Positions 1-64,000 of a stretch of DNA of 64,000 nucleotides are shown piece by piece. Within the stretch, counting starts at the first letter, position 1, and each line of letters starts with the position of its first letter. The notes beneath the pieces are model-generated. The model saw nothing but the letters and a program-made list of their open reading frames with translations, did not search any database and was not told where the DNA came from. Origin of the DNA: Haloglomus salinum (GTDB lineage Archaea; Halobacteriota; Halobacteria; Halobacteriales; Haloarculaceae); the NCBI RefSeq assembly GCF_024298825.1, contig NZ_CP101153.1, forward strand, positions 1,178,001 to 1,242,000, read 5' to 3'. The position numbers were made by a program, and so were the translations under genes.

Positions 1-1
1 G

Positions 2-454
2 GGCGACCGACTCACGGCGGCCGCACGCGGGCTCACAGCGGTCGTCGCGCTCGCCGCGACGGTCATCGGCGCACAGGAGTACAGCGTCCTGGCCATCTTC
101 CTCACGGCGGACCTGCTGGCGGCGGCGACGTTCGGCCCGCTACTGTCCGGTCTCTACACCCCGCGGCTATCCGGCGGGGGGCTGCTCGTCTCCAGCGTCG
201 CGGGGCTGCTCGTCGGCCTCCTGTTCTTCCCGACCGCCCGCGGCGTCCTCACGGGGCTCCCGGGCGCGAGCGCGCTTCCCGAAGCGTCGTTCCTCTACAG
301 TTTCCTCGGAGCGGCCGTCGTCTCGCTGGGGCTGGCGGCGCTCGCGACGCGGGTCGCGCCCGCTGACTACGACCTCGACCGGCTCTCGCGGGAGATACAG
401 ACACTGGACAGGGGGAGAGGTGGCCGGGAGGAGACCGCCCCCGCCGACGACTGA
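2..454 (+). CDS. Sodium:solute symporter (SSS family), C-terminal fragment
   Basis: The gene is cut by the window start; only the last 150 codons are present, read in the frame ending at the TGA at 452-454. The fragment shows three or four hydrophobic helices (starting about residues 10, 30, 58 and 96), with the pattern of the last transmembrane helices of Na+/proline-type SSS symporters, including the helix break around FGPLLSGLY. A charged cytoplasmic tail ends the protein. Family symporters use the Na+ gradient to import solutes across the cytoplasmic membrane; the substrate cannot be told from this part. The family call rests on helix pattern and tail only. Confidence 0.55.
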   Translation, partial: GDRLTAAARGLTAVVALAATVIGAQEYSVLAIFLTADLLAAATFGPLLSGLYTPRLSGGGLLVSSVAGLLVGLLFFPTARGVLTGLPGASALPEASFLYSFLGAAVVSLGLAALATRVAPADYDLDRLSREIQTLDRGRGGREETAPADD

Positions 455-572
455 GACGCCCACGGGCCCCGGACGAGGCCCCGACGCCGGGGACCCGACG
501 ACCATCCCGGCCTGGTTCCCGAATTCCAGGATTCGTAGATAAATCCATCAACACCTGCAAGAAGCAGTCTTC

Positions 573-743
573 ATGAGCGACGTTTGTGCGAACTGTTCCG
601 AGGCTGCCAGCATCATCTGCACGTACTCGGTCCACAACGGTGGAACGGTCACGGAGCCGCTGTGCGAGGAATGTGCGAGTGTCCTGGCCGGGCTGGCATC
701 GGTCGGCAATATCGAAACCACGGAGTACCTCGGCGACGAGTAA
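573..743 (+). CDS. Small zinc-finger protein, 56 aa
   Basis: A 56-residue protein with two CxxC pairs (Cys5/Cys8 and Cys31/Cys34), the arrangement of a single zinc ribbon. The start at 573 is supported by a TATA-like tagataaat about 30 nt upstream, which fits a leaderless or near-leaderless haloarchaeal transcript. Tiny zinc-finger proteins of this kind are common in haloarchaea and several are known to act in regulation, but no specific role can be read from this sequence. It stands alone between the symporter and a convergent gene. The following AT-rich stretch (about 744-845) holds T-rich runs suited to termination from both sides. Confidence 0.7.
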   Translation: MSDVCANCSEAASIICTYSVHNGGTVTEPLCEECASVLAGLASVGNIETTEYLGDE

Positions 744-849
744 TCAGAGTAATCAGAGGAATAAGAACTTTATTTGGATACTAACATATCTTTACGGACT
801 ATAATAGAATTAAACCGAGAACAATGATATAGAACGCGATATTCGGAAC

Positions 850-1761
850 CTACCCCAGTCGAGCCGGGTCATCGGTCGGAACCACGTCCACGACGACCTC
901 ATCCCCGACGGCGTGGTCGTGCCCGCGGGCGACCACCTTCGCGCCCAGTTCCTCGCGGCCGACGAACAGCGACAGGCCCGTGACCGGCTCCCCATCGAGG
1001 CGGACCGCCACGTCGCCCCACGTCACGTCCCGGTCGCGGGCGACACCGACGCGCTGGCCGAGCAGGGTGACGGGTTCCTCTCGGCCGCCGGCTGCGGGCG
1101 CGTTCGACCCGAAACGCCCCCCGCCGGCGTAGTGGCGCAACCCCCCATCCAGCGGGCGCCCCTCGTCGCTGGCGAGGGCGGCCCAGCCGTCGCCCGGATG
1201 CGCGGGGCGGTCCAGCCGGACGTACGTCTCGCCGACCTCGACGACGGTACCGTGCCCGTCCCAGCCGATGGGCGTGATGCCGACATCCGCGCCGAGCGAG
1301 AGCCGCGGCGACCCACGCGCCCGGAGCAGGTTCGCGCCGCGATGCCGGAGTTCGAGATGGACGTGGTTGGCGACCCACGGCGCGAAGAAGCCCGAACGGA
1401 CGAGTCGACCCAGCGGCTCCCCCGGCTCGACCCGGTCGCCCGGCGCCACCGCAGGGTCGACGTGGAGGACCCGGGCGACCCACTCCTCGTCGTACTCGTT
1501 GCCGTCGAGGGTGAGGCCGGGTGTCGCCTCCTCCTCGACCGACAGGAGCAGGACCGTGTCGGTGGCCTCGGCGTACGTCTTCTCGGGAACGCGGCGCTCC
1601 TGGATGTCGAGGACGGTCCCCGCAACCGGCGAGGGCGCCAGGTCGTCGTCACGGTCCGGATACAGGTCGACCGCACAGCCGAGGTCGTGCGCCGGATACG
1701 GGGAGTTGTACAGCGAGAAGCGCGGATAGCGCGAGAGGAGGGCATCCCCCAGCGTTGGCAT
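850..1761 (-). CDS. M23-peptidase-like (lysostaphin-fold) haloarchaeal protein
   Basis: 303 aa, ATG at 1761. The first half resembles the duplicated-hybrid-motif fold of M23 metallopeptidases and related carrier domains: a GCAVDLYP segment near residue 28, 'VAGTVLDI' near 46, 'VAPGDRVEPGEPLG' near 105, and the metal-site-like NHVHLELRH near 133. Haloarchaea lack murein, so a peptidoglycan substrate is unlikely and the domain may have another role. The second half has no family I recognise. There is no signal peptide, so it is probably cytoplasmic. The gene is monocistronic and convergent with the upstream zinc-finger gene. Confidence 0.6.
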   Translation of the reverse strand: MPTLGDALLSRYPRFSLYNSPYPAHDLGCAVDLYPDRDDDLAPSPVAGTVLDIQERRVPEKTYAEATDTVLLLSVEEEATPGLTLDGNEYDEEWVARVLHVDPAVAPGDRVEPGEPLGRLVRSGFFAPWVANHVHLELRHRGANLLRARGSPRLSLGADVGITPIGWDGHGTVVEVGETYVRLDRPAHPGDGWAALASDEGRPLDGGLRHYAGGGRFGSNAPAAGGREEPVTLLGQRVGVARDRDVTWGDVAVRLDGEPVTGLSLFVGREELGAKVVARGHDHAVGDEVVVDVVPTDDPARLG

Positions 1762-1870
1762 ACCCGCCGTTGGGGCGTCCGTCGTTTAGCGCCGTCGCTA
1801 CCCGACCGGGGACCGGCACCGTGCTACCCAGTGCCACAGATATATCGATGCCGAGCGCTATCCACCGGGC

Positions 1871-2224
1871 ATGGGGCGCCTCTCGGAACTCGTCTCCCTG
1901 GCGGTCAGCGCGGTCGCGGTCCCGTTCCGCCTGGCGGGCCGAGCGGCCGGCTACCTCGTGGCACTTGGGCTCGTGGCGGCAGCGGCGGCGGTCGTCGTGG
2001 CAGCCTGCACGTTCGGTTGGCTGCTCGTCCTCTCCGTCGTCGACCTGACCGTGGGCGTTCCACTGGAACCACTCGGACTCGTGACGGTGGTCGGACTTCC
2101 CGCGGCCGTGAACGGCGTACCGCTGCTGTATCCCGTGGTACTGGGAGTACTGACCAGCGTCGGGCTGGGATGGCCGAGCGTGGACCGTGAGACGGAGTTC
2201 TCGCCGCCGATAACGCCGCCGTAG
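1871..2224 (+). CDS. Small integral membrane protein, unknown function
   Basis: 117 aa with a short basic/amphipathic start and about three hydrophobic helices (roughly residues 26-50, 55-78 and 83-100). A TATA-like agatatatcg lies about 27 nt before the ATG at 1871, which supports this start and a leaderless transcript. No motif points to a function. It is transcribed divergently from the M23-like gene and convergently with the gene at 2238. Confidence 0.6.
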   Translation: MGRLSELVSLAVSAVAVPFRLAGRAAGYLVALGLVAAAAAVVVAACTFGWLLVLSVVDLTVGVPLEPLGLVTVVGLPAAVNGVPLLYPVVLGVLTSVGLGWPSVDRETEFSPPITPP

Positions 2225-2237
2225 GGGCCTCCGACCG

Positions 2238-2648
2238 CTACACCAGCCCGATCTCCTCGGCCACCTCACGGTACGTCTCGTAGAAGGCGGCGGGTTCGGC
2301 CAGTGCGCCGGCCGCGACGCCGAAGACGTTCACGGTGGCCTCGCCGGCGGGGCCCTCCAGCGCAACCGACCAGTTCAGCCGACCCTGCTGCCACTCGCCG
2401 TCGTGGCTCCGCACCAGGGTCTCGCCGAAGTAGCTCCCGAACTGGACGGCCACGCCGGAGAGGGCATCCGGGTCGCTGTCGGCAGCGTCGGCCGCATCCT
2501 CGGGCCCGTAGTACGTGTCGACCAGCGAGTCCAGATGCCGGAGCGACTCGGGCGTGAAGTCGAGCGGGTAGTCGTCCCAGTAGTCGGCGCACTGCTCGGC
2601 GGCGACACGGAACGACTCGGGTGGGTCGGGGTCGGCATCCGCTGACAC
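2238..2648 (-). CDS. Conserved hypothetical cytoplasmic protein
   Basis: 136 aa, very acidic, with a GTG start at 2648. The pattern (an N-terminal helix with 'CADYWDDYP', a 'HLDSLVDTYYGPE' segment, then beta strands with 'AVQFGSYFGETLVR' and 'W...VALEG') looks like a small alpha/beta single-domain protein that might bind another protein or a ligand. I do not recognise the family. It lies 42 nt downstream of the gene at 2691 on the same strand, so the two may be co-transcribed. Confidence 0.55.
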   Translation of the reverse strand: MSADADPDPPESFRVAAEQCADYWDDYPLDFTPESLRHLDSLVDTYYGPEDAADAADSDPDALSGVAVQFGSYFGETLVRSHDGEWQQGRLNWSVALEGPAGEATVNVFGVAAGALAEPAAFYETYREVAEEIGLV

Positions 2649-2690
2649 GTCCCGACCTGCGGGCGCGAGCGCCGAAGCCCTTGCGCTCGA

Positions 2691-3011
2691 CTACTCGAAC
2701 AGCGAGCCCTCGGTGACGGGGATGTCGGTCGGGCCGTCGGCGGGCCCGCCGGTCGCATCGACCGCGTCGGTCGGCCGGACTGCGTCGTCGACGACCTCGC
2801 CACCGTCCGGGACAACCGTCGGCGTCGCCTGCTGCCTGGCGCTGTCGAGCAGGCTCCCGCCGACGTAGCCCAGCGCGGCCCCGAGCCCGGCGTTGAACCC
2901 GGTCGCGAAGGGGCCGCCGTGTTTCGAACCGACCTTCGTCCCGAGGTACGCGCCGGTCTGTGCGCCGTAGCGGGCGCCGCGGTCGCTGCGCTTGCACGGG
3001 CAGAGCTTCAT
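2691..3011 (-). CDS. Small glycine-rich protein with N-terminal CxC motif
   Basis: 106 aa from ATG 3011; an in-frame GTG two codons upstream (3017) is an alternative start. The N-terminus has CPC followed by basic residues. A Gly/Ala-rich middle (about residues 15-60, with repeated GxxxG spacing) resembles glycine-zipper segments that insert in or pack against membranes. The tail is acidic and Pro-rich. No function can be assigned. It precedes the hypothetical gene at 2238 on the same strand. Confidence 0.5.
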   Translation of the reverse strand: MKLCPCKRSDRGARYGAQTGAYLGTKVGSKHGGPFATGFNAGLGAALGYVGGSLLDSARQQATPTVVPDGGEVVDDAVRPTDAVDATGGPADGPTDIPVTEGSLFE

Positions 3012-3140
3012 ACACACCCTTGGGACGGGACGGGTTTCAATCCGTCCCCGAACGGAGGTCGGAACCGCCAGACGGCGGACTGTCGAGCTTCCGCAAGGGC
3101 GACCCCAGTATTATCAGCGTCCCGGGCAAAATCCACAGCT

Positions 3141-3311
3141 ATGCCCGTTCGCAACACGGCCTGCCCGGTCTGTGGGGCGGAGGCGCTGGTGAACGTACCC
3201 GACGCCGATACGAAGATACGGAAGGTCGAGCCCCCGGACATGAACTCCTATCCGGACACGAAGGCAGCGTGCAAGGAGTGCGGCGACACGTTCTACGCGT
3301 GGTACAGTTGA
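3141..3311 (+). CDS. Small zinc-ribbon protein, 56 aa
   Basis: 56 aa with CPVC near residue 8 and CKEC near residue 44, a classic single zinc ribbon; the body between the pairs is short and charged. A TATA-like gtattatc lies about 27 nt upstream of the ATG at 3141, supporting the start. It is similar in size and pattern to the protein at 573, but the sequences are not close. Function unknown: a nucleic-acid or protein adaptor is plausible for this class but not shown. Confidence 0.7.
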   Translation: MPVRNTACPVCGAEALVNVPDADTKIRKVEPPDMNSYPDTKAACKECGDTFYAWYS

Positions 3312-3356
3312 CCCGGTGCCGGGGCTCCAGTCGTGCGCGTGGCGCAGAGCGAACGG

Positions 3357-5396
3357 TCAGTGCTCGTCCATCAGCTCGATGTCGGCGACGAGCTGGTCGG
3401 GCGAGCGGCCCTTGCGGATGCCATCCAGCATCGTGAACGCCTGGTCCGGCGCGAGGAAGTGCCGGCAGACGACCTGCCCCATGTCCGTCGGTTCGAGGCC
3501 GCTGATGAAGTCGTACTCCAGCAGCTTCCCGAGGGCGTGCTTCGTCGGCACCTCGCCGACCATCCGGGCGTTGAGCCGCTTCGCCTGGTCGCCGCCCACG
3601 ACGAGGTTGGCCAGCGTCTCCTCGACGGCGGCGCCCTCGTCGTAGGTCGTCACGACCGGCTCCATCTCCCCCTTCAGGAGCTTGAACGCCACCTCGTCCT
3701 CGGTCATCTCCATCGAGTTGTGGTAGGAGCCGTCCGGCTCCACGAGCAGGTAGACGGTCCCCTTGTCGTGGTAGTCCGGGCGGCCCGCGCGCCCGAGCAT
3801 CTGCGAGAACTCCTGCACCGAGAGCCACTCGATACCCATCGCCAGCGAGTCGAAGATGACCTGCGAGGCGGGGAAGTCGACCCCGGCTGCGAGCGCAGCC
3901 GTCGTGACGACCGCGGCGAGGTCCTGGTCGCCGAACTGCCGTTCGACCTTCTTGCGGCGCTTGTAATCGAGCCCGGCGTGGTACGGCGCCGAATCGTACT
4001 GCAACCGCCGCGAGACCTCGTGGCACCGCCGCCGCGAGTTGGTGAAGATGATGGTCTGTCCGCGATACCCCTTGCTCGATTTCGTGTCGAACGCGCGCTT
4101 GACCAGCCGGTCCTCGATGTCGACCTTCTCCTGGTCGTCGGCGAAGGTGACGTGGCGCTCGATGGGTACCGGCCGCTCCTCGAACTCGATGAGGGTAGCC
4201 TGCAGCGACCTCGCCAGCGATTCGGGGTTGCCGACCGTCGCCGAGAGGTAGACCCACTGCGTGTCCTGGTTCCGCGTCTCCGTGTAGTACTTCAGCCGCG
4301 AGATGAGGCCGTCCAGCCGGTGGCCGCGCTCCTCCTCGCCGAGCGTGTGGACCTCGTCGATGACGACGGTCCCGATCTCGCCGAGGTTCCGACCCGTCCG
4401 GAGGGCGTGGTCGATACCCTCGTAGGTGCCGACGATGACATCGGCCCCGGGGTCGAACCGCTCGCCGTCATCGTTGACGCGGGAGGCCCCGACGCGCAGC
4501 GTGACATCGACGACATCGCCGTACTCGTCCTGGAAATCGTCGTACTTCTGGTTCGCCAGCGCGACGAGCGGGACGAGGAACAGCATCTTCCCCTCGCCGT
4601 TGAGCGCCCGGTCGATACCGGCCATCTCGCCGACGAGCGTCTTCCCGGTCGCCGTGGCGCTCACGACGAGCTGGTCCTGGCCCTCCGTGGCGCCGTTGGC
4701 GACCGCCAGCGACTGCACCGGGAGCAGCGAGTCGAACCGGTTCTCCAGCTTCGACTGCATCCCGGGATGGAGCCCGAGCGAGTCCACCGGGATGGGGTCG
4801 ACCTCGTCGACGGTCGCCGATATCTCGTCGAACTTCGTCAGGTCCGGGTCCAGATTGCCCGAGAGGAGGTTCCGGATGCGTTCGAGGTCGCCCACGTCCA
4901 GCAGGAGCTCCTCCAGCCGGTCCCGGGCGCTCGAACGGAGCCCCCGGTACTCGGCCTCGCGTTCGAGTTCCCGCATCGCACAGTCCGGGCAGATGTACTC
5001 GTTGTCCGTCTCGATCTGCCGCTCGCTCGTCAGCGGGGAGTACCGGCCCGCCGACGCGCACTTCCGGCAGGTCCGGACCGCCTTCGTCTTGTCGTCGAGC
5101 TGATAGCCGGCGAACAGCTCGCGCAGGCGTTCGCGGGCCTCGGGCGCCGTCTGCTCGGAGATGCGGATGCGCGTCGCCCGGCGCGCGATATCGACGAACT
5201 GGTCCGGGGAGCGCGGCTCCTCGTCGTCCCCGCGGAGGACGCGGAACCGGCCCGGCCGGGCGCCCGCATCCGTCTCCTTCAGCTGGAGCCGCCCGCGGAA
5301 GACGCGGTCGCCGTCCCGGATGGCGGCGACCGTGAAGTCGTCCTCGTCCCGCTGATGGAGGAAGAGCGTATCCACCGACGCGACCTGCTGTGACAC
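3357..5396 (-). CDS. DEAD/DEAH-box (superfamily 2) helicase with zinc-binding insert
   Basis: 679 aa. Superfamily 2 motifs are present in order: motif I ATATGKT near residue 248, motif II DEVH near 345, motif III SAT near 384, and motif VI QMLGRAGRP near 537. The helicase core is Hel308/Ski2-like in layout, with a Ski2-type 'GVDFPASQVIFDSL' segment. The N-terminal 200 residues contain two Cys pairs (CRKC near 108, CPDC near 136) that could form a zinc finger, a feature of the haloarchaeal version. ATP-driven unwinding of DNA or RNA during repair or recombination is the likely job; the exact substrate is not known. It stands alone, convergent with the zinc-ribbon gene. Confidence 0.85.
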   Translation of the reverse strand: MSQQVASVDTLFLHQRDEDDFTVAAIRDGDRVFRGRLQLKETDAGARPGRFRVLRGDDEEPRSPDQFVDIARRATRIRISEQTAPEARERLRELFAGYQLDDKTKAVRTCRKCASAGRYSPLTSERQIETDNEYICPDCAMRELEREAEYRGLRSSARDRLEELLLDVGDLERIRNLLSGNLDPDLTKFDEISATVDEVDPIPVDSLGLHPGMQSKLENRFDSLLPVQSLAVANGATEGQDQLVVSATATGKTLVGEMAGIDRALNGEGKMLFLVPLVALANQKYDDFQDEYGDVVDVTLRVGASRVNDDGERFDPGADVIVGTYEGIDHALRTGRNLGEIGTVVIDEVHTLGEEERGHRLDGLISRLKYYTETRNQDTQWVYLSATVGNPESLARSLQATLIEFEERPVPIERHVTFADDQEKVDIEDRLVKRAFDTKSSKGYRGQTIIFTNSRRRCHEVSRRLQYDSAPYHAGLDYKRRKKVERQFGDQDLAAVVTTAALAAGVDFPASQVIFDSLAMGIEWLSVQEFSQMLGRAGRPDYHDKGTVYLLVEPDGSYHNSMEMTEDEVAFKLLKGEMEPVVTTYDEGAAVEETLANLVVGGDQAKRLNARMVGEVPTKHALGKLLEYDFISGLEPTDMGQVVCRHFLAPDQAFTMLDGIRKGRSPDQLVADIELMDEH

Positions 5397-5565
5397 GGAT
5401 AGCGGTAGGGGAAGGGGGGATTTCAGCGTTCGGAGTCCGCACTAGAACGAGGGGGGATTCGTTCGACAGCCACGACAGAACCCTGTTGAAAGCCCCCGCC
5501 GTTTCAGTCCCACTCGTGTCGGCTGTCCGGGCGGGCGTCGTCGACCCGAGACGACGGTGTGTGCG

Positions 5566-5952
5566 TCACTCGTCGACGAGGTCGATGGTGTCGTCGCCGC
5601 TCGGGACCGCGCAGATGAAACGTCCTTCCTCGTCGCCCTCGTTGCGGTACCAGTGGACGGTGCCAGCGGGGATGAGCAGCGAGTCGCCCGCGCTGACGAC
5701 GTGTTCCTCATCGCCGATACCGACGACGTACTCACCCTCCAGCACGTACTGCTCGTGTTCGATCTCGTTGGTGTGCTTCGGGACCTCGGCGCCCGGGTCG
5801 AGGACGAACCGCCGGATGGCGAGGTTCGGCGCGCCATCGTCCTCGCCGACCAGGACGCCCTTGTGCATCCCCTCAGCGGCACTCACGGACTCGTACTCGA
5901 CCTCGCCGGCGCGTCGGACCAGTGGCCGCGGGCCGGAATCGACGTCACTCAT
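5566..5952 (-). CDS. Cupin-domain protein
   Basis: 128 aa from ATG 5952; longer in-frame starts upstream lack a promoter. A single conserved cupin barrel is visible: motif 1 around 'HTNEIEHEQYVLEGE' (two His and a Glu as likely metal ligands), then 'GDSLLIPAGTVHWYRN' carrying the motif 2 His. Small cupins of this type include isomerases, dioxygenases and sugar- or amino-acid-binding proteins, so the reaction is undefined. It probably binds a divalent metal in the cytoplasm. It is monocistronic, in a spaced region downstream of the helicase start. Confidence 0.8.
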   Translation of the reverse strand: MSDVDSGPRPLVRRAGEVEYESVSAAEGMHKGVLVGEDDGAPNLAIRRFVLDPGAEVPKHTNEIEHEQYVLEGEYVVGIGDEEHVVSAGDSLLIPAGTVHWYRNEGDEEGRFICAVPSGDDTIDLVDE

Positions 5953-6087
5953 ACGAACCCCTCTACCCGCCATCCGCATTAGCCCTTCCACGCCACAGAA
6001 TATCCTACTCTAGCCAAGGTAAGATATATTTCAAATCAATCGTCCAGATATTTCTACTACCACCGTATATTTACCCCCATTACGACC

Positions 6088-6096
6088 TTATTTATG
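6088..6096 (+). promoter_or_regulatory. TATA box of the gene at 6119
   Basis: The run cttatttat is centred about 27 nt before the ATG at 6119, the spacing seen in leaderless haloarchaeal transcripts. It sits in an AT-rich block (about 6010-6100) that contrasts with the GC-rich coding sequence on both sides. Confidence 0.55.
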
Positions 6097-6118
6097 GTGG
6101 AGATACGTTGCCGAGTGT

Positions 6119-6619
6119 ATGGCAGCGAACAGCGCGGACTCCGAGCGGATGGCGCCCGCTCCCGACGACCAGCCGGTGGCGGACGCCTCGCCGGCCCTGT
6201 CCGAGAGTGTGACGGTGACGCTGTGGCTTCGCGGGTCCGCACCGAGCGTGGCGCGGGAGCGCCAGGACCGAATCGAGGCCCGCGTCGCCGCGTTCGCGGA
6301 GGCGGGCGTGACGACCGAGGTTCGGGAGTGGCCCGACACCGTGACCGACCCGTCGACGGACCGCCAGCGGGCCGCGGTCGAGGCGTTCGACCGCTACCGG
6401 GCCGTCGCGGGGATGCAGGGCGTTCGACTGGACCCGTTCTTCGAGTGCCGGACGAACCCGGACGGGAGCCGGACCATCCGCTTCCCGGTCGCGTGTCTCG
6501 CGCTCGAACGCGACGACGACCTCACCGGCCTCTACCCCTGCTACGTCGACGGCGGCCACGCCGCCATCGAGGACGGACTGTCGGCCATCGAGGACGGGGG
6601 CGCGGAGAACCTCCGCTGA
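6119..6619 (+). CDS. Conserved haloarchaeal protein, first of a tandem pair
   Basis: 166 aa. An acidic, disordered start of about 28 residues leads into 'SVTVTLWLRGSAP', then a helical stretch and a conserved core 'FDRYRAVAG', 'DPFFECRTNPDGSRT' and 'LYPCYVDG'. It shares these blocks with the product of the next gene (6739), so the two are paralogues from a local duplication. The layout suggests a small alpha/beta fold; no catalytic motif is visible and I do not recognise a named family. The start is fixed by the TATA box 27 nt upstream. Confidence 0.7.
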   Translation: MAANSADSERMAPAPDDQPVADASPALSESVTVTLWLRGSAPSVARERQDRIEARVAAFAEAGVTTEVREWPDTVTDPSTDRQRAAVEAFDRYRAVAGMQGVRLDPFFECRTNPDGSRTIRFPVACLALERDDDLTGLYPCYVDGGHAAIEDGLSAIEDGGAENLR

Positions 6620-6738
6620 GGGCCGCCCGGGCCGCGCCGACCTATCGCTCCGATAATCTTGCCGGGCACGACGGACTGAAACCCAGCAACTGGGAGCCGT
6701 CGAGCCACTACTTGATGGGGGACCGCCTTCTCTCGACC

Positions 6739-7230
6739 ATGACCGCGAGTCCACTGACCGCAGGGCTGGCGCCCGAGGCCGAGTCCGAGACCCCGCCGCT
6801 CCCGGAGGGCGTGACGGTGACCCTCTGGGTCCGCGCGACCACGCCGGAGGCGGACGAGGAGGCAGACGAACAGCAGACACGCCTCCGCGAACGCGTGACG
6901 GTCCTCGCCGAGGCGGGCGTCGAGACGACCGTCCACGAGTGCCCCGACCACGTCACCGACCCCGGGACCATGGTCGAGACGGCCGCGCTACAGGCGTTCG
7001 ACCACTACCGGGCCGTCGCGGGCCGCCTCGGAGTGCGGCTCGACCCGTTCTTCCGCTGCTGGACGAACCCCGACGGGAGCCGCACCGTCGTGTACCCGCC
7101 GGCCTGCCTCGCCATCGAACGGGAGGGGACCCTGACGAGGCTCTACCCCTGCGAGGTCGACGGCGAGCGGTTCACCGTCGAGGACGCGCTCGACGCCATC
7201 GAGACGGGCGAGGTCGAGAACCTCCGCTGA
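6739..7230 (+). CDS. Conserved haloarchaeal protein, second of a tandem pair
   Basis: 163 aa from ATG 6739. It has the same block order as its upstream neighbour: 'VTVTLWVRATTP', 'FDHYRAVAG', 'DPFFRCWTNPDGSRT', 'LYPCEVDG', and a shared C-terminal ENLR. The DNA stays similar a few bases past the stop codons of both genes, which supports tandem duplication. The upstream half has diverged more than the core. A weak TATA-like ctacttga lies about 27 nt before the ATG, so it is likely transcribed separately. Function unknown. Confidence 0.7.
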   Translation: MTASPLTAGLAPEAESETPPLPEGVTVTLWVRATTPEADEEADEQQTRLRERVTVLAEAGVETTVHECPDHVTDPGTMVETAALQAFDHYRAVAGRLGVRLDPFFRCWTNPDGSRTVVYPPACLAIEREGTLTRLYPCEVDGERFTVEDALDAIETGEVENLR

Positions 7231-7326
7231 GGGCCGGCAGGGCGGGCAACGGCCGTGGACCTGCGGAGCGATTCCCCCGGCCGCCGTTCGGAAACCCATT
7301 TACCGACGCTCGCCGCAACGGACGGT

Positions 7327-9084
7327 ATGTACCTGGCATTCCGCGAGTCCGTCCGCGACGCCGTCGCGGACGCGCTCGACGCCGCGGGCTACCCGACCGA
7401 CGACCTCGGGGTGGAGGACCCCCCAGACGGGGTGGACGCGACGCTGGCCTCCAGCGTCGCCTTCCGACTGGCGAGCGAGGCGGGGGCCCCGCCGCCGCAG
7501 GTCGCGGGCGAACTCGCCGAGCACATCGACGCCACCGACTACGAGTACGTCGCGGCGGTCCGCGCGCAGGGCCCGTATCTCAACTTCTTCACCGACGACG
7601 CCTACCTCGCCGACACCCTGCAGGGCGCCACGGCGCCGGACTGGGGGCACCTGCCCGACCGCGATACGTCCGTCGTGGTCGAGCACACCTCCGCCAACCC
7701 GACGGGCCCGGTCCACGTCGGCCGGGCGCGCAACCCAATCATCGGTGACGCGGTCGCGAACGTGCTCGACGCGGCCGGCTACGACGTCGACCGGCACTAC
7801 TACGTCAACGACGCCGGGCGGCAGATGGCCGTCTTCACCTGGGCGTACGAGCGGTTCGACGAGGAGGACCTCCCCGACCCCGAGCGCGACCGCGCGGAGT
7901 ACGAGATGGTCCGCTACTACCGCAAGGGCAACGACGTCCTGGAGAACGCCGACCCCGCCGAAGTCGACGAGGCCGAGGCCGAAATCGAGGCCATCCTGCA
8001 GGGCCTCGAGGACGGCGACGAGGAGACCTACGAGCGCGTGAGCGAGGTCGTCGACACCGTCCTCGGCGGGATGCAGGAGTGTCTCGGACGCCTCCCCGCG
8101 GAATTCGACGAGTTCGTCAAGGAGACGCGGTTCATGCGCAACGGCGACACGGACGACGTAGTCGAGCGCCTGCAGGAGCTGGACTGTGCGGTCTACGAGG
8201 AGGAGGCCTGGCAACTCGACCTGCCCGACTTCGAGAAGAACCTCGTCTTCCTCCGCTCGGACGGCACCTCGCTGTACACGACCCGCGACCTCGCGCACCA
8301 CGAGTGGAAGTTCGACAACTACGACCGCGCCGTGACCGTTCTCGGTGAGGACCACAAGCTCCAGGCCGGCCAGCTCCGCGCGGCGCTCGACCTGCTCGGC
8401 AACGACACCGACCAGCTCCGCAACGTCATCTACTCCTACGTGGACCTGCCCGAGGGCGGGATGAGCACGCGCAAGGGGACCGGCGTGGACCTCGACGACC
8501 TGCTCGACGAGTCCATCAACCGGGCCCGCGAGGAGGTCGAGGACCGGCTGGAGGACCGCCTCCGCGACGACGACCTCGATGCCGAGGACGTGGAGCGCAT
8601 CGCCCAGCAGGTCGGCATCGGCGCCGTCCGCTACGACATCGTCAGCAAACAACCGACGAAGGGCATCACCTTCGAGTGGGACCGCGCGCTCGACTTCGAG
8701 GCCCAGTCCGCGCCGTACGTCCAGTACGTCCACGCGCGCTGCTGTGGCATCCTCGACGAGGCCGGCCTCGCCATCGAGGACACCGCAGTCGGCGACGTGG
8801 ACGCGAGCGTCCTCGACACGCCCGAAGAGCGCGACCTGCTCCACACCATCGCCCGACTGGAGGGCGTGGTCGACCGCGCGGCCACCGACCTCGAACCCCA
8901 CCGCGTCGCCACCTACACCCGCGAGTTCGCGGAGACGTTCAACGCCTTCTACCGGGAGTGCCCGGTGCTGAACGCCGACGATTCGGAGGTTCGCGAGGCC
9001 CGTCTCGCACTCGTTGCGGCCGCCCGGCACACTGTCGCGAATGCCCTCGCGATGCTGGGTGTGGCGGCGCCGGAGTCGATGTAG
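7327..9084 (+). CDS. argS: Arginyl-tRNA synthetase
   Basis: 585 aa class I aminoacyl-tRNA synthetase that charges tRNA-Arg with arginine in the cytoplasm. The HIGH-type signature is HVGRARN near residue 138, after the ArgRS-typical '[14 protein letters not shown]'. The KMSKS-type loop is present as GGMSTRKGT near 377. An N-terminal add-domain (residues 1-95) and a C-terminal anticodon-binding helical domain ending in '[17 protein letters not shown]' complete the family layout. Length is normal. The start MYLAFRES at 7327 is preferred over an upstream ATG at 7255 because of a TATA-like catttaccg about 27 nt upstream. Confidence 0.95.
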
Positions 9085-9105
9085 GCGCGAGTCGGGCGAC
9101 TTCGC

Positions 9106-10206
9106 TCAGGCTCCGGGCGGCTGGCGGTCGCCGGCCTCGGTCTCGGGCCGCTCCTCGCGGTCCAGCGGGTCCTCAAGGTCACCCGTCACCGACTCCAGCA
9201 GGTCGGTCACCGTCACCATTCCGATGACCTCGCCGTCCTCGACGACGAACGCGAGCTCCTGCCCCTCCAGCTGGAACTGGTCGATAGCGTCGCTGACGTC
9301 GGTGTCCGGCGAGAGCGTCATCGGGGGCGCCGCCAGTCCCTCGAAGTCGACCTCGCTGGCGGCCAGCTCGTCGCGGTGGCGCGCCAGCACCGGGAAGTAG
9401 ATGATGCCGCGGTAGTCGGTCAGGTCCTCCCCCACCAGCGGATAGCGCGTGTGGGGTCGCTCGGCCATCCGGTCGAGGTTCTCCTCGGCCGAGTCCTCCG
9501 TCGACAGGGCGATGATCTCCTCGGGCGGAACCATCAGCTCGCGGACGGGCTGTTCGCCGATGCGGAGCGCGTTCAGCACCTCCTCCCGGCGCTCGTCGGC
9601 GAGGTCACCCTCCCGGAGGACGCTTCCCAGCCGGTTGCGCAGGTCCGCCCGGGACTCGATGACATCCTCCTCGGTCTCCAGCCAGGCGCCGGTCATCTCC
9701 ACGCCGAACAGCTTCAGCGTCCCCTTCGCGACGCCGTCGCCGAGCGCGATGATCGGCGAGATGAGCTTGTGGAAGTAGTACAGCGGTGCGGCGCCGTACC
9801 GGCAGACGAACCGCGAGCGCTCCACGCCCAGGTAGGTCGGGGTCTGCTCCCCGTGGGTCAGGTGGACGAGGTTGATGATGAGGAAGGCGATGATGGCACC
9901 GGAGCCGATGGCGGCGAGGCGGGTCCCCCTGAACAGCGGCTCGAACAGCGCCGCCAGCGCCGGTTCGGCGACGATACCGACCGCGATGCTGGAAGCCGTG
10001 ATGCCGACCTGACAGGTCGTCAGGTACAGTTCCAGGTCGTCGGTCATCTCCCAGGCGCGCTGGAGCGACGGCCGGTCGCCGACGAACTCCTCCTCGGTGA
10101 ACTGCCGGGCACGGGTGAGGGCGAACTCGATGGCCACGAAGAACCCGTTGGCCAGGATGAGCAGCGTCCCGGCGACCAGGCGGAGCGTGATTTCGAGCGG
10201 GGTCAT
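9106..10206 (-). CDS. CNNM/CBS-domain membrane protein (hemolysin C-like family)
   Basis: 366 aa from ATG 10206 (a second ATG directly before, 10209, is equally possible). The N-terminal CNNM transmembrane domain has helices near residues 5-30, 72-95 and 98-125. It is followed by a pair of CBS domains ('QPVRELMVPPEEIIAL' and 'EGQELAFVVEDGEVIGMVTVTDLLE'). Family members transport or regulate divalent cations such as Mg2+; CBS domains sense adenine nucleotides. The usual CNNM motif GE(x)xPK reads GEQTPTYLG here, so the conserved lysine is absent. The acidic tail is disordered. Convergent with argS. Confidence 0.8.
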   Translation of the reverse strand: MTPLEITLRLVAGTLLILANGFFVAIEFALTRARQFTEEEFVGDRPSLQRAWEMTDDLELYLTTCQVGITASSIAVGIVAEPALAALFEPLFRGTRLAAIGSGAIIAFLIINLVHLTHGEQTPTYLGVERSRFVCRYGAAPLYYFHKLISPIIALGDGVAKGTLKLFGVEMTGAWLETEEDVIESRADLRNRLGSVLREGDLADERREEVLNALRIGEQPVRELMVPPEEIIALSTEDSAEENLDRMAERPHTRYPLVGEDLTDYRGIIYFPVLARHRDELAASEVDFEGLAAPPMTLSPDTDVSDAIDQFQLEGQELAFVVEDGEVIGMVTVTDLLESVTGDLEDPLDREERPETEAGDRQPPGA

Positions 10207-10358
10207 CATCGAGGCCGTGTTCCCCCGGACTGAAAACCCCGGCGGCACCGACACAGACGGCCTCCTTGCGGTTCGCGGTGCCGTCAGGGGGTCTCCTCCG
10301 GAGCGACCGCGGCAGCCGTCCCGACAGCCTTTCCCCGACGCCCACACGACCACCGGGC

Positions 10359-10856
10359 ATGCCCCCCATCCACGACAGTCAGCGGGTGGCCGTGCTCGCG
10401 GACTCGCAGAACCTCTACCACACGGCCCACAGCCTCTACTCCCGGAACATCGACTACACCGCGCTCCTCGACGGCGCCAGGCTGGACCGCGAACTCGTGC
10501 GCGCCATCGCGTACGTCATCCGTGCGGACTCGCCGGCAGAGGAGGACTTCTTCGACGCGCTCCGGGACATCGGCTTCGAGACGAAGATCAAGGAGATCAA
10601 GACCTTCGGCGACGGCTCGAAGAAGGCCGACTGGGACGTGGGCATCGTGCTCGACGCCATCACGCTGGCCGAGCACGTCGACGCCATCGTCCTCGCGTCG
10701 GGTGACGGCGACTTCTCCCGGCTCTGCTCGCACGTCCGCCACCAGGGGACCCGGGTAGAGGTGATGAGTTTCGGCGAGTCCACCGCCGACGAACTCATCG
10801 AGGCCGCGGACTCGTTCGTCGACATGAGCGAGGACGAGGAGAAGTACCTATTGTAG
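10359..10856 (+). CDS. NYN-domain (LabA/PIN-like) ribonuclease family protein
   Basis: 165 aa. The fold signature is clear: 'VAVLADSQNLYHTA' with the first acidic site near residue 14, 'KKADWDVGIVLDAI' with acidic residues near 90, and 'IVLASGDGDFSRL' with a third cluster near 112. These acidic residues form the metal site of PIN-like nucleases, so an RNase role is plausible, though many NYN proteins are uncharacterised. The C-terminus 'FGESTADELIEAADSFVDM' is typical of the family. Start at 10359 by alignment of the first beta strand. Divergent from the CBS gene. Confidence 0.85.
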   Translation: MPPIHDSQRVAVLADSQNLYHTAHSLYSRNIDYTALLDGARLDRELVRAIAYVIRADSPAEEDFFDALRDIGFETKIKEIKTFGDGSKKADWDVGIVLDAITLAEHVDAIVLASGDGDFSRLCSHVRHQGTRVEVMSFGESTADELIEAADSFVDMSEDEEKYLL

Positions 10857-10911
10857 GCAGCTTCGCCACTATACCCCATTTAACACAGTAATTGTACGAA
10901 TTACACGCCAA

Positions 10912-11094
10912 CTAGACGCTCGCGTCCTCTTCGGACAGCCCCAGCAGCAGCGTGCCGGCGACGACGCCGACCGCGGCGGCAGCCGCCGCAGCCGGCGGGA
11001 TCGGGCCGTTCTGCAGCCCGTAGCCGACCACGACGACGCTGCTGACCGCCAGCAGGACCACTCCGAGCGCGACCTTCCGCCAGTCCGAGGCCAT
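10912..11094 (-). CDS. Small two-helix membrane protein, 60 aa
   Basis: 60 aa from ATG 11094 with two predicted membrane helices (about residues 8-27 and 33-53) joined by the short loop GLQNGPIPP, and an acidic tail. This short hairpin form is widespread in haloarchaea and has no known function. A longer in-frame reading upstream is rejected because it is antisense to the PUA gene. Convergent with the NYN gene; divergent from the PUA gene at 11209. Confidence 0.6.
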   Translation of the reverse strand: MASDWRKVALGVVLLAVSSVVVVGYGLQNGPIPPAAAAAAAVGVVAGTLLLGLSEEDASV

Positions 11095-11208
11095 ACGCAG
11101 GGGGAGGGGTCTCGGAGACATAAGTCCCGCTTTCGCGGGCGACTGCGTCCGCGGGAGCGCCCATCGCGGGTCGAAAGGCGTTTGCCCGGGGACCCCGCCC
11201 GTCGGAGT

Positions 11209-11799
11209 ATGACCGAGGACGCCGACGACCCCGCCCGACGACCCGGCCACGTCGGCACCGACGGCCCCATCACCGACGAGGAACTGGGCCGCCTCCGGCG
11301 CGTGGCGGCCTACCAGTTCGGAGCCGGTGCCGAGGACCTGTTCACGGGCGAGGAGGGCGTCCAGCGCACGAGTTCCGGCCGACCCCGACAGGTCGCCACC
11401 GCCGACGACCACCGGCGACTCGTCTCCTTCGGCACGGACGGCCGGTTCACGCTGGGCGTGGCGGGCGGGCGCCGCCTGCAGGCGCTCAACGCGCCCGCGA
11501 ACCGCGTGGCGGTGAACGCCGAGTCCGTCCCGTTCGTGAGCGAGGGGAAGAACGCCTTCGCGAAGTTCGTCGTCGGCGTCGGGCCCGACGTCCGGCCGGG
11601 CGACGAGGTGCTGGTGGTCCACGGCGGGCCGTTGGTCGGCCAGGGCGTCGACCTCGACGCCGCGGACGCACCCGCCGCGGCCGGCGCCGACGCCGACGAA
11701 CGGCTGCTCGCCGTCGGCCGCGCGGAACTGCCGGCCACGGGGATGGCCGACTTCGAGACGGGGATGGCGGTGAAGGTCCGGGACGGTACGGAGTCGTAG
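11209..11799 (+). CDS. PUA-domain RNA-binding protein
   Basis: 196 aa. The N-terminal part ('ELGRLRRVAAYQFGAGAEDLF') and the C-terminal PUA domain (about residues 88-190, with 'RVAVNAESVPFVSEGKNAFA' and 'VRPGDEVLVVHG') match a family of archaeal proteins related to the C-terminal extension of archaeosine tRNA-guanine transglycosylase. PUA domains bind structured RNA, so a role in tRNA or rRNA modification is likely but the substrate is unknown. No catalytic domain is present. TATA-like gcgtttgcc precedes the start by about 27 nt. Confidence 0.8.
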   Translation: MTEDADDPARRPGHVGTDGPITDEELGRLRRVAAYQFGAGAEDLFTGEEGVQRTSSGRPRQVATADDHRRLVSFGTDGRFTLGVAGGRRLQALNAPANRVAVNAESVPFVSEGKNAFAKFVVGVGPDVRPGDEVLVVHGGPLVGQGVDLDAADAPAAAGADADERLLAVGRAELPATGMADFETGMAVKVRDGTES

Positions 11800-11860
11800 G
11801 CGGGCGCTCGCGGCATCGTAACTCGGAACCCATTTACCCGCGCCAGCCTCACGCCGGAAC

Positions 11861-12022
11861 ATGTCCACCTCCGACCCCGGCGTCCCGGAGAACACCGAAA
11901 TCAGCACGGCGTGGGTAGTCATCTTCCTGCTGCTCGTGCTCGGCCTCGGTGCCGCCGCCATCCTCTTCACCGGCGGCACGCTCCTGGCGGGCGGCCAGCT
12001 CGTCGTCCCCGGTGCGTTCTGA
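11861..12022 (+). CDS. Small single-helix membrane protein, 53 aa
   Basis: 53 aa: an acidic start, one transmembrane helix (about residues 17-40, 'WVVIFLLLVLGLGAAAILF') and a short outer tail. The start is supported by the TATA-like catttaccc about 28 nt upstream. It is convergent with the ABC-permease operon and may be an unknown membrane subunit or regulator. No family recognised. Confidence 0.6.
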   Translation: MSTSDPGVPENTEISTAWVVIFLLLVLGLGAAAILFTGGTLLAGGQLVVPGAF

Positions 12023-12059
12023 GCGGCGCCCCGCTTCTCGTCACGCCCGACCCGAGTCG

Positions 12060-13232
12060 TCACCCGCGGAGCGCCTCGACCGGCCGCTCGCGGGCCGCGC
12101 GCCACGCCGGGTACGCCCCGGCGACGAGACTCGTCACGATGCCGAATCCCACGGCCGCGACCAGGTACCCGGCCGACTCGGCGGTGAAGGCCAGCGGGTC
12201 CCCGAGGAAGACGGCGTTCGCGGCCAGCACAACCAGCAGCGAGAGGCCGAGTCCGAGAACGGCGCCGATGCCACCCAGCATCGCCGCCTCCACCAGCAGG
12301 ATGCGGACGACATCGCGCTGCGTGTAGCCGACCGCCCGGAGGACGCCGATCTCCTCGCGCCGCTTGAGCACCGCCATCAGCATCGTGTTCATGATGGCGA
12401 CGCCCGCGACCAGCAGCGAGAGCGACCCCAGTCCGGCGAGGAAGACGTTGATGCCGTCGATGATGGTCCTGAGCAGGCGGAGTAGCGAGGTGAGTTCGAA
12501 CACGAGCAGTAGCTCCTTCCGGTCGTTGAACCGTTCCCGAAGCGCCGTCGCGGCGGCCTCGGCCTCGTCGGCCGACCCGGTTGTGACCCGGACCTGGCTG
12601 TACCGACGGTTCTCGGCCTGCTCGATGGGGAGATACACGCCGGTCGAGCCGAAGCCCTGGGTCTCGGTCAGCACGGCGCTGACGCGGTAGGTCCGTTCCC
12701 GCTCGACAGTCGTCCCACCGGTCCGCTCCTGGCTGACGAGCGTGATGCGGTCGTCCGGCGAGAGGCCGCGCTCGGCCGCGAATCCGGCGGAGACGACCGC
12801 ACTCCGGCGCCAGTTCTCCGGGATGGCTCCCCGCTCGACGGTGTACAGCGGTCGCACGTCCTCGATGAAGGTGACCGACACCGACTCCCGGCGGCCGGCC
12901 CGGCCGACCACCTCCCGCGAGGCGCTCTGCGTGGCGACCACCCCGGCCGGCCCGACCGTCTCCTCGATGGCGAGCAGGTCCTCGCGGTCAAAGTAGCGCT
13001 CGGGCTTGTCGAAGCCGGGCGCGACGAAGACGTTGGTAGCACCCTGCTCCTGGATGGAGTTGAGCTGGCTCTGCTTGAACGCCGCCCCGCCCGCGCCGAT
13101 GGTGCCGATGGCGACCACGCCGATGAGGATAGCCGCGGCGGCCAGTGCCGACCGTGCCTTCGCTCGCGAGACGTTCCGCCGGGCGATGACGACCGACGGG
13201 AACCGCCCGGTCAGGCGGTAGAGCCAGCTCAC
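12060..13232 (-). CDS. ABC transporter permease (FtsX/MacB type), second of two
   Basis: 390 aa from a GTG at 13232. Layout of MacB-type permeases: a first membrane helix after 'RRNVSRAKARSALAAAAI' (residues 20-45), a large extracytoplasmic domain (about 46-260), and three C-terminal helices (about 270-385) with the FtsX motif 'NTMLMAVLKRREEIGVLRAV' near 285. It probably pairs with the permease at 13276 and the ATPase at 14454 to move, or pull on, an exported or membrane substrate. The GTG overlaps the stop of a 15-codon mini-ORF (GTGA), so translation is likely coupled. Last gene of the operon. Confidence 0.85.
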   Translation of the reverse strand: MSWLYRLTGRFPSVVIARRNVSRAKARSALAAAAILIGVVAIGTIGAGGAAFKQSQLNSIQEQGATNVFVAPGFDKPERYFDREDLLAIEETVGPAGVVATQSASREVVGRAGRRESVSVTFIEDVRPLYTVERGAIPENWRRSAVVSAGFAAERGLSPDDRITLVSQERTGGTTVERERTYRVSAVLTETQGFGSTGVYLPIEQAENRRYSQVRVTTGSADEAEAAATALRERFNDRKELLLVFELTSLLRLLRTIIDGINVFLAGLGSLSLLVAGVAIMNTMLMAVLKRREEIGVLRAVGYTQRDVVRILLVEAAMLGGIGAVLGLGLSLLVVLAANAVFLGDPLAFTAESAGYLVAAVGFGIVTSLVAGAYPAWRAARERPVEALRG

Positions 13233-13276
13233 GCGAACACACCCCCTGGAGTAGCCGGGTGGGCGCCCTCGGCCAT
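13229..13276 (-). CDS. 15-codon coupling mini-ORF between two permease genes
   Basis: An ATG at 13276 shares its first base with the stop codon of the upstream permease (TGATG), and the 15-codon reading (MAEGAHPATPGGVFA) ends in a TGA that overlaps the GTG start of the next permease (GTGA). The exact fit at both ends suggests that ribosomes terminating on the first permease re-initiate here and then on the second. It may carry no function of its own; equally, it could be chance. No peptide similarity known to me. Confidence 0.4.
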   Translation of the reverse strand: MAEGAHPATPGGVFA

Positions 13277-14453
13277 CACCCGAGCACCTCCACGGGCGGC
13301 CGGTTGGCCGCCTTCCACGCGGGGTAGATACCCGCGACGAGCGCGGTGACGATGCCGAAGCCGACCCCGAGGCCGACGTACCGCAGGCCGGCGTCGGTGA
13401 ACGCCAGCGGGTCGCCGACGAGCAACTGGTTGACCACCGCACCGATACCGAGCGCGACGGGGGCGCCGATGGCGGCCCCGACGAGGCCGAGGATTGTCGC
13501 CTCGGCGACGAGCAGGCTGACGACGGCGCGCTTCGGGTAGCCCACCGCCCGGAAGACGCCGATCTCTCCCTCGCGCTCGATGGCCGACATCAGCATCGTG
13601 TTGGCGATGGTGACCGCCGCGACGAGCAGCGAGATAGCGCCGATGCCGATGAGGAACTGGTTGACGGTGGCGAAGAACTGCTCGAACTGCTGGCGCTGGT
13701 CCTGAACGGTACTGACATCCACCGTCCGGCGACGGTCGTTGAACTCGGCCTCGATGCCGGCGGCCGCGGCGTCGATCGACCGGACCTGGGGGTCGACCCG
13801 GACGATGGCGCGCCCGTACTCGGCGTCGTCGAACTGCGCCAGCGGGACGAACACCGCCTGGTCTGCGCTCAGTGGGTCGGCGAACCCCTGTGGCTCGAGG
13901 ACGGCCGCGACCCGGAACGAGCGCTCGAACTCGCCGTTCACGAGGACCGTCATCCGGTCGCCCGGCTGGATATCGTTGTCGGCGGCGACCCGACTCCCGA
14001 CGATGACACTCCGGCGCCAGTTGGCCGGAATCTCGCCGGCCTGTGCGTCGTAGAACGCTCCCGGGTTCCCAAGCCCCCGCACCTGGACCGTCAGTAGCGG
14101 GTCCCCCGAGGGGGACCGGACGAACGACCCCGCCGGCTCCACGACGGGGAGGACGGTCGCACCACCGCTGGCGCGCCGCATCCGCCCGATCTCCGCGTCG
14201 GTGAACGTCGTGTCCGGGTCACCCCCCGCCTCGGGGTAGAACACCGGGTCGACGGTCGCGGTCCCGCCGAACCCCTCGTAGGCCTCCAGCTGGTCCTGCT
14301 TGAACGCCTCGCCGCCGGTGCCGATGGCCCCGATGGCGACCACCCCGATGACGATGGCGACCACGGCCAGTACCGTCCGTGCCGTGGCCCGCGAGAGGTT
14401 CCGCCGGGCCAGCACCAGCGTCGGGAACTGGACGGCGAGCCGGCGGCGCGGCT

Positions 14454-14457
<4 letters not shown>
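13276..14457 (-). CDS. ABC transporter permease (FtsX/MacB type), first of two
   Basis: 393 aa from a GTG at 14457 that overlaps the ATPase stop by four bases (GTGA). Same layout as its partner: first helix after 'RRNLSRATARTVLAVVAI' (near 20-45), an extracytoplasmic domain of about 220 residues, then three helices with 'NTMLMSAIEREGEIGVFRAVGYP' near 285. The two permeases share the same blocks and arose by duplication, so a heterodimer is likely. The C-terminus VEVLG matches VEALRG of the partner. Part of the operon starting at 17080. Confidence 0.85.
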
Positions 14458-15238
<781 letters not shown>

Positions 15239-15242
<4 letters not shown>

Positions 15243-17080
15243 CCCCGCCGCCGGCGGTAGACGGCCACGGCGCCTCCCACGACCACGAGGACGGCGACGA
15301 TGGGGACCAGCGGGAGCCCTCCGCCACCGCCGCCGCGGCTCGGCGCGGGAGCGGCCTGCTGGACGGGCACGTCGGTGGTGAACGACCGCTCGACGCCGTC
15401 GACGACGTAGCTCACCCGGACCGGGGCCGCCGAGACGTTGCCGTCGACCGCCGTCGAGAGGCTGAACGAGGCGAAGTCGCTGGCGTCGACGCCGCCCACG
15501 AAGTAGTCGGCGGCGGCGACCCGCTCGCCATCGACCGAGACGACGACCGCCTCCACGTCGCTGGACCCGACGTTGCTGGCGGTCGCCGATATCTCAAGGC
15601 CGCCACCGGTCTCGACCGCCTCGACACCCGTCAGCGTGATCTCGCCGGGGTTGGCGGGAGCACCGAACGACGCCTCGAACTGGCGGGTGATGCGCCGCCG
15701 GATACCGTCATCCGTGTAGACGAGCGTCACGTTCACCGGGTAGCCGCCGCTCTCGGCGACGCTGGCCGGATAACGGAACGTCGCGTTGCTGCCCGCATCC
15801 AGCGTCGAGCGGACCCGCTCGGTCACCTCGAACTCGGCCTCGGGCGAGTCGGCCACGACCCGCACCTGCCGGATCTCGTTCTCCAGCCCGTTGGCGACGG
15901 TGACGTTCACCGGGCGGGTCGCGCCGGGGACGGCGTCCGCGACGCTCACCTCGACCTGCGGCCGCTCGACCGGTGCGCCACCCCGCCCGAGGTCGACCGT
16001 GGTCGTCTCGCGGACGGTGCGGCGCTCACCACCGGGCGTCGTGTACCGCAGCGTCAGCGCGACCGTGCTCCGGGCCTGGTCGGGGAAGGTCGTATCGTAG
16101 GTGAACGTCCGCTCGGCACCCGCCCCGAGGTCGGCGGCGAACCGGCGGGAGCTCTCGACGCGGACGTTCGAGCCGTTCGCCACCACCTCGATGTCGCCGA
16201 GCGACGCCTGCCGCCCGTTCGCGACGGTGACGGCGACCGGCGTCTCGCCGCCGACGCTCGCGTTCCGGACCGCGACATCGAGGCCGACACCCGTCCCCAC
16301 GTCGACGGTCGCGCTGTCGCGGAGCGTCCGCGTCTCCCCGGTACTGGTCGTGTACCGGAGCGTCGCGTCGACGGTCCGGTCGCCGGTCTCGGTGAACGTC
16401 GCATCGTAGGTGAACGTCCGGTCCGCGCCGGAGGCGAGCATCGCGTCGAGCCGCCGCGGGTCGTCCACCTCGAGGGCCGTGCCGTCGACGGTCACCTCGA
16501 GGTCACGGAACGCCGACCGGTCACCGTTCGAGACGTTGACCGCGAGCGGCGCCTCGTCGCCGACCGCCGCCTCGGACCCGACCACGTTCATCCGGAGGCC
16601 GCCCTCGCTGACGCTGACCGTGACGGGGTACTGGAGCCGGACCCGATCGCCGTCGTCGGACTCGCCGCGGACGTAGACGCGCAGGTCCTTCACGCCCGGT
16701 TCGGAGAACGAGACCGACAGCGGAACCGTCAGCGACCCGCCCGGCGTCACCGTGCCGAAATCCTCGGCCCGGGCGTACTCCCGGATGCCGTCACCACCCG
16801 CACGGCGGATGTAGATGTCGCTCACCTCGATGCTGTCGGGGCTGCTCTCGGCGACACGGACGGTCGTCCGTATCTCCGTTCGCTGGCCGGGCGTCGGCTG
16901 TTCGGGCGTGACGGTGACGTTCGGAATCGAGACGTGGGGGTCGCCATCGGACTGGGCGGCCGCAGCTCCCATCGCGACTGAACCCGCAAGCGCCGCCAGC
17001 AGGACCGACAGCGAGAACGCCGCTACGAGCAGTATCCGCGACCGACCGCGCTGCAGGGCGCCGGCAGTCCAGCGGCTCAT
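15239..17080 (-). CDS. Exported CARDB-like repeat protein with C-terminal anchor
   Basis: 613 aa. An N-terminal hydrophobic signal segment (about residues 16-42) is followed by five or more Ig-like/CARDB-type beta-sandwich units of about 95 residues, each recurring as 'V.VSNG.......I.V..DG' and 'FTYDATF' or similar. A Gly-rich stretch and one transmembrane helix with a basic RRRRG tail end the protein. It is the first gene of the operon with an ABC ATPase and two permeases, which points to a surface receptor, adhesin or exported partner of the ABC unit. Several N-x-S/T sequons are present. The function is inferred from context. Confidence 0.75.
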
Positions 17081-17233
17081 CGACCCACCCCGGGGAGGAG
17101 GCGTTCGGGGACCATGTCAGTACGTCTCGACCTAGATGGGTGTTCTACTTAGTGATTGGCCAGCGCGGCGACGCCGGGAGCGTGTCGACACCGGAGCCCT
17201 AGAGCTAAGCCCCGACCGCCCGCACGCGGTGGC

Positions 17234-18682
17234 GTGACAGACACGTTCCAGTCGGCCGCGGCCATCGCCCGCGAGGTCCGTGCGGGCGACCGGTCTGCCG
17301 TCGACACCGTCGAGCCGTTCCTCGAGCGTATCGCCGACCGCGGGGACCCCACCAACGCCCTCGTGACGGTCCTCGACGAGCGCGCCCGCGAGCAGGCTGC
17401 CGCCGTCGACGAGCAGGTGGCCGACGGCGAGGACCCCGGCCCGCTGGCGGGCGTCCCGCTCGCCGTGAAGGACCTCACCGAGACCATCGAGGGCGTCCCG
17501 AACACGCACGGGCTGAAGCCGCTGGCCGACAACGTCGCCGACCACACCACCGTGACCGTCCGGCGGCTGGAGGCCGCAGGAGCGGTCATCGTCGGGACGA
17601 CGAACACGCCGGAGCTCGGCCACACGCCGCTCACCTACAACGAGTTGCAGGGCCCGACCGCGACGCCGTTCGACCTCGAGCGCAACGCTGGCGGCTCCTC
17701 GGGTGGCTCGGCGGCCGCGCTGGCCGACGGCCTCACCGTCCTCGCGACCGGGAGCGACGTGGGCGGCTCGCTGCGGAACCCGGCGTCGTGCTGTGGCGTC
17801 GTCTCGGTCAAACCGTCGTACGGGCTCGTCCCGAAGGAGACCCGCCCGGACGGGTTCAACTCGCACTCCCCGTTCGCCGTGCTGGGGCCGATGGCCCGCA
17901 GCGTCGAGGACGTGGGCCTGATGCTGGACGTGCTCGCGGGCCAGGACGACGTGGACCCGTTCTCCGTGCCCGCCGAGGGCGACTACGCGGCGGCCGCGGC
18001 GGGCGGCGTTCCGGCCGAGGAGTTCAGTGTCGGCTACTCGCCGGACCTCGACCGGTTCGCCGTGGAGCAGTCGGTGCGCGACGCGTGCCGCGAGGCCGTG
18101 GACGCGCTCGCGGACGCGGGCGCCCCGGTCGAGGACGCCACGGTCGGCGGCCCGCCGAAGGGCGACATGACGTTCGACTACGGCAAGCAGGCCACCGCCT
18201 TCTTCGCCACCGTCGTCGACCGTCTGGAGGACGAGCATCCCGACCTCGACATCGAGGGTGAGCACGCGGGCGAGGTCTCGCCCACGCTGCTCAACACGCT
18301 CGGGATGGGCCGGGGCCACGGCGCCGACGACTACCTGGACGCCAACGTCGGCCGGACGGCGTTCTACGACGCCGTCGAGGACGCCCTGGATGGCCGGGAC
18401 GCCCTCGCGGTGCCCGTGCTGGCGACGCCGCCGCTGCCGCTAGAGGGGGAGTTCCCCAACGAGATCGACGGCGAGAACGTCGCCGGGCTGCCGATGGACT
18501 GGATGCTCTCCTGGCCGTTCAACATGAGCGGCCACCCCGTCGTGACGGTGCCCGCCGGGCTCACGGACGACGGGCTCCCCGTGGGCCTGCAGCTGGTGGG
18601 CCACCGCTACGACGAGGAGCGCCTACTGTCGCTGGCGGCCGCGTACGAGGCCGCGAACCCCTGGAGCTACCCGGACGCCTGA
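17234..18682 (+). CDS. Amidase-signature hydrolase
   Basis: 482 aa. The amidase signature family hydrolyses C-N amide bonds with a Ser-cisSer-Lys triad: Lys in 'VPLAVKDL' near residue 79, the first Ser in the Gly/Ser run 'NAGGSSGGSAAALA' near 154, and the nucleophile in 'TGSDVGGSLRNPA' near 178. Homologues include GatA, but there is no GatC/GatB nearby and the C-terminal half differs, so a general amidase is more likely. The start is taken as GTG at 17234, where the helix 'TDTFQSAAAIA' begins; the longer reading has an unlikely basic leader. Convergent with egsA. Confidence 0.85.
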   Translation: MTDTFQSAAAIAREVRAGDRSAVDTVEPFLERIADRGDPTNALVTVLDERAREQAAAVDEQVADGEDPGPLAGVPLAVKDLTETIEGVPNTHGLKPLADNVADHTTVTVRRLEAAGAVIVGTTNTPELGHTPLTYNELQGPTATPFDLERNAGGSSGGSAAALADGLTVLATGSDVGGSLRNPASCCGVVSVKPSYGLVPKETRPDGFNSHSPFAVLGPMARSVEDVGLMLDVLAGQDDVDPFSVPAEGDYAAAAAGGVPAEEFSVGYSPDLDRFAVEQSVRDACREAVDALADAGAPVEDATVGGPPKGDMTFDYGKQATAFFATVVDRLEDEHPDLDIEGEHAGEVSPTLLNTLGMGRGHGADDYLDANVGRTAFYDAVEDALDGRDALAVPVLATPPLPLEGEFPNEIDGENVAGLPMDWMLSWPFNMSGHPVVTVPAGLTDDGLPVGLQLVGHRYDEERLLSLAAAYEAANPWSYPDA

Positions 18683-18707
18683 GCCGGGAGGAGACGAGAC
18701 CGCTCGC

Positions 18708-19775
18708 TCACTCTCGACCGACGACACCCGTCACCGTCGCGGCCTCGCGCGCGGCACGCTCGTCGACGCCGTCGCCGAGGATGGTGTAGCGGTCGCGGAT
18801 GGTGTGAGCGGTCGTCACCGCCTCGAGGAAGTCCTCGTCGTCGATGCCGAGTTCGGCGGCGTCCGTGGGCGCACCGAGGTTCTCCAGCGCGCTCCGGGCG
18901 TTCCGCCACTCCCCGTCCTCGCCGGAGTGGAGGTACTCCGTGACGAGCGAGGCGACCCCGACCTGATGGCCGTGGAGTGCCGCGCCGGGGGCGATGCGGT
19001 CGAGCTGGTGGGAGATGAGGTGCTCGGCGCCCGACGCCGGCCGCGAGGAGCCAGCGATGGACATCGCCACGCCCGAGGAGACGAGCGCCTTCACCACTAT
19101 CCACGCCGACTCCTCCAGCCCGCGCTTGATGGAGTCGGCCGCGCCCACCAGCATCTCGGCGGTCATCTGGCTCAGCGCGCCGGCGTACTCGCTGTACTCG
19201 ACGTTCTTCAGCCGGTGCGCGAGCTGCCAGTCCTTCACCGCGGTGTAGTTGGAGATGATGTCCGCACAGCCCGCCGTCGTCAGGCGCCAGGGAGCCGCAG
19301 CGAGGAGTTCGGTGTCCGCGACGACGGCGAGCGGCGGGTCCGCGGCGACCGAGTGGCGCGTGTCGCCCTCCGGGACCGACCCGCGGCCGGAGACGATACC
19401 GTCGTGGCTGGCGGCGGTCGGCACCGACACCAGGGCGAGGTCCAGTTCGTCGGCGGCCATCTTCGCGATGTCGATGGGCTTGCCGCCGCCGATGCCGATG
19501 AGGAAGTCCGCGTCGGCCGCCCGGGCGGCTGCCATCACGTCCTCCACGGCGCCGAAGGAGGCCTCCTCGACGATGGTGGTCTCGGGGACGACACCCTGGT
19601 CCGCGAACTGGGCCGCGACCCGCTCGCCCGCCAGTTCGTTCGGCGTCGGCGAGGTCACGAGGAGGGGCGTCCCGCTCAGGTAGAGGTCGTCGACCGCTTC
19701 GCCCACCTGGTCGAGGACACCGTGCCCCACCACCACGTTCCGGGGCAGGCGTATCCACGTCGACTTCTCGAACAT
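18708..19775 (-). CDS. egsA: sn-Glycerol-1-phosphate dehydrogenase (NAD(P)+)
   Basis: 355 aa. Makes sn-glycerol-1-phosphate from dihydroxyacetone phosphate, the first step of archaeal membrane lipid backbone synthesis. Visible features: the nucleotide-binding GIGGGKPIDIAKM near residue 90, 'SVPTAASHDGIVSGRGS' near 113, and metal ligands typical of the family (His in 'GAEHLISHQLD' near 248 and 'ALHGHQVG' near 266). Length matches the family. Start at 19775 gives the conserved MFEKSTWIRLPRNV; the TATA-like ACGTTTACG lies about 30 nt upstream. It is the strongest single marker that this is an archaeon. Confidence 0.95.
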   Translation of the reverse strand: MFEKSTWIRLPRNVVVGHGVLDQVGEAVDDLYLSGTPLLVTSPTPNELAGERVAAQFADQGVVPETTIVEEASFGAVEDVMAAARAADADFLIGIGGGKPIDIAKMAADELDLALVSVPTAASHDGIVSGRGSVPEGDTRHSVAADPPLAVVADTELLAAAPWRLTTAGCADIISNYTAVKDWQLAHRLKNVEYSEYAGALSQMTAEMLVGAADSIKRGLEESAWIVVKALVSSGVAMSIAGSSRPASGAEHLISHQLDRIAPGAALHGHQVGVASLVTEYLHSGEDGEWRNARSALENLGAPTDAAELGIDDEDFLEAVTTAHTIRDRYTILGDGVDERAAREAATVTGVVGRE

Positions 19776-19948
19776 ACCGGGAGTGGTGGGCCGGCCGGCG
19801 TAAACGTTCGGCACCAGGACGGCTAGAAGCGGAGGGTGCCTAATAACAATATAATATCAGTTATAAACATCCAAATATATCTATTTTCATACAACATCCC
19901 CCATTAAACACCTATTATGCCGTTAACAACAGTGGCGGAGACACCTAC

Positions 19949-20481
19949 GAAGCCCTCGCGCGCTCCGGGTCCCTGACTCGCTGCGCGCCTCGGCCTCACT
20001 TCGTTCGGCCTGCGGTGCTTGCGTCGTCAGCTGACCCGGAGCCCGCTCGCCCTTCGAGTCCGCCAGGGACATAGAACGTGGCACGGAGTGGTAGCCCTGC
20101 CCTTCCCCGGGTTCCCGCGGTGGTTCGAAAATCGGAGATTTTCGTCATCACGAGACGGCTTCGCCGTCTCGAACGACTACGCCGCGGGGTACGGGGGACG
20201 GAGTCTCCCGGCATGCGCGGGCCTCGCGCGCACGGCGCTACGCGCCGTTTGCCGGGGCGGCGAAGCCGCCCCGCTGCTCGGCCACGCGCTCCCGGCCAGA
20301 TATCGGCTGCATCCGCGAACGGAGCGAGCGGTTCACCGGCCGAAGCGCCCGCAGGGCGCGGAGGCCGGCCTTTTTTCTGAACGTTTTTTGCCGTCATCAG
20401 AACGCGGCGCGTTCTGATTGCCCGTGGAATCGCGAAGCGATTCCACGACCGCGAGTGGTTCGCCGGCTCCGCCGGCGAACC
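19949..20481. repeat. Extragenic repeat element A with hairpin array
   Basis: Blocks shared with element B (52.5 kb): GAAGCCCTCGC (19949-19959), a 23-nt block at 20045-20067 (core CCCTTCGAGTCCGCC) and an 18-nt block at 20094-20111 (core CCTGCCCTTCCCCGG). Then come perfect hairpins: 20126-20144 (CGAAAATC stem), 20151-20171 (CGAGACGGC), 20232-20248, 20254-20272 (GGGGCGGC), 20396-20418 (ATCAGAACGCG), 20423-20447 (CGTGGAATCGC, loop GAA), 20457-20481 (GGTTCGCCGGC, loop TCC). Stems differ from each other, but the loops are short (often 3 nt) and the pairing is exact. Not an insertion sequence: no transposase and no bounding terminal repeats seen. Confidence 0.7.
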
Positions 20482-20489
20482 CGAGCGGG

Positions 20490-20495
20490 AAAAAA
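20490..20495 (-). terminator. T6 terminator of the nitrite/sulfite reductase gene
   Basis: A run of six A on the + strand, read as six T on the minus strand, starts five bases after the reductase stop codon. The hairpin at 20457-20481 follows at once. Oligo-T is the usual archaeal termination signal. Confidence 0.55.
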
Positions 20496-20499
20496 GCTC

Positions 20500-22272
20500 T
20501 TAGTCGTCGGCGGGCAGCGACTCGCCCGCACCGTCCGTCGGCGCGGGACTCGCGTTCATCCCGTCCTCCTCGGCGTAGGGGTACCAGGTCATCTTCGTGT
20601 TGTGCATGTAGGGGTCCTCGTAGGAGGTCTCCTCGGGCTCGCCCATCTCCTGCAGTTCCTCCTCGGAGTGCGCGGCGATGAAGTCGCGGAAGGACTGGCC
20701 CTCCTCGCGGCGCTCCTCGTAGTCGGCGAGGAGGTTCTGGATGTAGCCCGGCACCTCGTCGGCGGCGACGCGCATCTCCACCCAGTCCGCGAAGTGCGGG
20801 TCCTCGCCGAGGCCACCGCCGAGGCCGATGTCGAACGCCTCGACCGGCTCGCCGTCCTTCCGGGTCTTCATCCCGCGGAGCGAGATGTCCGCGATCTGGG
20901 GCTGGGCACACGAGGCCGTGCAGCCTGAGAGGTGGATGTGGAAGTCCTCGACGCCCTCGGGCACGTCGACGTTGCTGCGCATCCAGCGTGCGTACCGGAC
21001 CATGCGGTTCTTCGTCTCCGTGATGGAGAGCGAGCAGAACTCCGTGCCCGTACAGGCGAGCGAGCCCCGCATGAACGGGTGCGGGTCGGGCGAGTAGTTC
21101 TCGAGCAGCGGTTCGTCGAGGAACGCCTCCAGTTCGGAGTCGGGCACGTCCGTGACGATGATGTTCTGGCGCTGGGTCAGACGGACCTCGCCGGAGCCGT
21201 ACTCGTCGGCGAGGTCGGCCAGCTCCAGTACGTCGTCGGCACCCATCCGACCCGTCAGGACCGAGAGGCCGACGTAGTTCTTCCCGTCGGGCTGGTCGTA
21301 GACGCCGACGTGGTCACCGTGCTCGCCGTCGCCGGCGTTGTAGGTGTACTCGTCGCGGAGGTCCTCGCCCGCCGTGGGCAGTTCGTAGTCCATGTACTCG
21401 TCCTGCAGGACCTGGCGGAACTTCTCCGGGCCCCACTCGTCCATGAGGAACTTGATGCGGGCGTTGAAGCGGTCCTCGCGGTCGCCGTGGTCGCGGAACA
21501 GGGCGCTGATTCCGGCGGACACCTTCGGCGCGTCCTCGGGCGTGCAGAACACGTCGATGGAGCGGGCGAAGCGGGGCTCCTTGCGGGAGAGGCCGCCACC
21601 GACGCGGACGTTGAACCCCGTGACCTCCTCGCCGTCCTGTTCCTTCACCGCGGGCTCGAACGCGAGGTCGTTGATGTCACCCTGGCCACAGCCCTCGTCA
21701 CAGCCCGTGACGGAGACCTTCCACTTCCGGGGCATGTTCGAGTACGCCTCGTTGCCCTTGAACTCGTCGTGGAGCTGGCGGGCGACGGGCCACGCGTCGA
21801 CGTGCTCGTGCTCGTCCTTCCCGGCGACGGGACAGCCGACGATGTTCCGCCAGGAGTCGCCGCAGGCCTGGATGGTCGAGAGGCCGTTCGATTCGAGCTT
21901 CTCGAAGATGGCGGGGATGTCCTCCAGTTTGATCCAGTGGAGCTGGATGCTCTGGCGGGTGGTCCAGTCGGCGTACGCGCCGCCGAACTCCGGATTGTCG
22001 ACGGGGCCGCGGGCGTACTCGTCGGTGATCTCGCCGACGACCCGCAGCTGGCCCGGCTCCAGCACCCCGTTCGGAGTGCCGATGCGCATCATGAAGTAGC
22101 TCTCCTGGCCCTTCCGCTGGTGGTACAGCCCCCACCATTTGAAGCGCTCGAACCAGGCGTCCTGCTCGTCATCCGGGATGGCGTCCCAGCCCTGTTCTGC
22201 GAACTCGAAGAGATGGTCACGGATCTCGTTGCCGTAGATCTCGTCTTTCCACCCTTCGACCTTGCTCGGCAT
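20500..22272 (-). CDS. Ferredoxin-dependent nitrite/sulfite reductase
   Basis: 590 aa with the two-fold ferredoxin-like/sirohaem repeat of assimilatory nitrite and sulfite reductases. The 4Fe-4S/sirohaem cysteines are in C-x5-C ('CTGTEFC', near residue 430) and C-x3-C ('CTASC', near 478); the first half holds the degenerate partner repeat ('ACGDSWRNIVGCP', 'VTGCDEGCGQGD'). It reduces nitrite to ammonium or sulfite to sulfide with six electrons from ferredoxin; which one cannot be decided without trees. No nitrate reductase or sulfur genes are adjacent. ATG 22272 gives the conserved MPSKVEGWKDEIY; the longer reading lacks similarity. Confidence 0.88.
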   Translation of the reverse strand: MPSKVEGWKDEIYGNEIRDHLFEFAEQGWDAIPDDEQDAWFERFKWWGLYHQRKGQESYFMMRIGTPNGVLEPGQLRVVGEITDEYARGPVDNPEFGGAYADWTTRQSIQLHWIKLEDIPAIFEKLESNGLSTIQACGDSWRNIVGCPVAGKDEHEHVDAWPVARQLHDEFKGNEAYSNMPRKWKVSVTGCDEGCGQGDINDLAFEPAVKEQDGEEVTGFNVRVGGGLSRKEPRFARSIDVFCTPEDAPKVSAGISALFRDHGDREDRFNARIKFLMDEWGPEKFRQVLQDEYMDYELPTAGEDLRDEYTYNAGDGEHGDHVGVYDQPDGKNYVGLSVLTGRMGADDVLELADLADEYGSGEVRLTQRQNIIVTDVPDSELEAFLDEPLLENYSPDPHPFMRGSLACTGTEFCSLSITETKNRMVRYARWMRSNVDVPEGVEDFHIHLSGCTASCAQPQIADISLRGMKTRKDGEPVEAFDIGLGGGLGEDPHFADWVEMRVAADEVPGYIQNLLADYEERREEGQSFRDFIAAHSEEELQEMGEPEETSYEDPYMHNTKMTWYPYAEEDGMNASPAPTDGAGESLPADD

Positions 22273-22451
22273 ATCCACGTCCAAGACGCCCCCACGTATA
22301 GGCGCGCCTCTGTCGCCAAGCGTCCCCGGTGCTTCCGGGTACCAGAACATGTTACCGGTAGTTCGTGACAGGTCTCGCCGGGTTCGCGGGGATGTCCGGG
22401 AATGCCCTCGGGTGGGGCGGACGGGACCGCGGCGCGGCCGCCGCCGAGAGA

Positions 22452-22793
22452 TTACTCCTCCGGCGGGGACGCGAGGCGGGTCCGCCGGCGCGGCACGTGG
22501 ACGCTCTCCGCGTCGACGCCCCGGAACCGACCGGTGCCGGGGTCGACCCGCCCGACGACCAACCAGTCGGTGACCCCGCTCTCCCCGCAGGCGATGCACT
22601 GGCCGGCGATACGGGCCGTCACGTCCGGTGGGTCGACGCCGACCTCGACGAACCCCTCGGCGAGGAAGTCGGACAGTTCGCAGTCACAGACGTCGTGGCG
22701 CGCGAGCCACCACAGGTCGCTCACGTTCACCTCGCGGGAGTCGTTGACGCTGATCCACGCCCCGTCGTCGAGCTGGTGGATACTGGTGACCAC
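22452..22793 (-). CDS. Small cysteine-containing haloarchaeal protein
   Basis: 113 aa from a GTG at 22793. It has a CDC motif near residue 36 and CIACGE near 67, which could bind zinc. The fold looks like a small beta-rich domain ('DGAWISVNDSREVNVSDLWWLA'), with a basic tail. I do not recognise a function. It lies upstream of, and on the same strand as, the nitrite/sulfite reductase (gap about 180 nt), but promoter-like spacing suggests separate transcription. Confidence 0.6.
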   Translation of the reverse strand: MVTSIHQLDDGAWISVNDSREVNVSDLWWLARHDVCDCELSDFLAEGFVEVGVDPPDVTARIAGQCIACGESGVTDWLVVGRVDPGTGRFRGVDAESVHVPRRRTRLASPPEE

Positions 22794-22990
22794 ACGGGCA
22801 AGAGCGCACCGGCGCAGGTAACCGTGTCGCCCCTCGCGAGGATCGTCGGGCGTCGTTCGACGTGGTGACGAACCAGGACCGCGAGAACCACCAGATAGCG
22901 GCCGGATTCACTGGAACGGACCCGTCGCCATTACCGGCAACGGAATCCGGTAGTGGGGAGTGGGGGACAGGCTTGTCCGGGCGCACGGCC

Positions 22991-22996
22991 TTATAC
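22991..22996 (+). promoter_or_regulatory. TATA box for the small overlapping genes at 23021/23097
   Basis: ttatac is centred about 27 nt before the ATG at 23021, so a leaderless transcript starting at 23021 is expected. This places the 27-codon reading first on the message. Confidence 0.55.
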
Positions 22997-23020
22997 AGTG
23001 AGCCGGCATACGGGTGAGTG

Positions 23021-23104
23021 ATGACTGACCGCCAACCAAGCGATGTCGCACCGGCGGCGGATGTCGCGCCGGAACTCGTCGAATCGGAGGGCAGTGATGA
23101 GTGA
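23021..23104 (+). CDS. Putative 27-aa leader ORF overlapping the next gene
   Basis: 27 codons (MTDRQPSDVAPAADVAPELV...), acidic and Ala/Val-rich. Its ATG sits at the expected transcription start set by the TATA box at 22991, so it would be translated on a leaderless message. It overlaps the start of the 46-aa gene by eight bases in another frame, which would allow coupled translation. Whether the peptide has a function is unknown; it may serve only to bring ribosomes to the next start. Confidence 0.4.
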   Translation: MTDRQPSDVAPAADVAPELVESEGSDE

Positions 23105-23240
23105 GGAGGCCGCCACCGTCGAGGAGAACGAGGAGGTCGACACGAGCCACCTGGACGATGTCGAGGACGGCTGTGGCTGTGCGGAGGTCTGGGAGCACCT
23201 CTCGGAGGGCCGCGACGGCGCAGCCGAAGCCGACGACTGA
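23097..23240 (+). CDS. Small acidic protein with CGC motif, 47 aa
   Basis: 47 aa, highly acidic, with the compact block 'DVEDGCGCAEVWEHLSEGRD' near residues 22-41. The CGC pair followed by an amphipathic helix suggests metal binding or a redox/adaptor role, but this is a guess. The ATG at 23097 lies inside the 27-aa ORF. A longer in-frame reading starting at 23043 has a basic, unlikely N-terminus. Confidence 0.6.
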   Translation: MSEEAATVEENEEVDTSHLDDVEDGCGCAEVWEHLSEGRDGAAEADD

Positions 23241-23315
23241 ACCGTCGATACCCCTTCTCGCAGCCGCTACACGCGGGCGGGAGGTTTTTGCCCTGGTTCC
23301 ACCTACGGGATTCCA

Positions 23316-23984
23316 ATGACAGGACGGGGACGCGACGACCAGGGGCCGCCTGCCGACCGGGAGTCACCGGTGGGCCAGCCGGTCATCCGGGGCGAGCCGG
23401 AGGTGGCCGGCGACGAGGCGGTCGGCTTCGACCCCTCGGACCCCGAGAGCCTCGAGCTCGCGGCGGACGTGGTCCGGCGGTTCTCACAGAACACCGCCGG
23501 CGCCGACGACAACGTCTTCATGCTCCGGGGCGCCGCGGCCTGCGCAGCGCTCGTCCGCGGCGAGGGCTCCTACAAGGCCGCCGCCGAACGTGCCGGCGGC
23601 GAGGCCACGGTCGCGTTCATCCGCAAGTGGGCACGGGTCCACGACCTCCCGCGCTCGGTCCGGCGCTACGTCGCGCTCGGGCGCATCGCCCCCACCGCCG
23701 CGAAACACATCGCCCGCGTCTCCGGCGAGGCCCGCTTCCTGCTCGCCTGGGCCACCCTCGACCACGGCCTCACGGTCCGGGAGGTCCGGGCGGCGGCCTC
23801 ACGGGTCAACGAGGGGATGAGCGTCGAGGTGGCGCTCGCCGAGGTCGGCGTCGAGCTCGGCCAGCTGACCGTCTCGCTGGAACCGGATGTCTACCGCGAA
23901 CTCCGCCGGCGCGCCGCGCTGGACGACGTGGACCCCTCCGAGGTCGTCGAGGCTGCACTCGTGGACTACTTCGACCGCATCTGA
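23316..23984 (+). CDS. Putative DNA-binding protein with ParB-like HTH and RHH-like tail
   Basis: 222 aa. After a disordered acidic start of about 50 residues comes an all-helical region (about 65-165) that resembles the helix-turn-helix core of ParB/KorB-type proteins ('GSYKAAAERAGGEATVAFI', 'GRIAPTAAKHIARVSGEA', 'LTVREVRAAAS'). The last 40 residues ('LTVSLEPDVYRELRRRAAL' and following) look like a ribbon-helix-helix unit. No ParB nuclease domain and no parA next to it. A chromosomal DNA-binding or regulatory role is likely. TATA-like tttttgcc precedes the start. Confidence 0.6.
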   Translation: MTGRGRDDQGPPADRESPVGQPVIRGEPEVAGDEAVGFDPSDPESLELAADVVRRFSQNTAGADDNVFMLRGAAACAALVRGEGSYKAAAERAGGEATVAFIRKWARVHDLPRSVRRYVALGRIAPTAAKHIARVSGEARFLLAWATLDHGLTVREVRAAASRVNEGMSVEVALAEVGVELGQLTVSLEPDVYRELRRRAALDDVDPSEVVEAALVDYFDRI

Positions 23985-24083
23985 GACAACACATCAGTCT
24001 GCCTGGCTTTCGTCCCCAGGGACGAGGATGCCCGGCAAAACCTACCTGGGAATCCTCGAAGCATCCGGGAGCTGTCGAGCACA

Positions 24084-24514
24084 ATCCACCCGAAGGAGCG
24101 CGGACAACGTAGCGAAGCAGTTGTCCTGCACGAGTTCGTTCGGCGTGGCATCACAGTGCTTCAGCCATTCGGGGACAACGAGAGATATGATCTCGTTATC
24201 GAGGCTTCCGGACGCTTTTATCGCGTACAGGTGAAACTGGACGCCTCAAAGACGGGCGCATCCAGTTTGCAACGCGCAGTACAGGAACCCATACGCGGAA
24301 GGTAGAAAAGGAAGGCTACGAGGGCGAAATGGATATTTTTGCAGCATATTCGCCAGAAATGGAGAGAACATACATCGTACCACTCTCCGAAGCACCAAAG
24401 ACTACCATCTCCCTTCGAGTCGAAGCACCGGATAAGGACTCCCCTGATATAAACTGGGCCGAAAAGTTCAGGCTGGATTGCTGGCTGTCGCAGAAGATAG
24501 ACAGCCAATCGTAA
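24084..24514 (+). pseudogene. Frameshifted PD-(D/E)XK endonuclease-like gene
   Basis: Reading from 24084 gives IHPKERGQRSEAVVL..., the N-terminus of a haloarchaeal family of PD-(D/E)XK nuclease-like proteins often named group I intron-associated endonucleases ('HEFVRRGITVLQPFGDNERYD', 'RFYRVQVK'). After VQVK (about 24236) the frame breaks: one A seems to be missing from an expected AAAA run. The family continues in another frame ('GRLKDGRIQFATRSTGTH') to the stop at 24512-24514 with 'INWAEKFRLDCWL'. The usual ATG of the first codon is ATC here. Both defects suggest a decayed gene, though a single-base sequencing error is possible. Codon use is more AT-rich than in the neighbours. Confidence 0.75.
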
Positions 24515-24546
24515 GCATTACACCGCCCCTCAGTAATCTTTAACCA

Positions 24547-24659
24547 GGGCCGATAGCTCAGCCCGGCAGAGCGTCTGGCTTTTAGCGCGCTGTTCTCGGC
24601 CGCTTCGAGAACTCGCGGAAGAGACCAGACGGTCGGGGGTTCAAATCCCTCTCGGCCCG
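24547..24659 (+). tRNA. tRNA-Lys (anticodon TTT) with a 39-nt intron
   Basis: Acceptor GGGCCGA pairs with TCGGCCC (24652-24658), discriminator G at 24659; T-arm GGGGG-TTCAAAT-CCCTC. Anticodon stem TCTGG (24574-24578) pairs with CCAGA (24625-24629). Loop bases C-T-T-T-T-A (24579-24584) and A (24624) give anticodon TTT at 24581-24583. The intron is 24585-24623, at the canonical 37/38 site. A bulge-helix-bulge forms exactly: CTTT pairs with GAAG, leaving 3-nt bulges TAG and AGA that carry the two cut sites. Inside the intron GTTCTCG/CGAGAAC makes a 7-bp stem. No CCA is encoded. Confidence 0.93.
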
Positions 24660-24699
24660 TTATTCTGCGACGAGTGAACGTGAGGAGCGAATCACGCAG

Positions 24700-24718
24700 C
24701 CGAGAGGGATTTGAACCC
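24700..24718 (-). repeat. Inverted 19-nt copy of the tRNA-Lys T-arm
   Basis: CCGAGAGGGATTTGAACCC is the exact reverse complement of the T-arm and 3' stem of the tRNA-Lys (24637-24655), 45 nt further on. tRNA 3' ends are common integration sites, which normally leave direct, not inverted, copies. The neighbouring bases 24720-24850 are GC-rich low-complexity repeats (gcgagtgagcggagcgaacgagcgag) with no gene. Confidence 0.7.
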
Positions 24719-24847
24719 TGTGGCGAGTGAGCGGAGCGAACGAGCGAGCACAAGCGGCAGTGGCGACGCCCGAGGTCCGGCCACTCTTCGGCCGTGGCGT
24801 GCGGGAAGAACGAGCCGCGGAGCGCCCGGTTCCGGGCGGTTGCGATT

Positions 24848-25948
24848 TCAGCCGCGGGTCGGCAGGTAGGCCAGCGCGACGATCATCAGCGCACCGAAGC
24901 CGGAGAGGATGGAGATGCCCCAGAGACCGTTCATCCGCTCGTGGTAGTAGTCCTGTTGTTCGACCTGACCCTGGTAGCTCCCGAAGTCCGAGGAGATGAC
25001 GACCGTACTGGGGTTGGCGAAGTGGACGACGTGGGTCTGCCCGGTGAGCGTGACGTTGGCGCCCTCGGTCAGTTCCTGGCTCGTGGTCCGGGGCCCGGTC
25101 CACTCGATGAGGACACGGTCGCTGGAGATGTTCGCGACGGTCGTCTCGTTGGCCGGGACCGAGAGGTCCTCGGCCGCACGGTAGGTGAGCGTGTCACCCT
25201 CGGTGAACGTCGTCCTCGCGGGTTCGGGGAGGTACGCGTCGAGCGGCTGGGTGGTACCGTTGCGGTAGCGGACGAACTGCCCGTCGTCGCTGCCGTACAC
25301 CTGGTTCTCGACGTCCGGGTCGTTCCGGAGGCGCTCGGTCACGTTGAACCGCTGGACGGCGTGGAACTCGCTCACGTCGGTCACGTTCGGGATGACGACC
25401 TCGTAGTTGTCACCCCAGACCACCGTGGCCGAGGTGTTGCCGACCTCGGTGACCGTGGCGGTGGTGTTCTCGTACGGGAGGCTGTCGCCGACGGCGAACG
25501 AGGCCGTGACGTTACCGGTCGCGTTCACCAGCGATAGCTCACCGCCGGAGACGTTGGCAGTCTGCTGGGTGCCGTTGTACTGGACGGAGTCGCCGTTCTG
25601 GATGGTGGCCGAGAACTCGCCCTGCTTGCCCGTCCACGAGGAGTTGGTCGGGGAGAGTGCCGTCCCGTTCGACAGCTCGGCGCTGTAGACGAACGAATCG
25701 TTCGTTGTCGAGAGCTGGCCGACCAGCGTCGTGCCGCCCCCACCACCGTGGCCGCCACCGCCGCTGCTCTGCTCGGAGATGTTCGAGACGGTGTACGTCT
25801 TCCCGTCGACCGTCATGGAATCGCCCACTGCGAGTTCCTCGCCATCGAGGTCGATGGTGGGCTGCTGTGCCACCGCGATGACCGAATAGGCACTCGCCCC
25901 CATGACGACGAAGAAGACGAGGTATATCGCCGCGACTCGTCGTTGCAT
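24848..25948 (-). CDS. Exported or membrane-anchored protein with two terminal helices
   Basis: 366 aa. An N-terminal hydrophobic segment (about residues 7-28) acts as signal or anchor, a long Asn/Thr/Ser-rich extracytoplasmic domain follows (residues 30-330) with more than ten N-x-S/T sequons and a Gly/His-rich loop (GGGGHGGGGG near 63), and a C-terminal helix (about 342-362) precedes a short basic end. The beta-strand rhythm includes repeated 'VGDS' turns ('LAVGDSMTVDG', 'FAVGDSLPYEN'). It may be an outer-membrane-side enzyme or cell-surface protein. It lies next to the PGF-CTERM cluster on the same strand but is not a member. Function unknown. Confidence 0.65.
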   Translation of the reverse strand: MQRRVAAIYLVFFVVMGASAYSVIAVAQQPTIDLDGEELAVGDSMTVDGKTYTVSNISEQSSGGGGHGGGGGTTLVGQLSTTNDSFVYSAELSNGTALSPTNSSWTGKQGEFSATIQNGDSVQYNGTQQTANVSGGELSLVNATGNVTASFAVGDSLPYENTTATVTEVGNTSATVVWGDNYEVVIPNVTDVSEFHAVQRFNVTERLRNDPDVENQVYGSDDGQFVRYRNGTTQPLDAYLPEPARTTFTEGDTLTYRAAEDLSVPANETTVANISSDRVLIEWTGPRTTSQELTEGANVTLTGQTHVVHFANPSTVVISSDFGSYQGQVEQQDYYHERMNGLWGISILSGFGALMIVALAYLPTRG

Positions 25949-26045
25949 ATGTGGGCGGTTGCCGCGGCCGCAAATAGGCGTTGTCTTTCACGGGCGCCCG
26001 GGTCGTGCGTCCCCGGGCGCCCGCGAGCGCCGTGCTGCCGACCGC

Positions 26046-27167
26046 TCAGCCGCGCCGGAACGCGAGCAGCGCCGCCGCCAGCAGGCCGACGAGCGCGGCG
26101 ACCGCGCCGAAGCCCGGTCCCGCACCGACCGTCGGGGTCGCCGGACCCTGTCCGGCGCCGCCGGGGGCGGCCGTCCGGGTCGCCGTGGCCGTCGACCCGC
26201 CGGTCGCACCGTCGTCAGCAGCACCACCACCGGCAGCACCGTCCCCGTCGCCGCTCTGGTCCCCACCGTCGTTCGCCGTCGCGGTCGCCGCGGCTGTCGC
26301 GGTCGCTTCGGCCGTCTCCTCGGGTGTCGCCGTCGCGGTGGCTTCCGGAACCGCCGTCGCGGTCGCGGTCGTTTCCGGGGTCGCGGTTGCGGTGGCCGTC
26401 GCCTCGGGCGTCGCAGTCGCGGTTGCGGTGGCCGTCGCCTCGGGCGTCGCCGTCGGCTCACTGTCGCCGCTGGTCCCCTCTTCACTCGGCGGCGGGCCGA
26501 GCTGCTCGCGGGCTGCCTGCTCGCTCCCGCACTCGCAGACGTAGAAGTAGTGCGAGTTGAGCGACACATCGAACTCGTTGCCGTTGTAGCCGGTGCCGTT
26601 GAGGAAGCCGTTGATCTGGTACCAGCCCGGCTCGCTGGGCATCGTGTAACACTGGTTCTGGACGGCCACGATCTCGTCGACGGCGTTGATGGAGATCGGC
26701 TCGCCGGCGAGGTCCCCCTCGTCGAAGAAGTCGATGACGATCTCGTGTTCCTTGAACTGCGAGTTCTCGCGGGCCGCCAGCAGCGACTCGTCGGTCTTCG
26801 TCCCCTCGGCGTCGTTCTCGCGGTCGAGCCCGAACGCAGCCGTGTTCTCCGTCGAACACTCGCCGAAGTTGACGTCCTCGTTTCCGATGATGAGGAAGCC
26901 GGCCGCCTCGTACCCCTTCGGTGACGGCGTCCCGTCGAAGGCACTCCCCGAGACAGCCCGGTGCTGGATGCTCGCGTTACCCGGATTCATATCGCCCGGG
27001 TAGTGGTCCACTTCGTTGGGCAGGAACACCGTGTAATCACCGCTCGTGCCGTGGTTCGTCCCGGCACCCCCGGTACCGGCGCCCCCCACGCCACCCACCA
27101 CCATGAGGGCGGCTATCGTGACAACTGCAATCGTTAACGCGCCGCTGAATTGGTTTCTGGCCGCCAT
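26046..27167 (-). CDS. PGF-CTERM surface protein, cluster paralogue 1
   Basis: 373 aa. Signal peptide about residues 10-35. Ectodomain about 43-225 with the cluster's shared blocks: 'DYTVFLPNEVDHYPG', 'NASIQH', 'ECSTENTAAFGLDR', 'CYTMPSEPGWYQI', 'LNGTGYNGN', 'SHYFYVCECGSE'. Four cysteines (104, 173, 211, 213) are conserved in all five paralogues. A Thr-Ala-Pro-Glu linker (about 238-330) precedes 'GAGPGFGAVAALVGLL' and a short RRG end. That is the PGF-CTERM signal recognised by archaeosortase A, which replaces the tail with a lipid anchor. TATA-like TTTTATAG lies about 35 nt before ATG 27167. Confidence 0.85.
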   Translation of the reverse strand: MAARNQFSGALTIAVVTIAALMVVGGVGGAGTGGAGTNHGTSGDYTVFLPNEVDHYPGDMNPGNASIQHRAVSGSAFDGTPSPKGYEAAGFLIIGNEDVNFGECSTENTAAFGLDRENDAEGTKTDESLLAARENSQFKEHEIVIDFFDEGDLAGEPISINAVDEIVAVQNQCYTMPSEPGWYQINGFLNGTGYNGNEFDVSLNSHYFYVCECGSEQAAREQLGPPPSEEGTSGDSEPTATPEATATATATATPEATATATATPETTATATAVPEATATATPEETAEATATAAATATANDGGDQSGDGDGAAGGGAADDGATGGSTATATRTAAPGGAGQGPATPTVGAGPGFGAVAALVGLLAAALLAFRRG

Positions 27168-27273
27168 TCGGATTCTTATCCCAGGAAACGGATGGAGCTA
27201 TAAAACCCTTCGTTCCCACACAGGGACAAAAACCGACCGTCTCATGGCGGCTGGACGCCCCAGAGCGAGCCGT

Positions 27274-28404
27274 TCAGTCGCGCCGGACCGCGAGCAGCGC
27301 CGCCGCCAGCACGCCGCCCAGCGCGGCCGCCAGGCCGAATCCCGGGCCGGCCCCGGCCGTCGGCGTCGCCGGGCCTGCACCCTGCTGGACGGTCTGCTGT
27401 TGAGTACCGCCCGAACCACCGGTGTTGGCACCGCCATTCGTGCCCGCCGTCGCTGTCGCGGTCTGTCCGGTTGCGCCACCGCCACCACCACCGCCGCCGC
27501 TAGCTGCCTCGGTCGCCGTGGCCGTCGCGGTTGCGGTCGGGGTCCTCGTGGCCGTCGCGGTCGCGGTTGCGGTCGGGGTCCTCGTAGCCGTCGCGGTCGC
27601 GGTCGACTCGCTACCGCCGCCACCGCCGGATGTCTCGGTCGCCGTCGCCGTCGGCTCCGGTGTGGCCGTCGCGGTCGCGGTCGACTCGCCACCACCACCA
27701 TCGCCACCACCGCCACCGTCGTCGGACGGCGGCGGGCCGAGTTTCTCGCGGGCCTCCTGCTCGCTCTGACAGTCACAGATGTAGAAGTAGTGCGAGCGGA
27801 TGGTTCCCTGGTCCTTGCTGTCGATGTAGTTCCCGTTGTAGCCGGTACCGTTGATGCGCGCGCTGATCTGGTACCAGCCCGGCTCGCTGGGCATCTCGTA
27901 GCAGTCCTGCTGGACCGCGACGATCTGGTCGATGGCGTTGTACCGGACGGGTGACCCGGCGATCGAGTCCGGGCCGAAGAAGTTCACGAAGATGGCGTGC
28001 TGCTTGAACGACGAGGTCTGTCGGTGCTGCAGGAGCCCCTCGTCGGTCCTCGTCCCGGTGTTGTTGTTGCCGTAGTCGAGGCCGAACGCGGCCGTGTCCT
28101 CCGTGGTACAGCCGCCGAAGACGATATCCTGGTTGCTGATGGTCAGTGTATCCATCCGTTTGAGCCCCTTCGGCGAGGAGGTGGCCTCGAAGGAGTCACC
28201 GCCCGCCGCGAGGTGCCAGATGCTCGCCGCACCACCCTGAGTCCCGGGGTAATGGTCGGCCTGGTTCGGCAGGGCGACCGTGTAGTTCGAACCGATGCCG
28301 TTGTCGTGGCCGGTCGCGGCCGCCCCACCAGTGGCGGCCCCACCGCCGACCGCCACCACCGCGAGCGCCACCGCCGCGACGACGACGAGCGTCGAGGTAC
28401 GCAT
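27274..28404 (-). CDS. PGF-CTERM surface protein, cluster paralogue 2
   Basis: 376 aa from ATG 28404 (a longer reading to 28437 adds a non-signal leader). Closest in layout to paralogue 1: ectodomain 'NYTVALPNQADHYPG', 'GCTTEDTAAFGLDY', 'CYEMPSEPGWYQIS', 'HYFYICDCQSEQEAREKLG', without the insertion found in paralogues 3-5. The linker mixes Gly runs with Thr-Ala repeats ('TPTATATATATRTPTATA'). C-terminus 'GAGPGFGLAAALGGVLAAAL' plus RRD. A TATA-like element lies 50-80 nt upstream. Same four Cys pattern; surface display expected, ligand unknown. Confidence 0.85.
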   Translation of the reverse strand: MRTSTLVVVAAVALAVVAVGGGAATGGAAATGHDNGIGSNYTVALPNQADHYPGTQGGAASIWHLAAGGDSFEATSSPKGLKRMDTLTISNQDIVFGGCTTEDTAAFGLDYGNNNTGTRTDEGLLQHRQTSSFKQHAIFVNFFGPDSIAGSPVRYNAIDQIVAVQQDCYEMPSEPGWYQISARINGTGYNGNYIDSKDQGTIRSHYFYICDCQSEQEAREKLGPPPSDDGGGGGDGGGGESTATATATPEPTATATETSGGGGGSESTATATATRTPTATATATATRTPTATATATATEAASGGGGGGGGATGQTATATAGTNGGANTGGSGGTQQQTVQQGAGPATPTAGAGPGFGLAAALGGVLAAALLAVRRD

Positions 28405-28623
28405 ACCCAGACGGAACGTTCTCGGACGGAAAAGCACTTCGAGATTTTCGAGGGATATACCGTGTTAGACCGATTCATGGAAATATAATCCGTTTCGAAG
28501 TGTAGATGCTGGCAAAATAATCGGGGCGAGGTGCTAGCGAAGTAATCAGTGACGGGAAGGCGACGAGTCCGTCGGGAGGGTCACACCTCGACGAACGGGA
28601 AGGTGAGGGCCGGGTCGTTTCGG

Positions 28624-29886
28624 TCAGTCGCGCCGGACCGCGAGGAGCGCGGCCGCCAGCACGCCGCCCAGCGCCGCCACGAGGCCGAAGCCCGGCCCGG
28701 ACCCGGCCGTCGGCGTCATCGGGCCAGCATCCTGCTGGTTCTGCTGAGCCTGCTGGCCGCCGCCCGAACCGCCGGTGTTGGCACCGCCGTTCGCGCCCGC
28801 CGTCGCCGTCACTGTCACCGTCTGCCCGGCCGCGCCACCGCCACCACCGCCGCCGCCCCCTGCACCGGCATCGCCGCCACCTGTACCGCCGCCACCGCTT
28901 CCCGCCTCGGTCGCCGTCGGCTCCGGCGTGGCCGTCGCGGTGGCAGTCGCGGTAGCGGTCGGCGTCGCCGTCGCCGTCGCCGTCGGTTCGCTACCACCGC
29001 CGCCACCGTCACCGCCGCCACCGCTGCTCGTCTCGGTGGCAGTCGCAGTCGCCTCGGGCGTCGCCGTCGCCGTCGCCGTCGAGGAGTCACCGCCGCCGCT
29101 CTCGTACGGGTTCTCCTGACCCGGCGGGGCGCCGAGCTGGTTGTACGCTTCCTCCTCCGACTGGCACTCACAGATGTAGTAGTAGTGCGAGACCAGGTTC
29201 ACCTCGACCTCGTTACCGCTGTAGGAGGTACCGTTCGCGTAGCCCTGGATCTGGTACCAGCCGGGCTCGGTGGGCATCCCGTAGCACGGGCCGCCTCCGG
29301 ACTGATACCCCTGATGGGCGACGATCTGGTCGTCCGAGTACAGCTCGGCGTTGCCGTCGCCGTCCTCTCTGCCGGTCTCGGCGCCGCCCTTGTCGCTCGG
29401 GCTCGGCGAGGCCAGCTCGTCACCCTCGTACAGGTAGATGTCGATGGAGTGGTCGTTGAACGAGTTCTTCTCCAGATACCGAAGGAGGTCGACGTCGACC
29501 TTCGTCCCCGGGTCGTCGCTGTCCCGGTCGATACCGAACGCCGCCGTGTTCGAGGTCGAACACTGCGAGAAATCCACGTCCGGGTTGCCGATCCGGATGT
29601 ACTTCAGATGCTCGACGCCCCGAGAGGCGCCCGCGTTCTCGAACAGTTCCTCCGTCCCGGCCGCGTAATGGTTGATGCTCGCGTTGTTGGGTCCGCCGGG
29701 GTTCTTGGCCCGCGGATAGTGGTCCGTCGCGAACGGTAGATCGACGGTGTAGTTCCCGTTCTCCGCACCGTGGCCCGTACTGCTGGCCGCCGTGGAGGGG
29801 GCGGCACCGGCACCACCGGTCACCCCCGCCACGACCGCGAGGACCGCTACCGCGCCGAGGATGACCGCCGTGCGCTGTCGTGTCAT
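28624..29886 (-). CDS. PGF-CTERM surface protein, cluster paralogue 3
   Basis: 420 aa from ATG 29886. With paralogues 4 and 5 it forms a sub-group: 'ENGNYTVDLPFATDHYPR', 'NPGGPNNASINH', 'QCSTSNTAAFGIDRD', and an extra acidic insertion in mid-ectodomain ('DELASPSPSDKGGAETGRE'). 'GPCYGMPTEPGWYQI' and 'HYYYICECQSEEEA' carry the conserved cysteines. Linker of Thr-Ala repeats and Gly runs up to 11 long. C-terminus 'GSGPGFGLVAALGGVLAAAL' plus RRD. TATA box TGTATAAATG lies about 60 nt upstream, giving a leader of about 30 nt. Confidence 0.85.
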   Translation of the reverse strand: MTRQRTAVILGAVAVLAVVAGVTGGAGAAPSTAASSTGHGAENGNYTVDLPFATDHYPRAKNPGGPNNASINHYAAGTEELFENAGASRGVEHLKYIRIGNPDVDFSQCSTSNTAAFGIDRDSDDPGTKVDVDLLRYLEKNSFNDHSIDIYLYEGDELASPSPSDKGGAETGREDGDGNAELYSDDQIVAHQGYQSGGGPCYGMPTEPGWYQIQGYANGTSYSGNEVEVNLVSHYYYICECQSEEEAYNQLGAPPGQENPYESGGGDSSTATATATPEATATATETSSGGGGDGGGGGSEPTATATATPTATATATATATPEPTATEAGSGGGGTGGGDAGAGGGGGGGGGAAGQTVTVTATAGANGGANTGGSGGGQQAQQNQQDAGPMTPTAGSGPGFGLVAALGGVLAAALLAVRRD

Positions 29887-30036
29887 GCATCCCGTACCTT
29901 TCACTGTCCCTCCCTAACCTCGTTGCAGGGATTGAACGGGCATTTATACATTTTGCTTGTACTGAACGGTTGTTTCATACGTCCAGGTTCCAGATAGCGA
30001 GAAGCGGTCACCAGCGTTCCGTCCGCCGATTCGCTG

Positions 30037-31302
30037 TCAGTCGCGCCGGACCGCGAGCAGTGCGGCCGCCAGCACGCCGCCCAGCGCCGCCACGAGGCCG
30101 AAGCCCGGCCCGGACCCGGCCGTCGGCGTCGTGACGCCCGCAGCCTGCTGTTGTCTAGGCTGCCCGCCGCTGGACTGTCCACCACCACCACCGCCCTGCT
30201 GAGCCTGCTGCCCGCCGGACTGGCTACTCCCGCCGCCAGCCGCCGTGGCCGTGGACGTGACCGTGGACGCACCCTCGCTCGATGATTCCGGCGTCGCCGT
30301 CGATTCCCCGCCGCTACCGGACGACTCGGGAGTCGCGGTGGGCGTAGCGGTAGCGGTCAGGGTCGGGGTCGGCGTTGCGGTCGCCGTCGCCGTGGCAGTC
30401 ACGTCGGTCGACCCGCTCCCCCCGCCGGACGGGGCCGGCGTCGCGGTGGTTGTCGCGTCCGGGGACGATGAGCCGTCGCTGCTCTCGCTCCTATCGGCGT
30501 AGGGGTTCTCCTGGCCCGGCGGCGCGCCGAGCTGGTCGTACGCCTCCCGCTCGGAGTCGCACTCACAGATGTAGAAGTAGTGCGAGGGGAGGGTCAGTTC
30601 GACGTAGTTCCCGTTGAACGCGGTTCCGTTGAGGAACCCGGTCATCTGGTACCACCCGGGCTCGGTGGGCATTCCGTAGCAGGGGCCGCCACCGGCCTTG
30701 TACCCCTGGTGCGAGACGATCTCGTCGTCGGGGTACACCTCGACGTTCCCGTCACCGTCCTCGCGACCCTGGCCCTTCTCGCCCGGGTTCTCCCCAGCCC
30801 CTCCCTGGTCACTCGGGCTCGGCGAGGCCAGTTCGTCGCCCTCGTAGAGGTTGACGACGATGCTGTGTTTCTCGAACCGCGAGTTCTCACGGTACTGGAG
30901 CAGTCCGACATCGGTGACCGTCCCGGCGTCGTCGTTGTCCCGGTCGATACCGAACGCACCCGTGTTCGAGGTCTCACACTGCGAGAAGTCGGTATCCTGG
31001 TTCGAGACGATGATGAACTCGGCCTGCTCGATGCCCTTCTTCCCGCCGGCCGCCTCCAGCTGTTCCGGAGTCGACGCCGAGAGGTGGTTGATACTCGCGT
31101 TGTACGGCCCGCCCGGGTTCTCGTCCCGCGGATAGTGGTCCGTCGCGAACGGCAGGTCGACCGTGTAGTTCCCGTTCTCCGCGCCGTGGTCGGTGTCCAC
31201 GGTTGCCCCCGACGGCGCCGCGCCGACGGCGCCGGACAGCACTGCGACCGCTCCGACGATGGCGACCGCCGCGAGGACGACCGCCGTCCGTTGTTGAATC
31301 AT
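30037..31302 (-). CDS. PGF-CTERM surface protein, cluster paralogue 4
   Basis: 421 aa. The sub-group ectodomain is present ('ENGNYTVDLPFATDHYPR', 'ETSNTGAFGIDRDNDD', 'GPCYGMPTEPGWYQMTG', 'HYFYICECDSEREAYDQLG') with the acidic insertion slightly longer than in paralogue 3 ('GENPGEKGQGREDGDGN'). The linker is Ser/Thr/Pro-rich with a shorter Thr-Ala run and a Gln/Gly-rich part. The last 110 nt of coding sequence are identical to those of paralogue 5 (see repeat entries). PGF-CTERM end as in the others. TATA-like AAATAAATG lies about 60 nt upstream. Confidence 0.85.
   Translation of the reverse strand: MIQQRTAVVLAAVAIVGAVAVLSGAVGAAPSGATVDTDHGAENGNYTVDLPFATDHYPRDENPGGPYNASINHLSASTPEQLEAAGGKKGIEQAEFIIVSNQDTDFSQCETSNTGAFGIDRDNDDAGTVTDVGLLQYRENSRFEKHSIVVNLYEGDELASPSPSDQGGAGENPGEKGQGREDGDGNVEVYPDDEIVSHQGYKAGGGPCYGMPTEPGWYQMTGFLNGTAFNGNYVELTLPSHYFYICECDSEREAYDQLGAPPGQENPYADRSESSDGSSSPDATTTATPAPSGGGSGSTDVTATATATATPTPTLTATATPTATPESSGSGGESTATPESSSEGASTVTSTATAAGGGSSQSGGQQAQQGGGGGGQSSGGQPRQQQAAGVTTPTAGSGPGFGLVAALGGVLAAALLAVRRD
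30041..30150. repeat. 110-nt identical segment, copy in paralogue 4
   Basis: This segment covers the PGF-CTERM anchor and the end of the linker of paralogue 4. It is base-for-base identical to 31505-31614 in paralogue 5, while the genes outside it have diverged. Paralogue 3 (28627 on) has the same segment with a few changes. Confidence 0.8.
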
Positions 31303-31500
31303 ATGCCCCGCGACAGAGACAAAGCGGACATATCCCTGTTGCGGGTATTACAGGGTCATTTATTTCGAATAGCGTGAATGAACGGACAGTCTGCAGCAGA
31401 CAGAACAGACGTTTCAGTCCACAAGGGCGGAGAGAACGAGAGAATAGCCACGACCAGACTGACTCGCCATTCAAGTACCGGCAGATAGCGAGCGGCCGTG

Positions 31501-32727
31501 CTAATCGCGCCGGACCGCGAGCAGTGCGGCCGCCAGCACGCCGCCCAGCGCCGCCACGAGGCCGAAGCCCGGCCCGGACCCGGCCGTCGGCGTCGTGACG
31601 CCCGCAGCCTGCTGGTCCTGCTGGACCTGCTGGCCACCGTCGGAGCCGCCACCCACAGTGACCGAGGCCGTCACGGTCCCATCACCCGTACCGCCGCCAC
31701 CGCTCGCACCGCCGCCGTCGGACTCGGCACCACCGCTCGCGCCACCACCGGAGTCATCCGGGGTCGGCGTAGCTGTCCGTGTCGCCGTCGGTTCGGGCGT
31801 GACCGTCGCCGTCGGTGTCGGCGTCAGTTCGGGCGTGGCCGTCGGTTCGGTCGTCGCGGTCGCCGTCGACGCACCCGCGGAGCCGCCCGAGTCGGTCGTC
31901 GCGGTCGCCGTCGCCGTCGAACCGGCGCCCGAACCGCTCTCGCTCCCGTCCGCGTAAGGGTTCTCCTGGCCCGGCGGCGCGCCGAGCTGGTCGTACGCCG
32001 CCTTCTCGGAGTCGCACTCGCAGACGTAGAAGTAGTGCGACGGGATGGTCACGTCGGCGTAGTTACCGCTGAACCCGGTCCCGTTGATGAAGCCGGTGAT
32101 CTGGTACCAGCCGGGGTCGGTGGGCATCCCGTAGCACGGGCCACCCCCGGACTTGTATCCCTGGTGTGCGACGATCTCGTCGTCGGGGTACACCTCGGGG
32201 TCCTTGTCACCGTCCTCGCGGCCGGTCTCCTTGCCGGCCTTGTCCTCCCGGCTCTTCGCGCCGAGGTCGTCGTCGTTGTAGAACTCGACGACGATGCTGT
32301 GGTCGCGGAACTCGGAGTTCTTCCGGTAGGCCAGCAGTCCGACGTCGGTCTTCGTCCCGGCGGCGTCGTTGTCCCGGTCGATACCGAACGCCGCCGTGTT
32401 CGAGGTCGAACACTGCGAGAAGTCGATGTCCTGGTTCGAGATGATGATGAAGTCCACCTCCTCAAGCCCCTCCGGGACGTCCTTCTTCTCGAACAGCTCC
32501 GGGGTCGCTGCGGCGAAGTGGTTGATGCTGGCGTTGTGGGTGCCACCGGGGTTCTTGCTCCGCGGGTAGTGGTCCGTCGCGAACGGCAGGTTCACCGTGT
32601 AGTTCCCGTTCTCCACACCGTGGCCGCTGTCGGCGGTTGCGGAGGCTCCGACCCCGCCGGCCAGGACACTGACGGCGAGCAGCACGGCGGTCGCCCCGAC
32701 GAGAACGACAGTCGAATTTCGTGTCAT
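31501..32727 (-). CDS. PGF-CTERM surface protein, cluster paralogue 5
   Basis: 408 aa, first gene of the row in the direction of transcription. Ectodomain blocks: 'ENGNYTVNLPFATDHYPR', 'GGTHNASINHFAA', 'QCSTSNTAAFGIDRDNDAAG', 'GPCYGMPTDPGWYQITG', 'HYFYVCECDSEKAAYDQLG', with a Lys-rich version of the insertion ('DDLGAKSREDKAGKETGRE'). The linker has Thr-Ala-Pro repeats and Gly/Ser runs. PGF-CTERM end. TATA AATATAAATAG at about 32783-32793 lies 60 nt before the ATG. Surface-anchored by analogy with known PGF-CTERM substrates; binding partner unknown. Confidence 0.85.
   Translation of the reverse strand: MTRNSTVVLVGATAVLLAVSVLAGGVGASATADSGHGVENGNYTVNLPFATDHYPRSKNPGGTHNASINHFAAATPELFEKKDVPEGLEEVDFIIISNQDIDFSQCSTSNTAAFGIDRDNDAAGTKTDVGLLAYRKNSEFRDHSIVVEFYNDDDLGAKSREDKAGKETGREDGDKDPEVYPDDEIVAHQGYKSGGGPCYGMPTDPGWYQITGFINGTGFSGNYADVTIPSHYFYVCECDSEKAAYDQLGAPPGQENPYADGSESGSGAGSTATATATTDSGGSAGASTATATTEPTATPELTPTPTATVTPEPTATRTATPTPDDSGGGASGGAESDGGGASGGGGTGDGTVTASVTVGGGSDGGQQVQQDQQAAGVTTPTAGSGPGFGLVAALGGVLAAALLAVRRD
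31505..31614. repeat. 110-nt identical segment, copy in paralogue 5
   Basis: Partner of the identical segment at 30041-30150. Identity stops abruptly at both ends, a pattern expected from gene conversion or from very strong constraint; constraint alone would leave silent differences. Confidence 0.8.
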
Positions 32728-33177
32728 ATATCCACTACGAACGGCGCGATTTACCTAATCGCTCTGCTGGGAGTACGCGGCTATTTATATTAGAACACCT
32801 CTAGAAAAAGGCATATTCTTAAACTAAACCAACCACCAGGGAGATCGCAGTTCACTGAATATTCTGTCAACTAGTGAGAAGGAATGTGAAGTGACTGGAT
32901 ATTCAGTCTGCGAGGAGAACGAGGAGCACCGCGGTAGCGAACGGACACGGTGCTATGGGTCGAGAGTCGGTAATCAGGGAGGATTTATATTCATTGATTA
33001 CTCACGACTGCTCACCTGCATGGACAGCGGACAGTTCGCGAGTATCGACCGATGGACGGGCGGACGGAAGCCCGAACCGTCGAATCACACGGAACCGGAC
33101 GGAGTGGCAACAGGCCGCATGCACCTATTAAACGGCCGGAGTTGCCCAGCGCAACGGCTTAACGGAAACAGTAAACA
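32728..33177. other. Intergenic region between the surface cluster and the Liv operon
   Basis: 450 nt, more AT-rich than its surroundings. It holds the TATA box of paralogue 5 (about 32783-32793, minus strand) and, on the + strand, ctattaaacg (about 33124-33133), which could serve the substrate-binding protein gene with a leader of about 25 nt. A 96-codon open reading at 32891 has no protein-like composition. Nothing else seen. Confidence 0.55.
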
Positions 33178-34665
33178 ATGACAGACAGCATGGCAGAGGA
33201 AACAGGAGATACGGGTGACGGAAGCGGCCGTCGCTCGTTCCTCAAATACGCGGGGGCCGGTGGGGCCGCCGCGTTGGCAGCGGGTTGTAAGACACGAGAG
33301 AATCCAGGCGCCAGCGGCGGCTTCGACAACACCGTCACCGGAAACAGTACCGGCAGCGGGACCGCACCGCCACAGCCCCTCGCTGGCAACAGCATCAACA
33401 TCGGCTGCCTGGCGCCCCAGCCGGACAGCTTCCCGGTCGGCCAGTCGATGTGGAACTCGATGCAGCTGGCCGTCGAGGACATCAACAAGAACGGCGTGCC
33501 CGGCATCGGCGGCCGTGGCATCCTCGGCGCGAAACTCAATGCCGTCTCGGGCAACACCGAGGCCTCGCCGGGGACCGGACTGAACGAGTTCAACCGGCTC
33601 GTCCAAGCCGAGGGCTGCAAGACCACCTTCGGCACCTTCCTCACGCAGGTCACGCTCCAGTGCTTCAACGCGATGAAGGCGACCCAGACGGTCCACATCA
33701 CGACCGCGGCCGCGGGGCCGAAGCCGGGTCGCATCGTCCACGAGCGCTACGACGAGTTCAAGTGGCACTTCCGCGCCGGCCCCATCAACTCCTTCGACCT
33801 CGCACGCGCGGAACTCGAGTTCCTCAACCTCTACGCCGACAAGCTCGGCTGGAACACGGCGGCCGCCCTCATCGAGAACATCGCCCCGTTCGACCCCTTC
33901 GCCGAGCTGCTCGAGCCGAACGTCGGCGAGTTCTTCGACGACGTGCCGGTGTTCAAGCGCTCCTCCTCGGGGACGACCAACTGGACGCCGCTGTTCGACG
34001 AGGTGGAGTCCTCCGGCGCCGACGTCTGTCTGATCGCACAGGCGCTGACGGGCACCGCGGCGGTCAAGCAGTGGGCCAACCAGAACCGCTCGTTCGAGAT
34101 GGGCGGCATCAGCCTGCCCGCGCAGATCTACGAGTTCTGGGAGGAGGTCTCGGGCGCGTGCCAGTACATCTTCACGATGAACGCCGTCACCCCGCAGACG
34201 ACCAACACGCCCCGGACCCAGGACTTCATGAAGCGGTACCGGAAGAAGTTCGACACGTATCCCGTCTACTCCGGTCCCATCACCTTCGACGCCGTCAAGG
34301 CCTACGCCGTCGCGATGGCGCGCTACGTCATCGACAACGACCTCGACCGCATCCCCACCAACGAGGAGATGGTCGATGCCCTCGAGACGTACAAGTTCGA
34401 CCAGGGGACCATCCTGCCGGAGATCAAGTTCACGCCGCCGGAGGCCGACTACGCCCACGAGCCGGCCTGGACCTCGATGAAGGAGACCGGCGTCCCGGTC
34501 TGGCAGCAGTGGCAGGTCGACGAGGAAATCGCCGACGACTACGGCGTGATGCACTCGTTCGCGCCGGAGCAGAACAAGACCTCGCCGTACGCCTACCCGG
34601 ACTGGATCGACTACCCCGGCGACCACCCCGCCAACACCGAGGGGCCGCCGGGCAAGGACGCCTGA
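33178..34665 (+). CDS. Branched-chain amino-acid-type ABC transporter substrate-binding lipoprotein
   Basis: 495 aa. A Tat signal with 'GRRSFLKYAG' near residue 18 leads to a lipobox-like 'LAAGC' (Cys near 37), so the protein is exported folded and lipid-anchored outside the membrane. The mature part is a type I periplasmic-binding fold ('INIGCLAPQPDSFPVGQSM', 'AVEDINKNG', 'TTFGTFLTQVT', 'YSGPITFDAVKAYAVAMARY'). Family ligands are branched-chain amino acids, amides or urea; the ligand cannot be told here. First gene of a five-gene operon with two permeases and two ATPases. The Asn/Gly/Ser linker after the lipobox is typical of haloarchaeal lipoproteins. Confidence 0.9.
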   Translation: MTDSMAEETGDTGDGSGRRSFLKYAGAGGAAALAAGCKTRENPGASGGFDNTVTGNSTGSGTAPPQPLAGNSINIGCLAPQPDSFPVGQSMWNSMQLAVEDINKNGVPGIGGRGILGAKLNAVSGNTEASPGTGLNEFNRLVQAEGCKTTFGTFLTQVTLQCFNAMKATQTVHITTAAAGPKPGRIVHERYDEFKWHFRAGPINSFDLARAELEFLNLYADKLGWNTAAALIENIAPFDPFAELLEPNVGEFFDDVPVFKRSSSGTTNWTPLFDEVESSGADVCLIAQALTGTAAVKQWANQNRSFEMGGISLPAQIYEFWEEVSGACQYIFTMNAVTPQTTNTPRTQDFMKRYRKKFDTYPVYSGPITFDAVKAYAVAMARYVIDNDLDRIPTNEEMVDALETYKFDQGTILPEIKFTPPEADYAHEPAWTSMKETGVPVWQQWQVDEEIADDYGVMHSFAPEQNKTSPYAYPDWIDYPGDHPANTEGPPGKDA

Positions 34666-34726
34666 TGCGAGTCGCCGGAACACACGTCAACCACACACGA
34701 AGGACACAAACCACGCTACACACACC

Positions 34727-35608
34727 ATGGTCAGTCTCGCAAACGTCCTCATCAACGCCATCTCGATCAGTTCCCTCTACGCGATCATCGCGATCGGGTT
34801 CACACTGATCTTCGGCGTTGGTGGGGTCCTGAACTTCTCGCACGGCGCGCTAATCACCATCGGGGCGGAAGCCTCGTGGCTCATCTCCGGGGGTAGCTCC
34901 CCGCTGAAGCTGGGGCTCAATCCTGCCGTCGGACTCATCGGCGGCATGATCACTGCCGCACTCGTGAGCGGCGCCCTCTACCTCGGGGTCGTCCGGTTCG
35001 TCGAGGACGAACCGGTCACGCTGCTCATCCTCACGTTCATCATCGGCTTCTTCATCCAGCACGCCTGTCGGGTGTTCCTGACCGGCACCGGGAACTTCTC
35101 CGTCGACCTGATCGTCGAGGGCAGTACGAGCCTGGGCGGCGTCGGCGTCCAGAACATCAGCGTGTTTATTTTCGTGCTGTCGATGCTGCTGGTCGCCCTC
35201 ACGGGCCTGTTCGTCTCCCGGACGAAGACCGGGAAGGCGATTCTCGCGGTGTCGATGTCCGACAAGGGCGCGGCGGTCGTGGGCATCGACGCCCGGAAGA
35301 TCAACCTCGTCACGTGGCTCCTGGCGGGCGCGTTCGCCGGCATCGCGGGGGTGCTCCTCACGATGAAGAATACCGGCACCTGGACGATGGGCACCCAGCC
35401 GCTCATCCTGGCGTTCTCCATCGTCATCCTGGGTGGCCTCGGTTCCATCAAGGGCTCCGTCGTCGGGGCCTACATCATCGGGTTCACCGAGACCATCACC
35501 ACCCAGTACATCGACTCCTCACTGCAGGGGTTCTCCGCGCTCGTCCTGTTGATCGTGTTCCTGCTCGTCAAGCCCGAAGGTCTGTTCGGGCGGGAGGCTG
35601 CTGAATAA
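34727..35608 (+). CDS. livH: ABC importer permease, LivH type
   Basis: 293 aa with eight or more helices and the LivH pattern: 'LINAISISSLYAIIAIGFTL' at the start, 'GVLNFSHGALITIGAE' near 33-48, the cytoplasmic coupling segment 'MSDKGAAVVGIDARKINLVT' near 180, and 'GGLGSIKGSVVGAYIIGF' near 232. Forms the membrane channel with LivM. It starts 61 nt after the binding-protein gene and its stop overlaps the next start by one base (TAATG). Confidence 0.9.
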   Translation: MVSLANVLINAISISSLYAIIAIGFTLIFGVGGVLNFSHGALITIGAEASWLISGGSSPLKLGLNPAVGLIGGMITAALVSGALYLGVVRFVEDEPVTLLILTFIIGFFIQHACRVFLTGTGNFSVDLIVEGSTSLGGVGVQNISVFIFVLSMLLVALTGLFVSRTKTGKAILAVSMSDKGAAVVGIDARKINLVTWLLAGAFAGIAGVLLTMKNTGTWTMGTQPLILAFSIVILGGLGSIKGSVVGAYIIGFTETITTQYIDSSLQGFSALVLLIVFLLVKPEGLFGREAAE

Positions 35609-36855
35609 TGTCCACGGAAAACGAATCCATCATCGGCGGTTCGACCGGCGCCGAGCGCCGACAGGCGGTGCTCGAGAAGCTCAACCCTATCGCGATGCCC
35701 CTTCGGTTCCAGATCGGGCTGCTGGGGCTGTTGCTGTTCGTGCTGCTCCCGACACAGCTCTACCCCGACCAGATGGGTGGCCCGACCACCCTCATCTTCC
35801 TCGCCATCTTCGGGATGTCGTGGGACGTCGTCTCGGGGTACACCGGGCAGCTCTCGTTCGGACACGCCTTCTTCATCGCGCTGGGCGGCTACACCACCGC
35901 CGTCCTCGACATCCAGCACGGCATCACGCCAGTCATCGGCATCCCCGTCGGGATGATCGTGGCGGGCATCGGTGGCGTGCTGGTCGGGCTCCCCGCGCTC
36001 CGGCTTCGCGGCCCGTATCTGTCGCTGGTGACGCTCATCGTCCCGATCATCCTGTCGAAGCTGTTCACGCTGTTCAACAACAGCTTCACCCCGCTCGGCA
36101 TCCCCATCGCGCCCGACGGCCTCGGGGGCCGGAACGGCCCCGGCCTCCCGACCCAGCTGTTCGGCATCGACGGCAGTGGGGCCGTGGTCGAGCTGGCCTC
36201 GGGCTACTCCGGTATCCAGCAGACCGCGCTCGCGAACTACTACTTCGCGCTCGCGCTGATGGTCGTGGTGCTGGTGGTGTTAATCGGCGTCACCCGGTCG
36301 TCGGCGGGGTCGGTGTTCACCGCCATCCGCGAGGACGAGGACGCCGTCGCGGCCGCGGGGCTGGACGGCGCGAAGTTCAAGCTGTTCGCGTTCGTCCTCT
36401 CGGCGCTTGTCGCCGGGCTCGGCGGTGCCATCTGGGTCCACACGATCAAGACCCCGACGCCGCTGGGCATCCTCGGCCAGGACGATATCCAGCAGAGCAT
36501 CAACCTCATCATCATCTCCATCCTCGGCGGGACCGGCACCATCGTCGGGCCCATCGTGGGAGCGGTGGTGTACGCGATGACCGGCATCGTCATCGGGCTG
36601 ATCGACCCGCTCATCGGCTTCGATCTGGCCAACCTGCGGCCGCTCCCGCTGCTGGCAGCCGCGATGGCCGTCCTCGTGTTCGCGCCCGGTGGCATCCTCC
36701 GGGCGGGCATCCGGAGCGGTCGGATGGTGCTGGCGTCGGCTCGCGGCGAGGAGTACGAGGGCCAGTCGGTCGGCGGCGACGGCGACTCCGCCCTCGGGGA
36801 GATCATCGAGAAGTACCGCGCGGAACTGCGTGAGATCATCGACGAGCGTCGATAA
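35608..36855 (+). CDS. livM: ABC importer permease, LivM type
   Basis: 415 aa. LivM features: 'GYTGQLSFGHAFFIALGGYT' near 81, a cluster of Gly/Leu-rich helices, the coupling segment 'REDEDAVAAAGLDGAKFKLFAFV' near 240, and 'IISILGGTGTIVGPIVGAVV' near 298. An extra hydrophilic loop of about 50 residues follows the fourth helix ('PDGLGGRNGPGLPTQLFG'), and an acidic/charged cytoplasmic tail of about 45 residues follows the last helix. Start ATG overlaps the LivH stop, so translation is coupled. Confidence 0.9.
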   Translation: MSTENESIIGGSTGAERRQAVLEKLNPIAMPLRFQIGLLGLLLFVLLPTQLYPDQMGGPTTLIFLAIFGMSWDVVSGYTGQLSFGHAFFIALGGYTTAVLDIQHGITPVIGIPVGMIVAGIGGVLVGLPALRLRGPYLSLVTLIVPIILSKLFTLFNNSFTPLGIPIAPDGLGGRNGPGLPTQLFGIDGSGAVVELASGYSGIQQTALANYYFALALMVVVLVVLIGVTRSSAGSVFTAIREDEDAVAAAGLDGAKFKLFAFVLSALVAGLGGAIWVHTIKTPTPLGILGQDDIQQSINLIIISILGGTGTIVGPIVGAVVYAMTGIVIGLIDPLIGFDLANLRPLPLLAAAMAVLVFAPGGILRAGIRSGRMVLASARGEEYEGQSVGGDGDSALGEIIEKYRAELREIIDERR

Positions 36856-36857
36856 CA

Positions 36858-37658
36858 ATGAGCACTGACGAACAACAGAGCGGCGAGCGCGCCACGCCCA
36901 CGGGGAGCGGTCTCGGCCCCCAGGACGGCGTCCTCGTCGCCAACGACCTGCGGAAGGAGTTCGGCGGACTGACGGCGGTCGACGACCTGTCGTTCGCCGT
37001 CCAGGAACAGGAGATCCTCGGCTTCATCGGTCCGAACGGCGCCGGGAAGTCGACCACGTTCAACTGCGTCACCGGCTTCTACGAGCCGACCGACGGTACC
37101 GTCTGGTTCAAGGGTGAGGACGTCACCGGGCTGGACTCCCACGAGATGGTCCAGGCGGGGATGGCCCGCACCTTCCAGGACTTCGCCCCACTCTCGGACC
37201 GCACGGTTGTCCGGAACGTGGCGCTGTCACTGGCGCCCGACGAGCTGTTCACGCTCGCGGGCGTGGGCGGCGAGACGACGCGGCTGGCAGAGGAGATCTG
37301 CCGCCGCGTCGGGCTGGGTGACCAGCTCCAGGAGACACCCAGCGAACTCCCGCACGCCGGGATGTTGAAGCTGGAGCTGGCCAAAGCCATCGCGACCAAC
37401 CCCGACCTGATGCTGGTCGACGAGCCGTTCGCCGGCCTCTCCAGCGGCGAGGTCCAGGAACTGACGGACGTACTCCTCAGCCTCCGGGACAACGGGATGA
37501 CCCTCATCGTGGTCGACCACAACATGCGTGGCCTGCTGAACCTCATCGACCGCGCGTTCGTCATCCAGTTCGGTGCGAAGATCGCCGAGGGGTCACCCGA
37601 CGAGATCACGGACGACCCGAAAGTTCAAGAAGCATACCTCGGTGGTGATGAGATATGA
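36858..37658 (+). CDS. livG: ABC importer ATP-binding protein, LivG type
   Basis: 266 aa. Walker A GPNGAGKST near residue 58, Q-loop 'ARTFQDFAPLSDRTV' near 99 (LivG-typical), Walker B 'LMLVDEPFAGLSSGE' near 178, switch His in 'VVDHNMRGLLNL' near 218. The signature motif is changed: where LSxGQ is expected the protein reads 'ELPHAGMLKLELAKAIATN', a variant also seen in other haloarchaeal LivG proteins as far as I recall. Two bases separate it from livM. Provides ATP hydrolysis together with LivF. Confidence 0.9.
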   Translation: MSTDEQQSGERATPTGSGLGPQDGVLVANDLRKEFGGLTAVDDLSFAVQEQEILGFIGPNGAGKSTTFNCVTGFYEPTDGTVWFKGEDVTGLDSHEMVQAGMARTFQDFAPLSDRTVVRNVALSLAPDELFTLAGVGGETTRLAEEICRRVGLGDQLQETPSELPHAGMLKLELAKAIATNPDLMLVDEPFAGLSSGEVQELTDVLLSLRDNGMTLIVVDHNMRGLLNLIDRAFVIQFGAKIAEGSPDEITDDPKVQEAYLGGDEI

Positions 37659-38413
37659 GCAGCCAGTCCAGAGCGGGTGCCGGTGCGGGCGCAGCCGGTG
37701 GCGGCAACATGGTCCTCGAGGCCGAGAACGTACAGGTCTCCTACGGGAAGGTCACCGCCCTCCGGGGTGTGGACCTCGAACTCGCGGAGGGCGAGCTCGT
37801 CTCGCTCATCGGTCCGAACGGCGCCGGGAAGACGACGTTCTGTGACACCGTCAACGGGTTCCTCCCGTTCGGCGGGAGCGTCCGCTTCCGCGGCGCCGAG
37901 GTCGGCAGTGTGTCGCGCGACGAGCTCGTCGACCGCGGGATGATATACTGCACCGAGGAACGGGACCTCTTCGGCTTCATGGACGTCGAGGACAACCTCC
38001 GGCTCGGCGCTTACGCCATCGACGACGAGAGCTACGTCGAACAGCAGCTGGAGTTCGTCTACGACCTCTTCCCGCGCCTGGAGGAACGGACCGACCAGAA
38101 CGCGCGCTCGATGTCCGGCGGTGAGCAGCAGATGCTCGCCATCGGCCGCGCGCTGATGGGCGACCCGGACCTGCTCGTCCTCGACGAGCCGACCATCGGC
38201 CTCGCGCCGGTCATCCTCGAGGACATCTCCCAGGCCATCGACCCCATCCAGGAGCAGGGCGTCTCCATCCTGCTGACCGAGCAGAACGTCACGTTCGCGC
38301 TCGACCACGCCGACCGGATGTACCTCCTCGAGAACGGGGAGGTGGTCAAGACCGGCACCCCCGAGGAACTCCGCGGCGACGACTACATCCGCGAGACCTA
38401 CCTCGGCGGGTAA
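37655..38413 (+). CDS. livF: ABC importer ATP-binding protein, LivF type
   Basis: 252 aa. Walker A GPNGAGKTT near residue 54, Q-loop 'IYCTEERDLFGFMDVEDNL' near 98 (LivF-typical), signature MSGGEQQ near 150, Walker B 'LLVLDEPTIGLAP' near 170, and switch His replaced by 'LLTEQNVTFAL' (Gln/Asn at the usual position, as in LivF proteins). The Ala/Gly-rich first 20 residues are disordered. ATGA overlap with the livG stop. Last gene of the operon. Confidence 0.92.
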   Translation: MSSQSRAGAGAGAAGGGNMVLEAENVQVSYGKVTALRGVDLELAEGELVSLIGPNGAGKTTFCDTVNGFLPFGGSVRFRGAEVGSVSRDELVDRGMIYCTEERDLFGFMDVEDNLRLGAYAIDDESYVEQQLEFVYDLFPRLEERTDQNARSMSGGEQQMLAIGRALMGDPDLLVLDEPTIGLAPVILEDISQAIDPIQEQGVSILLTEQNVTFALDHADRMYLLENGEVVKTGTPEELRGDDYIRETYLGG

Positions 38414-38632
38414 CGCGGAAGACCCGCTGTCCACCCGGCCCGACGCTCGTTCTCTGCCAGATTTTTCTGTTCTCACAGCCAATATAGAGATACAGCCGAC
38501 ATTCTGGATTTGGACCAGAGATAGCAGAACTCTCAGCCGACCCCACGGCCACTACCGCTCCGGAGTCGTGACCCGGGAGTCTACATAGCGCTCCGGAGCA
38601 TCGCTTACGGTCCCCCCACTCCACCACCTGAT

Positions 38633-39991
38633 ATGTCGACCGACCGGGGGTCGGGCGCGCTGGCCGCGTTCCGTCAGTTCCTGTCGCTCGAACGCGACGT
38701 GCTCACGCTCTCGCTCGCGATGTTCGCGTTCAGTCTCGCCTTCCAGATGACCGGGCGCTACGTCCCCGAGTACCTGCGCGTGCTGGGCGCGAGCGCGACG
38801 GTGGTCGGGTTGTACGGGAGCGTCGGCAACCTCATCGGTGCGCTCTACCCCTACCCGGGGGGTGCGCTCTCGGACCGCATCGGCTCGCGGCTCGCGCTCA
38901 CCCTGTTCGGTGTCGTCGCCACGCTCGGATTCGGGCTGTGGGCGCTCGCGCCCGCGCTCGAACTCACGGTGGGCGTGCTCGTGATTCCGGCGTGGGCGTG
39001 GGTGTTCGTCGGGCTGTTCCTCGCGCAGGCGTGGAAGTCGTTCGGCCTCGGTGCGACCTTCGCGGTCGTCCGGCAGTCGGTCCCGGACGCGGAGCTAGCG
39101 TCCGGGTTCGCCGCGACGGAGACGTTCCGGCGGGTCGGGTTCCTCGTCGGGCCGCTGCTCGCCGCGGCGCTGCTCGCCGTGACGCCCGGCTTCGTGAGGG
39201 GTTTCCAGCGCGTCCTCGTTCTCGCCGTGGCGTTCGGTGCCGTCGCGACCGTGGCCCAGCACGTGCTGTACGACGCGAGCGAGGACACCATCGGGGACGC
39301 CTTCGCTGGCATCGGGGCCATCGCCGACGACCTCCGGTCGCTGCCCGACCCGTTGCGCCCCCTGCTCGTCGCGGACACGCTCGTCCGGTTCGCCAACGGG
39401 ATGGTGTACGTCTTCTTCGTCATCGTCGTCACCGACTTCCTCGCGGTGGGGCTAGAGACGCCGGCGCTGTCGCTGGCCGGGTTCACGCTCGCACCCATCA
39501 CGCTCACTCCGGCAGCCTTCTTCGGCGTCCTCCTCGGGGTGGAGATGGTAGTCGCGCTGGTGAGCATGGTGCCGGTCGCCCGCCTCACCGAGCGCGTCGG
39601 CCTCAAGCCCGCCGTGGCGGTCGGGTTCGCCGTCTACGCCGTCTTCCCCGCGATGCTCATCGCCGCGCCCGCCGACCAGCTCGTCCTCGTCGCGCTCTTT
39701 GCCTTCTCCGGCCTGCGGTTCGCGGGCCTCCCCGCGCACAAGGCACTCATCGTCGGCCCCGCCGAGCGTGACGCCGGGGGCCGCGTGACGGGGTCGTACT
39801 ACCTCGTCCGGAACACCGTGGTCATCCCGTCGGCGCTGCTCGGCGGCATCATCTACGGCCTCGACCGCGTGACCGTCGCCGGCACCGCGCTCGCCGGCCC
39901 GACGGTCGCGTTCGGCCTCGCCACCGTCGTCGGCCTCGCCGGGACGGGCTACTTCCTCGTCGCCGGCGAGGAGTTCGAGGCGTACACATAG
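38633..39991 (+). CDS. Major facilitator superfamily transporter
   Basis: 452 aa with twelve predicted helices in two halves. MFS signatures: 'GGALSDRIGSRLALTLFG' (the cytoplasmic loop 2-3 motif, near residue 80) and its degenerate second-half partner 'PVARLTERVGLKPAVAVGF' near 312. The first helix pair ends in 'FQMTGRYVPEYLRVLGAS'. Substrate unknown; a drug or metabolite exporter is as likely as an importer. TATA-like cgcttacgg about 27 nt before the ATG indicates its own promoter after the Liv operon. Confidence 0.85.
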   Translation: MSTDRGSGALAAFRQFLSLERDVLTLSLAMFAFSLAFQMTGRYVPEYLRVLGASATVVGLYGSVGNLIGALYPYPGGALSDRIGSRLALTLFGVVATLGFGLWALAPALELTVGVLVIPAWAWVFVGLFLAQAWKSFGLGATFAVVRQSVPDAELASGFAATETFRRVGFLVGPLLAAALLAVTPGFVRGFQRVLVLAVAFGAVATVAQHVLYDASEDTIGDAFAGIGAIADDLRSLPDPLRPLLVADTLVRFANGMVYVFFVIVVTDFLAVGLETPALSLAGFTLAPITLTPAAFFGVLLGVEMVVALVSMVPVARLTERVGLKPAVAVGFAVYAVFPAMLIAAPADQLVLVALFAFSGLRFAGLPAHKALIVGPAERDAGGRVTGSYYLVRNTVVIPSALLGGIIYGLDRVTVAGTALAGPTVAFGLATVVGLAGTGYFLVAGEEFEAYT

Positions 39992-40052
39992 CTGGCACGG
40001 GAGATGGTACGGAGACGGACACCACTAAACGCCGGCCGGTCGCACACGCGGT

Positions 40053-41003
40053 GTGGTCGCTACCGCACTCGCCCTCGACGCCGGCGCGGTCCTCCTCGGC
40101 ATCGTGGCGCTCTGGCTCGGTGCCTCCCGGTTCGTCGCGGGCGCGAGCGACCTCGCCGCGCGGGTCGGGGTCCCGCCGCTCGTGGTCGGCCTCACCGTCG
40201 TCGCGCTGGGGACCTCCGCCCCGGAGTTCGCGGTCACCATCGACGCCGCGCTCGCCGGGCGGACGGACATCTCCGTCGCGAACGTCGTCGGGTCGAACGT
40301 GGTCAACCTCGGCATCGTGCTCGGGGGCGGCGCCGCCGTCCGCGCGATGCCGACGCCGGGCGCGCTGGTCCGGCGCGACGGCCCCGTGCTGGTGGGCGCG
40401 ACCCTGCTCGTCGCCGCACTGATTGCCGACCTCCAGCTCGGCCGCGCCGAGGGCGTCGTCCTCGCCGTCCTCCTCCTCGCGTACCTCGGCCGGCTGGCCA
40501 TCCGGGGTGCCGCTCGCGGGCCGGACCTCGGTGTCGACACACCGGTTCCCGAGCACCGGCCCGCCGTCGACGCCCTCTGGCTGCTGGGCGGGCTCGTCGC
40601 CATCGTGGTCGGCGCCGAGTTGCTCATCGAGGGCGCCGTCGGGCTCGCCGCAGCCGGCGGGCTGTCGGACTGGCTCATCGGCGAGACGGTCGTCGCGCTG
40701 GGGACCTCCGCACCCGAGATCGTGGCCAGCGTCGCCGCCATCCGCCAGGACCGCCTCGACGTCTCCGCTGGCAACGTCTTCGGCTCCTGCGTGGTGAATC
40801 TGCTCGGCGTGCTGGGCGTGGCGGCCGCGCTCCGCCCGCTGACGCTCGCACCCGTCGCGGTCGAGGCCACGCTCTGGCTCTGTGTCGTCACGGGACTCGC
40901 CGTGTTGCTGACCGTGACCCGGCGGGTCCTCTCGCGGGCCGAGGGAGCGCTGTTGCTGGCCGTCGGGCTGACCGACTGGCTGGTCGTGGCGCTGGTGGGA
41001 TGA
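40053..41003 (+). CDS. CaCA-family sodium/calcium exchanger
   Basis: 316 aa from a GTG at 40053. Two homologous halves each with the CaCA alpha-repeat: 'VVALGTSAPEFAVTIDAAL' near 49 with 'NVVGSNVVNLGIVLG' near 76, and 'VVALGTSAPEIVASVAAI' near 213 with 'NVFGSCVVNLLGVLG' near 241. The acidic Glu in each GTSAPE is the ion-binding residue of this family, which exchanges Ca2+ for Na+ or H+ across the membrane. Ten helices predicted. Its stop overlaps an upstream in-frame ATG of the ParA-like gene. Confidence 0.88.
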   Translation: MVATALALDAGAVLLGIVALWLGASRFVAGASDLAARVGVPPLVVGLTVVALGTSAPEFAVTIDAALAGRTDISVANVVGSNVVNLGIVLGGGAAVRAMPTPGALVRRDGPVLVGATLLVAALIADLQLGRAEGVVLAVLLLAYLGRLAIRGAARGPDLGVDTPVPEHRPAVDALWLLGGLVAIVVGAELLIEGAVGLAAAGGLSDWLIGETVVALGTSAPEIVASVAAIRQDRLDVSAGNVFGSCVVNLLGVLGVAAALRPLTLAPVAVEATLWLCVVTGLAVLLTVTRRVLSRAEGALLLAVGLTDWLVVALVG

Positions 41004-41017
41004 GCCCACGTAGCAAG

Positions 41018-41024
41018 CTATTAG
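41018..41024 (+). promoter_or_regulatory. TATA box of the ParA-like gene
   Basis: ctattag is centred about 29 nt upstream of the ATG at 41051, fitting a leaderless transcript that starts at or just before that codon and excludes the upstream ATG at 41000. Confidence 0.45.
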
Positions 41025-41050
41025 GGCGCTATCGCAGAAGGGTCAGTCGA

Positions 41051-41884
41051 ATGACGGAGCTAGTGACGTGGTCCGAGAGCGGGGGTGTCGGCAAGACGAC
41101 CACGGCCATCAACCTGGGCGCTGCGCTCGGTCGCCGGGGTGACGACGTGTTGCTCGTGGACCTCGACCCCCAGCCCGCGAGCCTCACGGCCGCGGCCGGC
41201 CACGCCGAGGCCAAGACCGCCGACGGGGCGAACATCACGGACGTACTACTGGACGATGGGGACCTGCGTGAGCTGGTCATCGAGGACGAACCGTACGACC
41301 TCGTCCCCGGCCACGAGTCGCTCGCCTCACTGGAGAGTACGGCGCGCGCGGAGGGCATCTCGACCGCGGAGTTCCTGCTGCGCTCCTCGCTCGCACCCGT
41401 CACCGACGAGTACGACCACGTCATCATCGACCCACCGGCGACGCTGAACCTGCTGGTCGACAACGCGCTCATCGCGACCGGCAACGTCCTCGTGCCGATG
41501 GAGATGACGCGCAAGGGCGAGCAGTCCATCGGGGGCGTCCTCGACACGGTCGCGGCGCTCGAATCCCAACTCCAGCGCGCCCAGCCCGACTTCGCGCTCG
41601 AGGTCATCGGCGTCCTCCCGAACAAGGTCGAGGGCTCCAGCCTCAACCAGCAGGTCCGCGAGACGCTCGCGGCCGAGGCCGACGGCGTCCGAATCCTCCC
41701 GGTGACGGTCCCCGACTACAACGTCCTCGCGCAGGCGTGGGACGCGGGCCTCGACATCTTCCGGTACGACGAGGAGCACGGCCTCCGCGCGTACCAGGAG
41801 TCGTTGCTGGCGGCGTACGAGGACCTCGCGGCAATCGTCGCGGCGCACGGCGCGGACGAACAGCAGGCGATGGTGAACGACTGA
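41051..41884 (+). CDS. ParA/MinD-like ATPase with altered Walker A
   Basis: 277 aa. P-loop 'SESGGVGKTTTAINLGAALG' near residues 8-27, Walker A' 'VLLVDLDPQPASLT' near 34, Walker B 'YDHVIIDPPATLN' near 123. In ParA proteins the motif starts with a signature Lys (KGGVGKT); here the residue is Ser10, so the lysine that reaches into the partner subunit is missing. The C-terminal half ('IGVLPNKVEGSSLNQQVRETL') is ParA/Soj-like. The ATG at 41051 is preferred over an in-frame ATG at 41000 because ctattag lies about 27-30 nt before it. Likely acts in DNA partitioning or protein positioning with the next gene. Confidence 0.8.
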   Translation: MTELVTWSESGGVGKTTTAINLGAALGRRGDDVLLVDLDPQPASLTAAAGHAEAKTADGANITDVLLDDGDLRELVIEDEPYDLVPGHESLASLESTARAEGISTAEFLLRSSLAPVTDEYDHVIIDPPATLNLLVDNALIATGNVLVPMEMTRKGEQSIGGVLDTVAALESQLQRAQPDFALEVIGVLPNKVEGSSLNQQVRETLAAEADGVRILPVTVPDYNVLAQAWDAGLDIFRYDEEHGLRAYQESLLAAYEDLAAIVAAHGADEQQAMVND

Positions 41885-41885
41885 T

Positions 41886-42215
41886 ATGTCCAAGGAAGAC
41901 CGCTACTCACATCTCGGCGACGATATCGAGACGGAGACGACCGACAGCGAAGCGGCCGACGAGACGACCGACGGCGTCCGAGTGACCATCCAGGACGGTG
42001 ACGAGGAGACCGTCCTGACGGTCGACCCCGACATCGCGTCGGCCGACGACGTTCGCGAGGCGGTCGAGAACGCCTCCAGCAGTCGGCGGGCCAGCGTCAC
42101 GACCAGCGACCCCGGCCGCCTCGCACTCGAACTCGGCACGCTCGGCCCCCGGCTGGCGCTGAAGGGCGTCGAGTCGCTGTTCCAGATGGACCGAACGGAC
42201 CGGGGAGAGAGATAA
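41886..42215 (+). CDS. Small acidic protein, probable partner of the ParA-like ATPase
   Basis: 109 aa, starting one base after the ParA stop, so the two are co-transcribed. A disordered acidic N-terminus (residues 1-30) is followed by a small alpha/beta part ('VRVTIQDGDEETVLTVDPDI', 'ADDVREAVENASSS') and a C-terminal helix that could sit on a membrane or a partner ('GPRLALKGVESLFQM'). No ParB-like DNA-binding domain. Function inferred from the neighbour only. Confidence 0.65.
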   Translation: MSKEDRYSHLGDDIETETTDSEAADETTDGVRVTIQDGDEETVLTVDPDIASADDVREAVENASSSRRASVTTSDPGRLALELGTLGPRLALKGVESLFQMDRTDRGER

Positions 42216-42325
42216 CCGCGATACCCTCAATCCCTACCAGACTTCGTCGGAATAGGCCGGCAATACAGACTATTACCGAACCGTCGAGCGGATAGCGATG
42301 CCGCTGTCGTAGGGTCAGGAAGGAA

Positions 42326-42401
42326 AGCCATGGGCCGGATTTGAACCGGCGATATGCGGCTCTGCAGGCCGCCGCGTTCGGCCGGACTCTGCCACCATGG
42401 C
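42326..42401 (-). tRNA. tRNA-Cys (anticodon GCA)
   Basis: 76 nt on the minus strand. Acceptor GCCATGG pairs with CCATGGC, discriminator T; anticodon loop CTGCAGA with GCA; T-arm GCCGG-TTCAAAT-CCGGC. Matches the archaeal tRNA-Cys pattern. In haloarchaea this tRNA usually follows 5S rRNA directly in the rRNA operon; here the acyl-CoA dehydrogenase gene lies between. Confidence 0.93.
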
Positions 42402-42494
42402 CCGCACGCGTGACTAGTCCAACGGACGGCAAAAGCGTAGCGGTCCGGTGGGAGGTCGAACGGCCCCGACGACGATCGACGGAGCCGCCCGTCT

Positions 42495-43688
42495 CTAGTA
42501 CGACCGCGGCAGCCCGAGCGTGTGCTCGGCGACGTGGTTGCGCATCATCTCCGTGCTGCCGGGCGCGACCTTGCCCAGGCGCGAGCCCTTCCACATCTCG
42601 ATGACGGCGTAGTCACGCGAGAAGCCGTTGCCACCGTGGGTCTGGACCGCCACGTCGGTGGCGTCGTGGCCGACCTCCGTCGCGCGGAGCTTCGCCATGT
42701 TCGAGACCTCGGCGGTCTTCTTCGGGTCCGGCTCGTTATCGACCATCCACGCGGCCTTGCGCAGCAGGAGCTGGGCGGCCTCGAGCTTCGTCCAGGAGTC
42801 GGCGATGGGATGCTGGATGGCCTGGTGCGCGCCGATGGGCTGGTCGAAGACCTCGCGCTCCTTCGCGTAGTCGATGGCGCGGTTCAGGGCGCACTTGCCC
42901 GTCCCGATGGCGCCCGCGGAGCCGAGCAGGCGCTCGGGGTTGACCGTGTCGAACAGCTGGTAGAGGCCCATGCCCGGGGTGCCGACGACATCCTCCTCGT
43001 GGACGCGGACACCGTCGAACGAGAGCTCGAACTGCTTCTCCGGCGTGGGGATGCCGACGTCGAGTTCGCGCTTCTCCAGGTTCGGGTCGTCCGGGTCGAC
43101 GAGGAACAGGGTGACCCCCTGCATCTTCGCCGCGTCGTCCTTCGAGTCCGTGCGCGCGACCGTCAACATCCGGTCGGCGTAGTCGACGCCGGAGATCCAC
43201 TGCTTGGTCCCCTCGATGACGTACTCGTCGCCATCCTTCTCGGCAAACGTCGTCATGTTGGGCGCGTTGTGGCCCGCATCGGGTTCGGTCAGGGCCATCG
43301 CCCAGTTGGCGTCACCGTTGCAGATCTTCGGGAGCCACTCCTCCTTCTGCTCCTCACTCCCGTTCTCGACGAGCGTGATGCCGCCGAAGCAGACGTTCAC
43401 GACGAACAGCATCTCCGCACCCATGCAGCCCTGGGTACACAGCTCCTCGACGATGGCGCTCAGTTCCCAGAACCCCATCCCCTCGCCGCCGTACTCCTGC
43501 GGGATGGCGGCGCCGAGGAACCCGGCATCCGCACAGTCGTTCCAGAACTCTTCCGGCTTCTTCCCCTCGGAGACCTCGAACCAGTACTCGTCGTCGTAGC
43601 CGGCCGCCACGTCGCGGGCCGTCTGACGGATCATGTCCAGCTCGGCCGTCTCCTCGAACGCAGGCGGGGTGGACTGTGTGGTGGTCAC
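42495..43688 (-). CDS. Acyl-CoA dehydrogenase
   Basis: 397 aa flavoprotein that oxidises acyl-CoA to 2-enoyl-CoA and passes electrons to ETF. Family blocks: 'AIPQEYGGEGMGFWE' near 62, 'AMALTEPDAGHNAPNM' near 130, 'KQWISGVDYAD' near 162, 'QPIGAHQAIQHPIADSWTK' near 283, 'THGGNGFSRDYAVIEMWK' near 350. The usual catalytic Glu of MCAD (position 376) is Pro376 here (VAPGSTE); Glu252 in 'NPERLLGSAG' matches the alternative base position of isovaleryl- and long-chain acyl-CoA dehydrogenases. GTG start at 43688 is set by a TATA box 28 nt upstream; the ATG at 43727 lies upstream of that promoter. Confidence 0.9.
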   Translation of the reverse strand: MTTTQSTPPAFEETAELDMIRQTARDVAAGYDDEYWFEVSEGKKPEEFWNDCADAGFLGAAIPQEYGGEGMGFWELSAIVEELCTQGCMGAEMLFVVNVCFGGITLVENGSEEQKEEWLPKICNGDANWAMALTEPDAGHNAPNMTTFAEKDGDEYVIEGTKQWISGVDYADRMLTVARTDSKDDAAKMQGVTLFLVDPDDPNLEKRELDVGIPTPEKQFELSFDGVRVHEEDVVGTPGMGLYQLFDTVNPERLLGSAGAIGTGKCALNRAIDYAKEREVFDQPIGAHQAIQHPIADSWTKLEAAQLLLRKAAWMVDNEPDPKKTAEVSNMAKLRATEVGHDATDVAVQTHGGNGFSRDYAVIEMWKGSRLGKVAPGSTEMMRNHVAEHTLGLPRSY

Positions 43689-43711
43689 ATGCGCACGCAG
43701 GTCTGCGTGTT

Positions 43712-43719
43712 CTATAAAG
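43712..43719 (-). promoter_or_regulatory. TATA box of the acyl-CoA dehydrogenase gene
   Basis: On the minus strand ACTTTATAG is centred about 28 nt before the GTG at 43688. It shows that the gene has its own promoter and is not only read through from the rRNA operon. Confidence 0.6.
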
Positions 43720-43841
43720 TTTCGCAACTAACAACGCCGGTAGTGTTTCCGGGCAGCCGAACATGTCCACCCGCGAGCGTTGCCACTGTTCGAGAATCGA
43801 GATTGGCGAGCGACACGGCTGGCGCTCACCAAGGACAGAAA

Positions 43842-43867
43842 GCCGAGTGACAGGGTTGTCACTCGGC
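43842..43867. other. Perfect 11-bp hairpin downstream of 5S rRNA
   Basis: GCCGAGTGACA and TGTCACTCGGC form an exact stem with a GGGT loop, about 50 nt downstream of the 5S 3' end in the direction of transcription. There is no T-run next to it, so it may be a processing or mRNA/rRNA boundary structure rather than a terminator. Confidence 0.45.
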
Positions 43868-43916
43868 GTGTGATGAACCGGAGAGAGACGGAAGCCCCTC
43901 TCCGTGAGTAATGAAT

Positions 43917-44039
43917 GGCAGGCGGCGAACCGGTGTTCCCAGAGGCTCGCGCACTCCAGTACTGGCCGGAACGCTGGCGGGCTTAACTACCGTGTTCGGG
44001 ATGGGTACGGGTGTGGCCCCGCCGCTGTGGCCGCCTTAA
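43917..44039 (-). rRNA. 5S ribosomal RNA
   Basis: The minus strand begins TTAAGGCGGCCACAGCGGCG and ends near GCCGCCTGCC. Inside are conserved 5S blocks: CCCGTACCCATCCCGAACACGG (helix III / loop B-C area) and GCCAGTACTGGAGTGCGCGAGC. Ends pair as helix I (GGCGGCCA/TGCCGCC-like). Boundaries are approximate to a few bases. Confidence 0.9.
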
Positions 44040-44103
44040 CGCCGATCGACGGAATCGAACCGTCGTGATGCCAATATCGGTGGCGAGATCGCGTGTATTG
44101 AAT

Positions 44104-44146
44104 GTGTGATTTCCAGTTAGCGCCTGGACCCGTTCACGGAGTCCGA
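44104..44146 (-). other. Pre-23S processing stem, 3' half (bulge-helix-bulge)
   Basis: Pairs with 47075-47117. The 3' strand reads GTGAACGGGTCCAG-GCGC-TAA-CTGGAAATCACAC. With the 5' strand it makes a long helix interrupted by a 4-bp GCGC helix flanked by 3-nt bulges TAA and ACA, the exact substrate of the archaeal splicing endonuclease. Confidence 0.85.
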
Positions 44147-47065
<2,919 letters not shown>

Positions 47066-47074
47066 GACTATAAC

Positions 47075-47117
47075 TCGGACCCTGTGAACGGGTCCAGTGT
47101 GCGCCTGGAAATCACAC
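47075..47117 (-). other. Pre-23S processing stem, 5' half (bulge-helix-bulge)
   Basis: The 5' strand reads GTGTGATTTCCAG-GCGC-ACA-CTGGACCCGTTCAC on the minus strand and pairs with 44104-44146. The bulge ACA and the partner bulge TAA lie on opposite sides of the 4-bp GCGC helix. Confidence 0.85.
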
Positions 47118-47261
47118 GTACACGCGATCTCATCTGCAGCGTTGCGGGTGGGCAACCTGCATCAACCCTTCCCACTCACGCTTGCACGGAGTGGTGCATC
47201 GGTCTGTTACGGGAAAGCGCAGGACGCCACTTGAGGGCATCGCTTTGCTTCCCCGCAAACA

Positions 47262-47333
47262 TGGACCCAGCGAGATTCGAACTCGCGGCATCCTCCTTGC
47301 AAAGGAGGCACTCTACCACTGAGCTATGGGCCC
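47262..47333 (-). tRNA. tRNA-Ala (anticodon TGC), 16S-23S spacer
   Basis: 72 nt between 16S and 23S. Acceptor GGGCCCA pairs with TGGGTCC, discriminator A; anticodon arm CTCCT-TTGCAAG-AGG region with TGC; T-arm GCGAG-TTCGAAT-CTCGC. Position in the spacer is standard for archaeal rRNA operons. No CCA encoded, no intron. Confidence 0.95.
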
Positions 47334-47340
47334 TTCGTCA

Positions 47341-47387
47341 GCCTTGACAGTTCTTAGGTGCTCGGTCGACCCTCGTCGAACGTCCGA
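47341..47387 (-). other. Pre-16S processing stem, 3' half (bulge-helix-bulge)
   Basis: Pairs with 48942-48988: TCGGACGTTC / GAACGTCCGA, TCGACCGAG / CTCGGTCGA, CACC / GGTG, and GAACTGTCAAGGC / GCCTTGACAGTTC. The 4-bp CACC/GGTG helix is flanked by 3-nt bulges TAA and ACA, a canonical cut site for the splicing endonuclease. Confidence 0.85.
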
Positions 47388-47429
47388 AGCGAAAGGTGGG
47401 CCCACCACGATGGGTGGGTCCCGGTCATT

Positions 47430-48901
<1,472 letters not shown>

Positions 48902-48941
48902 GTGCCTCGCACAAGGCGAGGCGGGTTAAGGCGGGATGCTA

Positions 48942-48988
48942 TCGGACGTTCGGTGACGATCGACCGAGTGTCACCGAACTGTCAAGGC
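48942..48988 (-). other. Pre-16S processing stem, 5' half (bulge-helix-bulge)
   Basis: Partner of 47341-47387. Minus strand order: GCCTTGACAGTTC, GGTG, bulge ACA, CTCGGTCGA, an internal loop, GAACGTCCGA. The motif layout matches the pre-23S stem, including the ACA/TAA bulge sequences. Confidence 0.85.
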
Positions 48989-49060
48989 TAACATCAGATT
49001 CCATCTTGACGGCGGACCGCAGGGGTGGAATCCTCATCTTCTTCGGACCTGAACGTTGTC

Positions 49061-49085
49061 CGGGATGGGTCATAAACCCACCGAA
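49061..49085 (-). promoter_or_regulatory. Possible proximal rRNA promoter
   Basis: On the minus strand TTCGGTGGGTTTATGACCC contains a TATA-like TTTATGA after a BRE-like purine-rich stretch. It lacks the inverted GACGCCC/GGGCG arms of the other units, so it is a weaker candidate. Confidence 0.35.
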
Positions 49086-49135
49086 CCTCGTTCGGGCCCG
49101 GGACGCCCCGTGAGGGCGCCCCGTTCACATTACCA

Positions 49136-49166
49136 CCGAACGCCCGTTATCATATAAGGGCGTCGA
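49136..49166 (-). promoter_or_regulatory. rRNA promoter unit 1 (GACGCCC-TTATAT-GGGCG)
   Basis: Minus strand TCGACGCCCTTATATGATAA followed by CGGGCGTTCGG. The TATA core TTATAT lies between short inverted arms CGCCC and GGGCG. The same frame of bases recurs at 49216-49247. Confidence 0.6.
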
Positions 49167-49215
49167 TGGCCTCCCGCCGCCCTGTGTCGATTCGGGCGGC
49201 AGGTGCGTACTTCAA

Positions 49216-49247
49216 CCGAAACGCCCTGTGCCCCATAAGGGCGTCGG
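49216..49247 (-). promoter_or_regulatory. rRNA promoter unit 2 (GACGCCC-TTATGG-GGGCG)
   Basis: Minus strand CCGACGCCCTTATGGGGCAC followed by AGGGCGTTTCGG: the same arms and a TTATGG core, 80 nt upstream of unit 1. The repeat spacing indicates tandem promoters, as described for the rRNA operons of other haloarchaea. Confidence 0.6.
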
Positions 49248-49321
49248 AACGTTTCGGCCAGCCACGGGGGCAGCCCCGGAACGAGTCCAGGGTGAGTGCC
49301 CCGCGGCGCTTCGCATTCCAT

Positions 49322-49352
49322 TCGAGACCGGTGTTACACTTAACCCCGTCGG
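49322..49352 (-). promoter_or_regulatory. rRNA promoter unit 3 (diverged copy)
   Basis: Minus strand CCGACGGGGTTAAGTGTAAC followed by ACCGGTCTCG. It keeps the CCGAC start and a TTAAGTG core, but the arms have changed. About 105 nt upstream of unit 2. Confidence 0.45.
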
Positions 49353-49594
49353 AGTGAACCCGCCGTGTGCCGGCGTTACACGGCACGTGTCGCCACGCCA
49401 CGCTGGCGCGCGCCACCACCGCGAGAACCCGACACACATGTCACTGGAAGTAGGTGAGTGGTGTCGCGCGGCTGGAGGCCGAGCGGTCATCCCGCGCTGG
49501 CACGCCGTCCCGCCGGATGAGGGCCGCGCACTCGACGGTGCGGCCGCTGGCGGGTTAGCCCTTCGGGAGTTCACCGGAGAGAAGACGGCGAAGG

Positions 49595-49903
49595 TCAGAT
49601 GGAGTCGAGGTGTTCGATACCCTTCTTCGAGACGTTGGCTTCAGTGATCTCGCTCGGCATCCAGCCGGGCTTGTCGTCGGGGGCGGTCTCGGTCCATGCC
49701 CAGCCGTCGTAGATGTGGACCTTCTTGGTCCCCTTCTCTCGGAGCCGGAGCTCGTGATGCTCGGCCTGCTGTTCACTCTTGGCCGGGTCCAGACGTCGGG
49801 CCGCCTTCAGTGCGGCCTGCCGTGGTGTCCGTCCGGAGAACACGCTTGTCTCGTTGCCGATGTCGTCCCGGAGCGCGAAGTTCCGCTTGTCGTCTTCGAC
49901 CAT
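49595..49903 (-). CDS. Non-histone chromosomal protein MC1
   Basis: 102 aa, slightly longer than typical MC1 (about 93) because of an insertion. Family blocks: 'KRNFALRDDIGNETSVFSGR' near 5, 'TPRQAALKAARRLDPAKSE' near 26, 'LRLREKGTKKVHIYDGWAW' near 52, and 'KPGWMPSEITEANVSKKGIE' near 78. MC1 bends and compacts DNA in methanogens and haloarchaea. A Shine-Dalgarno-like GGAGGTC lies 7-8 nt before the ATG at 49903, and a TATA-rich stretch (TATATTTATATTTG, about 49938-49951) lies upstream, so this gene is probably not leaderless. Confidence 0.93.
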   Translation of the reverse strand: MVEDDKRNFALRDDIGNETSVFSGRTPRQAALKAARRLDPAKSEQQAEHHELRLREKGTKKVHIYDGWAWTETAPDDKPGWMPSEITEANVSKKGIEHLDSI

Positions 49904-50214
49904 TGGTTGTGACCTCCATGCGGGATGTCAACACCACCAAATATAAATATACCCCCCGAATCCGCCGCTCGGCGGGCGATTTCAGCCCGGTAGACCGGCG
50001 ACTCGATGGGAGGACTGCCACATCCGGAGGGCCATGTCAGGTCGCTGCGTCGACCCTGCCCCGTGACACTCGCGAGGGTCCCGCTCCATCCTCGATAGCG
50101 CACGCGCGCGAGCACGCGAGAGAAGGTCCGCCACTCGACCGGAGGAAGCCGGATTCGGGGACGGGGCACGGTACACTTATGTATGCCGTGTGGTGAACTT
50201 GGCCCACGTACTCG
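49904..50214. other. Intergenic region between MC1 and the AbrB-like gene
   Basis: 311 nt. It holds the MC1 promoter and ribosome-binding site on the minus strand (about 49908-49951) and, on the + strand, cacttatgta (about 50173-50182), a likely TATA box for the AbrB-like gene about 35 nt before its ATG. Open readings here have no protein-like pattern. Nothing else seen. Confidence 0.55.
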
Positions 50215-50412
50215 ATGGTTCGCAAGAAGAAGCTCTCTCCGAGTGGCGCGAAGGACGAGAACGGGGAGTACCACAACGTCCACGTCAATCTGCACGAGGA
50301 CGAACTTGCCGTCGCCGGGATGGAGATCGGCGACGAAGTGTTCGTCCGCGTGCGCGACGGGAAGATTATCATCCAGAAGGCCGACCCGGACGAGGTCGAA
50401 CACGAGTTCTGA
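50215..50412 (+). CDS. AbrB/SpoVT-like small DNA-binding protein
   Basis: 65 aa. The strand pattern 'NVHVNLHEDELAVAGMEIGDEVFVRVRDGKIIIQKA' resembles a swapped-hairpin AbrB domain, which dimerises and binds DNA. The N-terminus is basic ('MVRKKKLSPSGAK'). Members can be antitoxins or transcription regulators; no toxin gene is next to it. Start at 50215 by the TATA box upstream. Confidence 0.65.
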   Translation: MVRKKKLSPSGAKDENGEYHNVHVNLHEDELAVAGMEIGDEVFVRVRDGKIIIQKADPDEVEHEF

Positions 50413-50475
50413 GTCACGCCACCGAACCGACGCGGACCGCCGCGCTTATTCTCGCGCCACGCTGCCCAACGACCG

Positions 50476-51537
50476 ATGGGACTCTCGCTCTACGACATCG
50501 TGAAGCCGCTCCTCTTCTCGCTCCCGACGGAGACAGCCCACGGGGTCGGAATCCACAGTCTCGCCGCCATCCAAGGGACGCCAGTCGAATCGCTCCTCCG
50601 GGACCGGCTGGTCGTCGACGACGACCGCCTCTCGGTCGAGGCGTTCGGCCAATCGTTCCCCTCGCCGGTCGGCGTCGCCGCGGGGTTCGACAAGAACGCC
50701 CACGTCGCACCCGCGTTGGCGGCGCTCGGCTTCGGCCACGTCGAGGTCGGCGGCGTCACCGCCGAACGGCAGGCGGGCAACCCCCGGCCGCGGATGTTCC
50801 GCCTGCCCGAGGACCACGCCATCATCAATCGCATGGGCTTCAACAACGACGGCGCCGACGCCATCGGCCCGCGCGTCTCCGAGCACGCGGCCGCGCTGGA
50901 CGTCCCGGTAGGCGTCAACATCGGCAAGTCCAAATCCGCGCCGCTGGAGACGGCCGAGGACGACTACCTGTACACGTACGAGCGCGTCTCGGACGCGGAC
51001 TTCTTCGTCGTCAACGTCTCCAGCCCCAACACGCCCGGCCTGCGGGACCTGCAGAACCGCGACCGCCTCGCGAGCATCCTCGGGACGCTCCGGGACGCGG
51101 GCGCCGACCCACTGCTCGTGAAGCTCTCCCCGGACCTGGGCGAGGGAGCCATCGAGGACGCCATCCACGTGGTGAACGACCTGGACCTCGACGGCATCGT
51201 CGCGACCAACACGACGACCCGGCGTCCGGCCTCGCTGCACTCCCCGGACGCGAGCGAGGACGGCGGCCTCTCCGGCGCGCCACTCGAACGCCACGCCACC
51301 GAGACGGTCCGCTTCGTCGCCGAGCGCACGGACGTCCCGGTCGTCGGCGTCGGTGGCGTCGCCTCGGCCGAGGGCGCCTACGCGAAGATTCGCGCAGGCG
51401 CACGCGTGGTTCAGTTGTACACCGGGCTCGTCTACGAGGGGCCGACGCTGGCGCGTGACATCAACCGTGGCCTGCTCGAGTTGCTGGAGCGCGACGGTTT
51501 CGACTCCGTCGCGGACGCGGTCGGGGCGGACCTGTAG
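50476..51537 (+). CDS. pyrD: Dihydroorotate dehydrogenase, quinone type
   Basis: 353 aa, class 2 enzyme that oxidises dihydroorotate to orotate in pyrimidine synthesis and passes electrons to quinone at the membrane. Visible: 'SPVGVAAGFDKNAHVAPALA' near 61, 'INRMGFNNDGAD' near 120, the catalytic Ser in 'VVNVSSPNTPGL' near 178, and 'GVGGVASAEGAYAKIRAGA' near 293 for the FMN phosphate. An N-terminal helical tail ('LYDIVKPLLFSLPTETAH') matches the membrane-associating part of class 2. TATA-like cttattctc 27 nt upstream of ATG 50476. Confidence 0.93.
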   Translation: MGLSLYDIVKPLLFSLPTETAHGVGIHSLAAIQGTPVESLLRDRLVVDDDRLSVEAFGQSFPSPVGVAAGFDKNAHVAPALAALGFGHVEVGGVTAERQAGNPRPRMFRLPEDHAIINRMGFNNDGADAIGPRVSEHAAALDVPVGVNIGKSKSAPLETAEDDYLYTYERVSDADFFVVNVSSPNTPGLRDLQNRDRLASILGTLRDAGADPLLVKLSPDLGEGAIEDAIHVVNDLDLDGIVATNTTTRRPASLHSPDASEDGGLSGAPLERHATETVRFVAERTDVPVVGVGGVASAEGAYAKIRAGARVVQLYTGLVYEGPTLARDINRGLLELLERDGFDSVADAVGADL

Positions 51538-51618
51538 CGGGCGTCGTCGGCACGCAGTAGCGACGGCGCGGACGACAACCACACGATACTTACTCCGGCC
51601 ACGCTTCGACCTGACCGA

Positions 51619-52377
51619 ATGGACGACACCGTGCTGCTGACCGGCGCCGGGGGGTACGTCGGTGGCGCAATCCTGGACGGTATCGGCGACGAGTACGACT
51701 GGCGCCTCCTCTATCACAACCCGCCGGCCGAGGAGCCGGACCACCCCTACATGGTCGGCGAGATCACCGAACCCGAGGACGCACGGGAGGCCTGCAAGGG
51801 CGTCGGCGCAGTCATCCACCTCGCCGGCGACCCCCGTCCCGACGCACCGTGGGACTCGGTGCTGGAGAACAACATCCACGGGACGAAGGTGATGTTCGAC
51901 GCCGCGCTCGAGGCCGGCGTCGAGAAGTTCGTCTACGCCTCCTCCAACCACGCCGTCGGCCACTTCGAGACCGAGCGCAAGCCGGACCTCTACCAGCCCG
52001 AGGACGACTTCCGCCTCGACGGCACCGAACTCCCCCGCCCCGGCAACTTCTACGGCGTCTCCAAGGCGGCGGGCGAGACCCTGGGGCGCTTCTACCACGA
52101 CGAGCACGACCTCTCCGTCTGCTGTATCCGTATCGGCAACCTCACCGAGGGGCACCCCCCCATCGACTACGAGCGCGGGCAGGCGATGTGGCTCTCCTAT
52201 CCCGACTGCGCGCACCTGCACGCGTGCGCGCTGGAAGCCGACTACGGCTACGAGATCGTCTACGGCATCTCGGACAACGACCGCAAGTACTACTCGCTGG
52301 AGCGGGCGAAAGAGGCCCTCGGCTACGAACCCCAGGATAACTCCGCCGAGTGGGACGGGAAGGAGAAGGTCGCTTAG
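51619..52377 (+). CDS. azf: NAD-dependent glucose-6-phosphate dehydrogenase-like SDR (Azf type)
   Basis: 252 aa extended short-chain dehydrogenase. Nucleotide-binding GAGGYVG near residue 9, 'VIHLAGDPRPDAPWDSVL' near 65, active site YGVSK near 141 with Ser in 'YASSNHAVG' near 106. The middle and C-terminal blocks ('GTELPRPGNFYGVSKAAGET', 'GQAMWLSYPDC', 'YEIVYGISDNDRKYYS') closely match, from memory, the haloarchaeal enzyme that uses NAD+ to oxidise glucose-6-phosphate. Related uronate dehydrogenases share the fold, so the substrate needs a tree or assay. TATA-like gatactta lies about 30 nt upstream. Confidence 0.7.
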   Translation: MDDTVLLTGAGGYVGGAILDGIGDEYDWRLLYHNPPAEEPDHPYMVGEITEPEDAREACKGVGAVIHLAGDPRPDAPWDSVLENNIHGTKVMFDAALEAGVEKFVYASSNHAVGHFETERKPDLYQPEDDFRLDGTELPRPGNFYGVSKAAGETLGRFYHDEHDLSVCCIRIGNLTEGHPPIDYERGQAMWLSYPDCAHLHACALEADYGYEIVYGISDNDRKYYSLERAKEALGYEPQDNSAEWDGKEKVA

Positions 52378-52798
52378 AGTACGCAATACAACCCAGGATA
52401 TAACCCAAATAGGCGTTTTCCTATATAATAACAGATTTTCTGAACTTATCCGCCAGTTTTGAGCAACAGAGAGGGCGCTACCGAAGCCCTCGCACTCTCG
52501 ACCGGTTGCGACTCGCTGTCGTCCGAAAGGCGGCAACGCCGCCTTTCGTGATGACGAGAGACGCTCCCGGCGTCTCTCGAACCGCGCGCGCTCGCTCCGC
52601 TCGCGTGCTTACTTCGTCTCACCGGGCCGAGGGCGCTCGCCCTTCGAGTCCGCCAGGAACGTGGTTCGTGTCCCGAGCGCGTCGCCCTGCCCTTCCCCGG
52701 GGGGCGCGGGACTCACTTCGTTCGGCCACGCGCGCCCGGCCCGTGGATTGTCGCGCCTCGCTCGGGCAATTGAAGTCGAGGGCCGGCGAGGGTCAGGT
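52378..52798. other. Repeat-rich intergenic region upstream of rfcS
   Basis: 421 nt without a credible gene. An AT-rich part (52378-52460) with T-runs suits termination of the azf-like gene; the rest is repeat element B (see entry). The rfcS promoter should lie in the last 40 nt; only a weak AT-rich caattgaag (about 52769-52777) is visible, at about the right distance. Confidence 0.6.
52476..52735. repeat. Extragenic repeat element B with paired hairpins
   Basis: Shares with element A: GAAGCCCTCGC (about 52482-52492), the 23-nt block (core CCCTTCGAGTCCGCC, about 52640-52655), the later block (core CCTGCCCTTCCCCGG, about 52687-52701), and a pair of hairpins. Those are 52524-52548 (CGAAAGGCGGC stem, loop AAC) and 52555-52579 (CGAGAGACGC stem), separated by TGATGA. 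In A the matching hairpins have other stem sequences but keep the CGAAA...TTTCG and CGAGA...TCTCG ends, and the spacer reads TCATCA. Block order differs: hairpins come before the conserved blocks here and after them in A. Confidence 0.7.
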
Positions 52799-53800
52799 AT
52801 GAGCGAACCCGGGGAGCCCGCCGCCGACGCGCCCGCGGCGTCCGAGCGCGGCCGGGAGGTCTGGATCGAGAAGTACCGCCCCCAGTCGCTGGACGACATC
52901 GTCGGGCAGGACACCATCGTCGAGCGGCTCAAATCCTACATTAACCGGCAAGATTTGCCCCATTTACTTTTTGCAGGGCCAGCAGGCGTGGGCAAAACCA
53001 CCGCCTCGGTAGCCATCGCCAAGGAGATCTACGGCGAGGAGGACTGGCGGGAGAACTTCCTCGAGCTGAACGCCAGCGACCAGCGCGGCATCGACGTGGT
53101 CCGGGACCGCATCAAGAGCTTCGCGCGCGCGTCGTTCGGCGGCTACGACTACCGGGTTATTTTCCTCGATGAAGCGGACGCGCTCACCTCTGACGCGCAA
53201 GGAGCGCTCCGCCGGACGATGGAGCAGTTCTCCAACAACACGCGCTTCATCCTCTCGTGTAACTACTCCTCGCAGATCATCGACCCCATCCAGTCCCGGT
53301 GTGCCGTCTTCCGCTTCTCGCCGCTGGGTGACGACGCGGTCGAGGCCCAGATCCGCCAGATCGCCACGAACGAGGACATCGAACTCACGGAGGCCGGACT
53401 CGACGCGCTCGTCTACGCCGCGGGTGGGGACATGCGCAAGGCCATCAACGGGCTGCAGGCCGCGGCCGTGATGGGCGAGGCCGTCGACGAGGAGGCCGTC
53501 TACGCCATCACCTCGACCGCGCGTCCGGAGGAGATCAACGGGATGGTCCAGCGTGCGCTCGACGGCGACTTCACCGCCGCGCGCTCGAAACTCGACGAAC
53601 TGCTGACGGAATCGGGTATCGCGGGCGGTGACATCATCGACCAGCTCCACCGCTCGGTCTGGGAGTTCGACATCGACGACGAGGCCGCGGTCCGGCTGAT
53701 GGACCGGGTCGGTGAGGCCGACTACCGCATCACCGCGGGTGCCAACGAGCAGATCCAGCTGGAGGCGTTGCTCGCGTCGCTCGCGCTGGACGGAGAGTAG
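52799..53800 (+). CDS. rfcS: Replication factor C small subunit
   Basis: 333 aa AAA+ clamp-loader subunit that, with the large subunit, loads the sliding clamp PCNA on DNA. Walker [10 protein letters not shown] near residues 60-68, Walker B '[11 protein letters not shown]' near 120, sensor 1 '[12 protein letters not shown]' near 150, Arg finger 'QSRCAVFRF' (SRC motif) near 166, sensor 2 '[11 protein letters not shown]' near 210. Length is normal and no intein is present. Codons 45-75 (52931-53015) and 120-136 (53156-53206) use many A/T-ending codons (TTA, CTT, TTT, GCA, AAA), unlike the rest of the gene and its neighbours. Confidence 0.95.
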
Positions 53801-53867
53801 CGTGACCAGAGCTGTCGCTACGGAGCGAGCGGTCGGAAGAATCGGAGTCGGTCGGTAGTCGCTCGGT

Positions 53868-54491
53868 TCAGGCCGGGAGGCTGGGGCCGGGCAGGCTCGG
53901 GAGACCGGGAAGCTCCGGCAGGTCGTCACCAGGGAGGCCGGGACCCTCGGGCGGAGTCGGCAGGTCGTCGCCCGGCAGCCCGGGGACACCGCCGCCACCG
54001 GGGCTCTCGGTCGTCGTCTCGCAGGGGTTCGACGCGCCCTCCGGCGGGACCGTACACTCGATGGAGCCGCCGACGGTGTTGCCGGCCACGGAGACGTTAC
54101 CACCGCCACCGAGGGTGCCCTCCTGGGCCTCGGCGTCGACACCGGCGCCACCGCCGGCGTTAGCCGCGACCGGGCCGCCACTGACGGAGACGCCGCCCTC
54201 ACCGCTGCCGCCGGATGGGCCGGCCGCGACCGTCACGCCGCCGTCCGCACCGCCCTGGCTGGTTCCGCCACCGCCGGCGACCTCGACGCTCACGCCGTCG
54301 GCACCGCCGTCGACGTTCACCACACCGTCAGCGACGCCGCCGGTATCGCCACCGTCGGCGATACCGAGCCCGTCACCGATCCCGAGGCCGCCATCGTCAC
54401 CCGCAGCAGCGGCCGGACTCGCAAGGAGCCCGAGCGCCACGAGTGCGGTTATCGTTGCTGTTGCCATCGTCCGGACGCGTGTGCGGTCCAT
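53868..54491 (-). CDS. Secreted glycine-rich protein
   Basis: 207 aa from ATG 54491. A Sec-type signal peptide (about residues 9-30, ending ASPAAAA) leads into a Gly/Asp/Val-rich, low-complexity body with repeating 'GGxxVxxGG' units, one Cys pair (ECTVPPEGASNPCE, near 155 and 166) and a Pro/Leu-rich end with 'LPGDDLP' repeats. There is no membrane anchor, so secretion or weak association with the cell surface is likely. No family recognised. Convergent with rfcS. Confidence 0.65.
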   Translation of the reverse strand: MDRTRVRTMATATITALVALGLLASPAAAAGDDGGLGIGDGLGIADGGDTGGVADGVVNVDGGADGVSVEVAGGGGTSQGGADGGVTVAAGPSGGSGEGGVSVSGGPVAANAGGGAGVDAEAQEGTLGGGGNVSVAGNTVGGSIECTVPPEGASNPCETTTESPGGGGVPGLPGDDLPTPPEGPGLPGDDLPELPGLPSLPGPSLPA

Positions 54492-54681
54492 GATACATAC
54501 TATCGCCAATGTTGATTGACCGTGTAATTGGTGCCGTGACCCACCGGGCATTTAACTGAACGGTCAATGCAGGAGCACGGAACAAGTAGCCCGTCGCCGG
54601 GTCAGCGGCGAGGGAGCCTCAGCGGGAATCGCGGCCGCCGGTACCAATCGGTTTTTCCACGCGTGCCGCCCAACCTCGAGC

Positions 54682-56010
54682 ATGACCGACCTGTCGCTCC
54701 CGGCCGAACCCGAGGTCCCCGATGTCACCACGGACGGCGTCTGGCTGGCCTGCATCGACTGTGGCGAGACGCACGCGCCGTTCGACGACATCATCTACAC
54801 CTGTCCGGACTGCGGAGCGCTGCTGGAGGCCCGCTACGACTCGTACCCGGGCTTCGACGAGTTCGAGGGGCCGAAGTCGGTATGGCGCTACAGCGCCGCA
54901 CTCCCCTTCCCGGAGGGCGTGACGCTCCCGGAGGGCGGCACACCGCTCCACCGCGTCCCACGCCTCGAAGACGACCTCGGGGTGCGCAACCTCCGCATCA
55001 AACACGAGGGCATGAACCCGACGGGGAGCTTCAAGGACCGCGGGATGACCGTCGGCGTGAAGGTCGCCGAGCGCCTGGGCGTGGACCGGCTCGCCTGTGC
55101 CTCGACCGGGAACACCTCGGCAGCGCTCGCTGCGTACGGCGGCCGCGCGGACCTGGAGACGCTGGTGCTCCTGCCGGCCGGAAAGGTCGCCGCCGGCAAG
55201 ATCGCGCAGGCCGCGCTCCACGACGCGCGCATCCTGGAGGTCGAGGGGAACTTCGACGCGTGCCTCGACCGCGTGCAGGACCTGGCCGACCGCGGCGAGG
55301 CGTATCTGCTCAACTCGCTCAACCCCTTCCGGCTGGAGGGACAGAAGACCATCGGCCTCGAGATACTCGAGGAGTTCTACGAGGACCACGGCCGCTTCCC
55401 CGACCGCATCTGCCTGCCGGTCGGCAACGCCGGCAACACGGCGGCACTGTACAAGTGCTTCCGCGAGATGGTTCGGAGCGGCGACCTCGCCCCCGGCGAC
55501 GTGCCCAGACTGACGGGCGTGCAGGCCGAGGGCGCGGCGCCGATGGTCGAGGCCATCGAGGAGGGCCTCGATGACACCCGCCGCTGGGACGACGTCGAGA
55601 CCATCGCGACGGCCATCCGCATCGGCAATCCGGTCAACGCACCGAAGGCGCTCCCCGGCATCCGCGAGACGGGCGGCACCGCGGTCGCGGTGAGCGACGA
55701 GGAGATCACGACGGCCCAGCGCGACCTCGCGCGCGAGGGGGTCGGCGTCGAACCCGCATCGGCCGCGTCGGTCGCGGGCCTGCGCAAACTCCGCCGACAG
55801 GGCGAGGTCGACGCCGGCGAGGACGTGGTCTGCCTGACGACCGGCCACCTCCTGAAGGACCCCGACGCAGCCGCGAAAGCGGGCGCCGACCCCGAACCCG
55901 TCCCGAACGACACGGACGATATCCTCGCACACCTCGCGGGCGAGTCGGTCGCGGCCGGCGGAAGCGGGGACGCGGAGGGCCTGCTTGCACGGCTGAAGCG
56001 TCTGTTCTGA
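54682..56010 (+). CDS. thrC: Threonine synthase
   Basis: 442 aa PLP enzyme that converts O-phosphohomoserine to threonine. PLP lysine in 'NPTGSFKDRGM' near residue 117; phosphate loop 'CLPVGNAGNTAALYK' near 247; substrate-side 'CASTGNTSAALAAYGG' near 140. An N-terminal zinc-ribbon-like part (CIDC near 24, CPDC near 43) is found in many archaeal threonine synthases. The C-terminal 60 residues are acidic with a helix. Monocistronic by spacing. Confidence 0.92.
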   Translation: MTDLSLPAEPEVPDVTTDGVWLACIDCGETHAPFDDIIYTCPDCGALLEARYDSYPGFDEFEGPKSVWRYSAALPFPEGVTLPEGGTPLHRVPRLEDDLGVRNLRIKHEGMNPTGSFKDRGMTVGVKVAERLGVDRLACASTGNTSAALAAYGGRADLETLVLLPAGKVAAGKIAQAALHDARILEVEGNFDACLDRVQDLADRGEAYLLNSLNPFRLEGQKTIGLEILEEFYEDHGRFPDRICLPVGNAGNTAALYKCFREMVRSGDLAPGDVPRLTGVQAEGAAPMVEAIEEGLDDTRRWDDVETIATAIRIGNPVNAPKALPGIRETGGTAVAVSDEEITTAQRDLAREGVGVEPASAASVAGLRKLRRQGEVDAGEDVVCLTTGHLLKDPDAAAKAGADPEPVPNDTDDILAHLAGESVAAGGSGDAEGLLARLKRLF

Positions 56011-56132
56011 ACGTGCCTCGCCACCCGTCACCGTCACGGCGGACGTTCCACCGGAAACGATGGCGTGCGGAGCGCCGACGGGCGTCAGACGGAGCCCGTG
56101 GGTACTTGTAACAGGGGTGCCCGCGACCCCGC

Positions 56133-56522
56133 ATGGCCTCGACCGAGACCGACCCCGAGTCCGAGACGCAGTTCGTCCGGACGACGGGCCTCGAGGAGCA
56201 GCGACCGACCGACGAGCGCACGCGACTGCGCGCCCGGGTCGCGAACCTGGAGTCCGAGCTCGCACGCAAGGAGGCCGTCCTCGCCGAGCGCAACGAGGAG
56301 ATCGCCCGCCTGCGCCACCGACTCGACCGCCGAGAGCAGGCGCTCGCCGAGCGCGAGGCCGACCTGAAGGCGGCACGCGAGGACCTCGAGAACGCCGAGG
56401 AATGGGCGGAGTTCCTCGACCGCGAACTGCGGGCCCAGCGCGACCGCGTCGGCTCGCTGGAGGCCCGCGTCGAGTCGCTGGAGTCGCGGTCGTTCTGGGA
56501 CCGCCTGCGGGACCTCTTCTGA
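56133..56522 (+). CDS. Small coiled-coil protein 1
   Basis: 129 aa. A disordered acidic start, then one continuous coiled coil of about 85 residues (about 30-115) rich in Glu/Arg with clear heptads ('RLRARVANLESELARKEAVL'), ending in 'FWDRLRDLF', a short amphipathic helix. The ending is similar to that of the next gene ('LARLRDWLTG'), so the two may be related. Function unknown; a scaffold or a membrane/nucleoid adaptor is possible. TATA-like tacttgta about 27 nt upstream. Confidence 0.65.
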   Translation: MASTETDPESETQFVRTTGLEEQRPTDERTRLRARVANLESELARKEAVLAERNEEIARLRHRLDRREQALAEREADLKAAREDLENAEEWAEFLDRELRAQRDRVGSLEARVESLESRSFWDRLRDLF

Positions 56523-56609
56523 CCTCGACCCGTCGGAAACGGTGGCTGCCAGCCGTCCGTCGCGTGTCTGACGGGCATTCTTGTCAGCTCGTACCATACC
56601 CACGAGCGG

Positions 56610-56888
56610 ATGGCGTCACGCTCCCCCGAGGCCGCTGGGGACGGATGGGGGCACGACGACGAGGAACCGACCGCGACCGCACACCGGGACCCAGCGACAG
56701 GGCCCCCGGAGGACCGCCAGCGTCACCTGCGCGCACGGGTCGCCGAACTGGAGGCCGAACTGGACCGCAGCCACGACCGCGTTCAGCGGGTCATCGACCA
56801 GTACGAGTCAATCATCGACGGGCGACCGGCGGCGGAGTCCCGGAACCGGGGACCGCTGGCCCGTCTGCGGGACTGGCTCACGGGCTGA
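56610..56888 (+). CDS. Small coiled-coil protein 2
   Basis: 92 aa with a disordered acidic start, a shorter coiled coil (about residues 37-66, 'HLRARVAELEAELDRSHDRV') and a C-terminal amphipathic 'LARLRDWLTG'. It lies 87 nt after its likely relative and has its own TATA-like ttcttgtc. The shared order (acidic tail, coil, terminal amphipathic helix) suggests a duplicated pair. Function unknown. Confidence 0.6.
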   Translation: MASRSPEAAGDGWGHDDEEPTATAHRDPATGPPEDRQRHLRARVAELEAELDRSHDRVQRVIDQYESIIDGRPAAESRNRGPLARLRDWLTG

Positions 56889-56957
56889 CCGGCGGCGTTC
56901 GCACGCCGCCGGCGCCCACGACACGCACGTCGAGCGGCCGCTTCTCCGCGGTGACGG

Positions 56958-59396
<2,439 letters not shown>

Positions 59397-59458
59397 GGCA
59401 ACGGGTGTGGTACCAGCCGGAAGTCGTTTCCACCGGGGAAGCGGGGGCGTTCAAGTCG

Positions 59459-62152
59459 TCAGAACAGGCCGGTGCCGAGCAGGCCGCCGTCACCGCCGTC
59501 CGGTGAGCCGTCAGCCGAACCGTCGGCCGTGTCGCTCGTCCCCTGCTCCGACGGCACCCCGGGCGGCTCGACCGGGAGGTCGCCGTCGTCAGAGGCGTTC
59601 TCGTCGCGGCCACCCGGCCCGTCCTGCCGGCGGGCACAGAGCCGGAGCGTCCGTTCGGTCGTGCCCGCCTCGACCTCGACCGCCCGCTCGCCGAACGAGC
59701 CCATGAGCGTCAGCGTCGCGGGCCCGTCGCTCTCGACGACGAGCGTCAGGGGCTGCGTGGGGTCGAGGCCGGCCTCCTCGACGTACAGTGTGGCCTCGCC
59801 CGCGCCCGCCAGAGTCACGTCGAGTTCGTTCGCGCCGGCGCCCGCGTCCGGTCGTCCGAGGACGCGGGTCCCGCGCTTCAGGTGCGGGTCGGGGGCCCGG
59901 CCGACGCCACGGAAGTCCTCGGTCAGCGGCTCGGCGTAGCCCTCGGCTCGGGAGACGGCGTCGACGAGACCCGAGTCGGCATCCTCGCGGGGCGTGATGT
60001 CGTGGACCCAGTACGCCCCGTCGTGGACCAGCCCCAGGTCACGAAGGTCGGGCGCCACCGCGTCCATCGCGGGCACCGCGCGGTAGGTCACGCGTTCGGG
60101 GGCACGCGCGACGGTCCCGTCACCGAGGAACGCCCCGTCGAGGAACCGCTTGCCCCGCTCCCAGTTGTCGCGGACGGCGAAGAGGAAGTGGTCGTAGCCC
60201 GGGAACACGTCGAGCTCGTGTGGATAGCCGTGGTCGCGCAGTTGCTGTGCGTAGTTGACCGGGCCGGTCACCGGGACGAGTTCGTCGTTCGCGCCGTTCC
60301 ACATGAGCAGCGGGACGTGCCGCAGGTTGTCGCTGACCTGCATCACGTTGTGGCGGCTGCCGACGATGTCGTCGGTCGGGCCGCCGACAGGGTCCTCGTC
60401 CGGCGGGCCGACGGTGGCGAACCCCTTCGCGAACAGGTCCGGGTAGTGCGAGGCGAACCGGTAGGTGGCGTACCCGCCCATCGAGTAGCCGCCGACGGTG
60501 ACCCGGTCCTCGTCGACCGTGTAGCGCGCGCGGAGGTCGGCCCACGCCTCGAAGACGGCGAGTTCGGCGGCGTCGTGGTACCACTGGCCCGGGCCGCGCG
60601 CTTCGGGTGTCAGTATCATCGCGTCCCGCTCCTCGCCCAGCTCCTGGATGAGGTCCGGCGAGTACACCTCGTACTGGTTGTACGTCCCGGAGAGCGAGTG
60701 CGGATTGACGTGCAGGGGCGCGCCCTCGCCGGGGTCGTAGTCGGTTGGCACGTACACCGAGTACGGCTGGACGCGTCCGGAAAGGACGTCCTCGTGACCG
60801 GCACTGGCCAGCTCCAGGTCCCGGCCGGCGACCGACTGGTCGGTGTTCCCGGTCCGGTCCTCGACGCCCTCGCCGTACTCGTACGGACCCGCCCCAGTCC
60901 CCGAGTCGAGTCCCGCGAGGTCGACGCGGGAGGCGTACAGCCGGTCGACGAACCCCTCGGTCGGCACGTCGACCTCGGTTACGCCATCGCGGAGCTTCGC
61001 GAAGTCGATGTCGGCGTGGAACGGGAGGAGCAGCCGGTCGGCGAGCGCCTTGGCCTGCCCGTGCTCGCGCCAGTGACCGAACCCGACCGCACGCGAGCCG
61101 TTGAGCTGTGTCTCCGCCACCTCGCCGAGCAGGTCACTCGGGTCGGTGTCCTCGTCGAGCTGGGGCGCCCCCATCGGCTCCTGGTCGGGACTGCGGAACC
61201 CGACATTGAACACGGGCGGCGCATCGCTTCCGTTCGCGCCGCCGGGCTGGTCGGCCGAGGGGCGGTTCGCCACGGGCGCGAACGCGCCGTCACCGTCGTG
61301 GATGCCCGTGACGCAGTAGTGGCGCCAGGCGGCGCCGCTCTCGCCACCGCCACCGACGCCGCTGCCGTCGGTCGCGGGCGGTTCGATGGGGACCCGGACC
61401 TCGAGCTGGTTGCGCTCCGTGTCGACGGAGACGCGGTCGTCGGCCAGCGGCTCCCCGTCGAGTTCGGCGCCGGTCCCCCAGGTCACGACGCGGTGCTCGA
61501 CGGGTGCGCCCAGGTCGCCCAGGCCGTATCCCCAGTCCTCGACCGCCCCGTCGTTGCCGCTGATGGTGACGTTGTCCGCGCCGGTGTCGATACCGAGTGC
61601 GACGATGGCGGCGTCCGGTTCGACCATCGTGTTCAGCGTGATCCGGTAGGCGACCTCCTCGTCGCGGTCGCTGTCGGCCGGCGCGTCGACGACCCGGCAG
61701 CGGACCTCGAGCAGGTCGGCGGCGTTGTGGCGGTAGACCTCGTCGTCGGTGGGGTAGACGTAGTCGCCGGTCGCGCCCCCGTACACCGTGTTCGAGGGCT
61801 GGGCCGTCGGCGGGGTTCGGGTGGGACTGGTGTCGGCGCCGTGGTCGTCGTAGACCCAGTCCTGGTAGCGGAACTCGCCGTCCTCGTAGCCGGTCGCACC
61901 CGAGACGAGGAGCGGGTCGGCCTCCCAGCCCTCGCCGTTCTCGAACTGCGGGGCCACCGCCGGGCTGTCGTAGAGGACGCTCGGCCCGGGCCGGGGCGAG
62001 GCGTTGTCGGCGCTGCCACAGGCTGGCCTGGGGCCGCCACTCGTTCCGCCGCCGTGGTCGGCCGCCGCCGAGCCCGCAACCCCGAGACCGACCAGCGTGC
62101 CGGCCGTCCGGAGGACCGAGCGGCGAGCGATGCCGTCCCTGTCGTCGTGCAT
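59459..62152 (-). CDS. Tat-exported alpha/beta hydrolase with beta-rich N-terminal part, copy 2
   Basis: 897 aa. Tat signal 'GIARRSVLRTAGTLVG' near 8-23. Same layout as copy 1: a beta-rich part with 'YRITLNTMVEPDAAIVALGI', hydrolase domain with 'VGGYSMGGYATYRFASHYPD', acid in 'NGANDELVP' and His in 'PGYDHFLF', then the C-terminal beta module ('LYVEEAGLDPTQPLTLVVES') and an extra acidic, low-complexity tail of about 45 residues absent from copy 1. Tandem duplication of an exported enzyme. Substrate unknown. ATG 62152; divergent from the ABC exporter. Confidence 0.8.
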   Translation of the reverse strand: MHDDRDGIARRSVLRTAGTLVGLGVAGSAAADHGGGTSGGPRPACGSADNASPRPGPSVLYDSPAVAPQFENGEGWEADPLLVSGATGYEDGEFRYQDWVYDDHGADTSPTRTPPTAQPSNTVYGGATGDYVYPTDDEVYRHNAADLLEVRCRVVDAPADSDRDEEVAYRITLNTMVEPDAAIVALGIDTGADNVTISGNDGAVEDWGYGLGDLGAPVEHRVVTWGTGAELDGEPLADDRVSVDTERNQLEVRVPIEPPATDGSGVGGGGESGAAWRHYCVTGIHDGDGAFAPVANRPSADQPGGANGSDAPPVFNVGFRSPDQEPMGAPQLDEDTDPSDLLGEVAETQLNGSRAVGFGHWREHGQAKALADRLLLPFHADIDFAKLRDGVTEVDVPTEGFVDRLYASRVDLAGLDSGTGAGPYEYGEGVEDRTGNTDQSVAGRDLELASAGHEDVLSGRVQPYSVYVPTDYDPGEGAPLHVNPHSLSGTYNQYEVYSPDLIQELGEERDAMILTPEARGPGQWYHDAAELAVFEAWADLRARYTVDEDRVTVGGYSMGGYATYRFASHYPDLFAKGFATVGPPDEDPVGGPTDDIVGSRHNVMQVSDNLRHVPLLMWNGANDELVPVTGPVNYAQQLRDHGYPHELDVFPGYDHFLFAVRDNWERGKRFLDGAFLGDGTVARAPERVTYRAVPAMDAVAPDLRDLGLVHDGAYWVHDITPREDADSGLVDAVSRAEGYAEPLTEDFRGVGRAPDPHLKRGTRVLGRPDAGAGANELDVTLAGAGEATLYVEEAGLDPTQPLTLVVESDGPATLTLMGSFGERAVEVEAGTTERTLRLCARRQDGPGGRDENASDDGDLPVEPPGVPSEQGTSDTADGSADGSPDGGDGGLLGTGLF

Positions 62153-62300
62153 ACCCCATCCTGTGATGACACCGGCGTAGGCCCGCTGCCGTCACACGAC
62201 GGGCGTTGAAACGTATCGGCGTCCCGTCACCCGGTGTCACACCACACCCCGAGACGCCGTTTCCGGGCCGCTTAACCGGCTTCGTGGCCTCCATTCGGTA

Positions 62301-63297
<997 letters not shown>

Positions 63298-63305
<8 letters not shown>

Positions 63306-64000
63306 GGACGACGGCGGCCCGCGGACCGACGGAGGGGTCGGCGTCACCACCGGGACGACCTCGACGAGCGCCCGCGGCGTCGGCTTCCGGTCGCTGCTGA
63401 AGCGGGAGATACTCCGGTTCGTCCGGCGCCCGCGCAACACGTTCCTCCCGCCCGCCATCACGAACATCCTCTACTTCGCCGTCTTCGGCGTCGTGCTCGG
63501 CGGGCGCATCGACAAAATCGCCGGCTTCGACTACATCCTCTTCATCCTCCCCGGCCTCGTCGTGCTTGGCGCCATCTCCAACGCCTTCGAGAACAGCGCG
63601 TTCTCCATCTTCCACGGCAGATGGAACGACTACATCCACGAGGTACTCACCTCGCCGCTGTCGTACCGCGAGCAGGTCGCGGCCTACACGCTCGCGTCGA
63701 TGCTCCGGGGGCTGATGGTCGGCTTCATCATCGTCGGCGTCGGCCTCGTGTTCCTCCCGTTCGCCATCGACCGGGCGTTCGTCCCCATCGAGCGGCCGTT
63801 CTACCTCGTGGCGTTCATGCTGGTCGTCACGACCCTGTTCGCCTCCTTCGGCGTGATGGGCGGCCTCTGGGCCGAGGACTTCGACTACCTGACGGTCCTC
63901 AACCAGTTCATCCTCCGGCCGCTCGTGTTCTTCGGCGGCGTCTTCTACTCGCTGGACGTGCTCCCGCCGCTGTATCGGACGCTGTCGCTGCTGAACCCGA
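63298..64000 (+). CDS. ABC-2 exporter permease, N-terminal part
   Basis: Runs off the window end; 234 codons are visible. A cytoplasmic start of about 35 residues leads to the first helix after 'RRPRNTFLPPAITNILYFAVF', then further helices. The conserved ABC-2 region 'FSIFHGRWNDYIHEVLTSPLSYREQVAAY' and 'RPLVFFGGVFYSLDVLPPLY' (partly, near the end) are present. The ATG overlaps the ATPase stop by eight bases, so translation is coupled. Six helices are expected in the full protein. Confidence 0.88.

Follow-up and report, generated by a model that had tools for sequence, protein, structure and literature searches.

The five tandem genes described here belong to a family of anchored surface proteins, restricted to a few haloarchaeal genera, whose loci adjoin one kind of ABC importer and one kind of regulator well beyond chance. 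We propose, tentatively and at a little short of an even chance, that at the cell surface they capture substrate for, or are accessory to, a HAAT (LIV-type) importer module, the dispersed members of the family being paired with regulators. The genes lie on the minus strand, at positions 26046-32727 of a window of 64,000 nucleotides of Haloglomus salinum (the whole stretch of DNA that was analysed).

Paralogues 1 (26046..27167, 373 aa) and 2 (27274..28437, 387 aa) are of type B, and paralogues 3 (28624..29904, 426 aa as listed), 4 (30037..31302, 421 aa) and 5 (31501..32727, 408 aa) of type A. Paralogue 2 is listed with a GTG start, an internal ATG being possible, and in paralogue 3 an internal ATG at MTRQ may be the true start. 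A preliminary description had read these genes as five tandem PGF-CTERM paralogues of common design on one strand, and our analysis agrees: each ORF encodes an N-terminus judged hydrophobic by inspection, an ectodomain of ~180-215 aa (about 26490-27053, 27730-28296, 29140-29751, 30535-31167 and 31990-32601 in paralogues 1 to 5), a T/A/G-rich linker of 124-143 aa (by inspection) and a C-terminal PGF-hydrophobic-RR segment. Pairwise identity of paralogues 2-5 to paralogue 1 is 49-59%. The four cysteines said to stand at equal places (104, 173, 211 and 213 in paralogue 1) indeed occupy equivalent columns in all five, and the acidic insertion noted in paralogues 3-5 is present, a longer insert region being found also in type A orthologues of other genera. 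Three of the motifs given as common to all, YTVxLPxxxDHYP, CYxMPxxPGWYQ and SHYxYxCxC, occur in 5/5, whereas the other two fail in paralogue 2, which has AASIWH for NASIxH and CTTEDTAAFG for CxTxNTxAFG.

The C-terminus GPGFG-hydrophobic-RR is invariant in the five paralogues, which all carry the PGF motif, hydrophobic stretch and basic tail of ArtA-type PGF-CTERM proteins (TIGR04126/PF18204), together with the Thr-rich low-complexity linker and hydrophobic N-terminus of such proteins (by inspection). With the TIGR04126 cut-off at 24.5, paralogue 1 passes at 28.9 bits, paralogues 3-5 fall just under at 22.0-22.1, and paralogue 2 was unreported. As part of the same tentative explanation, we take the five to be archaeosortase (ArtA)-type surface proteins, presumably processed by ArtA. 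Each would consist of one cysteine-bearing Ig-like beta-sandwich atop a long, probably glycosylated Thr/Ala/Gly stalk with a PGF-CTERM anchor.

The claim that the ectodomain has no named family held, as Pfam and NCBIfam matched nothing in the five paralogues except the anchor, and a PDB sequence search with the family profile gave no match up to E=1. The expectation of a single fold with conserved cysteines was supported by a confident AlphaFold model (pLDDT 92.6), which is an Ig-like beta-sandwich. Using Foldseek, the model was found to be nearest to TTHA1873 of Thermus thermophilus (PDB 7WWO, 7WWN, 7WRK; E 8e-5, about 9-10% identity), a protein with no sequence match to the family and a TM of 0.41-0.47, followed by domains of ClfA, SdrE, Als3, UafA and Ace (E 1e-4 to about 1e-3). 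No paper was found in the literature on TTHA1873 or 7WWO/7WWN. For the adhesin folds the Foldseek probability was 1.00, yet TM was modest (0.35-0.51) and the rmsd about 5-8 A. The modelled fold appears to resemble ligand-binding beta-sandwich surface domains, a resemblance that says nothing about the ligand. All full-length family members keep the four cysteines, with no natural losses from which to infer their pairing; these invariant residues may form disulfides with one another.

Within a wider DUF2808-like domain of haloarchaea, the ectodomain is an offshoot that carries cysteines. Comparison of the family with its DUF2808-like PGF-CTERM cousins gave an hhalign probability of 96.5% (E 8e-10, 96 columns); both have a GIDRGNDxxG...D-(I/V)V...NPxxxGxY core and a similar style of linker and anchor, and models of both match TTHA1873, which with the profile-profile homology places the family in a broadly defined DUF2808-like superfamily. 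The cousins have no cysteine in the domain, whereas the family has four invariant cysteines, a PGWY motif and a CxC tail. They occur across other families of the order, with only two weak cousin-type places in the H. salinum genome. A cysteine-free cousin passes PF10989 (29.7 bits vs a gathering score of 25.3). None of the five paralogues matches this profile, and their membership of DUF2808 (PF10989) proper was rejected. Searched against the PDB by sequence, the cousins' profile gave a single match, an implausible xylanase.

The H. salinum genome holds 15 genes of the family, ten of which lie outside the array and were missed in the preliminary description. With 15 of 32 detected PGF-CTERM proteins, about half of the lipid-anchored proteins of this class in the genome are a single unnamed family. 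Its members show 33-56% identity to a central member (its orthologue aside), and in their tree they group strongly according to genomic context. The spread is restricted, as had been anticipated, covering four genera in one family of Halobacteriales, and the suggested check of copy number at the window locus revealed 1, 2, 2, 3(+1), 4, 5 and 5 copies across relatives. Plasmids, searched with a single query, yielded no relatives.

Divergent from the array, on the plus strand, lies a HAAT/LIV-type importer, composed of a substrate-binding lipoprotein (Peripla_BP_6, 33178..34665; assigned by E 7.7e-25, synteny and the binding-protein tree) and, by domain matches, LivH-type (34727..35608) and LivM-type (35608..36855) permeases, both BPD_transp_2, and LivG-type (36858..37658) and LivF-type (37655..38413) ATPases. 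A minus-strand gene for a secreted or membrane protein with no family match (24848..25948) follows the array in 7/7 loci compared. Synteny at the window locus shows the array still accompanied by the importer in Haloglomus, Halorarius and genus g16, and the main g10 arrays also adjoin an importer.

We scored importer linkage as the presence of a Peripla_BP_6 gene within 8 kb of a family locus in eight genomes, and found it at 16 of 44 loci (5000 null draws averaged 1.8 and never exceeded 8), a count that includes orthologous loci, not independent of each other. The remaining 28/44 lie away from an importer. An HVO_0513-type HTH-10 regulator (PF24278) adjoins 18/44 family loci, where 1.3 are expected by chance. 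In the H. salinum genome alone, an importer binding protein is linked to 3/7 family loci (P=0.0018). Other PGF-CTERM genes behave differently, with Peripla_BP_6 nearby at 12/34 member loci vs 1/83 non-member loci (Fisher P=7.5e-7) and an HVO_0513-type regulator likewise near 1/83 of the others. The linkage of the family to HAAT importers is specific and conserved, in layouts that are divergent (window), co-directional (L053, G311, G375) or convergent (L049). In the tree of HAAT binding proteins, those linked to the family come close to forming a clade, which allows a single ancient linkage carried along by co-duplication. Literature searches on HVO_0513, and on haloarchaeal PGF-CTERM proteins with branched-chain importers, found no paper. 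This association beyond chance with one importer kind and one regulator kind is our strongest clue to function, and it leads us to favor nutrient capture over changing "disguises".

In the proposed mechanism the family would mainly serve one particular subfamily among the HAAT (LIV-type) ABC importers. The ectodomains would bind the importer's substrate, or its carrier, at or beyond the S-layer, and this capture would bring more of it to the lipoprotein binding protein underneath; where copies stand in tandem next to the importer they may diversify binding, while dispersed relatives would have come under HVO_0513-type HTH-10 regulators of their own. The proposed role, in which a protein anchored at the surface cooperates with an ABC importer, has a likeness in the PGF-CTERM-anchored ABC substrate-binding protein TIGR04281 and the HAAT importers; the differences are that the family ectodomain is not a binding-protein fold and that the importer comes with a Peripla_BP_6 lipoprotein of its own. 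TIGR04281 matched the five paralogues at the C-terminal anchor only, with 10.2-10.9 bits against a cut-off of 325, and not as a whole model. Two predictions that can be tested follow from the linkage: that the proteins capture ligands for HAAT importers, and that HVO_0513-type regulators control them. That ABC-type nutrient import in Haloglomus and its relatives has as its outermost layer a large undescribed family of Ig-like cysteine-bearing receptors, with HAAT loci having their own receptor paralogues above the S-layer and others wired to dedicated HVO_0513-type regulators, is a wider statement that we consider possible if doubtful. If true, it would provide an archaeal counterpart, by function and not by descent, of the bacterial outer-surface glycan- and peptide-capture proteins. 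The linkage itself also bears on how archaea without an outer membrane gather nutrients outside the S-layer.

Adhesion, recognition or antigenic variety had been suggested for the five copies, and the antigenic part found no support in a comparison with H. halophilum. Paralogues 2-5 have one-to-one orthologues there with 94-98% ectodomain identity and dN/dS of 0.06-0.18, paralogue 1 has 78% and 0.26, and linkers diverge faster than ectodomains. The copies at the window locus are stable orthologues under purifying selection, and antigenic variation is therefore unsupported; orthology and dN/dS led us to reject it as the main reading. An antigenic or phase-variable coat, whose diverged copies would allow escape from viruses or predators, would suit tandem copies differing in number between species and the unusual divergence of paralogue 1 (dS 0.46, vs about 0.2 for the others), but no relative was found in viral contigs, and we rank it as the least probable explanation. 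Strong purifying selection on ectodomains, the invariant cysteines and the large share of the family among detected PGF-CTERM proteins would also fit structural or S-layer-associated proteins that bind no ligand and decorate or stabilise the envelope in certain nutrient states; the diversity among members and their locus-specific regulators would be unusual for a lattice protein, and we hold this to be clearly unlikely.

Adhesion or recognition stays live because the modelled fold appears to resemble adhesin domains. Ig-like heads would bind cells, surfaces or polymers, expansion would widen the range of partners, and importer linkage would reflect lifestyle genes travelling together. The Foldseek neighbours, the usual adhesin layout of stalk and anchored head, and the large lineage-specific expansion all speak for it. 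MSCRAMM/Als domains (ClfA, SdrE, Ace, UafA, Als3) are Ig-like beta-sandwiches on a cell-surface stalk, a design that the modelled heads may resemble, but have a docked domain pair and an LPXTG anchor, whereas the family has one domain, lacking the two-domain docking groove, and an archaeosortase-type anchor; the genomic setting differs as well, and no sequence homology to a solved MSCRAMM/DEv-IgG adhesin was detected (PDB, up to E=1). Linkage to one importer and one regulator subfamily, without parallel among other PGF-CTERM genes, is unexpected for generic adhesins, and the published Haloglomus description mentions, by word search, neither aggregation nor clusters. We judge this reading rather unlikely. 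Finally, the G(I/L)DRxN(D/N)xxG...D loop, in which G75, D77, G84 and D126 are invariant and R78, D81, T85 and D88 nearly so (alignment A3 numbering), and which is partly common to the cysteine-free cousins, might bind calcium or another metal, with heads that handle metal or act as spacers stabilised by it. Such conservation could be purely structural and metal genes showed no linkage, and metal dependence is in our estimation very improbable.

At the promoter level, inspection by eye suggested that the importer might share an element with the type A genes; this was rejected, as the site upstream of the importer scored -4.6 (about 350th within the window). The importer upstream region being without the type A element, co-regulation with the array is unsupported at this level. 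The element itself is a conserved 23-nt sequence on the minus strand, located 3' of the TATA box of paralogue 3 (29913..29935, score 29.8) and likewise at paralogues 4 (31329..31351, 26.2) and 5 (32754..32776, 33.5), the best other site within the window scoring 12.2.

Five minus-strand open reading frames of 373, 387, 426, 421 and 408 aa (paralogues 1 to 5; window 26046-32727) encode the tandem proteins of common architecture expected from the preliminary description, and ORF listing and alignment, in which identity to paralogue 1 is 49-59%, uphold that reading. Invariant in all five are four cysteines (104, 173, 211 and 213 in paralogue 1), which may form disulfides, together with DHYP, PGWYQ, SHYxYxCxC and GPGFG; two other motifs first quoted as shared fail in paralogue 2, which has AASIWH and CTTEDTAAFG. 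Linkers of 124-143 aa, chiefly T, A and G, precede the PGF-CTERM anchor, putatively lipid-modified.

Pfam and NCBIfam searches with the five paralogues detected nothing except this anchor, and the family profile matched no PDB sequence, consistent with the initial remark that the ectodomain has no named family. By profile search, the window's own genome has 15 clear members distributed over seven sites (the array in the window; singles at ~2119, 2224, 2344 and 2741 kb; trios at 3095-3099 and 3372-3375 kb), accounting for 15 of its 32 PGF-CTERM matches. Members also occur in Haloglomus halophilum, H. irregulare, Halorarius litoreus, H. halobius and the MAG QS_4_70_19, and the spread is indeed restricted, as, among 59 related genomes and then 392 of the class, strong matches (E below 1e-25) were confined to four genera belonging to the family of the window's genome. 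Two genomes of genus g10 each carry a run of three PGF-CTERM genes (G375:C1:2553520-2556125 and G311:C1:1578520-1581187) that do not match the family profile; these are another tandem surface family.

An AlphaFold2 model of the ectodomain from a 41-row alignment gave a single beta-sandwich (pLDDT 92.6, pTM 0.86), whose best solved match is TTHA1873 of Thermus (E 8e-5), followed by adhesin domains of Als3, ClfA, SdrE, UafA and Ace; across these matches, TM to the query is mostly 0.35-0.51. Weak profile matches in other haloarchaeal families fall on a domain without cysteines, and many of the proteins concerned have a linker and anchor of the same type. Since they are linked to the family by profile-profile comparison (96.5%, E 8e-10, 96 columns), one exceeds the DUF2808 cut-off (29.7 versus 25.3 bits), and their own model (pLDDT 84) likewise matches TTHA1873 and MSCRAMM domains, the ectodomain is best regarded as a branch, distinguished by its cysteines, of a haloarchaeal sandwich domain resembling DUF2808. 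Three haloarchaeal proteins (L105 1408-2880, L111 1402-2994 and L110 694-1995) carry one or two DUF2808-like domains with long TP- or TT-repeat linkers, the Pfam cut-off being exceeded in L111.

Next to the array, in divergent orientation, lies a complete operon for a LIV-type ABC importer (HAAT), comprising a Peripla_BP_6 lipoprotein, two BPD_transp_2 permeases and two ATPases, and this neighbourhood is kept in Haloglomus, Halorarius and genus g16, answering the earlier question of conserved neighbours. HAAT operons also border other family loci: one converges with the trio at 3372 kb, another immediately follows the gene at 2119 kb, and the main arrays of g10 have one a short way downstream in the same orientation. 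With distance limits picked after the loci had been seen, a Peripla_BP_6 gene was within 8 kb of 16 of 44 family loci (null mean 1.8, maximum 8 in 5000 draws) and an HVO_0513_N-domain regulator within 3.5 kb of 18 (null 1.3, maximum 8), each across eight genomes; in five of the adjacent regulators, Pfam verified both HVO_0513_N and HTH_10. Either neighbour was present at 33/44 loci and both at only 1/44. Among six genomes, non-member PGF-CTERM loci were near an importer gene in 1/83 cases and near a regulator in 1/83, versus 12/34 and 13/34 for member loci (Fisher P 7.5e-7 and 1.7e-7), pooled values that overstate the linkage because orthologous loci are not independent; in the own genome alone, P was 0.0018 for importers and 0.028 for regulators. 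In a tree of 33 HAAT binding proteins, those linked to the family cluster almost as one group, and the branching of the member tree strongly follows genomic context; ancient linkage carried by co-duplication would yield part of the linkage signal. The locus with both neighbours (L067 6262-7866, minus strand) encodes an H. halophilum member with two ectodomain repeats. A 366-aa secreted or membrane protein (24848-25948, minus strand), matching no Pfam or NCBIfam family, lies 3' of the array in 7/7 loci compared, with identity down to 34%.

Upstream of the type A genes (paralogues 3-5 and their like, with an acidic insertion), ~17 nt downstream of the TATA box, we found a common 23-nt element conserved from Haloglomus to Halorarius, with minus-strand sites at 32754-32776, 31329-31351 and 29913-29935 near the consensus GTAyTsCCwGCArAGsGrTTAGG. 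These sites, which themselves contributed to the matrix, score 26-33.5, and the next best site in the window reaches 12.2; the element is a possible operator at the transcription start. Matrix scoring found it absent from the importer promoter, and weaker matches occur upstream of g10 members outside the matrix-building set. Each gene is thus likely to have a promoter of its own.

Copy number does vary in relatives, the array locus holding one member (g16), two and two (Halorarius), three plus a contig-end copy (the MAG), four, five and five. In the member tree the Haloglomus copies resolve as orthologous sets into the two suspected sub-groups, type A and type B (paralogue 1-2 like); Halorarius has one copy of each. 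Comparison of the window with H. halophilum gave dN/dS values of 0.06-0.18 for the ectodomains of paralogues 2-5 and 0.26 for that of paralogue 1; linkers gave 0.23-0.49. Because of the orthologous sets and low ectodomain values, with linkers higher, this pattern argues for stable, separately maintained functions and against the antigenic variety previously suggested, which we regard as the least probable explanation. Paralogue 1 (26046-27167) has a dS of 0.46, about twice the ~0.2 of its neighbours, and 78% ectodomain identity to its H. halophilum orthologue versus 94-98%, hinting that it may have a different history, of the kind that replacement through recombination or transfer would leave.

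The analysis itself establishes architecture, fold model, orthology, selection and linkage. The most likely reading, tentatively, is that the proteins serve HAAT import as capture or accessory proteins held out on a stalk from their anchor; they would bind a putative ligand and take part in transport by the importers to which the family is linked. Adhesion, to which the adhesin domains among the structural matches are relevant, is somewhat doubtful; a role in envelope structure is unlikely, and a metal-linked function is very improbable. Apart from the capture or accessory reading, we observed that at ~42300-49500 of the window G+C falls to 58% and the minus strand carries tRNA-Cys and tRNA-Ala; this is probably the rRNA operon.
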